A DNA stretch of 64,000 bases from Ruegeria sp. THAF57 (lineage in GTDB: Bacteria > Pseudomonadota > Alphaproteobacteria > Rhodobacterales > Rhodobacteraceae). Under the pieces are notes generated by a model. It did not search any database. It worked only from the letters and a program-made list of their open reading frames with translations, and was not told the DNA's origin. A program made the translations under genes and the position numbers. Of the stretch, positions 1-64,000 are shown piece after piece. The stretch is from contig NZ_CAIWNQ010000004.1 in assembly GCF_903914075.1 (NCBI RefSeq), forward strand, positions 124,001 to 188,000. Reading direction: 5' to 3'. How positions within the stretch are numbered: the first letter of the stretch is position 1; every line of letters begins with the position of its first letter.

Positions 1-916
1 CTAGCTTTTTCAAATCGAAACGGGCCGGGCTTTTGCCGATTCCGTCAAGATCAAACCATTCTTTGGCCTGTTCGTCGGTAAAGAACTCATCGTCCCCATG
101 GCTCCAACCCAGCCGCGCGAGGTAGTTGCGCATCCCGGCAGCGGGGTAACCTATGGCCTGATATTCCTGCGCACCCAATGCGCCGTGGCGTTTGGACAGC
201 TTCTTGCCGTCAGGTCCGTGGATTAGGGGGATGTGGGCCCAGACCGGTACGTCCCATCCCATCGCCTCGTAAATCATCATCTGGCGCGCGGCGTTGTTCA
301 GGTGGTCGTCGCCCCGGATCACATGGGTGACGCCCATATCGTGATCGTCCACCACCACGGCCAACATATAGACCGGCGTCCCGTCCGAGCGCAGCAGGAT
401 CATGTCGTCCAACTGATCGTTACGGATGGTTACATCCCCCTGCACCTGATCGCGGATCACGGTTGCACCGTCTTGCGGGGCCTTGATGCGGATCACAAAG
501 GGCGCGTCCGGGTGGGTCGCAGGATCTGCATCGCGCCAAGGGCTGCGGAACAAGGTGGACTTGCCCTCTGCGCGGGCCTGTTCACGAAACGCGGCAATCT
601 CATCCTGGGTTGAGAAGCACTTGTAAGCCTTGCCCTCGGCCAGCAATTGACGAGCAACCTCGGCGTGGCGGTCGGCACCTTCGAATTGACTGATCACGTC
701 GCCATCATGATCCAGCCCCAGCCATGCCATGCCTTGCAAGATTGCCGCTGTCGCTTCGGGGGTTGAGCGTTCGCGGTCGGTGTCTTCGATCCGTAGCAGA
801 AACTTACCACCACGTCCGCGGGCATAAAGCCAGTTGAACAGCGCAGTACGCGCGCCGCCGATGTGCAAGAAGCCGGTGGGTGAAGGGGCGAAACGAGTGA
901 CGACCTGATCGGACAT
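1..916 (-). CDS. gltX: Glutamyl-tRNA synthetase, 5' part (runs off left edge)
   Basis: Charges tRNA-Glu with glutamate in the cytoplasm. Reading the minus strand from the ATG at 916 gives 305 codons with no stop before the window edge. The N-terminus carries the class I synthetase signature [11 protein letters not shown] (the HIGH-type motif in its usual GluRS form) at about residues 10-20, the [11 protein letters not shown] glutamate-site block, and KLSKRHGA, the KMSKS-type loop, at about residue 245. The C-terminal anticodon-binding part lies outside the window. It diverges from comEC with a 78-bp gap. An upstream in-frame start is not needed, since [15 protein letters not shown] is a normal beginning for the family. 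Identity is very secure; paralogue (GltX1 or GltX2) is not decided. Confidence 0.95.
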
Positions 917-994
917 TGTGTGGATTAACCTTTTGGTAACCGTGTCGGGCATAGTTTGGCGCCTGTCTAACGAGCCGGAGGGACGGGGGCAACC

Positions 995-3034
995 ATGCGT
1001 GTTCTGGCACGTGTCGAGGCGTCATTGCTGCACCAGACGGGTCATTTGTTCCAGTGGTCTCCGGTATGTCTTGCCATTGGCATTGCGCTGTATTTCTCGC
1101 TCAGGCTTGAACCGGGATGGCACGTTTATGGGGCTCTATTGGGCGTCATCGCTGTGGGCGCGTGGGCTGTCAGACACTGGCGTTCGGTCTGGGTGTCCTT
1201 GGCGATTGGCGGTATGCTTGTTGCGGCAGGGTTTGTTCTGGCAGGTGCGCGGGCGCACTCTGTAGCGGAACCGGTTCTTGGATGGCGGTACTATGGTCCG
1301 ATCGAAGGGCGCGTGGTTGCAATTGATCGTTCCGCCTCTGACGCGCTGCGGGTGACACTTGATCACGTGCGGCTGAATGATGTGCCAGAGGCTCTGCGCC
1401 CCCAGCGCGTACGCCTGTCTCTGCACGGCACGGATGTATCAATGTCGCCGGGGCAAAGGATCATGACCACAGGTCACCTATCGCCTCCGCAAGGCCCGGT
1501 TGAGCCGGGGGGCTTCGATTTTCGCCGTCACGCGTGGTTTCAGGGGCTCGGGGCTGTTGGGTATACCCGGGTTCCTGTTCTGACGGCTTCCGCTGCTGAC
1601 GAAACTGGACTGCGTATTACCGCATGGCGCATGGCGATATCCAACCATGTTCGAACGAAACTACCGGGTGAGGTCGGAGGGTTCGCGGCCGCTGTGACTA
1701 CCGGCGACCGCAGCGGTATGGGGCAAGAAACGCTGACAACCCTGCGCGCGTCCAACCTTGCCCATCTTCTTGCGATTTCTGGCCTGCACATGGGGCTGTT
1801 GACGGGATTTGTATTTGTTACCTGCCGGATCGCGCTGTCGGCGTTGCCCGTGATTGCCCTCAGGTGGCCGGTCCGTAAATCGGCGGCGCTGTGCGCATTG
1901 CTTGCGGCTGTCATCTATCTGATGCTGTCTGGCGGAAATGTCGCCACCGAACGCGCCTTCATCATGGCAAGTGTCATGCTGGTCGCCGTTCTTATCGACC
2001 GCCGCGCGATTTCCCTGCGAGCTGTTGCGGTTGCGGCCCTTATTGTCCTGTGTTTGCGGCCGGAAACTCTGCTGAGTCCGGGATTCCAGATGTCATTCGC
2101 CGCAACAACGGCGTTGGTCGCGGTGTTTGGTGAATTGCGCGACTATGGCCCTTTGCCGGGCCCAAAATGGTTTAAACCTGTAATTGGCTTACTTTTGTCG
2201 TCTGCCATTGCCGGGATTGCAACTGCCCCTATTGGCGCCGCGCATTTCAACAGTTTGTCGCATTATGGGTTGTTGGCCAACATATTGTCTGTTCCCGTGA
2301 TGGGAACCGTAGTGGTTCCGTCGGCGGTGGTCGCCGCGTTGCTCGCCCCGTTTGGGCTTGAGGGGGTGGCGTTGGGTGTAATGGGCCTTGGGCTTGAATG
2401 GATTCTGACAGTATCGGACTGGGTGTCCGGATTGGATGGCGCGCAAAGTCACGTGGTCAGCCCGCCGTTTTATGTGTTGCCGATGTTCGCACTGGGCGCA
2501 TTGTGGCTAGCGCTATGGCTTGGGTCCGCGCGGTGGATCGGCGGAGTGGTGATCCTAGCCGCGTTCCTTCTTTGGGGGCAGGGTGATCGCCCCGAAGTCC
2601 TGGTCGCGGAATCCGGAGGTCTTGTTGGCGTCATGACGGACAAGGGCAGGGCGGTGAGCAAAAGGAAAGGCAGCGGTTTTGTCGCTACGGTCTGGTTAGA
2701 GAATGACGGGGATGGTGTGGATCAGATTCAATCGGCAGATCGCTGGCCTCAGGGTTCAGACTTGGTTCAACGCCATTTGTGGCGTGGCAAAGAGCTGATC
2801 CATATCACCGGCAAACGCGCCGCGCGCGCGTTTGACGAATGTGCCGAGCATCAGATCATCATATCCGCTGTTTCCATGGACCTGCCGGGCAACTGCCAGA
2901 TATTTGACCCTCAGCGCCTTTCGAAAACCGGGAGCCTTGCGCTCCACGGCAACACGTTCAGAACCAGCAGAGATGAAATTGGCAACCGACTGTGGTCCCC
3001 GATTGAGGACAAGGACCACAAGTTCGATCAGTAG
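995..3034 (+). CDS. comEC: ComEC/Rec2 family DNA-uptake membrane channel
   Basis: Predicted inner-membrane channel that passes single-stranded DNA into the cytoplasm during natural transformation. The 679-residue product has hydrophobic segments near the N-terminus (about 25-90), then a soluble beta-rich stretch typical of DUF4131, then the Competence domain with about eight more membrane segments (about 220-530); [14 protein letters not shown] is the characteristic core motif. The last 150 residues follow [15 protein letters not shown] but show no HxHxDH motif, so the metallo-beta-lactamase-like domain found in longer ComEC proteins is short or degenerate. The start has GGAGGG upstream. Its 3' end overlaps that of lexA by 7 bp, tail to tail. 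No other competence gene is in the window. Confidence 0.88.
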
Positions 3035-3726
3035 CTGCGGATCAAACCAACCAGCCGGCCTTGGACCTTGACTTTTTCTTCGGGCAGGACGCGGGTTTCA
3101 TAGGCGGGGTTGGCGGCCTCCAGTGCGATAGCGTGACCACGGCGGAAGAACCGCTTCAAAGTCGCCTCTTGATCTTCAACAAGGGCCACAACGATATCAC
3201 CGTTATCCGCGACAGAGGTTTCTTTGATCACAACGACGTCACCATCATTGATGCCCGCGTCGATCATCGAATCGCCACGCACCTCCAGCGCATAATGTTC
3301 GCCTTTGCCGGACACCATGCTGCCGGGGACAGCAACGCGATGCGACACATGGCTGATCGCTTCGATCGGCACACCGGCGGCGATACGGCCCATTACCGGC
3401 AGTTCCATGGCGTCGACCGTCACCGGTTCAAAGTTCGCTGGTCTCGGGCCTTGAGGTTTGTCGCCCTCAATCACGCGGGGTTTGAAAGCAACCGTTGGCT
3501 CACCGCCAAGACTTTCCGGTAGCTTGACGATTTCAATCGCACGAGCGCGATGCGCCAATCGACGAATAAACCCGCGTTCTTCAAGCGCGGTAATCAGTCG
3601 ATGGATGCCTGACTTGGATCTGAGGTCCAATGCGGCCTTCATCTCGTCAAAACTGGGGGGAACACCATCCGCTTGCACGCGTTTGTGGATGAATTCCAAC
3701 AAATCCAACTGCTTCTTGGTCAGCAT
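3028..3726 (-). CDS. lexA: LexA repressor, SOS response regulator
   Basis: Represses DNA-damage genes and self-cleaves when bound to activated RecA. The 232-residue protein starts with a winged helix domain (1-65, [16 protein letters not shown]) and ends with an S24 peptidase domain. Visible key residues are the Ala117-Gly118 cleavage site within GRIAAGVP, nucleophile Ser153 in RGDSM, and general base Lys191 in ATLKRF. The start is supported by GAGG 8 bases upstream. It has its own promoter and operator in the gap after moeA, so it can be transcribed separately from the moaC-moeA genes on the same strand. The operator shows autoregulation. Confidence 0.97.
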
Positions 3727-3759
3727 TGCTCACACCTCGTCGGTCATGCGTTTTATTTT

Positions 3760-3788
3760 GTTCTACGCATGTTCACGTTTTGTGTCAA
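3760..3788 (-). promoter_or_regulatory. lexA promoter overlapped by a LexA operator (SOS box)
   Basis: On the minus strand TTGACA (3783-3788) is followed by a 17-base spacer and TAGAAC (3760-3765). The alphaproteobacterial SOS box GAAC-N7-GAAC fills 3760-3774 exactly, covering the -10 and part of the spacer. Binding of LexA here would block RNA polymerase. The expected transcription start is about 27 bases before the ATG at 3726. Confidence 0.88.
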
Positions 3789-3804
3789 TGGATTTGCGCG
3801 CCGT

Positions 3805-4977
3805 TCAGATAGGCAGGTACCTGACTATTTCTCCGGCAGCGCGTGCCGGTTCATTGGGGTCGCGGACCAATAATGCGTTTGCATGGGCCAAAACACTAAG
3901 CAGCGAACTGTCCTGATCATCGCAAGCCCGGATGCCGTTTTCGTCCAGAACCGCTCGCATGTAATGCTCGCGCGGGCCGTTTTCAGCAAGCGGTGCTGTC
4001 AGTGCAGCGTTGCGGAAGGAGGGTACAGCCTGTTCAATTCCCAACATGCGGTAGACCATGGGAACTAGGAACAAATACCCACAAACCATTGCGCTGACAG
4101 GATTCCCCGGAAGCCCAACCATCGGTATGTCCCCCAGCCGGCCAGCCATCAGAGGTTTTCCGGGCCGCATTCGGATTTTATAAAAGGACCTTTCCATGCC
4201 CAAACCGGTTGAGGCCTCGGAGACCAGGTCGTAATCCCCAACCGATGCCCCACCAATGGTGACGACAAGGTCAGCCCCCTGTGCGAGGTCAAAAGCGGCC
4301 TCCAGCGAAGAAATTGTATCGCGCGCAATGGGCAGGATTCTAACATCCGCCCCAGCTTTTTCGAGCAACGCCTTGAGGCCAAACGTATTTGAGGCGATGA
4401 TCTGATCCGGTCCGGGAACCTCACCCGGCATCACCAGCTCATCTCCGGTCGAAATCAGGGCAACCGACGGTTTGCGAGCTACGGGAACCGCAGCGGCATT
4501 CATGGCGGCCATTAGCGCAAGGTCTTCGGGCCGCAAAAGTCGAGGCGACGTGATCCTGGTGCCAGCTTTAAAGTCCACGCCAGACGGGCGGATGTTATCC
4601 TTGGGGCCGGGATCGTCGGTGATCGTAAGAAGATCTTCACGGCGTTCCGTATCTTCTTGAATTACAACGAAATCAGCGCCTTCTGGAACCGGGGCACCGG
4701 TGAAGATACGCACGGCCTGTCCGGCACCGACCTGGCCTTCGTATCGGCGTCCGGCAGCGGATTCCCCCACGATCTTGAACATCGCGTGCGGTTCCACTTC
4801 GGACGATTTGACCGCATATCCATCCATGGATGAGGCTGCAAAGGGCGGCTGATCTCGCGTCGCGGCGATATCTTGCGCCAACACACGTCCAGCGGCCTGC
4901 GCCAGCGGAACCGTTTCGATGGGCTGTTGTTCCACCAGATCGAAAAGCAGTGCACGCGCGTCTTCAACCGTAATCAT
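3805..4977 (-). CDS. moeA: Molybdopterin molybdenumtransferase MoeA
   Basis: Inserts molybdate into adenylylated molybdopterin, the last common step of molybdenum cofactor synthesis. The 390-residue length fits the family. Visible blocks are SSMDGYAV near residue 50, [11 protein letters not shown] near 92, the MoCF-domain motif [13 protein letters not shown] near 240 and [14 protein letters not shown] near 272-300. The start codon overlaps the moaC stop by 4 bp (ATGA), so the two are translationally coupled. A GphN/MogA-like partner is not in the window. Confidence 0.95.
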
Positions 4978-5450
4978 GACGCCTCATAACGTCCTGATTT
5001 ACCGCCATCTTTCAAGATGACTCGAATGCCGCCAATCTCCATCGCCTTGTCCACGGCTTTGGTCATGTCGTACACCGTCAGGGCGGCGGTAGAAACCGCT
5101 GTAAGCGCCTCCATCTCCACTCCGGTTTGCCCGGATGTTTTTACGGTGGCCTCAATTTGAACTCCGGGTAGATCGGGATCTAACGTCAGTTCAACGGCCA
5201 CCTTCGTCACAGGCAAGGGATGGCACAAAGGAATTAGGTCTGGCGTTTTCTTCGCCCCCATAATCCCCGCCAATCGAGCGACACCAAGCACATCCCCTTT
5301 TTTTGCACGACCTTCGGAAATTAAATCAAAGGTTTCCTGCCCCATCTTGATGTTTCCTGCGGCAACGGCAACGCGGTCGGTTACAGCCTTGTCCGAAACG
5401 TCAACCATATGGGCCTGACCCTGGGCATCAAAATGCGTCAAAGGCATCAC
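4974..5450 (-). CDS. moaC: Cyclic pyranopterin monophosphate synthase MoaC
   Basis: Converts the MoaA product, 3',8-cyclo-dihydro-GTP, to cyclic pyranopterin monophosphate in molybdenum cofactor synthesis. At 158 residues it is full length. Family motifs [18 protein letters not shown] at the N-terminus, [16 protein letters not shown] at about 70-85 and [16 protein letters not shown] at about 110-125 are all present. It overlaps trpC upstream and moeA downstream by 4 bp each, placing it inside a trpG-trpD-trpC-moaC-moeA transcription unit. Confidence 0.96.
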
Positions 5451-6259
5451 ATCACTCCGGGTATCAGTGGGTTCGCCAAAAGGGTGCGCGTGGCAAGCGC
5501 AACGTCGTCCTGCCGCATCAGGCTTTCACCAATCAGGAAACTGCGCGCGCCATAGCGGGCGATATCCGCCAAGTCGCCAGGGGTGCTGAGGCCGCTTTCA
5601 CATACGATCGTCCGATCCGCCGGTACCAGCTTGGACAGGCGTCTTGTCGTATCAAGAGTGGTCTCGAACGTCTTGAGATTGCGGTTGTTTATTCCAATCA
5701 GCGGGCTTTTCAATTTGGTTGCGCGTTCCAACTCGGCTTCATCGTGAACTTCGATCAACACGTCCATGTCCCAATCGAAAGCTGTCTGCTCAAGCTCAGC
5801 GGCTTGGTCGTCCTCGACCGAGGCCATGATGATCAGGATACAGTCTGCGCCCAATGCGCGGGCTTCGACGACCTGATACGGATCATACATGAAGTCTTTG
5901 CGCAGCGCGGGTAACCCACAAGCCTCGCGCGCTTGGGTCAGGTATTCTTTGGCACCCTGAAAGCTGGGTGCGTCTGTTAGAACGGAAAGGCAAGCTGCAC
6001 CGCCTTCCTCATAAGCTTGCGCAAGTAGAGGAGGATTAAAATCGGCACGGATCAAGCCCTTGGACGGGCTGGCTTTCTTGACTTCTGCAATAAGCCCATA
6101 GCCCTGACGTGCAGCGGTTTGGAGTGCTTTCGCAAAACCGCGAACTTCCGGGGCAGACCTGGCCTCACTCTCTAATGTTTCCAGTGGCTTGTGCGTCTTA
6201 TCTGATGCAACTTCTTCAAGCTTGTAAGCCTTGATCTTGTCCAGTACCGTCTCGGTCAT
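5447..6259 (-). CDS. trpC: Indole-3-glycerol phosphate synthase
   Basis: Closes the indole ring by converting CdRP to indole-3-glycerol phosphate in tryptophan synthesis. A 270-residue single-function TIM barrel. Seen motifs: the [13 protein letters not shown] substrate loop with catalytic Lys (about 58-70), [13 protein letters not shown] (about 118-130), [22 protein letters not shown] and the phosphate-binding CESGLST and FLIGESLM near the C-terminus. It is not fused to PRAI (TrpF), unlike the enterobacterial enzyme. Stop/start overlaps of 4 bp on both sides show translational coupling to trpD and moaC. Confidence 0.97.
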
Positions 6260-7275
6260 GCGGCCTCCTGAGTGATGCGGGCCAGTACCGCGATTTTTTC
6301 TTTGGCGCGCCCGCTGTCGATGCTTTCGGCAGCCTTGGCCACACCTTCCTTCAAGTCGCCAGCCGCATCCGCCACAACCAGCGCCGCGGCGGCGTTCAGC
6401 AAGACCGCGTCACGATAGGCTGACGGCGCACCGTCCAGTAGAGCGCGGAAGGCGATGGCGTTTTCTTCGGGGGTGCCGCCGATGATTTCCTCGAAAGGAT
6501 GAACCGGCAGTCCGGCATCTTCGGGATGAAGCTCAACTTCTTTGATTACGCCGTCTTCGACTGAGGCAACCCAGCTCACGCCAGTAATGGTCAGTTCATC
6601 GGTTCCGTCAGAGCCATGGACCAACCAGGCGTGCTCTGATCCCAACAAACCCAGGGTTTCGGCCATAGGGCGGATCAATTCGCGGCTGAACGCACCGGTC
6701 AGTTGCCGTTTGACCCCTGCAGGATTGGTCAGCGGCCCGAGAATGTTGAAGATCGTCCGTGTTCCCAGCTCTTGGCGGGTGGGCATGACATGCGCAATGG
6801 CGGGGTGATGCATCGGGGCCATCATAAAACCGATGCCGACCTCTTCCATTGCCCTTTCAACGGTTTGTGGGCCGACCATCACGTTGATTCCCAGTTGTCC
6901 AAGCGCATCAGCCGCACCAGACTTTGAACTGAGATTGCGGTTGCCGTGCTTGGCGACCGTGACACCGGCACCTGCGACGACAAACGCAGTCGCGGTTGAT
7001 ATGTTCAGCGTCCCTTTGCCGTCACCTCCGGTGCCAACGATATCCATCGCGCCCGCCGGGGCTTTGACGGCATTGCATTTTGCGCGCATCACTGCTGCGG
7101 CTGCCGCGTATTCCTCAACGGTTTCACCCCGTGTGCGCATGGCCATTAGCAGCCCACCGATCTGGCTGGGGGTGGCTGCACCGTCAAATAGGATGCCAAA
7201 GGCTTGTTCTGCTTCGGCACGGGACAAGGGCCGGTCGGCCGCGGCACCGATCAGCGGTTTAAGGGCGTCGCTCAT
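6256..7275 (-). CDS. trpD: Anthranilate phosphoribosyltransferase
   Basis: Transfers phosphoribosyl from PRPP to anthranilate. The 339-residue protein has the glycosyltransferase family 3 N-terminal helical domain and the PRPP-binding glycine motif [15 protein letters not shown] at about 80-95, then [18 protein letters not shown] at about 110-125, and [11 protein letters not shown] near 178. Four-base overlaps with trpG upstream and trpC downstream place it in the trpGDC unit. Confidence 0.97.
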
Positions 7276-7853
7276 GCAGGGACTTTCATTTCAGTCAGGA
7301 AATTCTTGAGCATGGCATGACCGTGCTCGGAAGCGATGGATTCGGGGTGGAACTGAACCCCGTGGATAGGCAGTTCTTTGTGTTGTAGACCCATGATGGT
7401 GCCATCTTCCAATTCGGCGGTGACCTCTAGGCAATCGGGCAATGTATTCCGGTCTACGATCAGGGAATGATACCGCGTTGCTTCAAAGGGTGAGGGGAGT
7501 GCCGCGAACAGGCCTTTGCCCGTGTGGTGCATTGTGCCCATCTTGCCATGTACGATTTCGTGACAGCGAACGACGTTTCCCCCAAACGCTTGCCCGATCG
7601 TTTGATGCCCCAGGCAAACCCCTAACAGCGGCGTTCCGGTTTCAGCCGCCGCTTCGGTTAGGGCCAGGCATATTCCGGCCTGATCGGGATCACACGGTCC
7701 GGGGCTAAGAAGGATACCGGCCGGGTTCATGGCCATCGCTTCCTGCACGTCCAGTGCGTCGTTTCGGCGAATGACCATTTCAGCGCCAAGCTCGCCTAAA
7801 TAATGGACGAGGTTGTAGGTGAAGGAGTCATAGTTGTCGATGAGCAGCAGCAT
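7272..7853 (-). CDS. trpG: Anthranilate synthase glutaminase component
   Basis: Class I glutamine amidotransferase that feeds ammonia to TrpE. The start is set at the ATG at 7853, giving 193 residues beginning [15 protein letters not shown], the standard start of the family; the open frame continues 49 codons upstream without homology-like content. The catalytic triad is visible: Cys80 in GVCLGHQ, His169 and Glu171 in QFHPES. It could also serve as PabA for folate synthesis, since no second copy is seen here. trpE is 1.65 kb away behind an opposite-strand gene, so TrpE and TrpG must be made from separate transcripts. Confidence 0.96.
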
Positions 7854-7910
7854 TTGGGCACTTGTCTCGGATTGGGCATTTCGGGCTGGCGATGCAGCCC
7901 CGAGCCGCGA

Positions 7911-7916
7911 TATAAT
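7911..7916 (+). promoter_or_regulatory. Possible -10 element for the divergent polysaccharide deacetylase gene
   Basis: A perfect TATAAT hexamer lies in the 195-bp gap between trpG (minus) and the gene starting at 8049 (plus). No convincing -35 hexamer sits 16-18 bases upstream, so this is a weak call. It would give a leader of roughly 125 bases. Confidence 0.3.
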
Positions 7917-8048
7917 GTTTGCACATACATGCTCAGGCTTGCGGGGCAGCGTCAAGAGGACATCCCATTCTTGACGAACCGGCAGGTGAGTGCTGCGCAA
8001 GATGGCACACTGGCGGTCGAAGCAGGAATTAGACGAGAGGCAATTGTT

Positions 8049-9470
8049 ATGGGCGGATTTGTGGGTGGAATGATCGCAGGCGCGGTCGTTGTGTTACTGC
8101 TTGGTGCAGTTTTGTCCCTGAATACACCTTTGACCAGAAAACCCATTGTCGCCGAGGACGCTCCGGAACCGGCGCCGGTGGAATCGGTTTCAAGCGACTC
8201 GGAAGTGGAAGAAAGCGTTTCCGATGCCGGGCTTGTCAAAGTTCCACCAAAAGAAGCTGAACCAGCTGAGGAACAGGCCGATACCTTGGCAGGTTTGGAT
8301 GAGGCGGAAACCGCCACTGACACGCAGCCTCAGGTCAAGGATACGGCGACTCAGGTTGAACAGGCGGCGCAACCGTCCGAAGCACAGGATGTGACCGTGT
8401 CGACCGAAGCTCCAATTGCGCCGCAAGCACCTGCACCGTTGCCTGATACTCCGCTGGAAGAAACGGGTCCGGAGGTGGCTGAACAATCCCCTGAACCGCC
8501 TGCGCCTGTGGTTGAAGAGGCCGAAGTGGAAGAAATTCCTCAGGATCAAAGCGATGAAGTTGCAGATGCCGAAACGTTGGATCAGGACGAAACCCTTCCG
8601 CAGGATAATCCGATCGCGGTTGAAGGTGAGGAAGAGGTCGCGCCGCCTGAACTGCCGCGAATTGCGTCGGTTCCCCAGATCGGAGGAGAGCAGACCGATG
8701 TAAGCTCGATTTCGGTCGGCAAGCGGATTGTACCCTTGACCGAACGCGATGACGCGCCAATCGCTGAATCGGCTGACGGAACTGCCGTGGTCGCGGGAAA
8801 ACCGATCGAAGCGTATTCGGCTGAGTTTGAAAATCCCGATGCGAAACCCTTGATGTCCATCATTCTGATCGACGACGAAGGCGCGTTCGGTGCCGAGGCG
8901 CTGCAGGATTTTCCGTACCCAATCAGTTTTGCCATTAGTCCTGCTGATCCGGACGCTGCCGAAAAGATGGCCAAGCACCGTGCAGCAGGGTTTGAGGTAT
9001 TGGCCATGGCAGATTTGCCCAAAGCGGCGAGCGCACAGGATGCGGAAGTTTCTTTGTCTGTCTGGCTGGATATGCTGCCCGAAACCGTCGGTATTCTAGA
9101 AGGGGTTGAGACCGGGATTCAGGGCAACAGAAAACTCGCAGATCAGGTGGCCGCGATTGCTGGTGGCACGGGGCGTGGGTTGATTACGCAGGATAATGGT
9201 CTGAACACGGTGCAGAAACTGGCTGCGCGAAACGGTATTCCGTCGGGTGTGATCTTTCGTGACATAGATGGTGCCCGGCAGGACCCGAAAATCATGCGTC
9301 GTTTTCTGGATCAAGCCGCGTTTCGTGCCGGTCAGGAAGGAACCGTCGTCATGCTTGGCAGGTTGCGCCCCGACACGATCTCAGCCTTGCTGTTGTGGGG
9401 GCTGGAAGATCGTGGTGGCCGGGTCGCCATGGCACCAATCTCAGCAGTCATGATGCAAGAAGTTCAATAA
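8049..9470 (+). CDS. Membrane-anchored divergent polysaccharide deacetylase family protein
   Basis: The ATG at 8049 with GAGAGG upstream gives 473 residues; the longer open frame from 7803 adds 82 residues of no recognisable character and would run over trpG. A single N-terminal membrane segment ([19 protein letters not shown]) is followed by a very long Glu/Pro/Ala-rich, low-complexity linker (about 30-210) and then a C-terminal barrel-like domain (about 260-473) resembling the divergent polysaccharide deacetylase family: [40 protein letters not shown] and [15 protein letters not shown]. The enzyme domain is therefore likely held out in the periplasm on a flexible tether. Substrate unknown; a role at the cell wall or septum is inference only. 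Confidence 0.8.
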
Positions 9471-9479
9471 TACTGCTAC

Positions 9480-9502
9480 GAGGCCAATTCTCGATTGGCC
9501 TC
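9480..9502. terminator. Hairpin between convergent genes (deacetylase and trpE)
   Basis: A perfect 9-bp inverted repeat GAGGCCAAT / ATTGGCCTC with a 5-base loop occupies the 36-bp gap between two convergent stops. No long T-run follows on either strand. It can act as a weak bidirectional terminator or as an mRNA 3'-end protector. Confidence 0.6.
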
Positions 9503-9506
9503 TGGC

Positions 9507-11018
9507 TTAGCTGTTCCCGCTGCCCGTAAATCGCGCGGCATCTGCTGCTGCGCGCCTGATCGCGTTCGACTTGTGGACGGTCTCCATGAATTCAGCCTCG
9601 GGGTCGCTGTCGTAGACAACACCGCCGCCTGCCTGAATATAAAGTTTATGGTCCTTCACGATCGCCGTTCTCAGCGCGATGCACATATCCATGTCACCGC
9701 CCGCGCTGAAATACCCCACGCCGCCGCCGTAAATCCCGCGCTTTTCAGGCTCTAGCTCGTCGATGATTTCCATCGCCCGCACTTTGGGCGCGCCCGAGAC
9801 CGTACCAGCCGGCATTCCGGCAAAAAACGCGTCCAATGCGTCTTTGTCATCGGCCAGTTCACCGACAACGTTGGAGACGATGTGCATGACGTGACTGTAG
9901 CGTTCGATGATGAATTCTTCTGTCGGACGCACCGTGCCGATTTTTGCGACCCGACCGGTATCGTTACGGCCCAGATCCAGAAGCATCAGGTGTTCGGCAA
10001 GCTCTTTCTTGTCGGCCAGCAGATCTACTTCGTTGGCCTTGTCCTCTTCGGGGGTCGCGCCACGCGGACGGGTTCCGGCGATCGGGCGGATTGTAACCTC
10101 ATCCCCGAACACCCTAACCAGAATCTCGGGGCTGGCACCAACAACCTGAAAACCGCCGAAGTTGAAATAGAACATGAAGGGCGACGGGTTTGTGCGTCGC
10201 AAGGACCGGTAAAGCGCAAAGGGCGGCTGCGGGAAATCCTGAGTCCAGCGTTGCGCGGGAACGACCTGAAAGATATCGCCTGCGCGGATATATTCCTTGG
10301 CCTTCTCAACAGCTTCCATGTAGCCAGATTTGGTAAAGTTGGATACCGGCGCTGCGACCTCGGACGCATCCCCCAAATCGCGTGTTTCGGCAGGCATGGC
10401 GCGTTCAAGATCGCGCACCGCATCCATCACGCGCTCTGCCGCCTGAGCGTAGGCTGCTTTTGCGGATTGCACTTCGCTGACCCATGCTGGCGACACGACG
10501 GTTACCTCGCCCTTTACGCCATCAAGCACAGCAACGACCGAAGGGCGCAGCATGACCGCATCCGGCAGGCCAAGCGGGTCCGGGTTCACATCGGGCAGAT
10601 ATTCGACCAGACGAACCATGTCATAGCCCAGATAACCAAACAATCCGGCAGCGGCCTGCGGCAGGTCTTCGGGCAGCGCGATCCGGCTTTCCGCCAGCAG
10701 CGCCCGCAAGTTGTCCATTGGGTTGCCGTCTTGCGCGGTAAACGCTTCGGGATCAAACCGCGCCGAGCGGTTCAGGGCCGAGGTTTCACCTTGGCATCGC
10801 CAGATCAGGTCAGGTTTCATACCGATGATCGAGTACCGTCCACGGACTTCGCCGCCAGTCACCGATTCCAGCATAAATGCATCTTTTTGCGCGCCGGTCA
10901 GCTTCAGCATCAGCGATACCGGAGTGTCCAGATCAGCGGCAAGACGCGTGTAAACGACCTGATTTTCACCCGCCTCGTAAGCGCGCGCGAAACTGTCGAA
11001 TTCTGGGGTAAGGGCCAT
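9507..11018 (-). CDS. trpE: Anthranilate synthase component I
   Basis: Makes anthranilate from chorismate using ammonia from TrpG. The 503-residue length is normal. The N-terminal domain contains the LLESVTGGEVRGRYSIIG block; the chorismate-binding domain has GDIFQVVPAQRW (about 255), the PIAGTRPRGATPEED loop (about 325), LMLLDLGRND (about 358), and AGTVSGAPKVRAMEIIDE near 415. The Leu/Ser feedback-inhibition region is intact. It lies 11 bp downstream of the PpiD gene and is probably co-transcribed with it. No tandem-Trp leader peptide is seen in front of it. Confidence 0.97.
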   Translation of the reverse strand: MALTPEFDSFARAYEAGENQVVYTRLAADLDTPVSLMLKLTGAQKDAFMLESVTGGEVRGRYSIIGMKPDLIWRCQGETSALNRSARFDPEAFTAQDGNPMDNLRALLAESRIALPEDLPQAAAGLFGYLGYDMVRLVEYLPDVNPDPLGLPDAVMLRPSVVAVLDGVKGEVTVVSPAWVSEVQSAKAAYAQAAERVMDAVRDLERAMPAETRDLGDASEVAAPVSNFTKSGYMEAVEKAKEYIRAGDIFQVVPAQRWTQDFPQPPFALYRSLRRTNPSPFMFYFNFGGFQVVGASPEILVRVFGDEVTIRPIAGTRPRGATPEEDKANEVDLLADKKELAEHLMLLDLGRNDTGRVAKIGTVRPTEEFIIERYSHVMHIVSNVVGELADDKDALDAFFAGMPAGTVSGAPKVRAMEIIDELEPEKRGIYGGGVGYFSAGGDMDMCIALRTAIVKDHKLYIQAGGGVVYDSDPEAEFMETVHKSNAIRRAAADAARFTGSGNS

Positions 11019-11029
11019 CTTTGGTCTCT

Positions 11030-12871
11030 TTAATAGCTCGCTTGCACGGCGTTCAGGGCACGTTGATCCACGACGGGGCGCGCGCGCACCTGTGCATCGC
11101 GGACGTACACGTCGAAAATGTTCTGTGCCAGAGCTTGATTCAACTGGGCGGCCAATGCCTCTTGCGCCTGACGCAGCTCGTCAGTCTCATCTGGCGGCAA
11201 CAACTCATCCAGACGCACGATCAGGGCGGTTCCCGCGCCGGGAACTACACGCAGTTCGCCCGGCTCCATCTCAAATACCTGCGTCATGAAGTCGGCTGGC
11301 ACGTCATCAAGGAAGGCCGTGCGGGTAAGGGCATTTTCCACCCGGAACGGCAGGCCCGTGGCGGTAAAGTCGCCGTCTTCCTTCAGTTGTTCCAGAACCA
11401 CGTTTGCCTGTTCTTCAAGGGCTTTGCCGGTTTCGGCCAGGGTCCACGCCGTGGCCACGCGTTCGCGGGCTGTGTCCAGAGGTTCAGGTCGGCGGGGCAG
11501 CACTTCGTTCAGGCGCATCGCAAAGATCGAGCCATCTTCCAGAAAAGCAACCTCGGGGAAGTCATCTTCTTGAACAGCTTCGGCGGCGGAACGGAAACCT
11601 TCATAGGCGGCAACACCGTCTTCGCTCTGGCGTGTCCAGTCGATCTGGCCCAACTCCATCTCGGTTTCCGCAACCAGTTCTTCCAATGTGGCACCACCAG
11701 CCAGCAAGTCATTGATGTCCTCGGATTGCGCCTCGATCTGACGGCGGGCGCGATCCGCTGCCAGTTCTTCTCGCAGGATCGGGGCGGCGTCTTCAAACGA
11801 GGTGTTGTTTTCAGCAAGCGATCCGTTGATCCGGAACAAGGCAGGGCCGAAAACCGACGGCAAAGGTCCGACGACGGTATCCAGTTCTGCCGCGAAAACA
11901 GCGTCGGCGGCACCTTCCAGATCCTCACGGGTCACGTCGCCAAGGTCGACGTCGCTAAGTTCAAGCTCGCGGTCGCGAACAAGTTGCTCGAAAGACGTGC
12001 CACCGACCTCAAGCTGCGCCATTGCGTCTTTTGCTTCTTCCTCGGACGGGAAGGGAAGGCGTTCGACCAAGCGGCGTTCGGGTTGCAAAAACTCAGCCGA
12101 GCGCTGGTCATACAGGCGGCGAACCGAATCCTCGTCAACCTCGACGCTGTCCAACAGCATGTCAGGTGACAGGATTGCATAGGTTAGCTGCTTGGTGCGG
12201 GGCAGGGTGAACTGGTCGGAATTCTCATCATAGTACGCCTGCACCTGCGCGTCCGTCGGGTCAGCAACCGGCGTCGCCAGGGCATCAGGTGCCAGCGTAG
12301 CAACGGTAAAGCTGCGCCGTGCGCCGATGAAATCCGTCAGGACATCGGTCAGGGTCTGCGGCATCTCAACACCACCCATGATTGCGCCCTGCACGATGGT
12401 ACGGGCCGATTCCTTGCGCAGGTCGGTCTCGAACTCAGTGTCGGTCATGCCGACCTGTTCAAGCTGGAACTGATAGGCCTCGCGGTCGAACGTGCCGTTG
12501 ACGCCCTGAAAGGCGGGGATCGCCAGAATTTCCTTCTGCAGGTTCTCGTCGCCGATCGAAATGCCCAGCAAGCCAACTTCGTTATCAATCGCGGCCAATG
12601 CGGTCAGGCGGGAAAGGGCAAGCTGATCCAATCCGATCTCAAGCGCCTGAGACATTTGCAGCGGTTGACCGGTCTGATTTTCGACGGCACGGATTTCTCG
12701 CTGAAGCTCACGCACATACTCGTTGACCGAGATATCCTCGTCGCCCACCTGCGCCACTGTCCGAACTGTTCCGGTCAGGCTGGTTGCTCCGAACCCGGCC
12801 AGACCCAGCATCAGAAGGCCCATCAATATCCAGACAAAGGTCTTCGAAAGGTTTTTCATGCCTGCGGCCAT
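11030..12871 (-). CDS. ppiD: PpiD/SurA-type periplasmic peptidyl-prolyl isomerase
   Basis: Membrane-anchored chaperone helping fold proteins leaving the Sec translocon. The 613-residue protein begins MAAGMKNLSKTFVWILM with one N-terminal membrane helix (about 10-30), followed by a SurA_N-like chaperone region (about 35-190: VAQVGDEDISVNEYVRELQ), a parvulin-like rotamase region (about 230-380) and a second helical C-terminal part. AGAGGG is placed 4 bases before the ATG. In several alphaproteobacteria such genes sit beside trpE, which is inherited gene order rather than shared function. The parvulin active-site residues cannot be confirmed by eye, so the isomerase activity is less sure than the chaperone fold. 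Confidence 0.85.
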   Translation of the reverse strand: MAAGMKNLSKTFVWILMGLLMLGLAGFGATSLTGTVRTVAQVGDEDISVNEYVRELQREIRAVENQTGQPLQMSQALEIGLDQLALSRLTALAAIDNEVGLLGISIGDENLQKEILAIPAFQGVNGTFDREAYQFQLEQVGMTDTEFETDLRKESARTIVQGAIMGGVEMPQTLTDVLTDFIGARRSFTVATLAPDALATPVADPTDAQVQAYYDENSDQFTLPRTKQLTYAILSPDMLLDSVEVDEDSVRRLYDQRSAEFLQPERRLVERLPFPSEEEAKDAMAQLEVGGTSFEQLVRDRELELSDVDLGDVTREDLEGAADAVFAAELDTVVGPLPSVFGPALFRINGSLAENNTSFEDAAPILREELAADRARRQIEAQSEDINDLLAGGATLEELVAETEMELGQIDWTRQSEDGVAAYEGFRSAAEAVQEDDFPEVAFLEDGSIFAMRLNEVLPRRPEPLDTARERVATAWTLAETGKALEEQANVVLEQLKEDGDFTATGLPFRVENALTRTAFLDDVPADFMTQVFEMEPGELRVVPGAGTALIVRLDELLPPDETDELRQAQEALAAQLNQALAQNIFDVYVRDAQVRARPVVDQRALNAVQASY

Positions 12872-12953
12872 TTTGCCCTCTTTGTGCTTTTTGGCAGGTT
12901 ACTGCCCCGTCGGTTGCGGCCCTGAATACGACGCGCACCGCCGGGGGGCAAGC

Positions 12954-14129
12954 TCAGAAGGAAAGGGCCTGTAGCCGATCGAACAATTGACCCAGCCCGG
13001 CGCGATCCAGATTGGCGAATGCGATGCGTACTTGGCGTTTTCCTGCCGGGTCGCCCGTGGGCATGAACATGGTGCCGGGCAGCAGCAGCACACCGGCGTC
13101 TGGCACCAGACGACGGGCCAGCTCGTCAGACGGAATGTCGAACGGATGCTCAAAATATGCGAAATAAGCCCCAAGCCCAAGCAGACGCCATCCCTTGTCC
13201 GTTAATACAGGCAGCAGTTCCTGAATGGCAGCGCGCCGGTCCAGAATTTCTTGTCTTTCATCCGCAAGCCATTCCGGAAGGTTCTTCATTCCCCAAAGTG
13301 CTGCGAACTGGCCGATCTGACCAGGGCAGATCGCAACGGTATCCAGAAACTTTTCAATCTCAGCCAAAAGCGCGACATCGGTGGCGATTGCACCAACACG
13401 GTGGCCAGTCAGCCGGTAGGCTTTTGAGAACGAATAGAGATGCACCAGAGTTTTTTCCCACTCCGGCTGCTGAAACAAATCGTGCGGCGGCCCGCTGCGG
13501 CTGTCAAAGTCACGATAGGTCTCGTCCACGATCAACCGGATACCAGCGTCACGACATAGCTGGTAGAAGGCCAACACCAGATCGGCAGGGTATTCAACGC
13601 CGCCCGGATTGTTGGGGGTAACCAACGCAATTGCCCGGGTTTTATCGGTCAGCAGCGCTCGGGCCGCATCAGGATCGGGCAGAAGGTCGTCGCCGGTCGG
13701 TAGGTCAACCGCACGCACCCCAGCCATATCCAGCCACATTTTGTGGTTGAAGTACCAAGGTGTTGGCAGGATCACCTCATCGTTTTGATCCGTGATCGCT
13801 GATATCACCGCCGAGAATGCCTGATTACACCCTGAGGTTATTGCGACCTGATCCGAGTGAACCTTTGCATCGTAATGTGCGCTGATTTGGGCTGCCAGTT
13901 CATCGCGCAGGTTCGTATTGCCCAGCACCGGCCCATAAAGGTGGGCCGCATCTTCGGAAATCGCGAACTCTGCCATGGCCTGTCGCAGAGCCAATGGCGG
14001 TGGATCAACCGGGGCTGCCTGACTGACGTTGATAAGCGGGCGATCTTCCGGGAAGTCCACACCGTCCAGCCAACGCCGCGCCTCCATCACCGGTGGCGCG
14101 AAGGTTGAGGCAGTGCGTGTCCGGGGCAT
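12954..14129 (-). CDS. PLP-dependent class I/II aminotransferase
   Basis: Transfers an amino group between an amino acid and a keto acid, or does a related PLP reaction; the substrate cannot be told. The start is placed at the ATG at 14129 (391 residues); the frame stays open another 80 codons into the gpt gene but that part overlaps it in another frame. Motifs: the YGPVLGNTNLRDELA segment near 60, SGCNQAFSAV (PLP phosphate loop), TPNNPGGV near 170, DETYRDF near 200, and the Schiff-base Lys in LYSFSKAYRLTGHRVG near 235. It is downstream of gpt by 46 bp and may belong to the fabI-gpt transcript. Confidence 0.88.
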   Translation of the reverse strand: MPRTRTASTFAPPVMEARRWLDGVDFPEDRPLINVSQAAPVDPPPLALRQAMAEFAISEDAAHLYGPVLGNTNLRDELAAQISAHYDAKVHSDQVAITSGCNQAFSAVISAITDQNDEVILPTPWYFNHKMWLDMAGVRAVDLPTGDDLLPDPDAARALLTDKTRAIALVTPNNPGGVEYPADLVLAFYQLCRDAGIRLIVDETYRDFDSRSGPPHDLFQQPEWEKTLVHLYSFSKAYRLTGHRVGAIATDVALLAEIEKFLDTVAICPGQIGQFAALWGMKNLPEWLADERQEILDRRAAIQELLPVLTDKGWRLLGLGAYFAYFEHPFDIPSDELARRLVPDAGVLLLPGTMFMPTGDPAGKRQVRIAFANLDRAGLGQLFDRLQALSF

Positions 14130-14175
14130 GTGTATTCTCTGACCGTTGGAAAACTGAGTGTTATGGCCGTCGGCG

Positions 14176-14685
14176 TCAGTCGGTTCCGCGATAGGGCTCG
14201 ACATATTGCAGGGCCATGTCCCAGGGGAAGAAAATCCAGGTGTCCTGGCTGACTTCGGTGATGAAGGTGTCCACCATTGGCCGACCCTTGGGTTTGGCAT
14301 AGACGGTCGCAAAATGGGCGTTGGGATACATCGCGCGTACCAGCTCCAGCGTTTTTCCGCTGTCAACAAGATCGTCGATGATCAGAACGCCGGTTCCGTC
14401 GCCCATCAAATCCGCGTCCGGAGCCTTGAGCACTTCGGCCTCGCCCTGTTCCTGATGGTGATAGGACCGCACGCTGATGGTATCGACGGTTCGAATGTCG
14501 AGCTCACGGCTGACAATCATCGCAGGGGCCATGCCACCACGCGTGATGGCAACCACAGCGCGCCATGCGCCGTCGTCGGGGCCTTGCCCATCCAGTCGCC
14601 ACGCCAACGCTCGGGAATCGCGATGGATCTGATCCCAACTGATGTGAAAGCCTTTTTCGTGGGGCAGACGGTCCTTGGCGCTCAT
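14176..14685 (-). CDS. gpt: Xanthine-guanine phosphoribosyltransferase
   Basis: Salvages xanthine and guanine to nucleotides with PRPP. The ATG at 14685 ([11 protein letters not shown]) gives 169 residues; the ATG six codons upstream would fall inside the fabI stop. The PRPP-binding motif [17 protein letters not shown] is near residue 105 and the ITRGGMAPA loop near 47. It begins 4 bp after fabI with AAGGGTT as ribosome site, so both are likely on one transcript. Confidence 0.94.
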
Positions 14686-14689
14686 GCTG

Positions 14690-15496
14690 TTAACCCTTCT
14701 CAACGTCTGGCGCGTCGACAGCCTTCATGCCGACGATATGGTATCCCGAATCCACGTGCAGGTTTTCGCCGGTCACGCCGCTGCTGAGGTCTGACAACAG
14801 GTACAGGGCCGACTTGCCCACATCGTCGATTGTCACGTTGCGGCGCAGGGGCGAGTTATATTCGTTCCACTTCATAATATAGCGGAAATCGCCGATGCCG
14901 CTGGCGGCCAGTGTCTTGATGGGGCCGGCCGAGATCGTGTTGACCCGAATGCCGTCTTTTCCAAGGTCTTCGGCCAGGTACTTCACAGAAGCTTCCAACG
15001 CAGCCTTTGCGACGCCCATGACATTGTAATGCGGCATAACCTGTTCGGCACCATAATATGTGAGGGTGACGGCACTGCCGCCTTCAGACATCATCTTTTC
15101 GGCACGCTGCATGACGGCGGTGAAGGAATATACCGAAACATCCATCGTCAGCTTGAAATTTGCGCGCGATGTATCGACATAACGACCGCGCAGTTCGTTT
15201 TTGTCCGAGAACCCAATGGCGTGAACGACAAAGTCCAGCTTGCCCCATTTTTCCGACAGCGCTGTGAAAAGCGCGTCGATCGACTCTTCATCGCTAACGT
15301 CACAGGGCAGTACGATTTCGCTGCCGAGTTGCGCCGCCAAAGGGTCGACGCGTTTCTTCAGCGCGTCCCCCTGATAGGAAAAAGCCAGCTCTGCTCCGGC
15401 TTCTGACAATGCACGGGCAATTCCCCAAGCGATTGATTTATCATTGGCCAGTCCCATGATGAGGCCGCGCTTTCCGGCCATCAACTGATTTGACAT
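14690..15496 (-). CDS. fabI: Enoyl-[acyl-carrier-protein] reductase (NADH)
   Basis: Does the last reduction of each fatty-acid elongation round. The start is set at the ATG at 15496 (268 residues, [15 protein letters not shown]), matching FabI length; the open frame upstream overlaps pdxH. The SDR-type NAD-binding start [15 protein letters not shown] and the FabI Tyr-x6-Lys active site (Tyr157 to Lys164 in HYNVMGVAK) are present, with Tyr147/148 in the preceding TYYG. It is the family targeted by triclosan. The gene diverges from pdxH. Confidence 0.97.
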
Positions 15497-15631
15497 GTTC
15501 GGTTCTCCGCCTGTCTTCGCGTCATGTTGAGATGGTTTATGCCATTGGATGCGCGGCATCAAGGCCGCGCGCTCTTGCCCGAGGCGGGTTCTCGCCCTAG
15601 GGTGGAAGGCAAGAGTTTCCAGGGGATGGAA

Positions 15632-16237
15632 ATGAACGAACGAGACGGCATTTTCGCCGGCACCGATCCGTTTGTTATCGCGGCGCGGTGGTTGGACGAG
15701 GCCAGGGATAGTGAACCGAACGATCCGAACGCGATTGCCTTGGCAACCGTGGATGATTCTGGTTTGCCGAACGTGCGCATGGTTCTGTTGAAAGAGATCG
15801 AACAGAACGCTTTTGTTTTCTACACAAACTATGAAAGCACCAAAGCTGCTGAGCTCGACAGTGCTGGCAAAGCCGCATTTGTGATGCATTGGAAATCTTT
15901 GCGGCGTCAAATCCGAGTTCGTGGTACAATAACACGCGAGAGTGGGTCGCAGGCAGACGAATACTATGCGTCCCGTTCTTTAAAAAGCCGTTTGGGGGCC
16001 TGGGCATCGAAGCAGTCGCAGCCTCTGAGTAGTCGCGCGGCTTTGATGGCCGAGGTCGCCAAGGTAACGGCGAAACTAGGGCCGAATCCGCCGCGCCCTC
16101 CGTTCTGGGGTGGTTACAGGCTGGAGCCGGTCGAGATCGAGTTTTGGGCGGACGGAGCGTTTCGACTGCACGATCGGTTTCGATGGCAACGCGATCATTC
16201 GGGCTCGCCCTGGCAAATTCAAAGGCTGAATCCATGA
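15632..16237 (+). CDS. pdxH: Pyridoxamine 5'-phosphate oxidase
   Basis: FMN enzyme converting PNP/PMP to pyridoxal 5'-phosphate, the cofactor of the several aminotransferases in this window. The start at 15632 ([10 protein letters not shown], 201 residues) is chosen because AGGGG lies 6 bases before it; the ATG at 15626 touches that site. Motifs: [26 protein letters not shown] FMN loop near 30-50, [13 protein letters not shown] near 66, [14 protein letters not shown] near 88, and the C-terminal signature [15 protein letters not shown]. Confidence 0.96.
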
Positions 16238-16358
16238 CGTTCGCGTATCGTGAAATGCAAGACTCGGAGAATAAAGGATTTTTTCGGCTTGAAATTGCGG
16301 GCCATTCCCATACACATCGAACTCTTAACGAAGTGCTAAAACTCGCGATGGAAACACT

Positions 16359-16886
16359 GTGCCAGAAGACCTGAACAGCATGTACCGCGTCCGTGGACAC
16401 GTAAAATGGTTCGATCCCGCCAAGGGGTACGGATTCGTTGTGTCCGATGAAGGCGGTCCTGATATTCTGTTGCATGTAAATGTTTTGCGTAATTTCGGCC
16501 AAAGCTCGGTAGCTGACGGCGCGGGAATCGAGATTATGACGCATCGCACCGATCGCGGTGTTCAAGCGGTTGAAGTGATCAGCGTCGACCCGCCGGTGCG
16601 TACCGACTCGATGATGCTTGCCGATTTTGCCGAGCTCGATCCAGTGGTGATCGCGCAAGCTCCGTTGGAAGCTGCGCGCGTGAAGTGGTTCGATAAGGGC
16701 AAAGGCTTTGGCTTTGCGAATGTCTTTGGGCGCGACGAAGATGTATTCCTCCATATTGAGGTTCTGCGTCGATCCGGATTGGCTGATCTTCAGCCCGGAG
16801 AGGCGTTGGCGATGCGCGTGATCGACGGCAAGCGCGGGCGTATGGCGGCCCAGGTACTGGCCTGGGAAGCGGCCTTGGACGAATAA
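16359..16886 (+). CDS. Two-domain cold-shock (CspA-type) nucleic-acid-binding protein
   Basis: Contains two cold-shock domains in one 175-residue chain. Domain 1 (about 13-75) has GHVKWFDPAKGYGFV with RNP1 and DILLHV as RNP2; domain 2 (about 105-170) has ARVKWFDKGKGFGFA and DVFLHI. Both keep the aromatic residues that stack on single-stranded RNA or DNA. A GTG at 16359 is the likely start; an ATG at 16380 is an alternative. The linker (about 76-104) is acidic and unstructured. The next gene, a DUF192 protein, follows by 8 bp, so the two share a transcript. Role as RNA chaperone is family knowledge. Confidence 0.92.
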   Translation: MPEDLNSMYRVRGHVKWFDPAKGYGFVVSDEGGPDILLHVNVLRNFGQSSVADGAGIEIMTHRTDRGVQAVEVISVDPPVRTDSMMLADFAELDPVVIAQAPLEAARVKWFDKGKGFGFANVFGRDEDVFLHIEVLRRSGLADLQPGEALAMRVIDGKRGRMAAQVLAWEAALDE

Positions 16887-16894
16887 GTCGGACA

Positions 16895-17362
16895 ATGCTT
16901 AGGTTTCTCACGGTTCTTGCTTTTATCTCTCTGCTATGGACCGAAGATGCGCTGGCCGCGTGCCGTGCGGATCGCGTTAACCTGAAGAATGACAAGATGC
17001 AGGCGGGTTTTGATGTCGAGCTCGCCATCACGCCGCAAGAGCGATCCCGCGGGTTGATGTTCCGAGAATCACTGCCGGCCCGATCGGGAATGCTTTTTGT
17101 TTTCGATCCTCCACAACCTGTTGTGTTTTGGATGAAGAACACACTGATTCCCCTCGATATCATTTTCATCGACCGGGCAGGTGTAATCACACATATTCAT
17201 CAGGGCGCAGTACCCGGCGATTTGACGCCGATTGAAGGCGGTGATTCCGTGTTTGCGGTGCTGGAAATCAATGCCGGGCTGTCTGCGCGGTATTCGATTA
17301 CGCTTGGAACCGAGGTGCAGCACGAAATTTTTGCACAAGGTCCCGCAATTTGGCCCTGTTAG
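16895..17362 (+). CDS. DUF192 family periplasmic protein
   Basis: A 155-residue protein with a clear signal peptide (FLTVLAFISLLWTEDALAA, cut near residue 22) followed by the DUF192 domain: ITPQERSRGLMFRESLP, GMLFVFDPPQPVVFWMKNT, PLDIIFID and AVLEINAGLSARYSI. The family occurs widely in bacteria and archaea and its function is not established. Position behind the cold-shock gene with an 8-bp gap suggests co-transcription. Confidence 0.88.
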   Translation: MLRFLTVLAFISLLWTEDALAACRADRVNLKNDKMQAGFDVELAITPQERSRGLMFRESLPARSGMLFVFDPPQPVVFWMKNTLIPLDIIFIDRAGVITHIHQGAVPGDLTPIEGGDSVFAVLEINAGLSARYSITLGTEVQHEIFAQGPAIWPC

Positions 17363-17405
17363 GGCTTTTCAAATCAGAAAGGCATCGTTAGGAAGGCGCA
17401 CGGTC

Positions 17406-17482
17406 CGGGGCGTGGCGCAGTCTGGTAGCGCACCTGTTTTGGGTACAGGGGGTCGTAGGTTCGAATCCTGCCGCCCCGACCA
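17406..17482 (+). tRNA. tRNA-Pro (anticodon TGG)
   Basis: The 77-base cloverleaf starts with CGGGGCG pairing to CGCCCCG at 17472-17478, followed by discriminator A and an encoded CCA. The anticodon stem CCTGT/ACAGG encloses the loop TTTGGGT, giving TGG. The T arm reads GGTTCGAATCC. Confidence 0.98.
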
Positions 17483-17489
17483 CTTCTTC

Positions 17490-17927
17490 TTATATCGCTG
17501 GTGATCCACCCATAGCCTGATAAAGCGCTGTCAGCGCCTTATCCAGCGTTTCGCTTTCCACAGGGACCTGAACGGCAGGCCCTGTTCGTTGCGGTACGTC
17601 AAAGTATAAATCGGCATCCACTCGGTACCCGGTTGAGTTCTTGGTCGACGTCAGTCTCATAACGCTTGTGGGAAGATCCTGCGGGTATCCGTCGTAATTG
17701 AGAATCAGGTAAGCCGTCGTATCCGGGGGCAGCAACTCGGAGCATTCAAAAACCCGATTCCCAAGCTGTTGAAACTGTTCGCCGGGTCCGGCACATCCAA
17801 TTTCAAAGGTTTTAAACAAGCGCTCTGGATAGTTTTCGAATTGCGCACTGCGCGATGGAAGGGGCACATCTTGTGGTGCACAGGCCACGATCAGGCCAAT
17901 CAGAGGAACCAACCCAACCCATCTCAT
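17490..17927 (-). CDS. Small predicted lipoprotein, unknown function
   Basis: Starting at the ATG at 17927 the product is 145 residues with a type II signal peptide: LIGLIVAC gives a lipobox with Cys16. The longer open frame adds 32 basic residues before this, which would spoil the signal. The mature part contains four further Cys-spaced segments ([16 protein letters not shown]) and ends in a helix-like [13 protein letters not shown] do not recognise the family. It ends 7 bp from the tRNA-Pro gene on the opposite strand. Confidence 0.7.
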
Positions 17928-18023
17928 CAGACTACTTGCCCAATTTTTGGCCCGTCGAAATTTCCGACCGAATTTTTCTTCATGACCATCCTTGCACCGA
18001 TTCTTTTTTGACACGGCAATCAT

Positions 18024-18457
18024 AGCGCGGGTTTATCAAATGCCGATAACCATACGAGGCAACACAGTTAATTGGTTCTCCCAAACATGTGTTCATCAGC
18101 CCAGAGCGGTGGATGAAGCTGTGGAGGAATCGGCCACCAAAGTTCGAGTGCGTTAGAATGCGAACCGGTCAACAGTAAAGATTCCAAAAATGACCGAAAA
18201 ATGACGTTGACGATCTATGGCTGAATGCGTCAACTTGTATGGGCCGAAGGTGGTGCCACTAAATCTGGTAGTAAATCCAGAGATGGTACAGGGCGAGGGT
18301 CGGAAAGCACAGCTATACTAACGTGCAACCGTTTGGACGGGTTGCGCTGTCATAGGCAGCGAACGGTCTTTTGCGCCCAATTTTCTGGCGCGGTCGAAGG
18401 TCTACAGTTTCGGACCTGAAACCAAAGAATAAGTTGATTGAATCTAGGGCGGCGGAC
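18024..18457 (+). promoter_or_regulatory. nrdJ upstream region with a hairpin-rich leader
   Basis: This 434-bp stretch holds no convincing gene. Three inverted repeats lie in a row: GTTGACG (18206-18212) with CGTCAAC (18228-18234), TCTGG (18264-18268) with CCAGA (18277-18281), and GCAACC (18325-18330) with GGTTGC (18340-18345). A TATACT hexamer at 18314-18319 could be a -10 but has no good -35. I see neither the conserved core of an adenosylcobalamin riboswitch nor an NrdR box. The first repeat could equally be a protein operator. Confidence 0.4.
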
Positions 18458-21400
18458 ATGAAGATTGACAGAAAATTCACTACATCGGGGCAGGATGCTT
18501 ATGCGGACCTGGACTTTGTGTCTGCAACGTCCGAGATTCGGAACCCGGATGGCACGATAGTATTCCGTCTGGATAACATTGAAGTTCCGGCGAGCTGGAG
18601 CCAGGTCGCAAGCGATGTCATTGCGCAGAAGTATTTTCGCAAAGCCGGTGTTCCGTCCAAGCTGAAAAAGGTCAAAGAGAAAGACGTTCCCGAATTTCTG
18701 TGGCGCTCTGTCCCGGCGGATGGTGCCGAGTTCGACGGTGAGACGTCGTCCAAGCAGGTCTTTGACCGCTTGGCAGGTGCATGGGCGTATTGGGGCTGGA
18801 AAGGCGGCTATTTCTCAACCGAGGAGGACGCGCGCGCCTATTTCGACGAGATGCGCTATATGCTGGCCACTCAGCGCGCCGCGCCGAACTCGCCGCAGTG
18901 GTTTAACACCGGTCTGCACTGGGCCTATGGCATCGACGGTCCTGCGCAGGGTCACCACTATGTCGACTATAAAACCGGCAAGCTGACAAAATCGAAATCT
19001 GCTTACGAGCATCCGCAGCCGCACGCATGCTTCATCCAGTCGGTAGATGATGATCTGGTCAACGAAGGCGGCATCATGGATCTGTGGGTGCGCGAGGCGC
19101 GCCTGTTCAAATATGGCTCGGGCACCGGGACCAACTTCAGCCATCTGCGTGCAGAGGGCGAAGCGCTGTCGGGTGGCGGCAAGTCTTCGGGCCTTATGGG
19201 CTTTCTCAAGATCGGCGACCGCGCCGCTGGCGCGATCAAATCAGGCGGGACAACCCGTCGAGCAGCAAAGATGGTAATCGTCGATGCAGATCACCCGGAC
19301 ATCGAGCAATTCATCGAATGGAAGGTGATCGAAGAGCAGAAGGTGGCCTCGATCGTTGCCGGATCGAAGATGCACGAGAAGATGCTGAACGGCATTTTCG
19401 AGGCCATCCGCTCATGGGACGGCGCCGCCGATGACGCTTATGATCCGAACAAGAATGACAGCCTGAAGACCGCTGTGCGCGAGGCGAAAAAGGTCGCGAT
19501 CCCTGAGACTTACATCAAGCGCGTGCTGGATTATGCGCGGCAGGGCCACGACAGCATCGAATTCCCCACCTATGATACGGACTGGGATTCGGAAGCCTAT
19601 AGCTCGGTCTCGGGCCAGAATTCGAACAACTCGATCCGTGTGACCAACGCGTTCCTGACCGCAGTTGAGAAAGACGCCGATTGGGAGCTGATCAACCGCA
19701 CCGACGGCAAGGTCGCCAAGACCGTCAAAGCGCGGGACCTGTGGGAAAAGGTCGGCCATGCGGCATGGGCCTGCGCCGATCCGGGCATTCAGTTCCACGA
19801 CACCGTCAATGAGTGGCACACATGCCCCGAAGATGGTGAGATTCGCGGCTCGAACCCGTGTTCCGAGTATATGTTCCTGGACGATACAGCGTGTAACCTC
19901 GCGTCGATGAACCTGCTGACCTTCCTGAAGGATGGTGAGTTCCAGGCGGCCGACTACATGCACGCCTCGCGTCTGTGGACCCTGACGCTGGAAATTTCGG
20001 TGACGATGGCGCAATTCCCGTCGAAAGAAATCGCGCAGCTTTCTTATGACTTCCGCACGTTGGGCCTGGGCTATGCCAATATCGGCGGTCTGCTGATGAA
20101 CATGGGCTACAGCTATGACTCGGATGAGGGTCGGGCGATCTGTGGTGCACTGACAGCGATCATGACCGGCGTGGCCTATGCGACCTCGGCCGAGATTGCG
20201 GGTGAACTGGGGCCGTTCAAGGGATACGAGCGGAACGCGGACCACATGCTGCGTGTTATTCGTAACCACCGCCGCGCGTCGCAAGGCGTCACGACGGGTT
20301 ATGAAAAGCTGGCCGTGAAGCCGGTGCCTCTGGATCACGGCAACTGCCCCGATAAGCGCTTGGTCGATCTGGCAATGTCGACTTGGGATGATGCCCTGAG
20401 CTTGGGCGAAAAGAACGGCTATCGCAACGCGCAGGCCACCGTGATCGCGCCGACCGGTACCATCGGGCTGGTGATGGATTGCGACACTACGGGGATTGAG
20501 CCGGACTTTGCGCTGGTAAAATTCAAAAAGCTGGCCGGAGGCGGTTACTTCAAGATCATCAACCGCTCGGTGCCGTCGGCGCTGGAAAAGCTGGGCTATT
20601 CCTCGGCGCAAATTGAAGAGATCGTGGGTTATGCGGTAGGCCATGGCACCATCGGCAACGCGCCGGGGATCAACCATACGTCGCTGACTGGTCACGGCTT
20701 TGGTCCGAACGAGCTGACGAAGGTGGACGCCGCGCTGGAAAGTGCCTTTGACATCCGGTTTGTCTTCAACCAGTGGACGCTGGGCGAGGATTTCTGCACC
20801 GGTGTTCTGGGCATCCCGGCGACCAAGCTGAATGACCCGACCTTTGACCTGCTGCGTCACCTTGGGTTCACCAAAGCCGATATCGACGCAGCCAACGACC
20901 ATGTCTGCGGGACCATGACGCTGGAAGGTGCTCCGCACCTTAAGGAAGAGCATTATGCGATCTTCGACTGCGCCAACCCGTGCGGCAAGAAAGGCAAGCG
21001 TTTCCTTGGGGTTGATAGCCACATCACCATGATGGCAGCGGCTCAAAGCTTTATCTCGGGCGCGATCTCAAAAACGATCAACATGCCGAACGACGCGACC
21101 ATCGAGGACTGCCAGCAGGCGTATGAACTGTCGTGGTCGCTGGGTGTGAAAGCGAACGCGCTCTATCGTGACGGATCGAAACTGTCGCAGCCCTTGGCCG
21201 CGGCGCTGGTTGAGGATGACGACGAAGCGGCTGAGGTTCTTGAAAGCGGCTCAATGCAGGAAAAGGCGACCGTGCTGGCCGAAAAGGTCATCGAAAAGGT
21301 GGTCGTCAAGGAAGTCATCCGCAGTCATCGCGAAAAACTGCCGCATCGCCGCAAGGGTTACACTCAGAAGGCGATCGTAGGTGGGCATAAAGTTTACCTG

Positions 21401-22075
21401 CGCACCGGTGAGTTCGAAGACGGACAGTTGGGTGAAATCTTCATCGACATGCACAAGGAAGGTGCTGGTTTCCGGGCGATGATGAACAACTTTGCCATTG
21501 CTGTTTCGGTTGGCCTGCAATACGGTGTGCCGCTGGAAGAGTTCGTAGATGCCTTTACCTTCACCAAGTTCGAACCGGCGGGGATGGTGCAGGGCAACGA
21601 CTCGATCAAGAACGCGACGTCGATCCTTGATTACATCTTCCGCGAACTGGCCGTCAGCTATCTGGATCGCACCGATCTGGCCCATGTGAAGCCTGAAGGT
21701 GCAACTTTCGACGATCTGGGCCGCGGTGAGGAGGAAGGCGTCTCGAATGTCTCCGAAGTCACTGATACTGCGGCGTCCAAGTCACTGGAAGTGCTGAAAC
21801 AAATTAGCTCTACCGGGTATCTACGCAAGCGGTTGCCGCAGGATCTGGCGGTGTTCAACCCGCAGGCGGATCTGTCCGGTATGGCCGAAACTGCTGCGAC
21901 GTTTGAGGCCCCGGTCGCGGAAACCGCCGTCGCAACCGGAATGGACGCCCGCACCAAAGCCAAGATGCAAGGCTATGAGGGCGATCCTTGTGGCGAGTGC
22001 GGAAATTACACGCTGGTGCGTAACGGCACCTGCATGAAATGCAACACCTGCGGGGCAACAAGCGGGTGTAGCTAA
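18458..22075 (+). CDS. nrdJ: Adenosylcobalamin-dependent (class II) ribonucleotide reductase
   Basis: Reduces ribonucleotides to deoxyribonucleotides with a B12-derived radical and needs no oxygen. The ATG at 18458 ([11 protein letters not shown]) gives 1205 residues, usual for the long proteobacterial NrdJ; the open frame extends 29 codons upstream without support. Core features: [13 protein letters not shown] (about 135), GSGTGTNFS (about 205), [20 protein letters not shown] with the active-site Cys (about 465), [15 protein letters not shown] (about 665). The C-terminal part carries a TSCPD domain (about 965-1070) and a CxxC...CxxC tail ([15 protein letters not shown]) that probably re-reduces the active site. 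Long antisense open frames here are shadows. Confidence 0.97.
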
Positions 22076-22080
22076 GGCAA

Positions 22081-22100
22081 ACACCCCGGCAACGGGGTGT
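22081..22100. terminator. GNRA-capped hairpin directly behind nrdJ
   Basis: ACACCCCG and CGGGGTGT form a perfect 8-bp stem closed by GCAA, 5 bases after the nrdJ stop. No T-run follows on the plus strand; on the minus strand the stem is followed by only two Ts. It is more likely an mRNA-stabilising hairpin or a part of the structured region beyond it than the main terminator. Confidence 0.45.
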
Positions 22101-22101
22101 A

Positions 22102-22273
22102 GGGACCGCGATCTTCCCCCCGGATATCCGGTCCCGACGAATACGGAGCAAGGCACTGAGACTTACCCAAGCTGCCATGCTCCACTCGGTCGACATGCCC
22201 GTGTCGACCGGGAACAGGGTGGGGCGGAATATTGCTCTTTCCCACTCTTTCACGGGACGGGTGCGCTCGTCCC
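22102..22273. ncRNA. Candidate structured RNA, 6S-like rod (strand unresolved)
   Basis: The gap behind nrdJ folds as nested helices: GTCCCG (22131-22136) with CGGGAC (22253-22258); GAGCAA (22146-22151) with TTGCTC (22232-22237); CTCCAC (22180-22185) with GTGGGG (22219-22224, one G-T pair); CGGTCGAC (22187-22194) with GTCGACCG (22203-22210). Between the second and third helix is an asymmetric bubble, 28 bases on one side with an inner GGCA/TGCC hairpin and 7 on the other. This resembles the 6S RNA plan, best when read on the minus strand. Competing flanking hairpins exist: GGGACCG/CGGTCCC (22102-22135) and GGGACG/CGTCCC (22254-22273). Sequence identity to a known 6S RNA cannot be shown here. 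Confidence 0.4.
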
Positions 22274-22342
22274 ATGCGCAGTCCAGGCCGCAGGCAAAAA
22301 AACACCGGGCGGTCAACGATATGAGCCTGGATGGCGAAACTT

Positions 22343-22368
22343 AAAGGGGGCTTCGGCCCCCTTTTTTT
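22343..22368 (+). terminator. Rho-independent terminator for nrdJ or the RNA behind it
   Basis: AAAGGGGGC-ttcg-GCCCCCTTT is a 9-bp stem with a UUCG loop followed by a T-run on the plus strand. Its A-tract on the other side gives some activity for the convergent mttB-like gene, whose stop is 7 bp away. Confidence 0.88.
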
Positions 22369-22374
22369 CTTGGG

Positions 22375-23919
22375 CTACGTCGGAAGGTGAATGTTGAACC
22401 GGGCGCGAATCTGGGCATCCAGCAGTGGATCAAACTTTGCCGGTGACGGCATGGACAGGATTTCCTCTTTCCGCGCGGTCGCCTTTTCGATCAGGTCCGG
22501 CCTGCCCAGTTCGACCCATTCTTTAGGTGACGTCCTGTCTCCGAAGGTCGGATAGACATAGTCCGCCTGCATACGGCTGAGTGTTGCGTCGGTTCCCAGA
22601 TAGTGACCGGGTCCGCCCATGCAAACCTCGGCAATCTGATCCAAGGCCAGCGTTTCTTCGTTCACTTCAATTCCGCGGATACAACGCTGAGCTTGCCCGA
22701 TAAGATCGTCCCCTAAGATCAGGCTTTCAAAGCAAAATCCCAATAGCGAAGCGTGCATTCCGGCTGCCTCGTAAACCATATTAACCCCAGACAGCCCCGC
22801 CAAGACATTCGAGCACATCTGCTCCCATCCTGCTTGCATGTCCGGCAGTTTCGAATCCGATGCCCCGGCTGCGGCCCCGCCGGGCAGGTCGTAGAACTGG
22901 TGCATCTGGGCGCAGCCTGCGGTCAAAAGGGCCTGTTCACCCGAGCCGATGGACATGGCCCCGGTGCGCAGGTCCAAACCAAACGGCCAAGTGCCAAAAA
23001 CGGCTGGTGCCCCAGGACTTACGGCGTTTACGTAAACCAATCCTGCAAGGCACTCTGCCGTGGCTTGCGTGATGGCACCCGCGATGGTCGAAGGTGCGGT
23101 CGCTCCGGCCATTCCTGCGGAAAGAAGGAGAACGGGCATGCCTGCCTTGATGCATTCTTCCATCACTTCGCAGCTTTCGGTGGCGAATTTCATCGGCGGC
23201 ACCACAAAGCAATTCGAGTTTGAGACGAATGGACGTTCACGCCACTTGTCCTCACCACCTGCAATCATGTGGAGCATTTCCACGGCCGGGGCGACATGAC
23301 CGGGTTCGGTGAAAGATGTACCGATATGTTTGAAAGTTCCCGAACAGCTTGCGTAGATTGTGTTCAGGTCCATTTCCTGATTATCGAAAATATCACGACA
23401 CACCATAGGGCGTTGAACAAAATGGATATTATCCAGTTGCTGACAAATCCGGGCTGCGTCGTGCAGGTCCTGTACGGTCGAGTCGCGATATCCGCGCCCG
23501 TGCACATCCACCATGCTGACAGCGGCCCCGGCTGTGCCGTAGTGAACGCGGGTGCCCGAGAGTTCAAGATCGGTACTTCCGTCACGACTGCACAGGGTAA
23601 CTGATCGGTTGGCATTGGCGATCGTGTCTTCGACCAACGCCCGGGGAAACCGTATGCGGCCATCATCGCCCAATGTGCACCCGGCACCGACCAGATAGTC
23701 GATCCCGCTTTGCGGGGCGTCTGCCAAACCTATCGTTTCAAGCGCAGTCAGCGCTGCGTCGTGGATTTGTTCAACCTGAGTTTGGGTCAACGGCTTGTAG
23801 GTTCCGCCCTCAAGCCCCGGGCGTATGGGGCGCAAATGATCTGGAAGGGCAGAGGCGCGGGCGGCACGGCGCGCGGCGCGTCCGCCGCTGCGCGAAGTAT
23901 TACGGGATTGATCGTTCAT
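22375..23919 (-). CDS. MttB-family (non-pyrrolysine) corrinoid methyltransferase
   Basis: Family members move a methyl group from a quaternary or tertiary amine such as glycine betaine to a corrinoid protein. The 514-residue frame is uninterrupted: the amber codon that encodes pyrrolysine in true trimethylamine MttB is absent, so it belongs to the MtgB-like branch. Motifs include GTAGAAVSMVDVHGR near 127, FVQRPMVCRDIFDNQEMDLN near 165, GAPAVFGTWPFGLDLRTGAMSIGSGE near 300 in several blocks, and YEAAGMHASLLGF. An Arg/Ala-rich basic N-terminal tail (about 1-30) is unusual. No cognate corrinoid protein gene is adjacent. Betaine as substrate is inferred from the branch, not seen. Confidence 0.82.
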   Translation of the reverse strand: MNDQSRNTSRSGGRAARRAARASALPDHLRPIRPGLEGGTYKPLTQTQVEQIHDAALTALETIGLADAPQSGIDYLVGAGCTLGDDGRIRFPRALVEDTIANANRSVTLCSRDGSTDLELSGTRVHYGTAGAAVSMVDVHGRGYRDSTVQDLHDAARICQQLDNIHFVQRPMVCRDIFDNQEMDLNTIYASCSGTFKHIGTSFTEPGHVAPAVEMLHMIAGGEDKWRERPFVSNSNCFVVPPMKFATESCEVMEECIKAGMPVLLLSAGMAGATAPSTIAGAITQATAECLAGLVYVNAVSPGAPAVFGTWPFGLDLRTGAMSIGSGEQALLTAGCAQMHQFYDLPGGAAAGASDSKLPDMQAGWEQMCSNVLAGLSGVNMVYEAAGMHASLLGFCFESLILGDDLIGQAQRCIRGIEVNEETLALDQIAEVCMGGPGHYLGTDATLSRMQADYVYPTFGDRTSPKEWVELGRPDLIEKATARKEEILSMPSPAKFDPLLDAQIRARFNIHLPT

Positions 23920-24326
23920 GTTGAGATTCCGCTAGGTGGCACGTGAGGGGGGTGAATGTGGTTACACCCCCGTCGGGCGCCCTCGGGCCGCGCGTCCACG
24001 ATCCGCTCCTATTGTGCGGCTTATCAGACGGATCTTCCAAACGTCGCTTTGCATGCAGGTCCTCACCTTATGCCTATCAGTCTTTCAATACAGGTCGCGA
24101 CATTCTGTCCTGTTTGCGACTTTGGGGTTCAAAAACGAAATGGATGCTTGGGTGCGGATCAAAGAAGCGAAAGAGATTATTAATTTGTACCGAAACGCGG
24201 GAAATCTGTTATACTTCTGTCACTTATTTAAGAGCGGTTCGTGATCTCAATTGATTGTTAACGATTGCGACCCAGTTTTATGCGAAAGTGAACTAAATTC
24301 TCGAATTCCTTATTGGAAGGTTTTTG
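23920..24326. other. Intergenic region between divergent genes, no gene seen
   Basis: This 407-bp gap separates the MttB homologue (minus) and an outer-membrane protein (plus). Two overlapping open frames of about 100 codons exist (23936-24244 and 23943-24254), but they lack a ribosome site, look compositionally random and overlap one another. Promoters for both flanking genes must lie here; I could not find clear -35/-10 pairs. The right third is A/T-rich. Confidence 0.5.
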
Positions 24327-24854
24327 GTGAAAGTTGTGATACCCCGTTCGGCCCTTATCGCCACTCTGATCATAGCGTGCGCTGCCCCGGCAGTTGCCGA
24401 GGATTGGAGCGGGGCCTATGCCGGTTTCAGCTTTGGGTATGCCGACGCAGATGGGCCCAACGGTTCAAGCGGCAGCGACCTGACTTTTGGTCCTCATGTC
24501 GGGTACGATCATGATTTCGGGAACTTCGTGCTTGGGGGTGAGCTGGAATATAACCGCTTGTCTCTGAATCTAGGGCAGGGTGAGGGTAGCCTGGACAGCA
24601 TGACACGTCTGAAATTGCGGGGTGGATACGATTTTGGATCCGCGCTGGGGTATGTCGTGGTTGGAGCCGCGCGCGTGGATTCGACGGTCGATAATGACAC
24701 CGCCGCTGTCTACGGCATTGGCGTCGCTTATCCGATCGGTGAGAACTTTGTCATCAGTGGCGAGGCGCTGCGCCAGAATTTCGACGATGTCACCCGCTCC
24801 GAAGGCGGCCTTGATTCCAACGTGTTCAACCTGCGGACGACGTTTCGGTTCTGA
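24327..24854 (+). CDS. Small outer-membrane beta-barrel (opacity/OmpW-like) protein
   Basis: The GTG at 24327 is 6 bases after GGAAGG and gives 175 residues; the TTG just before it is too close to that site. An N-terminal signal peptide (ALIATLIIACAAPAVAED) is followed by alternating-pattern strands rich in Gly and aromatics, ending in FNLRTTFRF, whose C-terminal Phe is the outer-membrane assembly signal. About eight strands are expected. The segment AGFSFGYADADG is typical of surface-antigen Msp4/opacity type barrels in alphaproteobacteria. Function unknown, probably structural or surface-binding. Confidence 0.82.
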   Translation: MKVVIPRSALIATLIIACAAPAVAEDWSGAYAGFSFGYADADGPNGSSGSDLTFGPHVGYDHDFGNFVLGGELEYNRLSLNLGQGEGSLDSMTRLKLRGGYDFGSALGYVVVGAARVDSTVDNDTAAVYGIGVAYPIGENFVISGEALRQNFDDVTRSEGGLDSNVFNLRTTFRF

Positions 24855-24860
24855 ACACCG

Positions 24861-26048
24861 CTACTCGGCTGCGCGGCGGTCGGACAGTTCACTTGCAAAG
24901 TTACAAATTGTCTGAAGCGCCGAAGCAAAGCGTTCATCGTCAATTGTCATAGCCACGCGAATGTGCCCCGCAGCAGTATCACCGAAACTTTCACCCGGCA
25001 TGACCGCGATCGCGTGCGTATCCAGCAAGGCATTGGCAAAACCTTCGCCGCTTTGACCGGTGGCGCGGATATCCAGCATCAGGTACATGGCACCTTGCGC
25101 CGGAACCAGACCAACCGTGTTTTGCGCCGCAAGAATTTCAACCGCCTTGGCGCGTCGCCTGCGAAATGGCGCGGCGATTTCCTCTTCCATTGCCACGCCA
25201 GCCGTCAACGCGAAACTGGCTGCATCCTGTATGAAACCGGGAACGCCATAAGTGGTATGCGTTGCCAAATTGATCAGATGTGAGATGACGTCCTCGGGGC
25301 CGACTATCCAGCCACAGCGGGACCCCGTCATCGCATGTGACTTGGACATCGATCCAACAACCAATGTCCGTTCGACCATGTCAGGCAAGCTCCGCGGAGA
25401 GATATGGTCGCCCTCCCAAACCTGAGTGTCGTAGACCTCGTCCGAAATCAGCCACAGATCACGCCTGCGGCAAACCTCGGCGATTTCCTCAAGTGTCTGC
25501 CGGGAATATGTCACCCCGGTAGGGTTATTGGGTGTATTGATCAGCAATGAGACCGCACCTTCGGCCGCTTCGTCGATCCGCTCGGCGCGGGGTTGAAAGG
25601 CATCTTCTGCGGTGGTTTGCACCGGTCGGGCAATTGCGCCCGCGCCACGGATCGTACCGGGATACGTGGCGTAGTATGGATCGAGAAACAATCCGACGTC
25701 ACCCGGATTGCAGACCGCAACATGGGCGGCAAACAGTGCGGCTTGACCCCCTGGCGTGATCAGGACATTGCGGCGCGTGGTGGTTACGCCTGTGCGGGCC
25801 TGAACACGGGCCGCGACGGTGTCACGCAACAAATCTGTGCCGGGGACCATTGCATAACCGGTGTGACCTTGCCGGGCAGACAGGTCCATTGCCTGCAGGA
25901 TTGAAGGGTCGGTGCGAATGTCATGTTCGCCAATAGTCAGCTCAGTAATGGCGTGGCCCTCACTGATCATCCGGCGCGCACGATAGAACACATCCCAGCC
26001 ATCGTTGCCGCCCGGGGTTAGATGAGTGATACGCTGCGACAGCTTCAT
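24861..26048 (-). CDS. PLP-dependent class I/II aminotransferase
   Basis: 395-residue fold-type I PLP enzyme with TIGEHDIRTDPSI near 38, PGGQAALFAAH near 97 (phosphate cup), NTPNNPTGVTYSR near 168, ISDEVYDTQVWEG near 200 and the Schiff-base Lys in GSMSKSHAMTGSRCGW near 233. The region resembles aspartate/tyrosine-type aminotransferases, but the specificity is not readable. It converges on the outer-membrane gene with a 6-bp gap. It is not close to the other aminotransferase at 12954-14129, so it is not a recent duplicate. Confidence 0.87.
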   Translation of the reverse strand: MKLSQRITHLTPGGNDGWDVFYRARRMISEGHAITELTIGEHDIRTDPSILQAMDLSARQGHTGYAMVPGTDLLRDTVAARVQARTGVTTTRRNVLITPGGQAALFAAHVAVCNPGDVGLFLDPYYATYPGTIRGAGAIARPVQTTAEDAFQPRAERIDEAAEGAVSLLINTPNNPTGVTYSRQTLEEIAEVCRRRDLWLISDEVYDTQVWEGDHISPRSLPDMVERTLVVGSMSKSHAMTGSRCGWIVGPEDVISHLINLATHTTYGVPGFIQDAASFALTAGVAMEEEIAAPFRRRRAKAVEILAAQNTVGLVPAQGAMYLMLDIRATGQSGEGFANALLDTHAIAVMPGESFGDTAAGHIRVAMTIDDERFASALQTICNFASELSDRRAAE

Positions 26049-26313
26049 GGCACGCTCCTGCGGTGGTCTTTTGGGCTGAAAGGGCCAGAGGACGTTTCAA
26101 TTGTCAATCGAATACCCGCCGGATCGTGGGGACTTGGCGAGAGGGATGCTGCGTGATAATCAGGGTGTCATGAACCGGATGACCTGCATCATTATTTGCT
26201 GCATTTCCTGCTGATTATTCAAGCGGGCCGGTTTCTTTCGTTTTCATCCCTGAGACAAGTTGCTATGCCCGCGCCAACGCGACACAGCCCATGCTGTTCT
26301 GAGGAGCCGACCG

Positions 26314-27711
26314 ATGACGACGATCAAGCTGCACAACACACGGACGCGGACGAAAGAGGATTTCGTGCCGATCAGCGCCGACAATGTGCGGATGTATGTC
26401 TGTGGTCCCACGGTCTATGACCGTGCCCATCTGGGCAATGCGCGGCCAGTGGTGGTGTTTGATGTGCTGTATCGGTTGCTGCGCCATGTCTATGGCGCGG
26501 ATCACGTGACCTATGTGCGCAATTTCACCGACGTAGATGACAAGATCAACGCCACGGCCTTGGCCCGTCAAAAGGCCGGGGCTGAAGGGACGTTGGAGCA
26601 GTTGGTGCAGGAGCGCTCGGACGAGACGATCGGTTGGTATCTGCACGACATGGGCGCTTTGGGTGCGCTTGAGCCGAACGAGATGCCGCGCGCGACCGAA
26701 TATATCCCGCAGATGATCGCGATGATCGAAGGGTTGATTGAAAAAGGCCATGCCTACGCTGCCGAGGGGCATGTTCTATTCGCTGTGGATAGCTGGAAAG
26801 AGCGCTATGGTGCGTTGTCGGGTCGCTCGGTCGATGACATGATTGCAGGGGCGCGGGTCGAGGTTGCGCCCTACAAGAAGAACCCGATGGATTTCGTGCT
26901 GTGGAAACCGTCAAGCGATGAGCTGCCCGGTTGGGACAGCCCGTGGGGCCGGGGGCGTCCGGGGTGGCACATTGAATGCTCGGCCATGAGCTATGAGCTG
27001 CTGGGCGAAAGTTTCGACATTCACGGCGGCGGCAACGATCTGATGTTCCCGCATCATGAAAACGAGATCGCGCAAAGCTGCTGCGCGCACCCCGAGGGCG
27101 AGTTCGCTCGGGTCTGGCTGCATAATGAGATGTTGCAGGTCGAGGGTAAGAAGATGTCCAAATCGCTGGGCAATTTCTTTACCGTCCACGATCTTTTGGA
27201 TCAGGGTGTGCCGGGTGAAGTAATCCGGTTTGTGTTCTTGCAAACGCATTACCGCAAGCCGATGGACTGGACCGAGAAGAAAGCGCGCGAGGCCGAAGCG
27301 ACGCTGCGCAAATGGCGGGCGCTGACAGCGGGCATCGAGCCCGCCGCCAGCGCGGCCCCCTCGGTGATCACGGCGCTGAGTGATGACCTCAACACGGCGG
27401 GGGCTCTTACGGAACTGCACCGTTTGGCATCGGATGGTGATGCCGCCGGGCTGTTGGCCAGTGCGCGGGTTCTGGGGTTGTTGGAGCCTGAGATGGGTGA
27501 TTGGGCCGATACGGGCTCGGCAGATCTTTCGGGCCATGCGGCGCGCCTGGCCGATGCGCGAGCCGAGGCGATGCAAAGCAAGGACTTCTCGGAAGTGGAC
27601 CGGCTCAAGTCGGCTTACGTCGCGGCAGGGCTCGAAGTGCGGATGAGCAAGGACGGTGTGGAGCTGGTGCCGGGGGCCGGTTTCGACGCTGCCAAGCTGG
27701 AGGGCGTGTGA
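26314..27711 (+). CDS. cysS: Cysteinyl-tRNA synthetase
   Basis: Charges tRNA-Cys. The ATG at 26314 follows GAGGAG by 7 bases and gives 465 residues. The zinc-binding and HIGH-type block [17 protein letters not shown] is near residue 28, the FTDVDDKIN motif near 70, [18 protein letters not shown] with Zn-ligand His residues near 235, and KKMSKSLGN, the KMSKS loop, near 270. The stop overlaps the cimA start (TGATG), so cysS, cimA and the next gene form a coupled operon. Confidence 0.97.
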
Positions 27712-29345
27712 TGTCGAAGGAACGGCTTTATCTATACGACACCACGCTGCGCGACGGGCAGCAGACCCAGGGAGTGCAGTTCTCGACCGCCGAAAAGGTG
27801 CAGATCGCCAAGGCTCTGGACGAGTTGGGCGTGGATTATATTGAGGGCGGCTGGCCGGGTGCGAACCCAACCGACAGTGCGTTTTTCGAGGTTGCGCCCA
27901 AGACCTCGGCCCGGTTGACGGCGTTTGGGATGACCAAGCGGTCGGGACGGTCTGCCGAAAATGACGATGTTCTTGCCGCCGTGATGAACGCGGGAACGCA
28001 GGCCGTCTGTCTGGTGGGCAAGTCGCATGACTATCACGTGACCCATGCGCTTGGGATCACGCTGGACGAGAATGTCGAGAATGTCCGTGCCTCGGTCGCG
28101 CATATCGTGGCACAGGGACGCGAGGCGCTGTTCGATGCCGAGCATTTCTTTGACGGCTACAAGGACAATCCCGCCTATGCGGTTCAGGTCTGCCGGGCGG
28201 CGCTGGAGGCAGGCGCGCGGTGGGTCGTGCTGTGTGATACCAATGGCGGCGCGCTGCCTGCCGAAGTCTCGCGCATTGTGGCCGAAGTGATTGCCGCAGG
28301 GCTGCCGGGCAACCGGTTGGGCATTCACACCCACAACGATACGGAAAACGCGGTAGCCTGTTCGCTGGCCGCCGTGGACGCGGGCGCACGCCAGATACAA
28401 GGCACGCTGAACGGGCTGGGAGAGCGGTGCGGCAATGCGAACCTGACCGCTTTGATCCCGACTTTGTTGCTGAAAGAACCCTATGCCTCGCAGTTTGAAA
28501 TCGGCGTCAGTGCGCAGGCGCTGGCCGGTCTGACGCGGATCAGCCGGATGCTAGATGATATTCTGAACCGGGTGCCCAGCAAGCAATCGGCCTATGTGGG
28601 GGCCTCGGCCTTTGCGCATAAAGCAGGGTTGCACGCCAGCGCGATCCTCAAGGACCCATCGACCTATGAGCATGTGGACCCGGGCGCGGTTGGTAATGCG
28701 CGGATCATTCCGATGTCCAATCAGGCGGGGCAATCGAACCTGCGAAAACGCCTGACCGAGGCGGGGTTGTCCGTGGATAAAGGCGACCCGGCATTGGGCC
28801 GCATCCTTGATCGGATCAAGCAACGCGAGGCCGAGGGCTATTCCTATGACACCGCACAGGCGAGTTTCGAATTGCTGGCGCGGGTCGAACTGGGGCAATT
28901 GCCGGCGTTCTTTGAGGTTAAGCGATACAAGGTCACGGTCGAGCGGCGCAAAAACAAGTACAACAAGATGGTCAGCCTGTCCGAGGCCGTGGTCGTGGTG
29001 AAGGTCGACGGCGAAAAGAAGCTATCGGTTAGCGAGTCTCTGGATGAGGATGGCAGCGACCGGGGGCCGGTGAATGCGCTGGCCAAAGCGCTGGCGAAGG
29101 ATCTTGGGCAATATTCGCAGGTGTTGGCCGATATGCGGCTGGTGGACTTTAAGGTGCGCATCACGCAAGGCGGGACCGAGGCTGTCACCCGCGTCATCAT
29201 CGACAGCGAAGACGGGCAGGGGCGGCGCTGGTCGACCGTGGGCGTCAGCGCGAACATAGTCGATGCCTCGTTCGAGGCGCTTTTGGATGCGATACAGTGG
29301 AAACTGGTTCGCGATTGCGGACCGCAGACGGCGGTGGCCGAGTGA
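27711..29345 (+). CDS. cimA: (R)-citramalate synthase
   Basis: Condenses pyruvate and acetyl-CoA to citramalate, the threonine-independent entry to isoleucine. The ATG at 27711 overlaps the cysS stop; the product is 544 residues. The HMGL-like TIM barrel starts with LYDTTLRDGQQTQGVQFS (the metal-binding DTTLRDG), has VLCDTNGGALP near 175, GIHTHNDTENAVA near 205 and NGLGERCGNAN near 235, followed by a LeuA-type allosteric dimer domain (about 390-530). Length and the domain order match CimA better than LeuA or homocitrate synthase, but substrate choice rests on family resemblance. Confidence 0.9.
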   Translation: MSKERLYLYDTTLRDGQQTQGVQFSTAEKVQIAKALDELGVDYIEGGWPGANPTDSAFFEVAPKTSARLTAFGMTKRSGRSAENDDVLAAVMNAGTQAVCLVGKSHDYHVTHALGITLDENVENVRASVAHIVAQGREALFDAEHFFDGYKDNPAYAVQVCRAALEAGARWVVLCDTNGGALPAEVSRIVAEVIAAGLPGNRLGIHTHNDTENAVACSLAAVDAGARQIQGTLNGLGERCGNANLTALIPTLLLKEPYASQFEIGVSAQALAGLTRISRMLDDILNRVPSKQSAYVGASAFAHKAGLHASAILKDPSTYEHVDPGAVGNARIIPMSNQAGQSNLRKRLTEAGLSVDKGDPALGRILDRIKQREAEGYSYDTAQASFELLARVELGQLPAFFEVKRYKVTVERRKNKYNKMVSLSEAVVVVKVDGEKKLSVSESLDEDGSDRGPVNALAKALAKDLGQYSQVLADMRLVDFKVRITQGGTEAVTRVIIDSEDGQGRRWSTVGVSANIVDASFEALLDAIQWKLVRDCGPQTAVAE

Positions 29346-30124
29346 GCGTTGCCTTCGACGATGACGTAAAGGCCTGTGCCGCACTGGTGCATCGCGCCGA
29401 CCCGGATCGGTTCATGGCGGCAATGGCTGCCCCTGTCACAGCACGGGCCGTTCTGTTCCCGATCTACGCGTTGAATGTCGAAGTCGCCCGGGCACCCTGG
29501 GTTACGCAGGAACCCATGATTGCCGAAATGCGCCTTCAATGGTGGCGTGACGCTTTGCAGGAGATTGCCGAGGGGCAGGCGGTGCGCAGGCATGATGTCG
29601 TAACACCTTTGTCCCGTATTCTTTCGCCGCATTTGGCGGCTCAGTTGGATGAGTATGTGGCCGTAAGGCGTTGGGATATCTACCGTGATCCGTTTGAGGA
29701 TCACGCGCATTTTGAGTCCTATTTCAACCATAGCGCCGGAACTTTGATGGTCGCGTCCGCGCAAGCCTTGGGCGAGGCGGACGAACAGGTTTTGCGCAAT
29801 TTCGGTTATGCCGTAGGTGTCGCGAACTGGTTGCGGGCGATCCCCGAGCTTGAGGCGCGCGGGCGTGTTCCCCTGTTGGATGGAACACCGGACGGGGTGC
29901 AGCAATTGGCAAAGTCGGCACTGGAACGACTTCACGCTGCCCGCGCTCAGCGATCTGCTGTCTCAAACGAAGCGCGTCCGGCCCTGTACGCCGGTTGGCA
30001 GGCAGACTGGGTGTTGCGGCAGGCGATGGCGCAACCAGATCTCGTCGCCGCTGGTGCGCTGGCGCAAGGTGAAATCCGGCGTCGGCTGTCACTGATGTGG
30101 AACGTCGCCCGAGGGCGCTGGTAG
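29342..30124 (+). CDS. Squalene/phytoene synthase-like protein, NDUFAF6 type
   Basis: The GTG at 29342 overlaps the cimA stop by 4 bp and gives 260 residues; an ATG 15 codons earlier lies inside cimA. The fold resembles trans-isoprenyl synthases (FPIYALNVEVARAP, MRLQWWRDALQEI, NHSAGTLMVASAQ, GVANWLRAIPELEARGRVPL), yet both Asp-rich metal motifs of real synthases are missing: the sites read ALNVEVA and AIPELEARG. This is the pattern of NDUFAF6, a mitochondrial complex I assembly factor with an alphaproteobacterial ancestry. A non-catalytic role in NADH dehydrogenase assembly is therefore more likely than terpene synthesis. Confidence 0.8.
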   Translation: MSVAFDDDVKACAALVHRADPDRFMAAMAAPVTARAVLFPIYALNVEVARAPWVTQEPMIAEMRLQWWRDALQEIAEGQAVRRHDVVTPLSRILSPHLAAQLDEYVAVRRWDIYRDPFEDHAHFESYFNHSAGTLMVASAQALGEADEQVLRNFGYAVGVANWLRAIPELEARGRVPLLDGTPDGVQQLAKSALERLHAARAQRSAVSNEARPALYAGWQADWVLRQAMAQPDLVAAGALAQGEIRRRLSLMWNVARGRW

Positions 30125-30127
30125 CCG

Positions 30128-31354
30128 TCAGGCTGCTTCCGGTTCGGTCGGGCGCAGTACCAACCACAGCAACGCGCCCCCGGCCAAAGTCAACAGCGGG
30201 ATCATGGCAAGGTTGACGGCAGTCCACCCCTCAACCGGGGACCCGCCCGAACAGTTCATCAACCCGCCCGAGGACAAAGAGGCCAACGTCACACCGCCGA
30301 ACACCAGCAGGTCGTTCAGGCCCTGCATCCGACCGCGTTCATTTACGTCGTGTGAGGCGGCCAGCATCGTGGTTGCCCCGATAAAGCCGAAATTCCAACC
30401 GACACCCAGCAGGATCAGGGCAATAAAGAAGTTTTCAAGTTCAACACCTTGCAAGGCCACGATACCCGCACCGCCCAGAATGGCGAGGCCAAGCGCAACG
30501 ATCTTTTCCACCCCGAAACGTGCGATCAACTGGCCGGTGAAGAAGCTGGGAATATACATGGCCAACACGTGACCGGTTACCACATCCGCCGCATCATTCG
30601 CCGAGTATCCGCAGCCTACGACAGCCAGCGGGGTCGAGGTCATGACAAGGTTCATCAGCGCGTAGGACACCATCGCACAGATAACGGCCACGGCGATGCG
30701 CGGCGTCTTTAGCATCTCAAGCCGGGTTCTGCCCCTGGGCGTGCCTTTCTCGGCCATGGTAGGGGTTGGGGTTTCCAGAAAGAAGAACAGACCTGAACCA
30801 ACAACGTTCAAAGCAATCACAGCCAGATAAGTACCGAGAAAAGGGATGACATATGCCGTCGAGGTAAGCTTGACGATCTGAGGTCCGATGATTGCTGCAA
30901 CCAGACCACCTGCCATGACGTATGATATTGCCTTGGGACGAAACTCATCCGAGGCCGTGTCTGCGGCGGCAAAGCGATAGAAGCCGTGCGCGCTCATGTA
31001 GATGCCGGTCAGAAGGCTTCCCAAAAGAAACACGGGGAAAGACCCAAGATACAGCCCATACGCGCCGACAAGCCCGCCTAGGGCACCGGCCGTTGCCCCC
31101 AAAAGAAAACCCGCGCGCCGGCCCCAGCGTTGCATGATCGCGGAGATCGGCGTAGCCGTCAGCATTGACCCCAGCACGATCAACGAGATCGGAAGTGTTG
31201 CCAGGCAAGCGTTGGTTGCCAGAGACTGCCCCGCCAATCCAGCGACGATAAAGATAATCGGCAGTTGCGCGCCAAGCACGGCCTGCACCGCGACCAGTAC
31301 AGCGACGTTGCGCTTGGCCACACTATCATTTGGGGAAGAGGCGGTCATTGTCAT
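30128..31354 (-). CDS. Major facilitator superfamily transporter
   Basis: A 408-residue protein with twelve hydrophobic segments. The ATG at 31354 is preferred (AGG 5 bases before), over another two codons later or one 12 codons earlier. The loop between helices 2 and 3 reads ISAIMQRWGRRAGFLLG, the MFS motif A position, and GVEKIVALG mirrors it in the second half. No drug- or sugar-specific motif is visible. The gene converges on the squalene-synthase-like gene with a 3-bp gap and diverges from the DNA glycosylase. Confidence 0.86.
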   Translation of the reverse strand: MTMTASSPNDSVAKRNVAVLVAVQAVLGAQLPIIFIVAGLAGQSLATNACLATLPISLIVLGSMLTATPISAIMQRWGRRAGFLLGATAGALGGLVGAYGLYLGSFPVFLLGSLLTGIYMSAHGFYRFAAADTASDEFRPKAISYVMAGGLVAAIIGPQIVKLTSTAYVIPFLGTYLAVIALNVVGSGLFFFLETPTPTMAEKGTPRGRTRLEMLKTPRIAVAVICAMVSYALMNLVMTSTPLAVVGCGYSANDAADVVTGHVLAMYIPSFFTGQLIARFGVEKIVALGLAILGGAGIVALQGVELENFFIALILLGVGWNFGFIGATTMLAASHDVNERGRMQGLNDLLVFGGVTLASLSSGGLMNCSGGSPVEGWTAVNLAMIPLLTLAGGALLWLVLRPTEPEAA

Positions 31355-31453
31355 GTGCCTATGCGTATCCGTGAAAAGCGTGGCATACAAGCGGGTTGCA
31401 TATACGGCAAAGCAGCCTAACGTGCTCGTGATTACTCAGCCCCCGGAGCGCGC

Positions 31454-32086
31454 ATGTCCGTCGGACGTATCATCGAAACCAATGACTGTGTCAGCGAGGG
31501 TGCCGTGTGGTTGGCTGGCGCGTGCCCTCGGATGGCCTATGCGTTGGAACAAGTGGGGCCGCTGCCTCTGCGTCGGCGACCGGACGGGTTCGCGCAACTG
31601 CTTAGCGCGATTGTCAGTCAGCAGGTCAGCGTGGCCTCGGCCAATGCGATCTGGAAACGCTTGCAGGATGCGAAACTGACCGGCCCGCGCAAGATAATGT
31701 GGGCCACGGATGACGATCTTAGGGCAGTTGGGCTCAGCCGACAGAAAATACGCTATGCCCGCGCGCTGGCCGAGGCACGTATTGATTACAAAGCGTTGCG
31801 GGATGCTCCAAACGACGAAGTTGTCGCGATCCTTACCGAGGTTTCGGGCATTGGCGTCTGGACCGCCGAGATCTACGCGATGTTCTCGCTCGGTCGCGCG
31901 GATGTAATCGCGCCCGGTGATCTGGCCCTGCAAGAGGCCGCGCGTATTCTCTATGACCTGCCCAAGCGTCCGACCGACAAAGAACTGAGACAAATGGCCG
32001 AGGCGTGGTCGCCTTGGCGGTCTGTTGCGGCGCGGGTGTTGTGGGCCTATTACCGGGTGGCCAAGCAAAGAGAAGGGATCAGATGA
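31454..32086 (+). CDS. DNA-3-methyladenine glycosylase II (AlkA-type)
   Basis: Removes alkylated bases from DNA. The 210-residue protein is the HhH-GPD domain without the N-terminal TATA-like domain of E. coli AlkA. Visible: LLSAIVSQQVSVASANAIW near 48, a helix-hairpin-helix LTEVSGIGVWTAEIYAMF near 130, and the catalytic Asp in VIAPGDLALQEAA near 155. The stop overlaps the start of the esterase gene (ATGA-type), beginning a four-gene run to 33552. No SOS or Ada box is evident upstream. Confidence 0.92.
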   Translation: MSVGRIIETNDCVSEGAVWLAGACPRMAYALEQVGPLPLRRRPDGFAQLLSAIVSQQVSVASANAIWKRLQDAKLTGPRKIMWATDDDLRAVGLSRQKIRYARALAEARIDYKALRDAPNDEVVAILTEVSGIGVWTAEIYAMFSLGRADVIAPGDLALQEAARILYDLPKRPTDKELRQMAEAWSPWRSVAARVLWAYYRVAKQREGIR

Positions 32087-32748
32087 CACGGGTTTTGAAC
32101 GCGCTCAGGAAAGAGCCGGTTTCGGGCGACACACGCTCGGTCGTGGTGTTCGTACACGGCTACGGGGCGAACGGGGCCGATCTGTTGGGCCTTGCCGACC
32201 CATTGGGCGAGCATTTGCCCGACACGCTGTTCGTCGCCCCCGATGCGCCGGAACAGATCCCCGGAATGCCAAACGGGTTTCAGTGGTTCCCGATCCCGTG
32301 GATCGACGGCTCGTCCGAGGAAGAAGCGCGTCGCGGCATGGAGATGGCAAGCGACGACTTCAACGCCTTCCTCGACGCGCTGATGGTGGACGAAGACGTG
32401 CTGCCCGAGCAGGTCGTGCTGTTCGGGTTCAGCCAGGGCACGATGATGAGCCTGCACGTCGCCCCGCGCCGTGAGGACCCGGTCGCGGGGATCGTCGCGT
32501 TCTCGGGCCGTCTGCTGGAGCCAGATTTGTTGCCGGACGAAACCGTCAGCCGGATGCCGATCCTGCTTGTCCATGGGGATGCCGATGACGTGGTGCCTCC
32601 GCAATCGCTGCCCGAGGCGGCCGAGGCCCTGCAAGCGGCGGATTTCAAAGAGGTCTACGCCCATGTCATGAAAGGCACTGGTCACGGTATCGCGCCCGAC
32701 GGCCTCAGCGTTGCGCTGGCCTTTATGCGCGACAAGCTGAGCCTCTGA
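32083..32748 (+). CDS. Phospholipase/carboxylesterase family alpha/beta hydrolase
   Basis: The ATG at 32083 overlaps the glycosylase stop and gives 221 residues, the normal size of this esterase family. The oxyanion and lid region VFVHGYGANGADLLGLA starts near 20, the nucleophile Ser is in LFGFSQGTMMS near 113, the acid is in HGDADDVVPP near 167 and the His in GTGHGIAPDG near 200. It is cytoplasmic, with broad carboxylester activity expected. Confidence 0.9.
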   Translation: MTRVLNALRKEPVSGDTRSVVVFVHGYGANGADLLGLADPLGEHLPDTLFVAPDAPEQIPGMPNGFQWFPIPWIDGSSEEEARRGMEMASDDFNAFLDALMVDEDVLPEQVVLFGFSQGTMMSLHVAPRREDPVAGIVAFSGRLLEPDLLPDETVSRMPILLVHGDADDVVPPQSLPEAAEALQAADFKEVYAHVMKGTGHGIAPDGLSVALAFMRDKLSL

Positions 32749-32752
32749 CCCC

Positions 32753-33247
32753 GTGATCGCGGTCCGTCCGATGATGCGAGAGGACGTGGCAGTTGCCTGC
32801 CATATCCTCAACCAAATCATAGACATCGGCGGCACGACCGCACATGAAATCCCGTATTCCGAGGCCTTATTCACGCAAAGCTACTTGGATGGGTCGGACA
32901 AGATCTGTTGCCATGTCGCGCTTGATGAACAGGGCGAAGTCGCCGGCTTTCAATGGTTGGGTGTGAACGAAGCTCTGCCCGACGGATGCGCCGACATCGC
33001 CACATTCACGCGCCGAGAGCCTCTTTTGAAGGGCGCAGGGCGGGCGTTGTTTGCCGAGACTTCGAAACATGCCGGGGCGCTCGGGCTGCGGGCGATCAAC
33101 GCGACGATAAGGGCCGATAACCGGCAGGGGTTAAGTTATTACGAAAAGATGGGGTTTGAGGATTACTCGGTCTCTTACGGTGTTCCTCTTAGGGACGGTA
33201 CCCCGGTGGATCGGATTTCCAAACGGTTTGAATTGAGGAAAGGCTAA
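32753..33247 (+). CDS. GNAT family N-acetyltransferase
   Basis: A 164-residue protein starting from a GTG 4 bp after the esterase stop. It has the acetyl-CoA-binding region around KGAGRALFAETSKHAGALG (about 90-108) and the family core INATIRADNRQGLSYYEKMGF (beta4-alpha4-beta5) near 115-135, with YEKMGFEDY typical of phosphinothricin-acetyltransferase-like members. The acceptor substrate is unknown. Confidence 0.86.
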   Translation: MIAVRPMMREDVAVACHILNQIIDIGGTTAHEIPYSEALFTQSYLDGSDKICCHVALDEQGEVAGFQWLGVNEALPDGCADIATFTRREPLLKGAGRALFAETSKHAGALGLRAINATIRADNRQGLSYYEKMGFEDYSVSYGVPLRDGTPVDRISKRFELRKG

Positions 33248-33249
33248 GA

Positions 33250-33552
33250 ATGCTGGTTGTCACAGGAATAGTTGAAGTTTCGCCGGAAGGTATTGAAAAG
33301 GCTGAGAAAGCGGCTTTGGAAATGGTGGGGGAAACGGTCAAGGAAGAAGGTTGCATTACCTATGAGTTCAGTCAGGTTCTAGGCCACAGCAACCGGTTCC
33401 GCGTGTATGAGGAATGGGAAAGCCAAGCCGCACTCGAGGCGCACTTTGCCGCTCCGCATATGGCTGCGTTTCGGGCGGCATTGGGCGAAGCAGGAGTGAA
33501 GTCTAGCGATATCTGCCGCATCGTCGGGGGCGAAAAGCAGCCCCTTCGCTAA
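33250..33552 (+). CDS. Antibiotic biosynthesis monooxygenase (ABM) domain protein
   Basis: A compact 100-residue ferredoxin-like protein: LVVTGIVEVSPEGIEKAEKA, EEGCITYEFSQV, RFRVYEEWESQAALEAHFA and HMAAFRAALGEAG are all in the family order, with the ExW and HF residues of the quinol-monooxygenase YgiN type. It starts 2 bp after the GNAT stop. It overlaps the convergent VOC gene by 4 bp. Enzymatic role not known. Confidence 0.88.
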   Translation: MLVVTGIVEVSPEGIEKAEKAALEMVGETVKEEGCITYEFSQVLGHSNRFRVYEEWESQAALEAHFAAPHMAAFRAALGEAGVKSSDICRIVGGEKQPLR

Positions 33553-33980
33553 GTCTGACCCCAAAGGTGAGGTTCGGCGAATTCCACCGAATTTCCGGCC
33601 GGGTCACGGATATAGAGTGAGCGCGCGCCGTTCGGCCAATCGAACTCGGCCTCAATGGGTACATTCCAGTCCAACAGATGCTTGCGCATCACTTGTATCT
33701 GCGCGCGTGACATGGACAGGCAGACATGCCCGGGCCCGCGTGCCCCGTGGGGCGGAACAGGAAGGTCCGGGTTCGTTGGGGCCTTTTCAGTTTCATCCGC
33801 ATTAAAGATCAGCAGAACCGATGCACCGAGGCGGTAGAAAACATGGCGGTCGGTGACACGTTGAATTTTCTCCAGCCCCAATATTTCGCCATAGAACCGT
33901 TCTGCTGAATCTAGATCATCGACGTAAAGAGCGGCCTCCAGAACACCTTGTGCGGTTGGTATGTCTGGTGTGACTTTCAT
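33549..33980 (-). CDS. Glyoxalase/bleomycin-resistance (VOC) superfamily protein
   Basis: 143 residues with two beta-alpha-beta-beta-beta units: EAALYVDDLDSAERFYGEIL in the first and RGPGHVCLSMSRAQIQVMRK in the second, ending RSLYIRDPAGNSVEFAEPHLW. His and Glu metal ligands (HVCL, VEFAEP) are plausible. Members may be glyoxalases, dioxygenases or antibiotic-binding proteins; no choice can be made. Confidence 0.86.
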   Translation of the reverse strand: MKVTPDIPTAQGVLEAALYVDDLDSAERFYGEILGLEKIQRVTDRHVFYRLGASVLLIFNADETEKAPTNPDLPVPPHGARGPGHVCLSMSRAQIQVMRKHLLDWNVPIEAEFDWPNGARSLYIRDPAGNSVEFAEPHLWGQT

Positions 33981-34011
33981 GGCGTAAGTCTATCACAAAT
34001 CGCGGTTTTTG

Positions 34012-34617
34012 TCACCGGCGCGGGCGGCGGTCCCGTTTGCGCTGAGGCGCGACATTGATTGTAGGTGCAGGCAGGCTGTCCCATTGGCCCGGTTCCAGCC
34101 CCTCAAGTGTCCAATCTGCGATGCGGGCCCGGATCAAGCGCAGGGTTGGGTGGCCAACCGCGGCCGTCATCCGGCGGACCTGCCGGTTCTTACCCTCGCG
34201 CAGGGTCAATTCGATCCAGCAATCAGGCACTGTCTGACGAACCCGTATCGGAGGCGTGCGCGGCCACAGCCCGTCGGGTTCATCTATCAGGCGTGCCTTT
34301 ACGGGGCGGGTCAAACCGTCCTTCAGTTCGACCCCGTCCCTCAGGGCTTTCAGCGCCGCGGCATCAGGCAGACCTTCAACCTGAACCCAATAGGTTTTGG
34401 GCATCTTGTGCTGCGGATCGGATATCTGCGCCTGCAACCGGCCATTGTCAGTCAGCAGCATCAACCCTTCGCTATCGCGATCCAATCGTCCGGCGGGATA
34501 AACGCCGGGCAAATCAATGAAGTCAGACAAGGTGCTGCGCGGCGAATCTGCATTGGCGCGATCGGTGAACTGCGGCAACACGTCGAAAGGTTTGTTGAAG
34601 CGGATGAACCAGGACAT
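34012..34617 (-). CDS. rRNA large-subunit pseudouridine synthase, RluE/RsuA family
   Basis: Isomerises a uridine in ribosomal RNA. The 201-residue product has no S4 domain, as in RluE. Catalytic Asp is in [19 protein letters not shown] near 45, followed by KTYWVQVEG near 74 and the C-terminal motif [24 protein letters not shown]. The C-terminal tail is very basic ([11 protein letters not shown]), suited to binding rRNA. RluE modifies 23S U2457 in E. coli; the same target here is inference. Confidence 0.9.
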
Positions 34618-34728
34618 AAGTCACGCCATAGCCCGAGCGACACAGGCAGCGCAACCTGTGGATAACTGTCACGTGCCTGTTACTTGGGCAGCTTACCCCA
34701 TACCCGAGATATTGTGGAAACTCAGGGC

Positions 34729-34756
34729 TTGTCAGAGTTTTAACACGATATATAGT
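34729..34756 (+). promoter_or_regulatory. Probable sigma-70-type promoter of the HNH gene
   Basis: TTGTCA (34729-34734), a 16-base spacer and TATAGT (34751-34756). The predicted start is about 68 bases before the ATG at 34831. A small GCGGG/CCCGC hairpin lies in the leader. Confidence 0.6.
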
Positions 34757-34830
34757 TGAGTTAAGGCCGGGGCGGGTGTTCCCCGCTCTGATGTCAAAAC
34801 GGGCAGAGCAGAGCGAGGAGCGATTCTGAT

Positions 34831-35418
34831 ATGGATGGAGACTTCAGAACCGAATTTGTCAGGGAACCCGGTGCGCTAAAGCATCATCCGGCATTGGTTT
34901 TGAACGCCGATTACCGCCCCTTGTCCTATTATCCACTGTCATTGTGGCCCTGGCAGGAGGCGATCAAGGCGGCCTGGTTGGATCGGGTGGATATCGTCGC
35001 TGAATATGACGAGGTCGTGCGAAGCCCCAGTACCGAGATCCGAATACCCTCAGTCGTTGTTCTCAAAGATTACGTAAAACCCAGAAAGCGCGTGGCCTTC
35101 ACGCGCTTTAATTTATTTCTGAGGGATGAGTTCCGTTGCCAATATTGCGGCGCTCGCGGAGACCTGACGTTTGACCACGTCGTCCCCCGCGCGGCAGGTG
35201 GCGTGACAAGCTGGCAAAACGTTGTGGCAGCGTGCAGCCCCTGCAATTTGAAGAAGGGGTCAAAATCGTTGCGTCAGGCCGGGATGGCGTTGCGCAAGCC
35301 CCCACGTCAACCGGACGCCGAGGCGCTTCGGAATATCGGCCGGAAATTCCCGCCAAACCACCTGCACGATAGCTGGATTGATTTTCTGTACTGGGATGCA
35401 GAATTGGATGAGTTTTAA
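34831..35418 (+). CDS. HNH endonuclease domain protein
   Basis: A 195-residue protein with an N-terminal segment typical of this family (ALVLNADYRPLSYYPLSLWP) and a zinc-bound HNH domain: CQYC at 103-106, DH at 115-116, Asn130, CSPC at 135-138. GAGGAG is 10 bases before the start. It is a stand-alone gene with its own promoter, not next to methylase, phage terminase or toxin genes. Such single HNH proteins are common in Rhodobacteraceae and their job, perhaps in DNA repair, is not known. The 3' end overlaps that of dsbB by 4 bp. Confidence 0.88.
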   Translation: MDGDFRTEFVREPGALKHHPALVLNADYRPLSYYPLSLWPWQEAIKAAWLDRVDIVAEYDEVVRSPSTEIRIPSVVVLKDYVKPRKRVAFTRFNLFLRDEFRCQYCGARGDLTFDHVVPRAAGGVTSWQNVVAACSPCNLKKGSKSLRQAGMALRKPPRQPDAEALRNIGRKFPPNHLHDSWIDFLYWDAELDEF

Positions 35419-35882
35419 TCGCTGGCGCGTCGCGCTGCGAGCCAGATCATAACCAGCACAGCCGAGATAGCCGCATTCCAACCGGCCATGGATAGACCCA
35501 GAAACTCCCACGGGATGTCGTCGCAGCGTACCAATGGGGCAGACATGATCTGGTCCATCAATTCTTGTGTGGACAGACCTCCAATGTCTCCTGAAGTGCA
35601 GCTTGATGGGCCTTCCCACCATTTCTGCTCGACGCCTGCGTGGAAAACGCCGATGGCGGCGGTTGTCATCGCTGCAAGAGCGCCCAATACCGGAAGCAAC
35701 GTGTTACGGGGCAGAGCCAGCGCCAACCCACCAATCAAAACGGCCGCCCCATGCGGGTAGCGCTGCCAGATGCACATCTTGCAGGGCGGCAGGCCGCCCA
35801 AGTACTGAAACCCCCAGGCCCCAAGCAAAAGCGCAGCGGAGCCTCCGGCGGCGATCAGGACATACAGGTTTCGACGCGTCAT
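35415..35882 (-). CDS. dsbB: Disulfide bond formation protein DsbB
   Basis: Inner-membrane protein passing electrons from DsbA to quinone. The ATG at 35882 gives 155 residues; the open frame upstream belongs to overlapping sequence. Four membrane segments are visible and both redox Cys pairs are kept: Cys34 and Cys37 in PPCKMCIWQRYP, Cys95 and Cys120 in the second periplasmic loop. The start overlaps the stop of the YqaA-like gene by 4 bp, so the two are coupled. Confidence 0.9.
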   Translation of the reverse strand: MTRRNLYVLIAAGGSAALLLGAWGFQYLGGLPPCKMCIWQRYPHGAAVLIGGLALALPRNTLLPVLGALAAMTTAAIGVFHAGVEQKWWEGPSSCTSGDIGGLSTQELMDQIMSAPLVRCDDIPWEFLGLSMAGWNAAISAVLVMIWLAARRASD

Positions 35883-36457
35883 AGGTATTTCACCGCAATA
35901 AACCCGCCAAACAGCAGGATGATAAACAGCGTGAACATGAGGCCAAGGCGCTTTTCGATAAAGGCGCGAATGGGTTCTCCGAATCCCCACAGCAAGCCTG
36001 CCACAACGTAAAAGCGCAAAGCACGCGCCAGAATAGACGTCGCGATGAAGGTGCCCAAGGGCATACCGGTCCACCCGGACATGATCGTAATGACCTTGTA
36101 GGGAAATGGCGTTACGCCCGCGCCCAAAACGGCCCAGAATCCGAAATCATTGAATCGTGTGTTGAATTCTTCCATGGCGTGCGCCTTGCCCATGGATTCA
36201 AGAATGGGCTGTCCAATGCTTTCATAGAAAAACGCACCAATGGCATAACCCAGCAATCCGCCCAATACCGAAGCAACCAAGGCAACGGTCGCGATCAACC
36301 ACGCGCGAGACGGTCGGGCGATGATCATTGGAATCATCAGAACGTCGGGGGGAATCGGAAAAAATGAGCTTTCGATAAAGGCAACCACGGCCAGCGCCCA
36401 CAGCGCATGCGGATGTTCGGCCAGACGAATGGTCCAGTCATAAAGCGATCGCAACAT
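35879..36457 (-). CDS. DedA/YqaA-type (VTT domain) membrane protein
   Basis: 192 residues with about five membrane segments. The family signature is seen in AFIESSFFPIPPDVLMIPM near 27 and the re-entrant GAGVTPFPYKVITIMSG near 111, containing the acidic and Pro-rich motifs of SNARE-associated/VTT proteins. DedA relatives are linked to undecaprenyl-phosphate or phospholipid recycling across the membrane; which substrate applies here is unknown. It is coupled to dsbB. Confidence 0.85.
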   Translation of the reverse strand: MLRSLYDWTIRLAEHPHALWALAVVAFIESSFFPIPPDVLMIPMIIARPSRAWLIATVALVASVLGGLLGYAIGAFFYESIGQPILESMGKAHAMEEFNTRFNDFGFWAVLGAGVTPFPYKVITIMSGWTGMPLGTFIATSILARALRFYVVAGLLWGFGEPIRAFIEKRLGLMFTLFIILLFGGFIAVKYL

Positions 36458-36584
36458 TAGGTGCTAAAATCCTGTTGGTTTGATGTTCAAGCAAAATCAC
36501 GGGCCAGATGTGTCGTCAACCTACCGGAGGAAAACAATCTGGCGATGGGGTGTTTTTTGCCTCTGGACGTTCCGGTTCATGGGC

Positions 36585-36590
36585 GATAAT
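36585..36590 (+). promoter_or_regulatory. Likely -10 element of tRNA-Leu
   Basis: GATAAT lies 12 bases before the first base of the tRNA. The -35 region (CTGGAC around 36563) fits poorly, so only the -10 is called. Confidence 0.4.
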
Positions 36591-36602
36591 TCAGTGACCG
36601 TG

Positions 36603-36688
36603 GCCCAAGTGGCGGAATGGTAGACGCAGGGGATTCAAAATCCCCCGCCTTCACGGGCGTGAGAGTTCGAGTCTCTCCTTGGGCACCA
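36603..36688 (+). tRNA. tRNA-Leu (anticodon CAA)
   Basis: A class II tRNA of 86 bases. GCCCAAG pairs with CTTGGGC at 36678-36684, then discriminator A and encoded CCA. The anticodon stem GGGGA/TCCCC holds the loop TTCAAAA, giving CAA. A long variable arm (GCCTTCACGGGC) and the T arm GAGAGTTCGAGTCTCTC are present. Confidence 0.98.
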
Positions 36689-36824
36689 CAATTCCGGTTT
36701 CGACGTTTGTGTATTTGTTGCGCAATGCGACAGCCTTTTTTTGGCGCTTCGGGACAAGCGATTTCCGCCGATGCGTTTGGCTGTGTCCGTACAGTCGGCT
36801 GTCCACTTGGTGGTTTCGTGAACG

Positions 36825-37739
36825 TTACCCGCGGCGATACAGCCTCCATTCAAGATCAAATGACGGATAGCGGATTTTCGCGTCATGATGCAGCATTCGT
36901 AGGGGCCTAACAGGCATCTTGCTGCCAAGAAGGTGTTCCAGCAACGACGCGGCGTGTCCTGCGGATATGTATTTCTTTGGTTTGCCGCTATCTATCACCG
37001 AAAAAGAATGGCGCCGCATCAGTGTATCAAGCCCGGATCGCGAAAACCAATGCAGGACGCTTGGGGGCGAATACTCGTGCCAGCGCTTGCCCATCAGCCG
37101 GGCCATCCAACTGTCCAGACGCCAGTATTCGATCACGCAAATACCGCCTGGCCGCGTCAAATCCGCGACCGATTTCATGGCCTTGGGCAGGTCGTGAAAG
37201 TGGCCGATAACCTGTATCAAACTTACGGCATTGAAAGGTTCTAGACCCTTGCAGTCCTCAAGGCTTCCCTGCAGCGCGTTCAGACCTAGCGTGTCCCGAG
37301 CGTGAGAAACCATCGTCTGATTGGGGTCCAGGCCTGTCGTCGCCCAGCCTGCATCCTCCATCCCAGCTTGAAGAAAGCCTGCGGCGCTACCAACCTCAAG
37401 AAGCCGCCCATTTTTTGAATGGCGGGACAGGAGTTTTCCGTATCGTCGGCCTTGGTCTCGCAACAACTGAGCCTCGCTCAGGTAATCGGAGTACCCAGCG
37501 CCACCACCAAAAAAATAGCTGTCGTCATAAACTGACGCGACGTGGTCCTGATCAAACAAGCCTGCAACCGAACGGTTTCCGCAGGCCGGGCAGTGCATAA
37601 TCGAGTATCCGTTTTTAGCGAACGCAAATTCGGTTCTATTTTCACAGGCCGGGCAAATTGAGCTTTGGCCTGTTTTTAATTCACCTGCATGTTTCACTCG
37701 GCAAATCCCGCCGCAATTGTTCAAATAGGTCTCTAACAT
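36825..37739 (-). CDS. Class I SAM-dependent methyltransferase with N-terminal zinc ribbon
   Basis: A 304-residue protein. Two CPAC knuckles (near residues 29 and 50) form a rubredoxin-like zinc ribbon, followed by a Methyltransf_23-type domain: RLLEVGSAAGFLQAGMEDAG (SAM motif I, about 112-131), TTGLDPNQ (motif II), AVSLIQVIGHFHDLPKAM (motif IV) and RPGGICVIEYW. This architecture is common for sugar or polyketide methyltransferases in surface-glycan clusters. It runs away from the wecB operon, with about 600 bp between them, and may use the same product as substrate. Acceptor unknown. Confidence 0.8.
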   Translation of the reverse strand: MLETYLNNCGGICRVKHAGELKTGQSSICPACENRTEFAFAKNGYSIMHCPACGNRSVAGLFDQDHVASVYDDSYFFGGGAGYSDYLSEAQLLRDQGRRYGKLLSRHSKNGRLLEVGSAAGFLQAGMEDAGWATTGLDPNQTMVSHARDTLGLNALQGSLEDCKGLEPFNAVSLIQVIGHFHDLPKAMKSVADLTRPGGICVIEYWRLDSWMARLMGKRWHEYSPPSVLHWFSRSGLDTLMRRHSFSVIDSGKPKKYISAGHAASLLEHLLGSKMPVRPLRMLHHDAKIRYPSFDLEWRLYRRG

Positions 37740-38336
37740 GTCGCAAATCTTTGAGCGATCGTCAAAATTTAAGGCGTATGGATTGAATAATCGCCAACTA
37801 AATTGACATCAATTTGTACTTAATTTGGGCGCGTTGACGGCTGATTAAAAGTAAGATCTATGCGATGACTGACGGAAAAATTTAGGCGCCAATATGCTCC
37901 AAGGGAGATAATTGTTTCCTTTTTGTGGACACCTGTTCTGACGTTCAGATTCTCATTCACCTTGCGCTAAATCGTTAAAAACACTGGAGGTTAGGGGGTA
38001 TTTTCAGGCCGTTTCAAACGAATCGGTTGACAATTCCGCATCCCATAACGGACTTTGAATGTGGGGGCAGGCAATTTTAGCGAGTAAAAATCTCGCGACT
38101 ATTCATAGCAGAGCAGTACGAAAAGTATTGTGACTTGGGCGGAATTTTACGCCCGAGGTAATGATGAATAGTGGGGTGTTTGGTTTGTGTGAATTTGGTT
38201 ATTTGTGCGCTCGAATGGGCGCAGTTTTCGGCGCTGTTTAAGCGTTATGGGGAACCCTCAATCGGAAAATAGGTCTGAACAAAGGGTGTTTGGAAAAGCA
38301 CCTTTTGGCCGGCGTTCGGGCAGACAATCACGTCGT
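37740..38336. other. A/T-rich intergenic region at the head of the glycan cluster
   Basis: About 600 bp between the divergent methyltransferase and epimerase genes, visibly richer in A/T than the flanks. No gene is supported. TTGACA hexamers occur at 37803 and 38027 but neither has a good -10 at the right distance. Two inverted repeats are seen: GCGAG/CTCGC (38080-38096) and TTGGGCG/CGCCCGA (38135-38156, one G-T pair). I see no JUMPstart/ops element. The region probably holds the promoters and a long leader of the glycan operon. Confidence 0.5.
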
Positions 38337-39494
38337 GTGGCATTGAAAATCATGTTGGTTTTTGGAACCCGCCCGGAATTAATCAAGATGCTGCCGATCA
38401 TTCGCGAAGCAGGTGAGCGTGAAGACGTTGAGTTGATTACAGTGATGACGTCCCAGCACACTGATCTTGTGCGGTCTCTTGCTACGGAATGGGCAATCCC
38501 TGTCGATTACGACCTTGAGGTCATGAAGCACGCGCAGTCGTTGAATGACGTGATTTCTCGGGTTGTTGGACGGATTGATCGTGTTCTGGAGGAAGAGAAA
38601 CCGGATGTGGTTCTTGTTCAGGGCGACACCTCAAGCGCGTTTGGTAGTGCTTTGGCTGCGTGGCAACGGCAGATACCTGTTGGTCATGTCGAGGCTGGAC
38701 TGCGGACTGCGAGTATCGATTCTCCGTTCCCTGAAGAGGCGAACAGAAGGCTGATTTCCCGCATAGCCAGCTTCCATTTCGCACCAACCCTAAGCAACAA
38801 AAATGCGTTGCTGGCCGAGAAAGTACCGTCGCAGGGCGTTTTCCTGACTGGCAATACGGTGGTGGACTCGATCAGGCATGTCATGGGGCAAAGGCGTCCC
38901 TCCAAGCCGGTCGCGTCGTTGATATCAGAACTCGAGGGGCGTCGAATAATTGTATTGACGACGCATAGAAGAGAGAGCTTTGGCTCCGTTATGTGCGATC
39001 GCCTTAAGGTCTTGCGTCGCTATGTCGAAGAACGGCCGGATATCAGCCTCGTGTTCCCGGTCCACCCCAATCCGCAGGTCAAGAATGTAGCGCGTGCCGA
39101 GTTATCCGGGTCAGATCAGATTCACTTGGTTGAGCCTTTGGCCTATCCGGATTTCCTGCACGTGCTGGCGGCCTCGTGGGTTATTCTGTCAGATTCAGGA
39201 GGCATTCAGGAAGAGGCGCCAAGCCTTGGAAAGCCGCTGCTGATTTTGCGGGACGAAACCGAACGTTCGGAAGCCGTGAGTTGCGGAATCGCGCGGCTTG
39301 TCGGTCAATCGGCACAACGCCTGCAGGAAGAACTTCTGGAGCTTGATTGCCCTAAAAGTTGGGCCACAAAGGTCGGAGAAGTTGAAAATCCATTTGGCCG
39401 GGGAAACAGCGCAGCGCGGATACTGGACATCCTGCAAAGAAGGCAGACGGTGGCGCGTGCCGTTGACTTGGCTGCTGCGGGGACGGTGCAATGA
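38337..39494 (+). CDS. wecB: UDP-N-acetylglucosamine 2-epimerase (non-hydrolysing)
   Basis: Inverts C2 of UDP-GlcNAc to give UDP-ManNAc, feeding the glycan pathway of the following genes. Motifs: LVFGTRPELIKMLPII at the start, VQGDTSSAFG and GHVEAGLRT near 95-120, FPEEANRR, GNTVVDSI, TTHRRESFG near 205, VFPVHPNP near 240, and SDSGGIQEEAPSLGKPLL near 285 binding the nucleotide. Start choice is uncertain: the GTG at 38337 gives a normal 385 residues, while the frame is open from 38205 and an ATG at 38247 is possible. The stop overlaps the next start by 4 bp. Confidence 0.88.
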   Translation: MALKIMLVFGTRPELIKMLPIIREAGEREDVELITVMTSQHTDLVRSLATEWAIPVDYDLEVMKHAQSLNDVISRVVGRIDRVLEEEKPDVVLVQGDTSSAFGSALAAWQRQIPVGHVEAGLRTASIDSPFPEEANRRLISRIASFHFAPTLSNKNALLAEKVPSQGVFLTGNTVVDSIRHVMGQRRPSKPVASLISELEGRRIIVLTTHRRESFGSVMCDRLKVLRRYVEERPDISLVFPVHPNPQVKNVARAELSGSDQIHLVEPLAYPDFLHVLAASWVILSDSGGIQEEAPSLGKPLLILRDETERSEAVSCGIARLVGQSAQRLQEELLELDCPKSWATKVGEVENPFGRGNSAARILDILQRRQTVARAVDLAAAGTVQ

Positions 39495-40336
39495 CGCGTT
39501 TGTCCGATCCCACTCCGGCGGCCAATCCGCGCGTACAAGGTGGGGCGGACACCGTCCTTGATCACCAGTCCTTGACCGTGGTCGCACCGTGTTTCAACGA
39601 GGAGGAGGGGCTGCATTATTTGGCAGAGAAGCTTGCCAAATTGCAGACGAGCCTTGGTTCGCAAGTGGTTCTTTCGATCGTTCTGGTCGACGACGGAAGC
39701 ACTGACAACACGTGGGATGTCATGCACGACCTGTTCGGGCGTAGGCCGAACGTTACCTGCCTGCGTCATAAGAAAAACCTTGGGATCATGGCGGCAACGG
39801 CCACCGGGATAGCGGCCTCGACAGACGAGGCGGTCGCGGTCATCGATAGCGATTGCTCTTATGATCCGGCACTTATTTCCAAGATGCTGCCATTGCTGAA
39901 AGAGGACACGTCGATCGTGACGGCATCGCCGTACCACCCGCAGGGGCAAGTCGAAGGTGTACCGGAATGGCGTCTGTTTTTGTCCAAAGGCGCCTCTTGG
40001 GGTTATCGGCGGTTACTTCGGAACAATCTGGCTACGTACACATCGTGCTTTCGCCTGTATCGAAAAAGCTCGGTTGTTTCTTTACCCCGCCGGCATGACG
40101 GATTTTCCGGCGTGGCCGAGGTTCTTGCGTTGCTGGACCGCCGTGGGTGGCGCATTGACGAGGTTCCGGCCGTTTTGACAACACGTAAATACGGGCAGTC
40201 CAAGCTGAAGCTGATGCGGGTGGTTCGCGATCACCTGTCCTTGATGTCCAGTATCGCAGTCGGAAAGATTTTTTTTAACCGTATCCCCCCGCAGGAAGTT
40301 TCTGCGGGCCCTCAAGTTCGTGGAGAAAGAGATTAA
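39491..40336 (+). CDS. Family 2 glycosyltransferase, dolichol/polyprenyl-phosphate sugar synthase type
   Basis: Expected to move a sugar from UDP-sugar to polyprenyl phosphate on the cytoplasmic face. The 281-residue GT-A domain has VVAPCFNEEEGLHYL near 30, SIVLVDDGSTDNTWDVM near 63, KNLGIMAATATGIAAS near 95 and AVIDSDCSYDP (DxD-like) near 118, ending with RKYGQSKLKLMRVVRDHL, the lipid-phosphate-binding region of DPM1/ArnC relatives. No C-terminal membrane helices follow, so it is the short, peripheral form. Overlaps the epimerase by 4 bp and the aminotransferase by 1 bp. Confidence 0.85.
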   Translation: MTRLSDPTPAANPRVQGGADTVLDHQSLTVVAPCFNEEEGLHYLAEKLAKLQTSLGSQVVLSIVLVDDGSTDNTWDVMHDLFGRRPNVTCLRHKKNLGIMAATATGIAASTDEAVAVIDSDCSYDPALISKMLPLLKEDTSIVTASPYHPQGQVEGVPEWRLFLSKGASWGYRRLLRNNLATYTSCFRLYRKSSVVSLPRRHDGFSGVAEVLALLDRRGWRIDEVPAVLTTRKYGQSKLKLMRVVRDHLSLMSSIAVGKIFFNRIPPQEVSAGPQVRGERD

Positions 40337-41562
40337 TGACGAGTACATCTGTTCCCGAGTTCCCTTCAGACCAGGATGCAAGCGGTCGCCAGTTGGGTGA
40401 CGAAGAAATCGCGGCCCTGACGTCCGCAATTCGCTCTGGTACGCTTACGTCGACCAAAGGTCATTTCGTAAAAGAATTTCAGTCCAAATTCGCCCAATCC
40501 ATCGGGGCTGTGTTCGGGTATGCCTGCAGTTCGGGGACGGGGGCGATCCACGCCGCGGTTTCCGCAATTGACCCAAGTCCCGGCGACGAGATCATCACGT
40601 CGGCGATCACCGATATGGGTGCGATAACCCCGATCCTGTACCAGACCGCCATACCTGTTTTTGCGGATGTCGATCCGATCACGGGAAACCTGACGGCGGA
40701 AACGATTGAGCGCGCGATTAGTGAACGCACGAAAGCTATCATCGTCACGCACCTTTTCGGGTATCCCGCAGACATGCCGGCGATTTGCGCTGTCGCCCGC
40801 CAGCATGGGATTCCAGTGATTGAAGACTGCGCGCAAGCATATGGCGCAACCATTGATGGACGTCATGTCGGGACATTTGGCGACATCGGGTGCTTTAGCC
40901 TTCAGCAAGGTAAACACATCACGACCGGCGAAGGTGGAATTGTAACGTCCAACGACGAAGGTCTTGCCCGGCGCATACGGTTGTTTATCGACAAGGCGTG
41001 GGGTTACGGAGATCCAAAGCCGGATCATTATTTTGTCGCGCTGAACGGGCGGATGACCGAACTGCAAGGCGCGGTGGCGCTTGCTCAGTTCGCCAAGCTT
41101 GATGACAGCGTGCACCAGAGAAAAGCGATGGCCCAAAAGCTGACGGACGCGATATCTGGCCTGCCTATGCTGGTGGCTCCGTATTCGGATGACCAAACCG
41201 TTCACAGCTATTGGAAATATCCGCTGATCGTTCAGCCCGAAATTGGCGGCCCCGTTCGTGTTGCCGAGGCGTTGCGCGGATTTGGCATCAACTCGGCGCC
41301 ACGATACATCCAGAAGCCCGCGTTTGAGTGCGCCGTGATCCGCGATCAACAGACCTTCGGAGACAGCGGCTTTCCCTTCAATCTTGCCCGGCCCGAAGCT
41401 GTTGATTATGCGCCCGAGCGATTTGAGGGAACCTATTCTTTCCTGAACGATGTTCTCGTTCTGCCGTGGAACGAGCGTTACACCGACGAGCACGTCGATT
41501 ACTTGGCACAACAGATTGCCGCTGTGTGTTCTGACGTGCCTCGTCTGGACGTGGCGGAGTAA
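40336..41562 (+). CDS. DegT/DnrJ/EryC1/StrS (ArnB-like) sugar aminotransferase
   Basis: PLP enzyme that aminates a keto-sugar nucleotide. 408 residues; GTLTSTKGHFVKEFQSKFA, CSSGTGAIHAAV near 65, VIEDCAQAYGA near 165, and the Schiff-base Lys in FSLQQGKHITTGEGG near 195 all fit. The usual GEGGMV sequence is GEGGIV. Start and GT2 stop share one base (TAATG). The partner dehydrogenase and acyltransferase follow directly, which suggests an oxidise-aminate-acylate sequence on a nucleotide sugar. Confidence 0.9.
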   Translation: MTSTSVPEFPSDQDASGRQLGDEEIAALTSAIRSGTLTSTKGHFVKEFQSKFAQSIGAVFGYACSSGTGAIHAAVSAIDPSPGDEIITSAITDMGAITPILYQTAIPVFADVDPITGNLTAETIERAISERTKAIIVTHLFGYPADMPAICAVARQHGIPVIEDCAQAYGATIDGRHVGTFGDIGCFSLQQGKHITTGEGGIVTSNDEGLARRIRLFIDKAWGYGDPKPDHYFVALNGRMTELQGAVALAQFAKLDDSVHQRKAMAQKLTDAISGLPMLVAPYSDDQTVHSYWKYPLIVQPEIGGPVRVAEALRGFGINSAPRYIQKPAFECAVIRDQQTFGDSGFPFNLARPEAVDYAPERFEGTYSFLNDVLVLPWNERYTDEHVDYLAQQIAAVCSDVPRLDVAE

Positions 41563-41567
41563 AGCTG

Positions 41568-42593
41568 ATGGTACGATTTGGTATTGTTGGGGCTGGAGCG
41601 ATTGCAAAAGCGTATGCCGAAGCACTGGAGCAGGCCGAAGGCGTTTGCCTGACTGCCGTTGCAGATACGGTATCTGATGCCGCAAGTTCGTTGGCCGATT
41701 GCCACGGCGCTGCGACGTTTGCGTCGCATCGGGAATTGGCGTTGTCAGGGCTGTGTGACGCGGTGATCGTATCTACACCGCCCGCAACCCACGAAGCTGT
41801 TGTTTTGGATCTGATTGAGGCGGGTTTACCCGTGCTCTGCGAAAAACCTTTTGCAATTAACGGTGTAAGTGCACGCAGAATGGCGTCGGCGGCTGGTGAG
41901 AAAGGCATTCTGATCTCGATGGCGTCAAAGTTCCGCTATGTGGATGACGTCCAGATTGCGCGGGAAAAGGTGGCTGCGGGAGAGATTGGCGACCTCAAAC
42001 TGATCGAGAACGTCTTTACAGGCGTGGTGGACATGACCGACCGGTGGAACGCGCAGCCTGAAATATCTGGCGGTGGCGTCTTGGTGGATAACGGCACACA
42101 TTGTGTAGATATTGTGCGCTTCTTCACGGGCGGTATTGTCGCAGCCTCTGCCATGGTGGGCCCAAGTCTTCAGGATATCAGTGTCGAAGACCACGTCTTT
42201 ATGTCGCTCAGAACGGCAAACGGGGCACTGGCCCAGATCGAAACGTCTTGGAGTATTCACAAGGACAGTTCGGACTACTTGGCGTTGTACGGCGACGAAG
42301 GCGTCATTGAAGTCGGTTGGAAGTCCTCGCGCATACGGCGTCCTTTGACCGGACAGTGGGAAACCTTTGGCACCGGTTACGGAAAGGTGCAGGCGTTTTC
42401 AAATCAGGTCTTGGATTTCGCGGCCGGAGTTCGCGGCGAACCAACCAAAAGCCTTGCGACCGGGCGGGACATTCTGGCGTCTGTGGACGTGATTTCAGCC
42501 GGTTACACGTCGATTGCGGAAGGCGGCAGATGGGTTGATGTTGACGGCGTTGCCACCATCGACAGGGTCATGCCCAAGAGTGTGGTGTCGTGA
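41568..42593 (+). CDS. Gfo/Idh/MocA family NAD(P)-dependent sugar dehydrogenase
   Basis: 341 residues with a Rossmann start GIVGAGAIAKAYAEALE, the nicotinamide-side motif PVLCEKPFAIN near 90, and the family core GGGVLVDNGTHCVDIVRFF near 165 with the catalytic Asp and His. In WbpB- or WlbA-type pathways this enzyme makes the 3-keto sugar that the DegT aminotransferase uses; the same order is proposed here. Starts 5 bp after the DegT stop. Confidence 0.9.
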   Translation: MVRFGIVGAGAIAKAYAEALEQAEGVCLTAVADTVSDAASSLADCHGAATFASHRELALSGLCDAVIVSTPPATHEAVVLDLIEAGLPVLCEKPFAINGVSARRMASAAGEKGILISMASKFRYVDDVQIAREKVAAGEIGDLKLIENVFTGVVDMTDRWNAQPEISGGGVLVDNGTHCVDIVRFFTGGIVAASAMVGPSLQDISVEDHVFMSLRTANGALAQIETSWSIHKDSSDYLALYGDEGVIEVGWKSSRIRRPLTGQWETFGTGYGKVQAFSNQVLDFAAGVRGEPTKSLATGRDILASVDVISAGYTSIAEGGRWVDVDGVATIDRVMPKSVVS

Positions 42594-43210
42594 CAGCCAG
42601 GATTCACCCAACGGCAATCGTCGAGAAGGGCGTGGAAATCGGCGCCGGCACATCGGTATGGGACAACGTTCATCTGCGCGGTCCCAGTAAGATCGGCAGA
42701 AACTGCATTATTGGTGGCAAAAGCTATATCGCATACGGGGTTGAAATCGGCGATTTCGTTAAGATAAACTCGTTTGTCTACATTCCAAATGCCGTCAAGG
42801 TCGGGAATGGGGTGATGATCTCTGCGGGCACCATCTTTACCAATGACATCACACCGCGTGCCACTGACGCCGACATCACACAGCTTTTGGATTCCGGTCC
42901 GCAGGATAGTACGCTCCCGACCTTTGTTGGGGACGGTGTCACCATCGGAGCGGGCAGCAGGATCTCTGGCGGGATCACGATTGCTGAGTTCGCAATGGTT
43001 GGAATGGGATCGGTTGTCACCAAAGACGTGGGGGCGTTCCATCTGGTATTTGGCAACCCGGCCCGGCTGAAGGGGGCTGTGTGCAAATGCGGCCACGTTT
43101 TAATCCGTGGAAGCCTTGAGGGGCAGGGAAGGGCGACCTGTCCAAAGTGCGACCGGCAATACAGTTATCAAGACGGGGTTGTCTCATCCGAGTTGGAAAG
43201 CGCGTCATGA
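42590..43210 (+). CDS. Left-handed beta-helix acyltransferase with C-terminal zinc ribbon
   Basis: 206 residues from a GTG overlapping the previous stop by 4 bp. Hexapeptide repeats (IHPTAIVEKGVEIGAGTSVW onward) form a beta helix as in WbpD/WlbB, with VGDGVTIGAGSRISGGITI near 110 and the VTKDVGAFHLVFGNPAR ending of N-acyltransferases. A C-terminal extension (about 163-190) has CKCG and CPKC pairs, a zinc ribbon that is not part of the basic fold. It likely acylates the amino group installed by the aminotransferase. The zinc ribbon echoes that of the methyltransferase at the cluster's edge. Confidence 0.87.
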   Translation: MTARIHPTAIVEKGVEIGAGTSVWDNVHLRGPSKIGRNCIIGGKSYIAYGVEIGDFVKINSFVYIPNAVKVGNGVMISAGTIFTNDITPRATDADITQLLDSGPQDSTLPTFVGDGVTIGAGSRISGGITIAEFAMVGMGSVVTKDVGAFHLVFGNPARLKGAVCKCGHVLIRGSLEGQGRATCPKCDRQYSYQDGVVSSELESAS

Positions 43211-44553
43211 GCGGTGTGCAAGCGGATACGTGGGCTGTCCTCGGCGGAGGGATTCTGGGTCAGGCACTGGCGCTTCGTTTGCAGGAAGCCGGTAAGCGCG
43301 TGACCCTGATCGAAGCCGCGCCAGAGTTGGGCGGCCTTGCAATGGCCCAGCAGGTCGGAGGCATCACCTACGACAAGTTCTATCATGTGATCTTGCCGTT
43401 TGATAAACGAACCCTCGCTCTGCTCGACGACATAGGGTTGGGGGACGACGTTGAATGGAGGTCAACGCGCACAGGTTTTTTCAGCGACGGGCGGCTGATG
43501 CCGCTGAACGGGGCATTCGATTATCTGCGCCTCAGATCAATCGGTTTGGTAACCAAGTTGCGGGTTGCCTATCTGTTGATGGCGGCTGGACGGATCAGGG
43601 ATGGGGCTCCGCTTGAACAGATCAGCGTTCAGGAATGGTTAACCCGCTGGTGTGGGCAGGCTGGGTTTGATCGGCTCTGGCGGCCGCTACTCAGGGCAAA
43701 GTTGGGTGATAATGCATCGCGGGCATCGGCGGCGTTCATTTGGTCTAGCATACGCCGTTTGTACCTTGCGCGGCAGGGTGTTCAAAAAGTTGAACAGCTT
43801 GGTTTTGTAAAGAATGGTGGCTATGCCCGTATCCTGAACGCCCTGCGCGACACGTTGATCGCAAGAGGGATCGAGGTGCAAACCAACACCCCCGTAAGTC
43901 GGGTTTTTGGTTCCGCCGCAGGTGTTTGCGTCGAAACTCCATCCGGCAGGCAGGTATTCCAAAATGTTGTCTCGACACTTCCGACAAAAGCAAATCTGGC
44001 AGTGTGCGAGGGGCTGGATGCTGAAGAGAAAAACCGTCTGGATGGGGTGGTTTACCAAGGCATAATTTGCGCGTCCGTTGTGCTGAATCGACCACTGGCC
44101 GGTTATTATCTAACCTACCTGACAGATGAGGCGCTGCCATTCACGGGCATCGTTGAAATGTCTGCTTTGACCGGCACAGATGCGTTTGACGGCAAAACCC
44201 TGGTCTATTTACCGCGTTACGTCACGCAGGATGATCCGTATTGGGCCCTAAGCGATGAAGGGATTGCGCTGCAATTTGTTGACGCGCTGCGAAAGGTACA
44301 TCCGGACGTCGCAAGCACCGATGTTCTGGACATAAAAGTATCAAGAGTACGCGAGGTGATGGCCGTGCCAACCATTGGGTATCGTGAGAACGCCCCGCAA
44401 TCGGTGACTTCGGTGCCTGGCCTTTACTTTGTGAACTCGGCCCAGATCATCGACGGGACGTTGAACGTAGATGCGACTCTGGGCGTTTTGGACGAGGCCA
44501 TGGAGAAACTCGAACTGGGCCGCACCACAACCGAGGCGAGGCCAGCAGCATGA
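43207..44553 (+). CDS. NAD(P)/FAD-dependent oxidoreductase (amine-oxidase/UDP-galactopyranose-mutase-like)
   Basis: The ATG at 43207 overlaps the acyltransferase stop by 4 bp and gives 448 residues. An FAD-binding dinucleotide fold begins at WAVLGGGILGQALALRLQ with TLIEAAPELGGLA, as in amine oxidases, protoporphyrinogen oxidases and UDP-galactopyranose mutases. The C-terminal FAD contact reads PGLYFVNSAQIIDGTLNVD. Related proteins occur in glycan clusters next to a GT2 gene; the reaction is unknown. Candidates are oxidation or desaturation of the sugar or of the lipid carrier. Confidence 0.8.
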   Translation: MSGVQADTWAVLGGGILGQALALRLQEAGKRVTLIEAAPELGGLAMAQQVGGITYDKFYHVILPFDKRTLALLDDIGLGDDVEWRSTRTGFFSDGRLMPLNGAFDYLRLRSIGLVTKLRVAYLLMAAGRIRDGAPLEQISVQEWLTRWCGQAGFDRLWRPLLRAKLGDNASRASAAFIWSSIRRLYLARQGVQKVEQLGFVKNGGYARILNALRDTLIARGIEVQTNTPVSRVFGSAAGVCVETPSGRQVFQNVVSTLPTKANLAVCEGLDAEEKNRLDGVVYQGIICASVVLNRPLAGYYLTYLTDEALPFTGIVEMSALTGTDAFDGKTLVYLPRYVTQDDPYWALSDEGIALQFVDALRKVHPDVASTDVLDIKVSRVREVMAVPTIGYRENAPQSVTSVPGLYFVNSAQIIDGTLNVDATLGVLDEAMEKLELGRTTTEARPAA

Positions 44554-45563
44554 CAAAGAAGCTCGCAAGCCTGTCGCTCGATCTTGATAACCTGTGGTCC
44601 TACATGAAAACGCATGGCGATCCGGGATGGCAGGATTTTCCTGGATATTTGGACGTTGTCGTGCCGCGGTTTCTGGACATGCTTGACGAGCTTTCCATAA
44701 GCATGACGGTTTTCGTTGTCGGGCAGGATGCGGTGATCAAGGAAAACAAACCGATCCTAAAGTCCATCGCCGACGCAGGCCACGAAATCGCCAATCACTC
44801 ATTCAACCATGAGCCTTGGTTGCACCTATATTCCCCCGAGGAGATCAGCAAAGAAATTGAACGCGCGGAAGAGGCGATCCACTCTGCCACAGGCGTAACG
44901 CCCAAGGGGTTCCGGGGCCCGGGATACAGTTTGTCAGAAACCGTTTTGGATGTACTGAAACAACGTGGCTACGACTATGACTGTTCGACCTTTCCCACGA
45001 TCGCCGGCCCTTTGGCGCGGGCTTATTATTTTGCCAAGTCGCGCTTGTCATCAGATCAAAAGGAAAGGCGAAAAGTCCTGTTCGGCGGGATAAAGGATGG
45101 CTTTCGACCCTTAAAACCCTACGCATGGGACCTGAACCGAGAGCGGATGGTCGAAATCCCAGTTTCGACTATGCCGTTTTTCAGAATACCTTTTCATTAC
45201 AGTTATTTACACTGGATCGCAGGCGCGTCCGAAGGGCTGGCCTCGGTCTATTACGCATCCGCACTACGAGCTTGTGATATGGCCGGTGTAGCCCCTTCGA
45301 TGTTACTGCATCCGTTGGACTTCATGGGGGGGGATGACGTGCAGCAGTTGGCTTTTTTCCCCGGTATGAACCAGTCCTCTAATGAAAAGCTTGTCCGCAT
45401 GAAGCGCTTCTTGTCCAAGCTGAACGACGAGTATGACGTCACGACGATGGCCGGGCACGCGAAGACTCTGAAAATCACTGAGCTGCCTTTGCGAAGACCG
45501 GATTTTGCCACCGAAGACACGGATGCCGTCGATTTGGCCCAAGAAACGAGCGCCACCCGATGA
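44550..45563 (+). CDS. Polysaccharide deacetylase (NodB/ArnD-type)
   Basis: 337 residues; start overlaps the previous stop by 4 bp. The NodB domain covers about 1-150: the LSLDLDN segment bears the catalytic/metal Asp, HEIANHSFNHEPW the metal His pair, and FRGPGYSLSETVLDVL the third motif. The middle (YLHWIAGASEGLAS) is a family-specific insertion. No signal peptide is evident, so it acts in the cytoplasm or at its membrane, as ArnD does when it removes the formyl group from the lipid-linked sugar. Here it would remove the acyl group placed by the upstream acyltransferase; this is inference. Confidence 0.86.
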   Translation: MTKKLASLSLDLDNLWSYMKTHGDPGWQDFPGYLDVVVPRFLDMLDELSISMTVFVVGQDAVIKENKPILKSIADAGHEIANHSFNHEPWLHLYSPEEISKEIERAEEAIHSATGVTPKGFRGPGYSLSETVLDVLKQRGYDYDCSTFPTIAGPLARAYYFAKSRLSSDQKERRKVLFGGIKDGFRPLKPYAWDLNRERMVEIPVSTMPFFRIPFHYSYLHWIAGASEGLASVYYASALRACDMAGVAPSMLLHPLDFMGGDDVQQLAFFPGMNQSSNEKLVRMKRFLSKLNDEYDVTTMAGHAKTLKITELPLRRPDFATEDTDAVDLAQETSATR

Positions 45564-47152
45564 TTGCGGCACGGCAAACCCAATCCTTTCAGGCGCTGCT
45601 GAGAGTCAGCGTGTTCTGCATTCTCACTGTTTCCTACCTGGTGACTGCGCCTGAGTATCATACGACAGCAATCGACTCGTACTATTTCGCCGAGATTATC
45701 TCGCAACATGACCTTTTCGAGGCGCCGGTCCGGCTGTTGTTGTGGCTGTCTTCGATGCAGGTGCTTTACCGGATAGTTTCGGTTTTTCAGGCCGAGCCCG
45801 ACCCGTTCGTCATCCTGAGTATTGCCAACGCGATATTTGCATCGCTTTCTGTCATCTTGCTTGAAAGGTTATTGTCGCGACAGTTCGCAGTGCCTTCACC
45901 GGCGTCTTGGCTTACCGCCATTACTTTCGGGGTCAGTTACGGCACATGGCGATACGCAACCGAGCTTGAGGTTTATCCCTCAGCGATGTTGTTCACGATA
46001 GTTCTGCTTACCTTGGCCTTCTCGACGGCGGGGATGAAACCCCCTGCGCGGTCAAGACGGATCTGGATCACGGCAATCGCCGGCGCGGTTGCTTCGTTTT
46101 TCTATCAACCGTTGGGCATCGTCGCAGGCATAGCAATCCCGGTATTCTTCCTGTCCCGGCGGGTCTTGAAAGACCTTATTCAATACTGTGCAATCTACGG
46201 TCTGTTCTTGGCGGCTGGGTTCCTAAGCTTGGCACGCACGGGGGGATCCAGCGATCCGTTGCACACAATTTTAGATACGGACGGCAAAGTTGTTGTGCTG
46301 CCCGACATGGTCAGCCTTTCCGCTTCGGCGGTGGCGTTCTTTCAAAACCTGTTGTCGGCGAATTGGATGTTTGCGTTCCAACCCACACGGGATGTCATCG
46401 AAAGCAAGTTTGCGGACCATTTCATGCATGAATTGGTCGCCACTGACCCGGCCTATTGGGGGTACCGCCTATTCCTTCTTACGATTCCGGCAGCATTGGT
46501 TTTGTTGCTGCTTGCAGTCATTCGCGTTCTTAAGGCGCGTGAAAGACGCCCGCTGACCAGCCCTGAACTAAGTGCGATTTCGCTTTTGACCGTGCAGGCG
46601 CTTATGGTGCTGGGTTTGCACCCCGAAGGTTTCGAAGCGTGGTTGCCAACGCTTGTGCCTGTATTCTTACTGTTGGGAAGTCGTATTTCCGGGCCTCTGC
46701 AACGCTCTGGGCATGTGTCGGTACTTGTTTTAATTGTCGCGGTCTTTGGGGTTCATAACTGGTTTGCAGGCGTTGGAGTGTTTGCCAATGCAACGCGGGA
46801 CTACAATCGCATACTGGCCGAACCCGCCATTACCCGCCTTGGCGAGAAGGACTTGGTTATCATTGGGGCCGACTGGCCGTTGTTTAAATATCTAAATTAT
46901 GTAGGCGCCGCCGATACGATTTTCGCCAAGGACACACAGACCGACGTCATTCTTAGTCGGCTGGAGGGTACCATAGACAGTGGTCATCAGGTCATGATTT
47001 ACCCAGATGTCATTGCACCCTCTGCCTTGGCCCTAAAGCAAGCCAGAAATCTGACGGAAGTCTACTCAAAAATGCCCAAGCAAGCGATTGCCAATGGCGA
47101 GAAGATTGAGTTCGGTGACCTTGGATACGGTTTGCTTTTGAGGAAAGAGTAG
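45560..47152 (+). CDS. Multi-spanning membrane glycosyltransferase, GT-C type (ArnT-like role)
   Basis: 530 residues with about ten to twelve hydrophobic segments and a C-terminal soluble domain (about 420-530). An acidic residue in the first external loop (AIDSYYFAEI, Asp near 37) and the ATELEVYP segment near 135 fit the GT-C fold, which takes the sugar from a polyprenyl phosphate carrier at the outer face. Sequence similarity to named families is weak, so only the fold class is called. It overlaps the deacetylase gene by 4 bp and ends the operon, in the role ArnT has in the Arn pathway. Confidence 0.72.
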   Translation: MIAARQTQSFQALLRVSVFCILTVSYLVTAPEYHTTAIDSYYFAEIISQHDLFEAPVRLLLWLSSMQVLYRIVSVFQAEPDPFVILSIANAIFASLSVILLERLLSRQFAVPSPASWLTAITFGVSYGTWRYATELEVYPSAMLFTIVLLTLAFSTAGMKPPARSRRIWITAIAGAVASFFYQPLGIVAGIAIPVFFLSRRVLKDLIQYCAIYGLFLAAGFLSLARTGGSSDPLHTILDTDGKVVVLPDMVSLSASAVAFFQNLLSANWMFAFQPTRDVIESKFADHFMHELVATDPAYWGYRLFLLTIPAALVLLLLAVIRVLKARERRPLTSPELSAISLLTVQALMVLGLHPEGFEAWLPTLVPVFLLLGSRISGPLQRSGHVSVLVLIVAVFGVHNWFAGVGVFANATRDYNRILAEPAITRLGEKDLVIIGADWPLFKYLNYVGAADTIFAKDTQTDVILSRLEGTIDSGHQVMIYPDVIAPSALALKQARNLTEVYSKMPKQAIANGEKIEFGDLGYGLLLRKE

Positions 47153-47173
47153 AAATTGAAACACCCGGGCACG

Positions 47174-47527
47174 TCATCCGGTTGTCAGAAGCCCGACACC
47201 AACAATGACGAAGGCAATTCCAAGTACCGTTTTCAAACCTATAACCTCGCCAAAAAAGATCATCCCGACGCTTGATATTCCGACGATAGAGAGGCTTGTC
47301 GCAAGCGTGTACGCTGTGCGCAAAGGAAGCCCGCGCAAAGCATATAGATAGCTGAGTAAAAGCATGACACCCAACGTCAGCCCAACCCATAGCATCGGGT
47401 GCAGTGCGGCAGACAGCATGGAAGACCACGAGCGGGATATCTCGGTTTCAACTGTAAACTTCTTGAAAGCAAAGTTCGCGCCAATATTTCCGCAAATCGC
47501 AAGCAACAAGGCTAACCAGTAACTCAT
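47174..47527 (-). CDS. SMR/EamA-like four-helix membrane protein (ArnE-like)
   Basis: 117 residues and four hydrophobic helices. LPLRTAYTLATSLSIVGISSVGMIFFGE is read in pieces: the LRTAYTLATSLS block matches the helix 3 signature of small multidrug resistance and ArnE/ArnF proteins, and FGEVIGLKTVLGIAFVIVGVGLL is a typical last helix. It converges on the GT-C gene with a 21-bp gap. In the Arn pathway ArnE/ArnF flip the lipid-linked sugar across the membrane; that role is proposed here because of its neighbours. A drug/metabolite exporter is the alternative. Confidence 0.78.
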   Translation of the reverse strand: MSYWLALLLAICGNIGANFAFKKFTVETEISRSWSSMLSAALHPMLWVGLTLGVMLLLSYLYALRGLPLRTAYTLATSLSIVGISSVGMIFFGEVIGLKTVLGIAFVIVGVGLLTTG

Positions 47528-47743
47528 CCGACAAAGCTCCGAAAATAAACTAAGTCTTCAAGTGCTAGTCTGGAAGCGGTCTCAGGTCTAATGAAAAGTC
47601 GGGCGTGCGCGGCCTGCGGTGCTTGCTGCCGTTCCGCGCAGTGTCGGACCCACTGTTTCCAAATAGACTGGTTGAGGCGCACGTTGACTTGCGGCTTCGT
47701 TCCGCTCACTGTTTGGAAAAAGAGGTAAAAGGTACATCCAGCA

Positions 47744-48793
47744 GTGTTTGTTGATCTGTTTAAAGACGGAGTTATTCGGAACTTCATGGCACCTTTGTTG
47801 CCATCGACAAGCCTGTTCTATCTCTATGTAGTTTCAGCGTTTATCATCTCGGCGGCGGTGTTTTTTTTCTTCGAGAGAAGAGAGAGTGAGCACCGTCCCG
47901 ACGAGATTGAAAAAGGTCTGTTTGGGTATGTTTTTGATCGAAAGGTCTGGTTTCATCCGTCTTCAAAGCAGGATTATTATTTCTTTGTCGTAAACACTTT
48001 CATCTATTCTGGGATCATTGCCCACTTTATGATCTCGGGGCATATCGTGTTCAACGCATTCGGTAACGTCTTTGATTCAGTGCTCGGACCGCGTCAGGAG
48101 GCCCTGTTCACGTTGTCCGTATTCACGTCACTGGCATATACTCTGGTGGCGGTCCTTGCGATTGATTTTGCCATTTTCCTAACCCACTACGTGCAGCATA
48201 AGTTTGCACCGTTGTGGCATTTCCATTCTGTTCATCACTCTGCCGAGGTGCTGAACATCGTAACTGTCTATCGTCAGCACCCGGTCGACCTGTTCATTAC
48301 CGGTACGTTCATGGTGGTTCTGACCGAGGTCGCTTTTGCGTTCTACGCCTATCTGACGATGTCCGAACCCGCGCAGCTTACAATCGGAGGGCTGAATGTT
48401 GTGCTATTTGGGTTTTACCTACTGGGGTACAATCTAAGGCACTCGCATATCTGGCTCAGTTATCCGCGCTGGCTGTCTTACATCTTCATCAGTCCGGCGC
48501 AGCACCAAACCCACCACTCGATCGACGAAAAGCATTTTGACAAGAATTTTGGTTTTATCTTTGCGATTTGGGATTGGTTGTTTGGCACGCTGTACGTTCC
48601 CAAAGGATACGAAAAGCTGGAATTTGGCATTTCACGCGCCGAACCCAACCCGTTTGGGTCGGTAGTCGAGCTTTATTTGAAACCTTTTCAACTGGCGTGG
48701 AAGGAAATCACGGGGTCAAAGCTGTTCAGTCGCTTTGCTATGGGGTTCGGCGTCGCGGCTGTTTTGTGCGTGGTTTTCAGCGTCGCCTTCTGA
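47744..48793 (+). CDS. Sterol desaturase/fatty acid hydroxylase superfamily membrane enzyme
   Basis: 349 residues with about six membrane segments and the eight-His di-iron signature: HYVQH, HFHSVHHSAE near 165 and HQTHHSIDEKH near 250. The GTG at 47744 is the first possible start; an ATG at 47786 (MAPLLPSTSLFYLY) is an alternative and neither has a strong ribosome site. The substrate is a lipid; hydroxylation of an acyl chain, sterol-like or carotenoid lipid cannot be separated. Independent of the glycan operon by strand, although adjacent. Confidence 0.87.
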   Translation: MFVDLFKDGVIRNFMAPLLPSTSLFYLYVVSAFIISAAVFFFFERRESEHRPDEIEKGLFGYVFDRKVWFHPSSKQDYYFFVVNTFIYSGIIAHFMISGHIVFNAFGNVFDSVLGPRQEALFTLSVFTSLAYTLVAVLAIDFAIFLTHYVQHKFAPLWHFHSVHHSAEVLNIVTVYRQHPVDLFITGTFMVVLTEVAFAFYAYLTMSEPAQLTIGGLNVVLFGFYLLGYNLRHSHIWLSYPRWLSYIFISPAQHQTHHSIDEKHFDKNFGFIFAIWDWLFGTLYVPKGYEKLEFGISRAEPNPFGSVVELYLKPFQLAWKEITGSKLFSRFAMGFGVAAVLCVVFSVAF

Positions 48794-48809
48794 GTTGTGC
48801 AATCGGGGA

Positions 48810-48902
48810 TCACGGATCCGGATGCTGGCTGAGCCAAATCAGAAAACCAACATAGGCGAACACACTTAGGTTCAGCACTGTATCAATCAGTCCACCAGTC
48901 AT
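48810..48902 (-). CDS. 30-residue membrane peptide coupled to the BCCT transporter
   Basis: ATG at 48902 overlaps the BCCT stop as ATGA, with a strong GGAGGA site 7 bases upstream inside the transporter gene. The peptide starts MTGGLIDTVLNL and has one hydrophobic helix (TVLNLSVFAYVGFLIWL), ending SQHPDP. Codon usage and the strong start make this a real gene. It resembles in plan the small subunits coupled to some other secondary transporters (e.g. MetS beside the NSS protein MetP), but I do not recognise the family. Function as a subunit or regulator is inference. Confidence 0.68.
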   Translation of the reverse strand: MTGGLIDTVLNLSVFAYVGFLIWLSQHPDP

Positions 48903-50392
48903 GCGTTTTCCTCCTTGGTGAGCGATTTGAACAGGCAAACGACCAGAACCGGAACAATAAACACAAAGGCAATAGCGGATAGCGCGATGATCGAGCGCAC
49001 AAGGCCAATATCCCCGACCAAAATCATTGCCAGCCCAAGTGCCCCCAAAATTCCGCCCCAAATTGTACGAATGCGGGGCGAAGGGTTCTCATCCCCTCCG
49101 GCGCCGATCATAGCAAGAGTAAAGCCCGCGCTGACTACGCTTGTAACGACGAACAGGAACGCAGCTAGAACTGTCGCCGTGCGGGTCAAACCGTCCAGCG
49201 GAAACTTTTCGAGCAATGCAAATGTGGTCGCGTCAAGGTTTTCGGCATTTACTGCGGCCAGCGTTCCGTCCTGCCTGAGAGTGTCAAAGAATCCCAGCCC
49301 CCCGAAGATTCCGAACCAAAGGATGGAAAACAGGGTGGGGGTGACAATAACGCCGATCAAAAACTCTCGTATCGTTCGCCCGCGCGAGATGCGGGCGATG
49401 AAAATACCCACAAATGGTGACCAGGCGAGCCACCAGATCATGTAATTCAGCGTCCAGCTGTGGAACCAGTTGACGATCTTTTGGTCAAAGAACCCGGCCG
49501 TTGAAAAACCAGCGGGAAGAACGCCGAACAGGTAGCGCCCAAACCCCGATACGATGTCGTCCATCACATACGAAGTCGGGCCGAAGATCAAAAGGTAGAT
49601 CATCAGTCCCACGGCGATCAGCATCGCGGCATTCGACAAAAGCGCCATGCCGTCGCCGAGGTCTCTGCGCAGTGGAATGATGAAGGCGATGCATAGGGCT
49701 CCAAATATTGGAAGGGTCAGGCGATCGGGCTGCTCAACACCAATCAGACCGGCCACCCCGGTTTGAATTTGAAAGACGCCCATCGCCATTGATCCCGCCA
49801 GCCCAACCGCGATGGCGACGATTGACAGCAGATCGAAAACCCAGCCCAACGCCTTGACCCAGCGGGCCTCTCCCAATGCGGCCAGCAACGGTGCGCTTAG
49901 CAACAGTGCGCGGCCTTTACGGTAGGCAAAATAGGCTATGACCAACGCGACGATCCCGTAAATTGCCCAGGCGTGGAAGCCCCAGTTCAAGTAGGTCACG
50001 AACATGGCGTGACTGGCGGCTTCGGCATCGTCGCTATAGTTTTGCAAAAGCTCAAAATGCGTCAGGGGTTCGGCCGTTCCGTAAAACAGCAAACCCACGC
50101 CCATCCCGGCCGCAAACAGCATCGCGATCCAGACCGGCGTTGAAAATTCGGGCTCGGACGTATCGGTCCCCAGACGTATGTCGCCAAAGCGCGAAAAGGC
50201 CAGATAGATTGCAACAAACAGAAGGCCGCTGACTTCGAGCATAATAAACCAGCCACGGCTGCTGAATTGTGTCTCAACAGCCGCAGTCGCAAGGCGGCCC
50301 AATCCATGCGGATCGGCAATGCCCCACGCAGCGATAGCCGCGCTGAGAGTCAGGGCAATAATCAAAAGCGGGCTGGGGGATTTCCTATCCAC
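48899..50392 (-). CDS. BCCT family betaine/choline/carnitine-type transporter
   Basis: Sodium- or proton-coupled uptake of quaternary ammonium or similar solutes, for osmoprotection or carbon. 497 residues with twelve helices. The glycine-rich AAGMGVGLLFYGTAEPLTHF (TM3 region) is close to that of BetP, and the tryptophan box is WTLNYMIWWLAWSPFVGIF near 315, with the aromatic cage for trimethylammonium groups. The osmosensing C-terminal tail of BetP is absent: the last residues are LFKSLTKEENA. Betaine or DMSP as substrate is likely but unproven. Followed by a coupled small membrane peptide. Confidence 0.9.
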   Translation of the reverse strand: MDRKSPSPLLIIALTLSAAIAAWGIADPHGLGRLATAAVETQFSSRGWFIMLEVSGLLFVAIYLAFSRFGDIRLGTDTSEPEFSTPVWIAMLFAAGMGVGLLFYGTAEPLTHFELLQNYSDDAEAASHAMFVTYLNWGFHAWAIYGIVALVIAYFAYRKGRALLLSAPLLAALGEARWVKALGWVFDLLSIVAIAVGLAGSMAMGVFQIQTGVAGLIGVEQPDRLTLPIFGALCIAFIIPLRRDLGDGMALLSNAAMLIAVGLMIYLLIFGPTSYVMDDIVSGFGRYLFGVLPAGFSTAGFFDQKIVNWFHSWTLNYMIWWLAWSPFVGIFIARISRGRTIREFLIGVIVTPTLFSILWFGIFGGLGFFDTLRQDGTLAAVNAENLDATTFALLEKFPLDGLTRTATVLAAFLFVVTSVVSAGFTLAMIGAGGDENPSPRIRTIWGGILGALGLAMILVGDIGLVRSIIALSAIAFVFIVPVLVVCLFKSLTKEENA

Positions 50393-50787
50393 GGTCCGAG
50401 GCCTTTCTGCGCCGTTTCTGCCAGCTTAGTCCAATTGCGCGCATAACCGAAAGGACCGGCGTGCTTTACACGCCTTGTTGTTTTTCAATGCGAACCTGAT
50501 GCGGGCACCGTCGAACAAAGTTAATCCGACTAGTCTGGTCAATTCCCGCGATCTCGGGGGGAAAGTTCCGGAAATTCTCTCACATTTGCTGCTCGGGGCG
50601 GTTGAGGGCGGCGCGGGGGTTGACAAGCGGAGTGTCTGAATGAAACGTCAAATAAGTTGGGAGATTTTGAAAATTCAGATGCTTGACCCTGTTGCAAGAC
50701 GGGGTGGCTTGTCGTACCGGCAAGGTCCCAGATGAGGGACCGCTGAAAAGTCTCTCATCCATAATAAGAGTTTGGGAGTTCTCAAAA
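50393..50787. other. Divergent promoter region between BCCT and TAXI-TRAP genes
   Basis: 395 bp with no gene. A perfect inverted repeat GGTCCC-agatga-GGGACC sits at 50724-50741, 47 bases before the SBP start, and may be an operator or leader hairpin. A TTGACA hexamer at 50620-50625 has no clear -10. The ribosome site GGGAG precedes the ATG at 50788. Confidence 0.45.
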
Positions 50788-51756
50788 ATGAAAAACAGCA
50801 GCAAGCTTAGCCTTGGCGCGGTCGTAACCGCGGCGCTCATGGCTCCGGCCGCTTACGCCGAGGAATTCATCACAATTGGTACCGGCGGTGTAACCGGTGT
50901 ATACTATCCGACAGGCGGTGCCATCTGCCGTCTTGTCAACAAAGGCCGCAAAGAGCACGGCGTGCGTTGCTCGGTCGAATCTACCGGCGGTTCGGTCTAC
51001 AACATCAACACCATCCGCGAAGGCGAGCTGGAGTTTGGTGTTGCCCAGTCCGACTGGCAGTTCCACGCTTACAACGGCACTTCGAAATTCGAAGAGGCTG
51101 GTCCCTTCGAAAGCCTGCGCGCGGTGTTCTCGGTCCACCCCGAGCCGTTCACCGTTGTGGCCCGTGCCGACTCCGGCATCGCCAGCTTTGAAGACCTCAA
51201 GGGCAAGCGCGTGAATATCGGCAACCCCGGTTCCGGTCAGCGCGGCACCATGGACGTCGTTCTCGAAGCGATGGGCTGGAGCCTTGACGATTTCGAGCTG
51301 GCGTCCGAGCTGAAAGCGGCTGAACAGTCGGCTGCTCTGTGCGACAACCAGATCGACGCGATGATCTACACCGTTGGTCACCCATCGGGTTCGATCCAGG
51401 AAGCGACCACAGCCTGTGATTCCGTTCTGGTCAACGTGACCGGCGACGCGATCGACGGTCTGATCGACGGCAACTCGTACTACCGCACCGCGACCATTCC
51501 TGGCGGCATGTACCGTGGGTCGGATGGCGACACCACCACCTTCGGTGTGGGTGCAACCTTTGTGACCTCGGCCGACGTGTCGGATGACGCGGTTTACGCG
51601 GTTGTCAGCTCGGTCTTCGAAAACTTCGACGACTTCAAAAAGCTGCACCCGGCATTTGCCAACCTCAAGCCCGAGGAAATGATCGCAGACGGCCTGTCGG
51701 CACCTCTGCATCCGGGTGCCGAGAAGTACTACAAAGAAAAAGGCTGGATTCAGTAA
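50788..51756 (+). CDS. TAXI-family TRAP transporter solute-binding protein
   Basis: Periplasmic binding protein for a TRAP importer. The ATG at 50788 gives 322 residues with a signal peptide cut after AYA (residue 24). The TAXI signature is visible: [21 protein letters not shown] just after the cleavage, [24 protein letters not shown], and [17 protein letters not shown] near 135. The ligand is not known; some TAXI proteins bind glutamate/glutamine or aromatic compounds. The gene heads an operon with a fused permease and a UspA protein, and the strong, G/C-third-position codon bias suggests high expression. Confidence 0.93.
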
Positions 51757-51769
51757 ACCAGACCTGACG

Positions 51770-51837
51770 CGGGGTGCCTTCGGGCGCCCCGCAACCCAAG
51801 CCCGGCTCGACCGGGCAATAAATAAGGCCAAAAGGCC
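51770..51837 (+). other. Three tandem hairpins between SBP and permease genes
   Basis: CGGGGTGCC-ttcg-GGCGCCCCG (51770-51791), GCCCGG-ctcga-CCGGGC (51800-51816) and GGCC-aaaa-GGCC (51826-51837). Such intercistronic stems commonly stop 3' exonucleases or part of the polymerases, keeping the binding protein more abundant than the permease. There is no T-run, so it is not a full terminator. Confidence 0.6.
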
Positions 51838-51858
51838 GCATGACGGGGAGACATCTTG

Positions 51859-54468
51859 ATGAGTTCCGACACCCAATCCAACCGACCGCTATCCGAAGAA
51901 GAGCTACAGGACCTTGTCGCCTCGTCCGATGCGGGCGGGCGTAATCCGGTCGGTAATGTCGGAATTTTTCTGGCTGTTGTTGCGGCACTGTGGTCCGTGT
52001 TTCAGGTTGTTCTGGCCTCACCCGTTTCGAATGTGGTGCTGCCGGGCAGCGTGGTGAACAACTCGCGCCAGATTCATCTGGCTTTCGCTATGTTTTTGGC
52101 GTTTGCCGCCTATCCTGCGCTTAAGTCCAGCCCGCGGGATTACATTCCCGTGCAGGACTGGATCATGGGCGCGCTTGGCGCCTCCGTGGCGTTGTATGGA
52201 TATTTCTTCTACGACAAGATCGTAAACGCAGGCGGTCTGGCCGATGACACCGACAAATGGGTCGCGCTGGGTGGTCTGTTGCTGTTGTTCGAGGCCGCGC
52301 GTCGTGCGCTTGGCCCAGCAATGGCGATCATCGCAACCATATTCCTGGCCTATGTCTTTTTTGGCTCGTCGGAATGGGTGCCCGAAGTTATCCGTTGGAA
52401 AGGGGCCAGCCTCAAGAAAGCCATGAGCCATATGTGGATCACGTCCGAGGGCGTGTTCGGTATCGCGCTTGGCGTGTCCACCAAGTTCGTGTTCCTCTTC
52501 GTTCTGTTCGGTGCACTTTTGGATAAGGCGGGGGCAGGGAACTATTTTATCAAGATGGCCTTTGGTGCATTGGGCCACCTGCGCGGCGGACCTGCCAAAG
52601 CAGCCGTTGTGGGTTCGGCTGCAACCGGCCTTATCTCGGGCTCGTCGATTGCGAACGTTGTGACGACCGGAACCTTCACCATCCCGCTGATGAAGCGGGT
52701 AGGCTTTAGCAGCGAACAGGCAGGCTCGGTCGAGGTTGCCTCATCCGTGAATGGCCAGATCATGCCGCCCGTTATGGGCGCTGCCGCCTTCCTAATGGTG
52801 GAATACGTCGGCATTTCCTATGTCGAGGTGATCACCCATGCGTTCCTGCCGGCTGCGATTTCTTACATCGCACTGGTCTATATCGTTCACCTTGAGGCCG
52901 TGAAGCGGAACATGCCCACGCTGGGTGACCGCGACGTTCATCTGGCGCGCACTGTTTTGGGTATGCTGTCCTTCTTTCTCGTCTTTGCGGGTCTTTGCTA
53001 TGGCTCGCAGTTCCCTGTCGAAGCGGTGACAAGCTGGGCACCGTCCTCGGCGGGATTGATCCTGAGCCTTATCGTCTGCGCAGTGTACGTGGCGCTGCTG
53101 TATCTTGCCGCGCAGGTGCCGGACCTTGAACCCGACGATCCGAATGCCAAGGAAGTTACGCTGCCGGTGATCGCGGATATCTACAAGGCAGGTCTGCACT
53201 ATCTGCTGCCGATCATCGTGCTGGTTTATTTCCTGATGATCGAACAGAAATCACCCGGGTTGTCGGCGTTCTGGGCGACGGCGCTGTTGTTTGTAATCCT
53301 TCTGACGCAGAAGCCTCTCAAAGCGTTGTTCCGGGGGCAAAGCAATCTGAAAGACACGTTCATCGACGGTGTTGCCGACCTGTGGCAGGGCCTGATCGAC
53401 GGCGCTCGAAATATGATCGGGATCGCTCTGGCCACGGCCACCGCGGGTGTGATCGTAGGCACCGTGACCCTGACCGGAGTGGGTCAGGTCATGGCCGATC
53501 TGGTCGAGTTCCTGTCGGGCGGAAACCTGATCCTGATGCTGGTGATGGTCGGTCTGCTGAGCCTGATCCTGGGCATGGGCCTGCCGACTACGGCGAACTA
53601 TATCGTGGTCAGCTCATTGATGGCCGGGGTTGTCGTTGAACTGGGCGCACAAAGCGGACTGATCGTGCCGCTGATCGCGGTCCATCTGTTTGTGTTCTAC
53701 TTCGGTATCATGGCGGATGTGACCCCGCCCGTGGGTCTGGCCAGTTTCGCCGCAGCCGCCGTATCTGGCGGCGATGCGATCAAGACTGGTTTCACCGCGT
53801 TCTTCTACAGCCTGCGCACCGTGGCGCTGCCGTTTGTATTCATCTTCAACACCGATTTGCTGTTGATTGATGTGACGTGGGTAGAAGGAATAATCGTCGC
53901 GATATTTGCGACCATAGCGATCCTTGTCTTTACGGCGGGAACGATGGGGTATTTCCTGACCCACAGCCGCATCTACGAAAGCGTGGCGTTGATCGCGGTG
54001 GCCTTTGCATTGTTCAGGCCGGATTATTTCATGGACCGTATCGTGCCGCCCTATACATCGGTCGAGCCTGCTGCATTTGTGGAAACCATCGGGCAGACCC
54101 CGCCCGGAACCGAAGTACGCATGGTCGTAAGCGGCCCGGATTTCGACACGCTCGAAATGACTGACACAACCGTTGTTGTCACGGTCGGTAGCGAAGAGGG
54201 CGGCGCGGCGCGGGTTGATGCCATGGGCTTGCTTCTTCTGGAAGAAGACGGGTTGGTCAAACTAGAAGAACCGCTTTTTGGCACGCCCGTGGCGGATGAG
54301 CTGGATATGTTCGACTATTACGGCGACGACGCGGTGCGTCTGACCTCGGTCAGCCTGCCGTCCAGCCAGCCTCCAAAGCAATTGATCTACATTCCTGCTA
54401 TGATCTTTCTGGGTCTGATCGCATTCCTGCAACGCGGCCGAGCCGCCAGACAAGAGGTGCCCGCATGA
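51859..54468 (+). CDS. TRAP transporter fused small/large membrane subunits (DctQM type) with DUF3394 tail
   Basis: 869 residues; ATG at 51859 with GGGGAG 8 bases before (a TTG directly in front is not preferred). N-terminal small subunit helices (about 30-150) are fused to a 12-helix DctM domain (about 150-700: GSAATGLISGSSIANVVTTG, SSVNGQIMPPVMGAAAFLM, LILGMGLPTTANYIV, ADVTPPVGLASFAAAA). The C-terminal 170 residues (DYFMDRIVPPYTSVEP onward) form a soluble beta domain resembling DUF3394, ending in a final membrane helix. Works with the TAXI protein upstream. Confidence 0.92.
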   Translation: MSSDTQSNRPLSEEELQDLVASSDAGGRNPVGNVGIFLAVVAALWSVFQVVLASPVSNVVLPGSVVNNSRQIHLAFAMFLAFAAYPALKSSPRDYIPVQDWIMGALGASVALYGYFFYDKIVNAGGLADDTDKWVALGGLLLLFEAARRALGPAMAIIATIFLAYVFFGSSEWVPEVIRWKGASLKKAMSHMWITSEGVFGIALGVSTKFVFLFVLFGALLDKAGAGNYFIKMAFGALGHLRGGPAKAAVVGSAATGLISGSSIANVVTTGTFTIPLMKRVGFSSEQAGSVEVASSVNGQIMPPVMGAAAFLMVEYVGISYVEVITHAFLPAAISYIALVYIVHLEAVKRNMPTLGDRDVHLARTVLGMLSFFLVFAGLCYGSQFPVEAVTSWAPSSAGLILSLIVCAVYVALLYLAAQVPDLEPDDPNAKEVTLPVIADIYKAGLHYLLPIIVLVYFLMIEQKSPGLSAFWATALLFVILLTQKPLKALFRGQSNLKDTFIDGVADLWQGLIDGARNMIGIALATATAGVIVGTVTLTGVGQVMADLVEFLSGGNLILMLVMVGLLSLILGMGLPTTANYIVVSSLMAGVVVELGAQSGLIVPLIAVHLFVFYFGIMADVTPPVGLASFAAAAVSGGDAIKTGFTAFFYSLRTVALPFVFIFNTDLLLIDVTWVEGIIVAIFATIAILVFTAGTMGYFLTHSRIYESVALIAVAFALFRPDYFMDRIVPPYTSVEPAAFVETIGQTPPGTEVRMVVSGPDFDTLEMTDTTVVVTVGSEEGGAARVDAMGLLLLEEDGLVKLEEPLFGTPVADELDMFDYYGDDAVRLTSVSLPSSQPPKQLIYIPAMIFLGLIAFLQRGRAARQEVPA

Positions 54469-54896
54469 CGAACTCGGTGCTTTGTGCCGTCGACATCAGC
54501 AACGGCGAACTGGATACCAATGTCTTGAACAAAGCCGCGGCTCTGGCGGATCAGGACAATGCGCAACTGGATGTGGTGACGGTGCTTCCCGATTTCGGGG
54601 AAAGCTGGGTTTCCGGGTTCTTCCAACCAGACTTTCACGACAAGGCGATGGAAGAAGCGCATTCCAAACTGGTCGAGATGTGCGTCGCAGCGGTTGGCAA
54701 AGAGCGGAACGAAAAAATCCGCCATGTTGTCGCGACGGGAACGGCCTATCAGGAAATTCTAAAAACGGCTGAGGGTGCGGGTAGTGATCTGATCGTGATT
54801 GGAGCGCACAAACCGGACCTGAAGGATTATTTGCTGGGCCCGAATGCTGCGCGGGTCGTGCGGCACTCGACGGTCTCGGTCTACGTCGTGCGATAG
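54465..54896 (+). CDS. UspA-family universal stress protein of the TRAP operon (TeaD-like)
   Basis: 143 residues, start overlapping the permease stop by 4 bp. Rossmann-like UspA fold: VLCAVDISNGELDTNVLNKA at the start, VVTVLPDFG, and the ATP-loop region SDLIVIGAHKPDLKDYLLGPNAARVVRHSTVSVYVVR at the C-terminus (read in parts), which keeps G-x2-G-x9-G(S/T)-like spacing loosely as GPNAARVVRHST. The analogous TeaD in Halomonas regulates its TRAP transporter by binding ATP; a similar regulator role is proposed. Confidence 0.88.
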   Translation: MTNSVLCAVDISNGELDTNVLNKAAALADQDNAQLDVVTVLPDFGESWVSGFFQPDFHDKAMEEAHSKLVEMCVAAVGKERNEKIRHVVATGTAYQEILKTAEGAGSDLIVIGAHKPDLKDYLLGPNAARVVRHSTVSVYVVR

Positions 54897-54899
54897 GGG

Positions 54900-55940
54900 T
54901 CAGTATCCGGTCATCTCAAGGTATCCGCGCCCCGCGTGGCTGCCCGAGATCGTAACCGGGCCTTCCCAATATTCGAACCTCGTCGCCATCCAAGCCTCGG
55001 GCGTCAGTGCGGACACTTCGACATCGAGGTTCCGGTCAGGCAGCGTCACGCGCCAGCGGGTCGGGATCGTGCGGCCAGCGACCGTGGACGTTTCGAGCGG
55101 GCTGAACGTAATGGAACCATCGGGCAGGGCGGTTGTCTCGCCATCTGCCGAGATCAGGGTCGCCGCGGTAAAGTCACTGCGATCCCCGCGAAGGCGAAAC
55201 GCCATAAGTTTGTTCCCGTCGTTGAAGCTCAGCGAAAACCAGTCCCATCCGCTTTGATCTGCTGCCAGTGGTTGCGATGACCATTCACGATCCAGCCAGC
55301 CTTGTCCGGTGACCGCGATATCCTGATCCGGCAGGTGCAACGTGCCCTCGACCGCAAAAAACGGCTGAGAGTAATAGTAGCTGGCCTGTCCATCCCCTGA
55401 TTTTACCGAATATCCCTGGTCGCCGTGAAACACCAGCGGGCCCTGAGCGTTCAGGTCTAGGTCATATCCGAAATTGCCCCCATTGGCCGAAAGGGACAGC
55501 TTATTGATATCTGGTCCGCGCATGTGCCATTCGTCTATCCAAGCCTCGAACGGTTTCGCCGTCACACCAGCCTGCCCGATGCCGCCCCGTGACAGTCTTT
55601 CCGCAAAGTAGTGGTGATCCGGGGTCGTAACCGCCGCGTGCCCCATCCATAGCTGGGGGCTTTGCCAACCCTCGGTTTCTTGGGGTTTGAGGGCAGAACG
55701 AAACAAAGTCCATTGAATGCCGTAGGGCCGCCCGTCTTCTCCGGTCAGGTTTGCTGTCAGGTACCACCATTCAATGCGAAAGGACGGGTGTGGGCCGTGA
55801 TCCTTCGGAAACTCGAATTGGTATCCCGGCTGCGGAATGTCGAACCCTTCGGCCGATCCCCCCAAACCTGCATATCCTTGGGCCTGCGCGAAGGGTGGAA
55901 GCAGCAGAGCAAGGATCAATAACCACGGTTTAACGTTCAT
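54900..55940 (-). CDS. AttH/CrtC-type lipocalin-like secreted protein
   Basis: 346 residues with a signal peptide (LLILALLLPPFAQAQG) and two lipocalin-like beta domains: FRIEWWYLTANLTGEDGRPYGIQWTLFRSA near 55, GQGWLDREWSSQPLA near 205 and WDWFSLSFNDGNKLM near 230. These WWY and WLDREW motifs are shared by AttH and hydroxyneurosporene hydratase CrtC. No carotenoid genes are near, so the AttH-like role is preferred. It overlaps the permease gene by 11 bp at its start, and shares the operon with the ABC ATPase. Confidence 0.86.
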   Translation of the reverse strand: MNVKPWLLILALLLPPFAQAQGYAGLGGSAEGFDIPQPGYQFEFPKDHGPHPSFRIEWWYLTANLTGEDGRPYGIQWTLFRSALKPQETEGWQSPQLWMGHAAVTTPDHHYFAERLSRGGIGQAGVTAKPFEAWIDEWHMRGPDINKLSLSANGGNFGYDLDLNAQGPLVFHGDQGYSVKSGDGQASYYYSQPFFAVEGTLHLPDQDIAVTGQGWLDREWSSQPLAADQSGWDWFSLSFNDGNKLMAFRLRGDRSDFTAATLISADGETTALPDGSITFSPLETSTVAGRTIPTRWRVTLPDRNLDVEVSALTPEAWMATRFEYWEGPVTISGSHAGRGYLEMTGY

Positions 55941-58344
55941 TGGCGAATACCCTTAGCAAGTCAGCCGGGGGCAGGCGCAGAAGGCGCAAGGCGGGCAAAG
56001 CCGCTGCGATCAAAGCCGCCAGCAAGGTAAGAAGGAACAATCGAACCCAATCTGCGGGAAACAGGTACATCGGCAGGCGCCAGCCAAATGCCTCGACATT
56101 GATGATAGCCAAGAGGCTCCAGGCCAGAACCAAGCCAAGGGGCAGCGCAATGATCGCGGTCATCGCCGCCAGCAACGCGCTGCGCAGCAGTTCAAATCGC
56201 GCGAGTCTGGCGCGAGTCAGGCCCAAGGCCCAAACGGGTGCAATTTGAGGCAGGCGTTGGGTCCACAGGGTCAGCAGGCTGGTCAGAATGGCGAACCCGG
56301 CGACACCCAGCGTCAGCACATTTAGCGCCGAAGTGACCACAAAGGTTTTCTCAAACACGGCCATGGATTGTGCTTTCATCGCGGCCTGTTGGATCACGGC
56401 CTGCCTTGAAAGGTCAAATCTGTCCCGTAGCGCGTTTGCCAGTTCCGTTGCACCTTCGGGGCGCGTACGTATCCCGAAGCGCCTTGCCTCAACCCCCGGG
56501 GCGATTTGATCCAGTCGTGTCATCGAGACAATCGCTTGTCCAGTTGGGTTGCCATAGTCAGAGTACACGCCAGCAATGGGCAATGTGTATTCACGGTTTA
56601 TTTTAAGATCGTCACCGGGCCACAGGTCCTGACGGCGGGCGAGTTGTTCATTGATCAGCACCGCTTCGCCGGCATTCACGCGATCCCAGACATCCGCACC
56701 TGATGCGATCAGTGGCCAATGTTGTCGGTAGGTTTGATCGTCCACGACTCCGTACAGAAAAAGGGGTCCGCTGGGATGCGCCAGTTCCACACTGCGAATT
56801 GGCAGAATTGCGTTCACTTGCGGCGCTAACCAATCCGAGATTTCTCGCCCTTGCTGGTCATCCTCTGCCGTCAGGTACAGCTCGGACGTCAGGCGTTGAT
56901 CCAGCCAGCCGGTGAAGGTCAGGCGAAAGCTCGAAACCATCGTTCCAACGCCGATATTGGCCGCAAGGGCCAATAGGAGCGCCATCAACGCGAGCGATAG
57001 ACCGGGCAACTGCGCGCGCATATCCGACCAGATCCACTGGGCAATTGGGTCTTTGGTAAAGCGTTGAAAAACCGAAATCACCAACGAAAGCAAGGACGGC
57101 AAGAGCAGCGCCGCACCCAGCAGCAAGCCAGCAACCAGCGAAAACCCGGCGACCAATCCACCAATGGACAGTTGCACGATGATGCCAACCAATATGACCA
57201 ACAGGCCCAAAAGCGGGGTGGTGAAACCGTTGAAGGCGGCTGTCCGCCACGCTTGAACTCCGGCACCCGACAACAGGGGCATATGGGATAATCGGATTAG
57301 TGCGTGACCACTGGCCAGCAGCGTTCCGCCCAAAGCCATCGCCAATCCAGCCAATGCCCATTTTGGCTGTAATGCAATTTCGCCGCTAACCGGGGCGCCA
57401 TATAACCCGCGCAGCGTCGCGGCGACATCTGGCAAGAGCGCACCCGCCAGGAAGTACCCAAGCATCAGCCCTGCAAACCCGCCGAACAGTGCCAGCAAGG
57501 ACAGCTCCAGAAGGATCAGCCAAACCAGTTGCCACATTGAAATGCCAAGCGCCCGCAGCGTTCGGATCATCCCCCGACGCTGCGCAAAAGCCAGCCCAAC
57601 CGTTCCGTGCACGATGAACAGTCCAACGGCGAATGACAGCAGCCCAAAGGCTGACAGGTTCAGGTGAAAACTGTTGGTCAGTTGCGCCGTATCCAGTTGC
57701 GAAGACGCTTCGACCCGCTCTAGCTCGGGTGTTATCGCGGCGATTGCAGGAAGCGCGCGCGGTTGGTCGGGCAGAATGATCAGCCTTGAGATTTGACCCT
57801 TCCTGTCCAGCAAAACCTCGGCCACACCGATATCTGTCAGGATCAGATCAGGGGGAAGGTCCGGGCTTGTCAGAACGGGCGGCAGTCCGGTTTGGCTGCT
57901 CAGAAACCGCGCCAACTCAGGTGAGGCCAGCAACCGTCCGGGGGAGGTCAGAATGTCAGCCGGGTTCGGTGGGGTGGCGCTTTGCTCAATGCGCGTAACA
58001 GCTGGCAGCGCTGGATAGGCGACCATGTCAACGCCCATGACGCGGATGCTGCGCCCCCCTATGCGCGTGGTTTCTTCCAACACGGCCGCGACCTGCCATC
58101 CCGCGCGTCGCAATGACAGATATCTGTCAATCGTGATTGGACCAGCCGGATTTCTCAACTCGTCGTGTTGTCCCAGCGCGAGTTGTTCGTTGGCGCGCTG
58201 ATAGCTTGCCCGTGCTTCGGCGTTGATAGCCTGAACCGCTGACCACAGGCCGGTTGCCAGCGCAATCCCGATTAACAGGGTTGCAAGTTGCAAGCGGTGC
58301 CGCCGCCAATGAGACAGCAGCGCCTGAATAATCGCCACAGTCAT
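55930..58344 (-). CDS. ABC transporter permease with two FtsX-like domains
   Basis: 804 residues with one N-terminal helix, a large periplasmic domain, and two FtsX blocks of three to four helices (about 230-420 and about 680-800). Regions such as RRGMIRTLRALGISMWQLVWLILLEL and PQIAPVWALGLTRARLARFELL are the cytoplasmic coupling segments of the FtsX/MacB/LolC family, read here in short parts. The architecture is a MacB-like mechanotransmission or lipoprotein-related exporter rather than a small-molecule importer. It overlaps the ATPase stop by 4 bp. Confidence 0.88.
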   Translation of the reverse strand: MTVAIIQALLSHWRRHRLQLATLLIGIALATGLWSAVQAINAEARASYQRANEQLALGQHDELRNPAGPITIDRYLSLRRAGWQVAAVLEETTRIGGRSIRVMGVDMVAYPALPAVTRIEQSATPPNPADILTSPGRLLASPELARFLSSQTGLPPVLTSPDLPPDLILTDIGVAEVLLDRKGQISRLIILPDQPRALPAIAAITPELERVEASSQLDTAQLTNSFHLNLSAFGLLSFAVGLFIVHGTVGLAFAQRRGMIRTLRALGISMWQLVWLILLELSLLALFGGFAGLMLGYFLAGALLPDVAATLRGLYGAPVSGEIALQPKWALAGLAMALGGTLLASGHALIRLSHMPLLSGAGVQAWRTAAFNGFTTPLLGLLVILVGIIVQLSIGGLVAGFSLVAGLLLGAALLLPSLLSLVISVFQRFTKDPIAQWIWSDMRAQLPGLSLALMALLLALAANIGVGTMVSSFRLTFTGWLDQRLTSELYLTAEDDQQGREISDWLAPQVNAILPIRSVELAHPSGPLFLYGVVDDQTYRQHWPLIASGADVWDRVNAGEAVLINEQLARRQDLWPGDDLKINREYTLPIAGVYSDYGNPTGQAIVSMTRLDQIAPGVEARRFGIRTRPEGATELANALRDRFDLSRQAVIQQAAMKAQSMAVFEKTFVVTSALNVLTLGVAGFAILTSLLTLWTQRLPQIAPVWALGLTRARLARFELLRSALLAAMTAIIALPLGLVLAWSLLAIINVEAFGWRLPMYLFPADWVRLFLLTLLAALIAAALPALRLLRLPPADLLRVFANER

Positions 58345-58988
58345 GTAATACGCCCGCCGGACAGATGCGCCCGTCGGTCCAACCGTACGGCAATGTCCTG
58401 TGAATGCGTGACCAGCAGCAGCGCGGCCCCGGTTTCAGCTACGAGGGATAGCATGAGGTCCAGAACGGTCGTGCTGGCAGTTTCATCCAGATTTCCGGTG
58501 GGTTCATCTGCAAGCAACAGTTTAGGCCGCGCAGCCATGGCACGACCAATCGCAACACGTTGCTGCTGGCCGCCCGACAGATTTTCGGGATAGCGGTCCA
58601 GTAAGTCTGACAGCCCCAGCCTGTCTGCAAGATGGGTTGACCACGCTTCGTCCCGTCTTCCTGCCAGACGCGCGTGAAAGGACAGGTTCTGCGCGACGGT
58701 CAAAGAAGGGATCAGGTTGAATTGCTGAAACACCAAAGAAACGCTCTGACGGCGCAACGCGGCACGACCGGGATCATCCAGACCGGACAGATCGGTTCCG
58801 TCCAGCGTGATCTCTCCGCCATCGAAACTGTCCAGCGCGGCGGCAAGGTTCAACAGCGTGCTCTTACCGCTGCCACTTTCACCGGTTAGCGCAAGCGTTT
58901 GCCCCTTATCCAGCGCCAGCGAGACACCGCGCAGGACAGGGCGCCCTCCGGGATAGGATTTCTGAACATTGTCTATTTTCAACAGCAT
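58341..58988 (-). CDS. ABC transporter ATP-binding protein (LolD/MacB type)
   Basis: 215-residue ATPase with Walker A GESGSGKSTLLNL (about 36), Q-loop VFQQFNLIPSLT, signature NLSGGQQQRVAIGRA (about 138) and Walker B LLLADEPTGNLDE (about 160). It drives the two-FtsX-domain permease encoded next. With the AttH-like protein the three genes form the attEFGH-like set known from Pantoea; no peptide precursor gene is seen alongside. Confidence 0.94.
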   Translation of the reverse strand: MLLKIDNVQKSYPGGRPVLRGVSLALDKGQTLALTGESGSGKSTLLNLAAALDSFDGGEITLDGTDLSGLDDPGRAALRRQSVSLVFQQFNLIPSLTVAQNLSFHARLAGRRDEAWSTHLADRLGLSDLLDRYPENLSGGQQQRVAIGRAMAARPKLLLADEPTGNLDETASTTVLDLMLSLVAETGAALLLVTHSQDIAVRLDRRAHLSGGRIT

Positions 58989-59158
58989 GAGTAAGCCTCG
59001 GGTCGTATTTGCAACAATGTGGAACCCACCCGGGCAGAGTCCAGACCCGACACAGATTCGATTCTATTCGTCGCGGTGTCCGAGGCGGGGTTGTGAGCCT
59101 TTGCTTAAACCGTCATTCTGACGTTGCATTCACTGACCAAGACAAGAGATACCGAGTT

Positions 59159-59593
59159 ATGACCTTAGCGCAGCAGATCCTTTGGGGCAGTGTCTATCTT
59201 GGTATTTGCTTTTTGATTGAACTTGTTCTGCTGACCTGGTGCACGCAGACGATCCGCGGCATGGCGCTGAAACTCGAAGAAAGTAAACGGTTTGTCACAA
59301 TCGCCGCACCGATTTGCATTGCCTTGGTGTTTATCGTCGCGATTCACACGTTTCAGGTGTGGCTATGGGCGATCGTCTGGGTTCTCGGGGAAACCCTGCC
59401 AGATTGGAATACGGCGCTTTATTTTTCTTTGGTGACCTTCACGACGCTTGGCTATGGCGACATCGTTTTGGGTGAGGACCTGCGTATTTTCGGCGCGTTT
59501 GCATCCGTCACGGGTTTGCTGGCCTTTGGCCTGTCGACGGCTTTTATGGTTGCCTTGATGACTCAGGTGTTCAAAGAGGAACTGATGTCCTAA
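59159..59593 (+). CDS. Small potassium ion channel protein
   Basis: The ATG at 59159 gives 144 residues; the frame is open 50 codons upstream, with no supporting content. Three hydrophobic helices flank a pore loop with the selectivity filter TTLGYGD at residues 95-101. No RCK/TrkA-N ligand domain or voltage sensor is present, so it is a minimal two-transmembrane pore plus an extra N-terminal helix, probably tetrameric. The 3' end overlaps that of the cardiolipin synthase gene by 4 bp. Confidence 0.88.
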   Translation: MTLAQQILWGSVYLGICFLIELVLLTWCTQTIRGMALKLEESKRFVTIAAPICIALVFIVAIHTFQVWLWAIVWVLGETLPDWNTALYFSLVTFTTLGYGDIVLGEDLRIFGAFASVTGLLAFGLSTAFMVALMTQVFKEELMS

Positions 59594-61002
59594 AGGATCG
59601 GGGCGAACAGCCGCGCCAGTGGAGAGCCAAAGCGAATAAAGGCGGGTTGCTCGGGCAATTTCCGCTCTAGTTCGTAGCAGTCTTTGAAATCTGCCTTTAG
59701 CATTTCGTCCACAGCCTGTGCTGCGCGTTCGTCAAAGAACAGGGCCATCGCCTCAAAGTTCAATCGGAAAGAGCGGTTGTCCAGATTGGTCGTGCCGACC
59801 GCCGCAAGAGTATCATCAACGACAAATGCCTTTTGATGCATGAACCCGTTGGTATAGCGAAAGACGCGCGCACCGCATTCGCGAATTTCGTCAAAATAGG
59901 CAAAAGCGGCCAGCCAGGGCAGGCGGTGGTCAATCACGTCAGGCACAAGAATTCGAACATCCACTCCGCGCAATGAGGCATGTTGCAACGCCGTCATGAT
60001 GTCGATGTCAGGCACAAAATAGGGGGACGCGATCCAGATCCGTTCTTTTGCTGCAGCGATGGCAGCAAAGAACATCATTGCCCCGGTCTCGGTATCGTCG
60101 CCGGGACCTGTGGCGACCAGAAGCGCGTTCATGTTCTGCTCGGCCTCTGTTCCGGCCCAGTCCAGTTGATCAATCAGATCCTCTTCATGTGCCCAATGCC
60201 AATCTTCGCAGAAGATAAGCTGCAACTGGCGAACAATATGGCCGAACATTTTGATATGCGTATCCCGCCAATGGCCGAAATGCGGATCCTGTCCCAGATA
60301 TTCGACGCCCACATTGTGCCCGCCGATAAAGCCGGTTTCCCCGTCAATGATCACCGTTTTTCTGTGGTTGCGGTAATTGAGCTGAAAGCGGTTTTGCGGG
60401 CCGCGCCGGTCGCGTGGATTGGCGATCTCAACCCCTGCAGAGCGTAGTTTGTCCAGATACGCCGTGGGCAGACCATAACTGCCGACCGCATCGGTCATGA
60501 AACGTACACTGACACCGCGTTCGGCCGCTTCGATCAGCTTTGCCTGAAGTTGTTGGCCCAATGCGTCATCGCGCACGATGTAGAACTGGATCAGGACATA
60601 ATTCTGCGCGGCGTCAATTGCCTCGAATATGGAATCGAACGTGGCCTGACCGTCGATCAGCAACTCGGCCCCGTTTCCACGAGATACCGGTAAATGCGCC
60701 AGCGCCTCAAACGGTCTTGGGTTCACCTGCATTGTGTCTGGGTCGGGTTTTGAGAAGTCTGCGAAAGTCTTGATGCCTTCGACCACGGTTTCGCTTTGTT
60801 TGCGCGCAATCCGATACCCGCGAAACCGGTGGTGCCCTAAAAAAAGATAGAGCGGCACGCCAAACACCGGAGCAGAGATCAATAAGACAACCCACCCAAC
60901 CGCACCTTGTGGGGTGCGCGCCGTTTGCGCCGCCCGGATCGCAAAGAGGATCGCGGTGACATATAGGATAAAGACAAACGCGGAAACAAGTAGTGTCCAC
61001 AT
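59590..61002 (-). CDS. cls: Cardiolipin synthase (phospholipase D family)
   Basis: Joins two phosphatidyl groups to make cardiolipin in the inner membrane. The ATG at 61002 gives 470 residues with two N-terminal helices (WTLLVSAFVFILYVTAILFA and GWVVLLISAPVFGVPLYLF) and two HKD motifs: HRKTVIIDGETGFIGGHNV near 215 and HQKAFVVDDTLAAVGTTN near 395. The frame is open 27 codons further upstream into the HAD gene, without support. Exact donor pair (PG + PG or PG + PE) is not readable. Confidence 0.92.
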   Translation of the reverse strand: MWTLLVSAFVFILYVTAILFAIRAAQTARTPQGAVGWVVLLISAPVFGVPLYLFLGHHRFRGYRIARKQSETVVEGIKTFADFSKPDPDTMQVNPRPFEALAHLPVSRGNGAELLIDGQATFDSIFEAIDAAQNYVLIQFYIVRDDALGQQLQAKLIEAAERGVSVRFMTDAVGSYGLPTAYLDKLRSAGVEIANPRDRRGPQNRFQLNYRNHRKTVIIDGETGFIGGHNVGVEYLGQDPHFGHWRDTHIKMFGHIVRQLQLIFCEDWHWAHEEDLIDQLDWAGTEAEQNMNALLVATGPGDDTETGAMMFFAAIAAAKERIWIASPYFVPDIDIMTALQHASLRGVDVRILVPDVIDHRLPWLAAFAYFDEIRECGARVFRYTNGFMHQKAFVVDDTLAAVGTTNLDNRSFRLNFEAMALFFDERAAQAVDEMLKADFKDCYELERKLPEQPAFIRFGSPLARLFAPIL

Positions 61003-61025
61003 GGGGTTATCAGTCTCTGTTCTAC

Positions 61026-62000
61026 CTAGTTTGCCCCAGTGTAGACGCGTTTCCAATCTTCCGCCATATCGACGATGACCCATCCCATGTCCGGGCCTTT
61101 GTCTAGCCCGTCAACAAGCTTGCCAATCGGGCTTTCGCGGTCATAGGCCCATTCACGTTCAGAATCCGTGTGATGGATTAACATCCCAAGACGAGGGCCT
61201 TCCCCGGCGGTCGTCCACTCCAGCATCGCAAAATCGCCATCTGAGTTGCCAGCCGCCAAAATGGGACGTCGGCCAATAGTACGTTCGATGTTGATGGGTT
61301 TTCCCTGTTTGTCGTCGATGAACGCAATACCGGGCGACTTCACAATGGTGGGCTTGCCGTCGATGGCCTCGTATGTGGCATCAGCATATGTACCAAGGAC
61401 TTGCTCGGGCGGAATACCGTATGCGTCTTCGGCGAAAACGCGCATGAAATGCAGGCCGCCGCCGGACACGATATAGGTGCTAAATCCCTCGTCCCGGAGA
61501 TACCGCAGCAGTTCCACCATCGGTTGGTAAGTCATTTGGTAGTAAGGCAGGCCCGTGTCAGGGTGGCGCGCTGATTGCAGCCAGTCAGCGACGGACTCTT
61601 GGAAATCATCGACGCTGGCGCCCGCGTGGGAGGCGTTGATTACCTCGATCAGTGCTTCATGCCCGCCTTCTGCAATGGTTTGGACATCGCCTTTGGCTGC
61701 GGCTTCCAAAATGGGGGAGTTCAGGATGGCGGGGTCTGTTTTTGCAAGTTCTTCAAGCCGATCCATGGCAAAGATCAACTGAAAATAGACCGGTTGTTCG
61801 GCCCAGAGAGTGCCGTCGTTGTCGAACACTGCGATCCGTTCGGCTGGTGTTACATAATCCGAGTGGTTTGGATCGGTCACCGTGCTGACGAATTCAACGA
61901 TCCGAGACTTTGAATCTCCATCATCCCAACTGGGCAACGGGTCCGCGAACAAGGCTGTCGCTGTTATCGAAAGGAACGTGGTAAACAGAGCTGCCTTCAT
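61026..62000 (-). CDS. Secreted HAD-superfamily phosphatase
   Basis: 324 residues with a signal peptide (AALFTTFLSITATALFAD, cut near 20). The HAD nucleophile motif is VFDNDGTLW with Asp60 and Asp62, motif II is STYIVSGGG near 185, and the Asp pair in GNSDGDFAMLEW near 260 completes motif IV. It is placed in the periplasm, unusual among HAD proteins. The neighbouring arylsulfatase suggests that both free sulfate or phosphate from organic esters. A phosphonatase or phosphoserine-type substrate cannot be excluded. Confidence 0.86.
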   Translation of the reverse strand: MKAALFTTFLSITATALFADPLPSWDDGDSKSRIVEFVSTVTDPNHSDYVTPAERIAVFDNDGTLWAEQPVYFQLIFAMDRLEELAKTDPAILNSPILEAAAKGDVQTIAEGGHEALIEVINASHAGASVDDFQESVADWLQSARHPDTGLPYYQMTYQPMVELLRYLRDEGFSTYIVSGGGLHFMRVFAEDAYGIPPEQVLGTYADATYEAIDGKPTIVKSPGIAFIDDKQGKPINIERTIGRRPILAAGNSDGDFAMLEWTTAGEGPRLGMLIHHTDSEREWAYDRESPIGKLVDGLDKGPDMGWVIVDMAEDWKRVYTGAN

Positions 62001-62034
62001 AGGAAATTCCTTAACCTTAAATAGTGCCTCAGAA

Positions 62035-62058
62035 GGGCCGCCATATGCGTGGCGGCCC
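62035..62058. terminator. Hairpin between the arylsulfatase and HAD genes
   Basis: GGGCCGCC-atatgcgt-GGCGGCCC is a perfect 8-bp stem in the 79-bp gap downstream of the sulfatase stop. T-rich sequence follows only on the plus strand; on the coding (minus) strand the stem is followed by TTCT. It probably lowers read-through to the HAD gene or protects the sulfatase mRNA end. Confidence 0.5.
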
Positions 62059-62079
62059 CTTGTTTGTTGTCGTCTGGCC

Positions 62080-63690
62080 TTAGTTGTTTGTCGGTGTGGC
62101 CAGTTTCTCCATCACTTGATCCAGGTTGAAGCTGGCCGCCTTCTGTCGAGGCGGGAATTCCTGGAATGTTTCAAGGAAGGTTCCGACATACTGTTGCGCA
62201 GGCACCAGGAAGTACGCACGTTCCAGCAACCAATCGTAATAGGTGTTGGACGTACGATAGGCCCGTTCATACGGATCGCGGCGCAGATTGACGATCAGCG
62301 GAATGCGCAATTCGGTCCACGGCTCGATCCACGCGCGCAGCGTTGCCCAGGCTTTCTGCTCAAGGAAGATCAGTTTCCAATCCTCAAAGCGCAGCGCGGT
62401 CAGGTCGCCATCGTCTGAGAAATAAAAGATTTCCTTACGCGGGCTTTCGGTTGCCTCACCAGTCAGAAGGGGCAAGATGTTGTAGCCATCCAAATGCACC
62501 TTGTAATCACGGCCCATGCCCGAAGAACTGTATCCAGCCTTCAGTTTGTCCTTGATTTCCGGATCACCGGCAACCGCCAGATAGGTTGGCAGCCAGTCCA
62601 TATGGTGAACGATCTCGTTGGTTACAGAACCAGCTTCAATCTTGCCGGGCCAACGCACCATCGAGGGCACACGCCAGCCGCCTTCCCAGTTGGTGTTCTT
62701 TTCTCCCCAGAACGGGGTCGCCGCCGCATCAGGCCACGTGTTCATATGGGGGCCGTTATCGGTTGAGTAGTGGACGATGGTGTTGTCGGCGATGCCGAGT
62801 TCATCCAGCAGATCAAGCAACTGACCCACATGCATGTCATGTTCGATCATGCCAGCGGTGTATTCGTCAGCCACTCCGCCAACGATTTCGTTGGCCTGAG
62901 CGCGCATCTCGTCCTTGACGTGGGTCCGGAAGTGCATGCGCGTCCCGTTCCACCAGACATAGAAAGGCTGACCCTGTTCGTGGGCACGCTTGATGAAGTC
63001 GATCGCTGCGGCAACGGTTTCGTCATCCACCGTTTCCATACGCTTTTTTGTCAGCGGACCGGTGTCTTCAATGGTGCCGTCGGCCTTTGACTTGATCACG
63101 CCGCGCGGACCATAGGCTTCGCGGAAGGTGCGACCGTCGGCCAGTACAGTATCACCGGGATAGTCTTCGTTCTCGGGCTCTTCCTCGGCGTTCAGGTGGT
63201 ACAGGTTTCCAAAAAACTCATCAAAACCGTGGTTTGTCGGAAGATGTTCATCCTTGTCGCCTAGGTGGTTCTTGCCGAACTGACCCGTGACATAGCCATG
63301 ATCCTTAAGCAGACCGGCGATGGTTGGATCTTCGACTTGCATACCAAGATCAGCGCCCGGCAAACCCACCTTGGACAGCCCGGTCCGAAATACGGATTGA
63401 CCCATGATGTAAGAGGATCGACCAGCGGTACAGGATTGCTCACCGTAGTAATCGGTAAAGATCATTCCCTCTTTCGCGACACGGTCGATATTTGGCGTCT
63501 GATAACCCATCAGACCCATCGTATAGGCCGAGATGTTGGATTGCCCGACGTCATCGCCCCAGATCACCAGAATATTTGGCTTTTGGTCTTGCGCCCATGC
63601 GGGAACCGCCAGCGCGACCGCAACAGTTGCGACAGCGAATCTACGTAAGCCCCTGCGCCAAGTGTCTGCCATTGAACGTGGTGGTGACAT
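62080..63690 (-). CDS. Periplasmic arylsulfatase, formylglycine type
   Basis: Hydrolyses sulfate esters. 536 residues with a signal peptide (FAVATVAVALAVPAWAQ, cut near 33). The type I sulfatase motif is SCTAGRSS: Cys87 within CTAGR fits CxAxR and would be turned into formylglycine by a cytoplasmic formylglycine-generating enzyme, not found in the window. Metal ligands are visible in LVIWGDDVGQSN (N-terminus) and YSTDNGPHMNTW near 305, and the Lys in TGQFGKNHLGD near 135. The substrate could be algal sulfated polysaccharide or arylsulfate. A gene for a probable Crp/Fnr regulator diverges upstream. Confidence 0.93.
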   Translation of the reverse strand: MSPPRSMADTWRRGLRRFAVATVAVALAVPAWAQDQKPNILVIWGDDVGQSNISAYTMGLMGYQTPNIDRVAKEGMIFTDYYGEQSCTAGRSSYIMGQSVFRTGLSKVGLPGADLGMQVEDPTIAGLLKDHGYVTGQFGKNHLGDKDEHLPTNHGFDEFFGNLYHLNAEEEPENEDYPGDTVLADGRTFREAYGPRGVIKSKADGTIEDTGPLTKKRMETVDDETVAAAIDFIKRAHEQGQPFYVWWNGTRMHFRTHVKDEMRAQANEIVGGVADEYTAGMIEHDMHVGQLLDLLDELGIADNTIVHYSTDNGPHMNTWPDAAATPFWGEKNTNWEGGWRVPSMVRWPGKIEAGSVTNEIVHHMDWLPTYLAVAGDPEIKDKLKAGYSSSGMGRDYKVHLDGYNILPLLTGEATESPRKEIFYFSDDGDLTALRFEDWKLIFLEQKAWATLRAWIEPWTELRIPLIVNLRRDPYERAYRTSNTYYDWLLERAYFLVPAQQYVGTFLETFQEFPPRQKAASFNLDQVMEKLATPTNN

Positions 63691-63890
63691 GGTTTTCTCC
63701 CGTTTTTTTTTGGACCCTGTACGGCCCTGTCATGAAACTCAAAGTTGGCGCGATAACTAACTAAAAACGCAGCCTAAAAGTTGGTTCGATATTGTACTGC
63801 GATAATGCGTGGTAGAAGGAATCGAACGGGATTAGCATAGGCGATGATTTGTGTTAAAAAATTATCATTTGATGAGTTTGGAAAATTCTA

Positions 63891-64000
63891 ATGTTAAACA
63901 AATCCAACAATCTTAATACCTTGAGGAAAGGCGGCTGGTTCAGCAATCGCTCGGCTGCGTTTCAGCGCGACTTGCTTGAGTGTGGGATCGCAAAGGACTT
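63891..64000 (+). CDS. Probable Crp/Fnr-family regulator, 5' end only
   Basis: The ATG at 63891 opens a frame that stays open to the window edge (36 codons). The sequence LRKGGWFSNRSAAFQRDLLE is like the N-terminal helices before the cyclic-nucleotide-binding domain in Crp/Fnr-type regulators, where a Trp-Phe-Ser/Ala start is frequent. Too short to be sure. It diverges from the arylsulfatase gene, with 200 bp in between, and may control it. Confidence 0.45.
   Translation, partial: MLNKSNNLNTLRKGGWFSNRSAAFQRDLLECGIAKD

Follow-up and report, generated by a model that had tools for sequence, protein, structure and literature searches.

A gene set for a candidate amino-sugar decoration system on DNA inserted at tRNA-Leu in Ruegeria sp. 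THAF57

Gene content and insertion site

The window analysed here is a stretch of 64,000 nt from Ruegeria sp. THAF57. Its open reading frames bear out the eight-gene operon (38337–47152) and the convergent SMR-family gene of a preliminary description, together with a divergent methyltransferase gene (Table 1). Of the seven operon junctions, six are overlaps of 1–4 bp and one is a gap of 5 bp, and the operon genes are therefore probably a translational unit. The set and a fatty-acid-hydroxylase gene lie on a 12.1-kb insert that adjoins the 3′ end of a tRNA-Leu gene. The same site is empty in five relatives, and DNA homology to L112 and L113 ends at 36689 and restarts at 48824. The gene set was horizontally acquired, on DNA inserted at tRNA-Leu. 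Neither the insertion site nor the hydroxylase gene within the insert appeared in the preliminary description. Two scans of viral contigs yielded no viral copies of the set.

Table 1. Features of the insert and its insertion site
Feature	Position	Strand	Basis
tRNA-Leu (CAA), island insertion site	36603..36688	+	ARAGORN; same tRNA at site in seven relatives
12.1-kb insert	36690..48823	.	absent from five relatives
SAM methyltransferase	36825..37739	-	PF13489, 72 bits
WecB, UDP-GlcNAc 2-epimerase type	38337..39494	+	TIGR00236, 394 bits (cut-off 210); epimerase residues kept
GT2, probable polyprenyl-phosphate sugar synthase	39491..40336	+	profile top matches 5mlz, ArnC, sll0501
DegT-family sugar aminotransferase (C3 proposed)	40336..41562	+	PF01041, 282 bits; K193 in 35/35 aligned
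Gfo/Idh dehydrogenase (C3 oxidation proposed)	41568..42593	+	PF01408/PF22725; E92-K93-P94 in 38/38 aligned
Left-handed beta-helix (LbH) N-acetyltransferase	42590..43210	+	hexapeptide repeats, PF00132; top PDB match 3mqg
FAD oxidoreductase, system marker	43207..44553	+	family NF005560, 385 bits (cut-off 252)
NodB/CE4 N-deacetylase, motifs intact	44550..45563	+	PF01522, 87 bits
Membrane glycosyltransferase, GT-C-like (TMEM260/DUF2723 relative)	45560..47152	+	PF11028, 22.7 bits (under cut-off 24.2)
SMR-family protein, candidate flippase	47174..47527	-	PF00893, 29 bits (cut-off 23.7)
Fatty-acid hydroxylase-family protein, within insert	47744..48793	+	PF04116, 81 bits

The probable sugar-building genes

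WecB, the sole match of its kind in the genome, keeps the UDP-GlcNAc epimerase residues M18, Q95 and TER at 308–310, which fits the preliminary proposal that UDP-GlcNAc is epimerised. It scores 314 bits against a UDP-GlcNAc epimerase and 139 bits against the diacetamido type. According to the accessible part of PMC10622841, a tryptophan, Trp307, marks the 2,3-diacetamido-type epimerase. The window protein has Arg310 where these 3-acetamido-specific 2-epimerases have Trp307 (TER versus TEW), and Trp occupies the position in 5 of the 21 proteins aligned from related loci.

The same source states that C3 amination needs a 3-dehydrogenase (PMC10622841, accessible part). DegT scores 176 bits against perosamine synthases, 141 bits against the C4 enzyme ArnB and 133 bits against the C3 enzyme WbpE, and its sequence alone does not tell C3 from C4 amination. 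The top match of the Gfo/Idh protein is 3q2k (87 bits), which we take to be WlbA; it also resembles inositol dehydrogenase (112 bits, under the cut-off). Both families would fit C3 chemistry, and in neither case does the sequence single out a C3 enzyme.

The LbH protein aligns best with 3mqg (106 bits over residues 3–198 of 206), followed by the WxcM-like 4mzu (72 bits), by 7s43 (59 bits), an N-acetyltransferase with its role unstated, and by QdtC 3fs8 (53 bits). We take 3mqg to be WlbB, and 3mqg, 4mzu and 3fs8 all to be C3-amine acetyltransferases. Judged by sequence, LbH belongs with the WlbB/WbpD-type N-acetyltransferases. Its C-terminal four-Cys motif (C165, C167, C184 and C187, present in all 31 proteins aligned) is a probable zinc ribbon. 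An ArnB role had been proposed previously for DegT; the closest relative of LbH, presumably a C3-amine acetyltransferase, speaks against ArnB-like C4 chemistry, and DegT is itself uninformative. The chemistry looks like Wbp/Wlb C3 amination, which would yield a 2,3-diacetamido hexose.

Conservation across related loci

The comparison sample consisted of the best 80 related loci, found with the FAD oxidoreductase as marker. DegT is present at the strict score in 51 of the 80, and 49 of these 51 keep the order DegT–Gfo/Idh–LbH–FAD, a conservation beyond chance. NodB occurs in 72 loci, usually directly after the FAD gene; in 54 of the 72, the distance from the FAD end to the NodB start is no more than 300 bp. 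This core of five genes is widely conserved; by record titles it is found in cyanobacteria, planctomycetes, acidobacteria, myxobacteria, gemmatimonads, actinobacteria and proteobacteria. The idea that all the genes travel together holds for the core and in part for GT2 (strict score, 37/80), WecB (strict score, 21/80) and the methyltransferase (at least 100 bits, 15/80), whereas an SMR-like match (3/80, one of them doubtful) and a window-type membrane transferase (1/80) are rare. For 27 ORFs, the match to GT2 is no more than weak; with strict matches confined to 37 loci, this indicates that the GT2 partner differs between loci.

In three loci (L012, L016 and L051), the same FAD–NodB pair comes after a distant LbH–DegT–Gfo set with a 2,3-diacetamido-type epimerase. 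The epimerase of L012 scores 351 bits against the T. thermophilus enzyme and has the Trp307 of that enzyme. Therefore, two different proposed C3-amination sets meet one FAD–NodB pair. A protein that fuses FAD and LbH also exists (P0107).

Several related loci lie among EPS-type genes. Across 48 upstream ORFs scanned in related loci, Bac_transf was matched by four and WecG by three. A WbaP-like Bac_transf protein is also placed between FAD and NodB in L028; a tblastn lead to an SMR domain fused to a GT-C protein in that locus was rejected, the overlapped ORF being a Bac_transf sugar transferase. Of 16 genomes picked by hand (15 from related loci and the window's own), 13 carry a PF09721 exosortase, a count from which we claim no link. 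The nearest exosortase lies ∼2.5 Mb from the module in L059 and ∼150 kb from it in L075, on long chromosomes (G156:C1 and G161:C1 are assumed to be these chromosomes).

Probable lipid loading and deacetylation, and the FAD oxidoreductase

The seven best PDB matches of the GT2 profile are entries for dolichol-P-mannose synthase, ArnC and sll0501, and for this reason GT2 likely loads a sugar onto polyprenyl phosphate. Its 281 residues contain no clear membrane segment. In 25 loci, GT2 is fused behind another domain, which matches Polysacc_deac_1 and DUF3473 in 24 cases and WecG in L032. A deacetylase-like domain with DUF3473 on a GT2 is a combination from XrtA/PEP-CTERM EPS loci. Alignment of the 24 domains with solved CE4 enzymes and with each other shows that all lack the leading His of the pair that binds the metal; they have Lys, Arg, Tyr, Gln, Asn, Glu or Cys there, or a gap. 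Because of this loss, the fused domain is probably inactive and NodB the working enzyme, and the idea of two active deacetylases per locus was rejected.

NodB itself retains the CE4 residues with known metal-binding and catalytic roles: D13 in 49 of 50 proteins, and H83, H87, R122 and H254 in 50 of 50. Its likely target is suggested by nine loci that have GT2, FAD and NodB at the strict score and show no nearby DegT, Gfo or LbH at that score. These loci, with no nearby C3 module, favour deacetylation at C2. Close DegT or LbH genes are absent from the nine genomes (completeness not given), but distant ones (34–40%) lie elsewhere in seven of them, DegT-like in five and LbH-like in five, with the two next to each other in G558 and G560; only the genomes of L022 and L028 are without both. 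These distant genes weaken the argument and undercut C2 as NodB's only possible target. We read the nine loci as a pointer that NodB more likely removes the C2 acetyl than a C3 protecting group, and the protect–deprotect scheme previously put forward is unsupported, though conceivable.

That scheme also omitted the FAD oxidoreductase, the sixth gene of the operon. It belongs to the PF01593 amine-oxidase family and shows a distant resemblance to protoporphyrinogen oxidase and to phytoene desaturase.

The predicted membrane transferase, the SMR protein and the methyltransferase

The membrane transferase, weakly similar to known transferases, is the weak point of the gene assignments. A simple hydropathy count gives it ∼8 hydrophobic segments, its sole Pfam hit is the TMEM260-like family, and a search of NCBIfam gave no hit. 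We aligned and scanned 55 membrane ORFs near related modules, chosen by size and position. The transferase's Asp D39 is common to 51 of the 55, and the families matched are PMT_2 (35), PMT (5), GT87 (4), Wzy_C (2) and Bac_transf (1), counts that may overlap. PMT/GT87-type transferases are common next to the module elsewhere. These neighbours and the GT2 profile lend weight to the preliminary outline of a HexNAc-building module, lipid loading and a membrane transferase, with lipid loading still a prediction.

In L008, a 52% relative of the SMR protein adjoins the membrane transferase. Ten small ORFs from related loci, comprising 6 of 14 small membrane ORFs and four others, included EamA proteins in L040, L044 and L071 and GtrA in L061. 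The methyltransferase, likely an accessory gene, carries cysteines at its N terminus in a pattern that resembles a zinc ribbon.

A possible pathway and its relation to known systems

Our leading reading, which we hold tentatively and with slightly less than half of our confidence, is a horizontally acquired extracytoplasmic sugar-decoration system in which a diamino sugar would be built, lipid-loaded, deacetylated and put on the envelope. WecB would epimerise UDP-GlcNAc to UDP-ManNAc, or supply a side pool. Gfo/Idh would oxidise C3, DegT would place an amine there and LbH would N-acetylate that amine, giving a UDP-2,3-diacetamido-2,3-dideoxy-hexose. Polyprenyl phosphate would receive the diacetamido sugar from GT2, and NodB would take off one N-acetyl, more likely the original one at C2, so that the sugar on the lipid would bear a free amine. 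For the FAD enzyme we propose either a redox or an isomerisation reaction, acting on the lipid-linked sugar or its prenyl carrier. The SMR protein and/or another carrier would flip the lipid-linked sugar, the GT-C-like protein would move the sugar to an envelope acceptor and the methyltransferase may trim it.

In the Arn pathway, a GT2 loads undecaprenyl phosphate, de-N-acylation occurs on the lipid, flipping is of the SMR type and a GT-C enzyme carries out the transfer. The window set would share the logic of loading, deacylation, flipping and transfer with this Ara4N modification of lipid A, to which the preliminary description had likened it, but family cut-offs rule out membership. Scores fall far below the cut-offs of the models for ArnB (NF008658, 165 versus 631 bits), ArnC (NF007986, 48.7 versus 529 bits) and ArnD (NF011923, 21.5 versus 382 bits). 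The SMR protein reaches 30.2 bits against ArnF (cut-off 99) and 23.9 bits against ArnE (cut-off 92), and is assigned to the SMR superfamily only. The family hits of ten window proteins include no ArnA dehydrogenase/formyltransferase, and the ArnT family was matched neither in NCBIfam nor in Pfam, where the sole, sub-cut-off hit is TMEM260-like. The window sugar also differs from that of Arn in probably being a C3-aminated hexose, and the set has an extra epimerase, Gfo/Idh protein, acetyltransferase and FAD enzyme.

The Wbp/Wlb scheme to UDP-ManNAc3NAcA (PMC10622841, accessible part) has a C3 dehydrogenase, a C3 aminotransferase, a WlbB/WbpD acetyltransferase and a 2-epimerase; in the window set, Gfo/Idh and DegT are candidates for the first two roles, and LbH and WecB would correspond to the others. 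In contrast, the window epimerase is not of the diacetamido type, and a family scan of 11 insert proteins found no C6 dehydrogenase; three PF03721 genes at other places in the genome exceed the cut-off, two of them clearly and one marginally. For the Wbp/Vim system of Porphyromonas gingivalis, it has been proposed that a putative CE4 deacetylase takes the C2 acetyl off a 2,3-diacetamido sugar (PMC7468200, accessible part), a combination like that suggested here for the window. This linking sugar differs as a uronic acid or uronamide that bears an amino acid via VimA and connects to A-LPS and the type IX system, and the text available names no FAD enzyme.

Three-component extracytoplasmic glycosylation (GtrA/GtrB/Gtr and ribofuranose systems; PMC11127046) has a polyprenyl-P sugar synthase, a flippase and a GT-C enzyme, roles for which the window offers candidates; the window adds an amino-sugar module, a deacetylase and the PF01593 FAD enzyme. 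In the Francisella FlmF2–NaxD–FlmK galactosamine pathway, lipid A receives a HexNAc that has first been loaded on undecaprenyl phosphate and then deacetylated, a scheme that a review supports in part. The window set would share this logic; the Francisella pathway is not known to involve C3 amination or an FAD enzyme, and its deacetylase belongs to another family. Our literature search for this gene set and its parts, which lay outside most subscription journals, found no description of the cluster. The accessible portions of PMC13390465 and PMC3684757 describe other EPS loci.

Alternative explanations

The module might instead supply and edit a sugar component of a polysaccharide that is secreted or forms a capsule (Wzx/Wzy or synthase route), with GT2 extending an undecaprenyl-PP glycan and NodB deacetylating it. 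Group 1/2 glycosyltransferases, Bac_transf, WecG and Wzy_C near some loci fit this explanation, as do the 24 loci with a deacetylase-like domain and DUF3473 on GT2 and, in the accessible text of PMC3684757, a Rubrivivax EPS locus where a 2-epimerase gene precedes a PEP-CTERM-type deacetylase. We nevertheless regard it as unlikely: no Wzx, Wzy or phosphoglycosyltransferase/initiating transferase was found among the 11 insert proteins scanned by family, GT2 is nearest to polyprenyl-P synthases, PMT_2 outnumbers Wzy_C and Bac_transf in the 55 membrane ORFs and the window's genome has no exosortase.

Two further explanations change the acceptor. A TMEM260/DUF2723-like transferase could decorate secreted or membrane proteins with the amino sugar, consistent with the protein O-mannosyltransferase TMEM260-like family as the membrane enzyme's sole Pfam match and with the many partner enzymes elsewhere that match PMT_2 or PMT. 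That match is below its cut-off, however, and PMT_2 also takes in lipid A and glycan transferases, which makes protein glycosylation quite improbable. Alternatively, GT2 could glycosylate a membrane lipid, with NodB deacetylating and the SMR protein flipping a cationic glycolipid like GlcN-phosphatidylglycerol. The hydroxylase gene in the same insert would suit such a product, and Pseudomonas aeruginosa GpgSDF comprises a glycosyltransferase, a deacetylase and a predicted flippase; these are of different families, however (GpgS GT4, GpgD COG3233 and GpgF AglD2/YbhN; PMC12713373, accessible part), and the GT-C-like enzyme would have no task, so that we rate this glycolipid very unlikely.

Returning to the envelope-decoration reading, a broader version of it can be stated. 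Acidimicrobiia are not known to have LPS. A widespread unnamed system might pair a deacetylase with a flavoenzyme from the amine-oxidase/phytoene-desaturase superfamily, both acting on a polyprenyl-phosphate-linked HexNAc or diamino-hexose, and so produce an undescribed cationic envelope sugar in many phyla, Acidimicrobiia included. The redox step would be DprE1-like, at the lipid level, and performed by an unrelated flavoenzyme; that lipid-linked sugars can be altered, as by DprE1/E2, is described in the accessible part of PMC11127046. We consider this version doubtful. If our leading reading is right, a compact gene set would unite C3 amination of HexNAc, polyprenyl-phosphate decoration and a flavoenzyme, and could account for cationic or diamino envelope sugars far from well-studied pathogens. 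The conserved FAD–NodB pair is a clean handle for a product search by mass spectrometry.

Gene set and its distribution

We scanned ten proteins encoded in 36825-47527 against Pfam and NCBIfam. Eight genes run along the plus strand at 38337-47152, encoding WecB, GT2, DegT, Gfo/Idh, a left-handed beta-helix acyltransferase (LbH), a FAD oxidoreductase, a NodB deacetylase and a membrane glycosyltransferase. Their junctions are overlaps of 1-4 bp, the sole exception being DegT and Gfo, whose genes are separated by 5 bp; an SMR gene is convergent to this operon and a methyltransferase gene is divergent. The membrane transferase has a 96% relative recorded from unclassified Ruegeria. The preliminary description, which left the FAD enzyme unnamed, read the enzyme families well, and its Arn label was not borne out.

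Among systems for decoration with lipid-linked sugars, this gene set is a genuine and conserved variant, of which no description was found in the literature searched. Across 148 genomes, including the window's own, the FAD gene had one strong match outside that genome (G091, 45% identity), and five same-genus matches reached only 26-29% identity. In a phylum sample, with few candidates scored per genome, 1 of 398 had a FAD match at E 1e-80, namely the window's own genome. A profile of 28 FAD proteins matched 419 stretches of genome_contigs, and 346 relatives were found among them; we kept the best 80, which come mostly from MAGs and, judged by record title, span at least 10 phylum-level groups. 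Some of the 80 loci lie near a contig edge (5 kb upstream of FAD was available in 67/80). A loose search (tblastn, E 1e-5) found NodB in 76, GT2 in 67, LbH in 63, Gfo in 61, DegT in 56, WecB in 30, the methyltransferase in 18, SMR in 3 and the window's membrane transferase in 1, and strict bit scores gave NodB 72, LbH 56, Gfo 55, DegT 51, GT2 37 and WecB 21. By strict scores, DegT, Gfo, LbH and FAD follow one another in this order in 49/51 loci, and these four occur together with NodB and GT2 in 25/80. At L008, a Rhodobacteraceae locus, the membrane transferase, SMR and methyltransferase genes adjoin the core; WecB was not found there.

Insertion at a tRNA-Leu gene

We compared the flanks of the gene set in 10 relatives carrying the second flank gene at 69% identity or more. 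In five relatives (G011, G018, G019, G020, G024) the flanks are 358-577 bp apart, an empty site. The distance is 8.2 kb in G012 and 17.7 kb in G023; in the remaining three (G008, G021, G022) the flanks are on separate contigs. In the empty-site stretches L112 and L113, DNA homology stops at 36689, just past the tRNA's 3′ end, and restarts at 48824; in the other three empty relatives the matches are shorter, the left one ending at 36647 and the right one beginning at 48840 or 48926. The tRNA is retained in 7/7 relatives fetched. Consequently, the 3′ end of tRNA-Leu (CAA) is an insertion hotspot, empty in five relatives and holding other cargo in two, and the gene set is a 12.1-kb insert, an acquired island. 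The G012 cargo (L117) looks like an ABC transporter set. A search for exact repeats of the tRNA, along the plus strand as far as 64000 and in inverted orientation as far as 50500, gave nothing longer than 11 bp, and no integrase family was found among the 11 insert proteins scanned. The same insert holds a fatty-acid hydroxylase-family gene (47744-48793).

Features of the insertion site and the marker gene (window coordinates)
Feature	Position	Strand	Remark
Left flank gene	35879-36457		DedA-like by inspection
tRNA-Leu (CAA)	36603-36688		Insertion point at 3′ end
FAD oxidoreductase	43207-44553	+	NF005560, 385 bits (cut-off 252)
Right flank gene	48899-50392		BCCT-like by inspection

Active sites and domain fusions

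Among 50 aligned NodB proteins, D11 and D13 occur in 49/50 and H83, H87, R122 and H254 each in 50/50; K193 of DegT is present in 35/35, the EKP motif of Gfo in 38/38 and four LbH cysteines in 31/31. The ORF caller and length filters removed the other proteins, which is why these sets fall short of the strict counts.

GT2 follows another domain in 25 long proteins, Polysacc_deac_1 with DUF3473 in 24 and WecG in one (L032:5245-6918, where a WecG/TagA glycosyltransferase replaces the CE4-like domain). The first metal-binding His of the fused CE4-like domain is gone in 24/24 proteins (L011:5420-7099 and 23 similar proteins); this domain is therefore probably a pseudo-deacetylase, either a non-catalytic relic or a binding domain. 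One FAD protein (P0107) is fused to an LbH domain.

The proposed sugar and the likelier acetyl target

The best PDB match of LbH is 3mqg, followed by 4mzu, 7s43 and 3fs8; we take 3mqg, 4mzu and 3fs8 to be C3-amine acetyltransferases. Gfo best matches 3q2k, and the DegT matches do not tell C3 amination from other amination. PMC10622841 gives WlbB/WbpD an acetyltransferase role, and describes in the Thermus thermophilus 2,3-diacetamido uronic acid 2-epimerase a Trp307 in place of the Arg contacting the C3 hydroxyl. Aligned with that enzyme, the L012 epimerase reads TEW; in all, TEW occurs in 5 of 21 aligned epimerases from the loci (L012, L016, L041, L051, L085). The L012 gene (L012:8905-9993, Acidimicrobiia MAG) encodes this diacetamido, Trp307 type immediately before the FAD gene. 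L012, L016 and L051 combine a TEW epimerase with a distant LbH-DegT-Gfo set ahead of the same FAD-NodB pair, an independent sequence pointer to a 2,3-diacetamido sugar at these loci. The window's WecB, the sole match in its genome, carries TER, Met18 and Gln95, residues that assign it to the UDP-GlcNAc type, as the preliminary description had proposed.

That description also had NodB remove the group added by LbH, in a protect-load-deprotect-flip-transfer scheme. Nine of the 80 loci (L014, L018, L022, L028, L041, L046, L063, L068, L074) have strict GT2, FAD and NodB and no strict DegT, Gfo or LbH; the loose search found none of these three in eight of them and kept a weak LbH match in L041. 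NodB would not be removing an LbH-added group there, so the C2 acetyl is its likelier target and protect-deprotect the less likely, unsupported reading. No close DegT or LbH was found in any of the nine genomes. The argument for C2 is, however, weakened by distant genes elsewhere, DegT-like (34-40% identity) in 5/9 genomes and LbH-like (35-39%) in 5/9. The two kinds lie side by side in G558 and G560, and both are missing only from the genomes of L022 and L028. For VimE of P. gingivalis, PMC7468200 argues in a similar way for the C2 acetyl.

Probable lipid loading and the FAD reaction

A GT2 profile was built from 24 proteins, of which 17 are fused or long. Its best matches were dolichol-P-mannose synthase 5mlz at 121 bits, ArnC entries at 77-83 bits and sll0501 at 75 bits; next came chondroitin synthase at 68 bits and CE4 deacetylases, which the profile reaches through the fused domain. 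In the window's GT2, mean hydropathy over 19 residues nowhere exceeds 1.46, and thus there is no clear membrane segment.

The FAD profile gave only weak matches to protoporphyrinogen oxidases (53 bits) and phytoene desaturase (47 bits). Since FAD accompanies NodB and GT2 even where DegT, Gfo and LbH are not at the locus, the lipid-linked sugar or its prenyl carrier is a likelier substrate for it than the UDP-diamino sugar. Redox chemistry on such lipids exists: DprE1/E2 epimerise polyprenyl-P ribose, as PMC11127046 describes.

Neighbouring genes

Membrane ORFs near the loci number 104, three from the window's region and 101 from elsewhere; 54 of the latter were scanned against Pfam together with the window's transferase, giving PMT_2 35, PMT 5, GT87 4, Wzy_C 2 and Bac_transf 1. 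Upstream neighbours (48 of 53 scanned) are mainly glycosyltransferases, with Bac_transf in 4, WecG in 3 and Wzy_C in 3. Downstream, 91 of 145 were scanned, the others being mostly the membrane ORFs; 22 have methyltransferase domains and 7 a sulfotransferase domain. At three cyanobacterial loci (L050:15809-16848, L077:11816-12868, L080:15721-16853), small proteins are followed by mutually similar proteins. The small proteins of L050 and L077 match acyl-carrier proteins weakly (E 0.005-0.006), and the L050 protein that follows is dehydrogenase-like by inspection; these extra genes perhaps serve to put a special acyl group on the freed amine.
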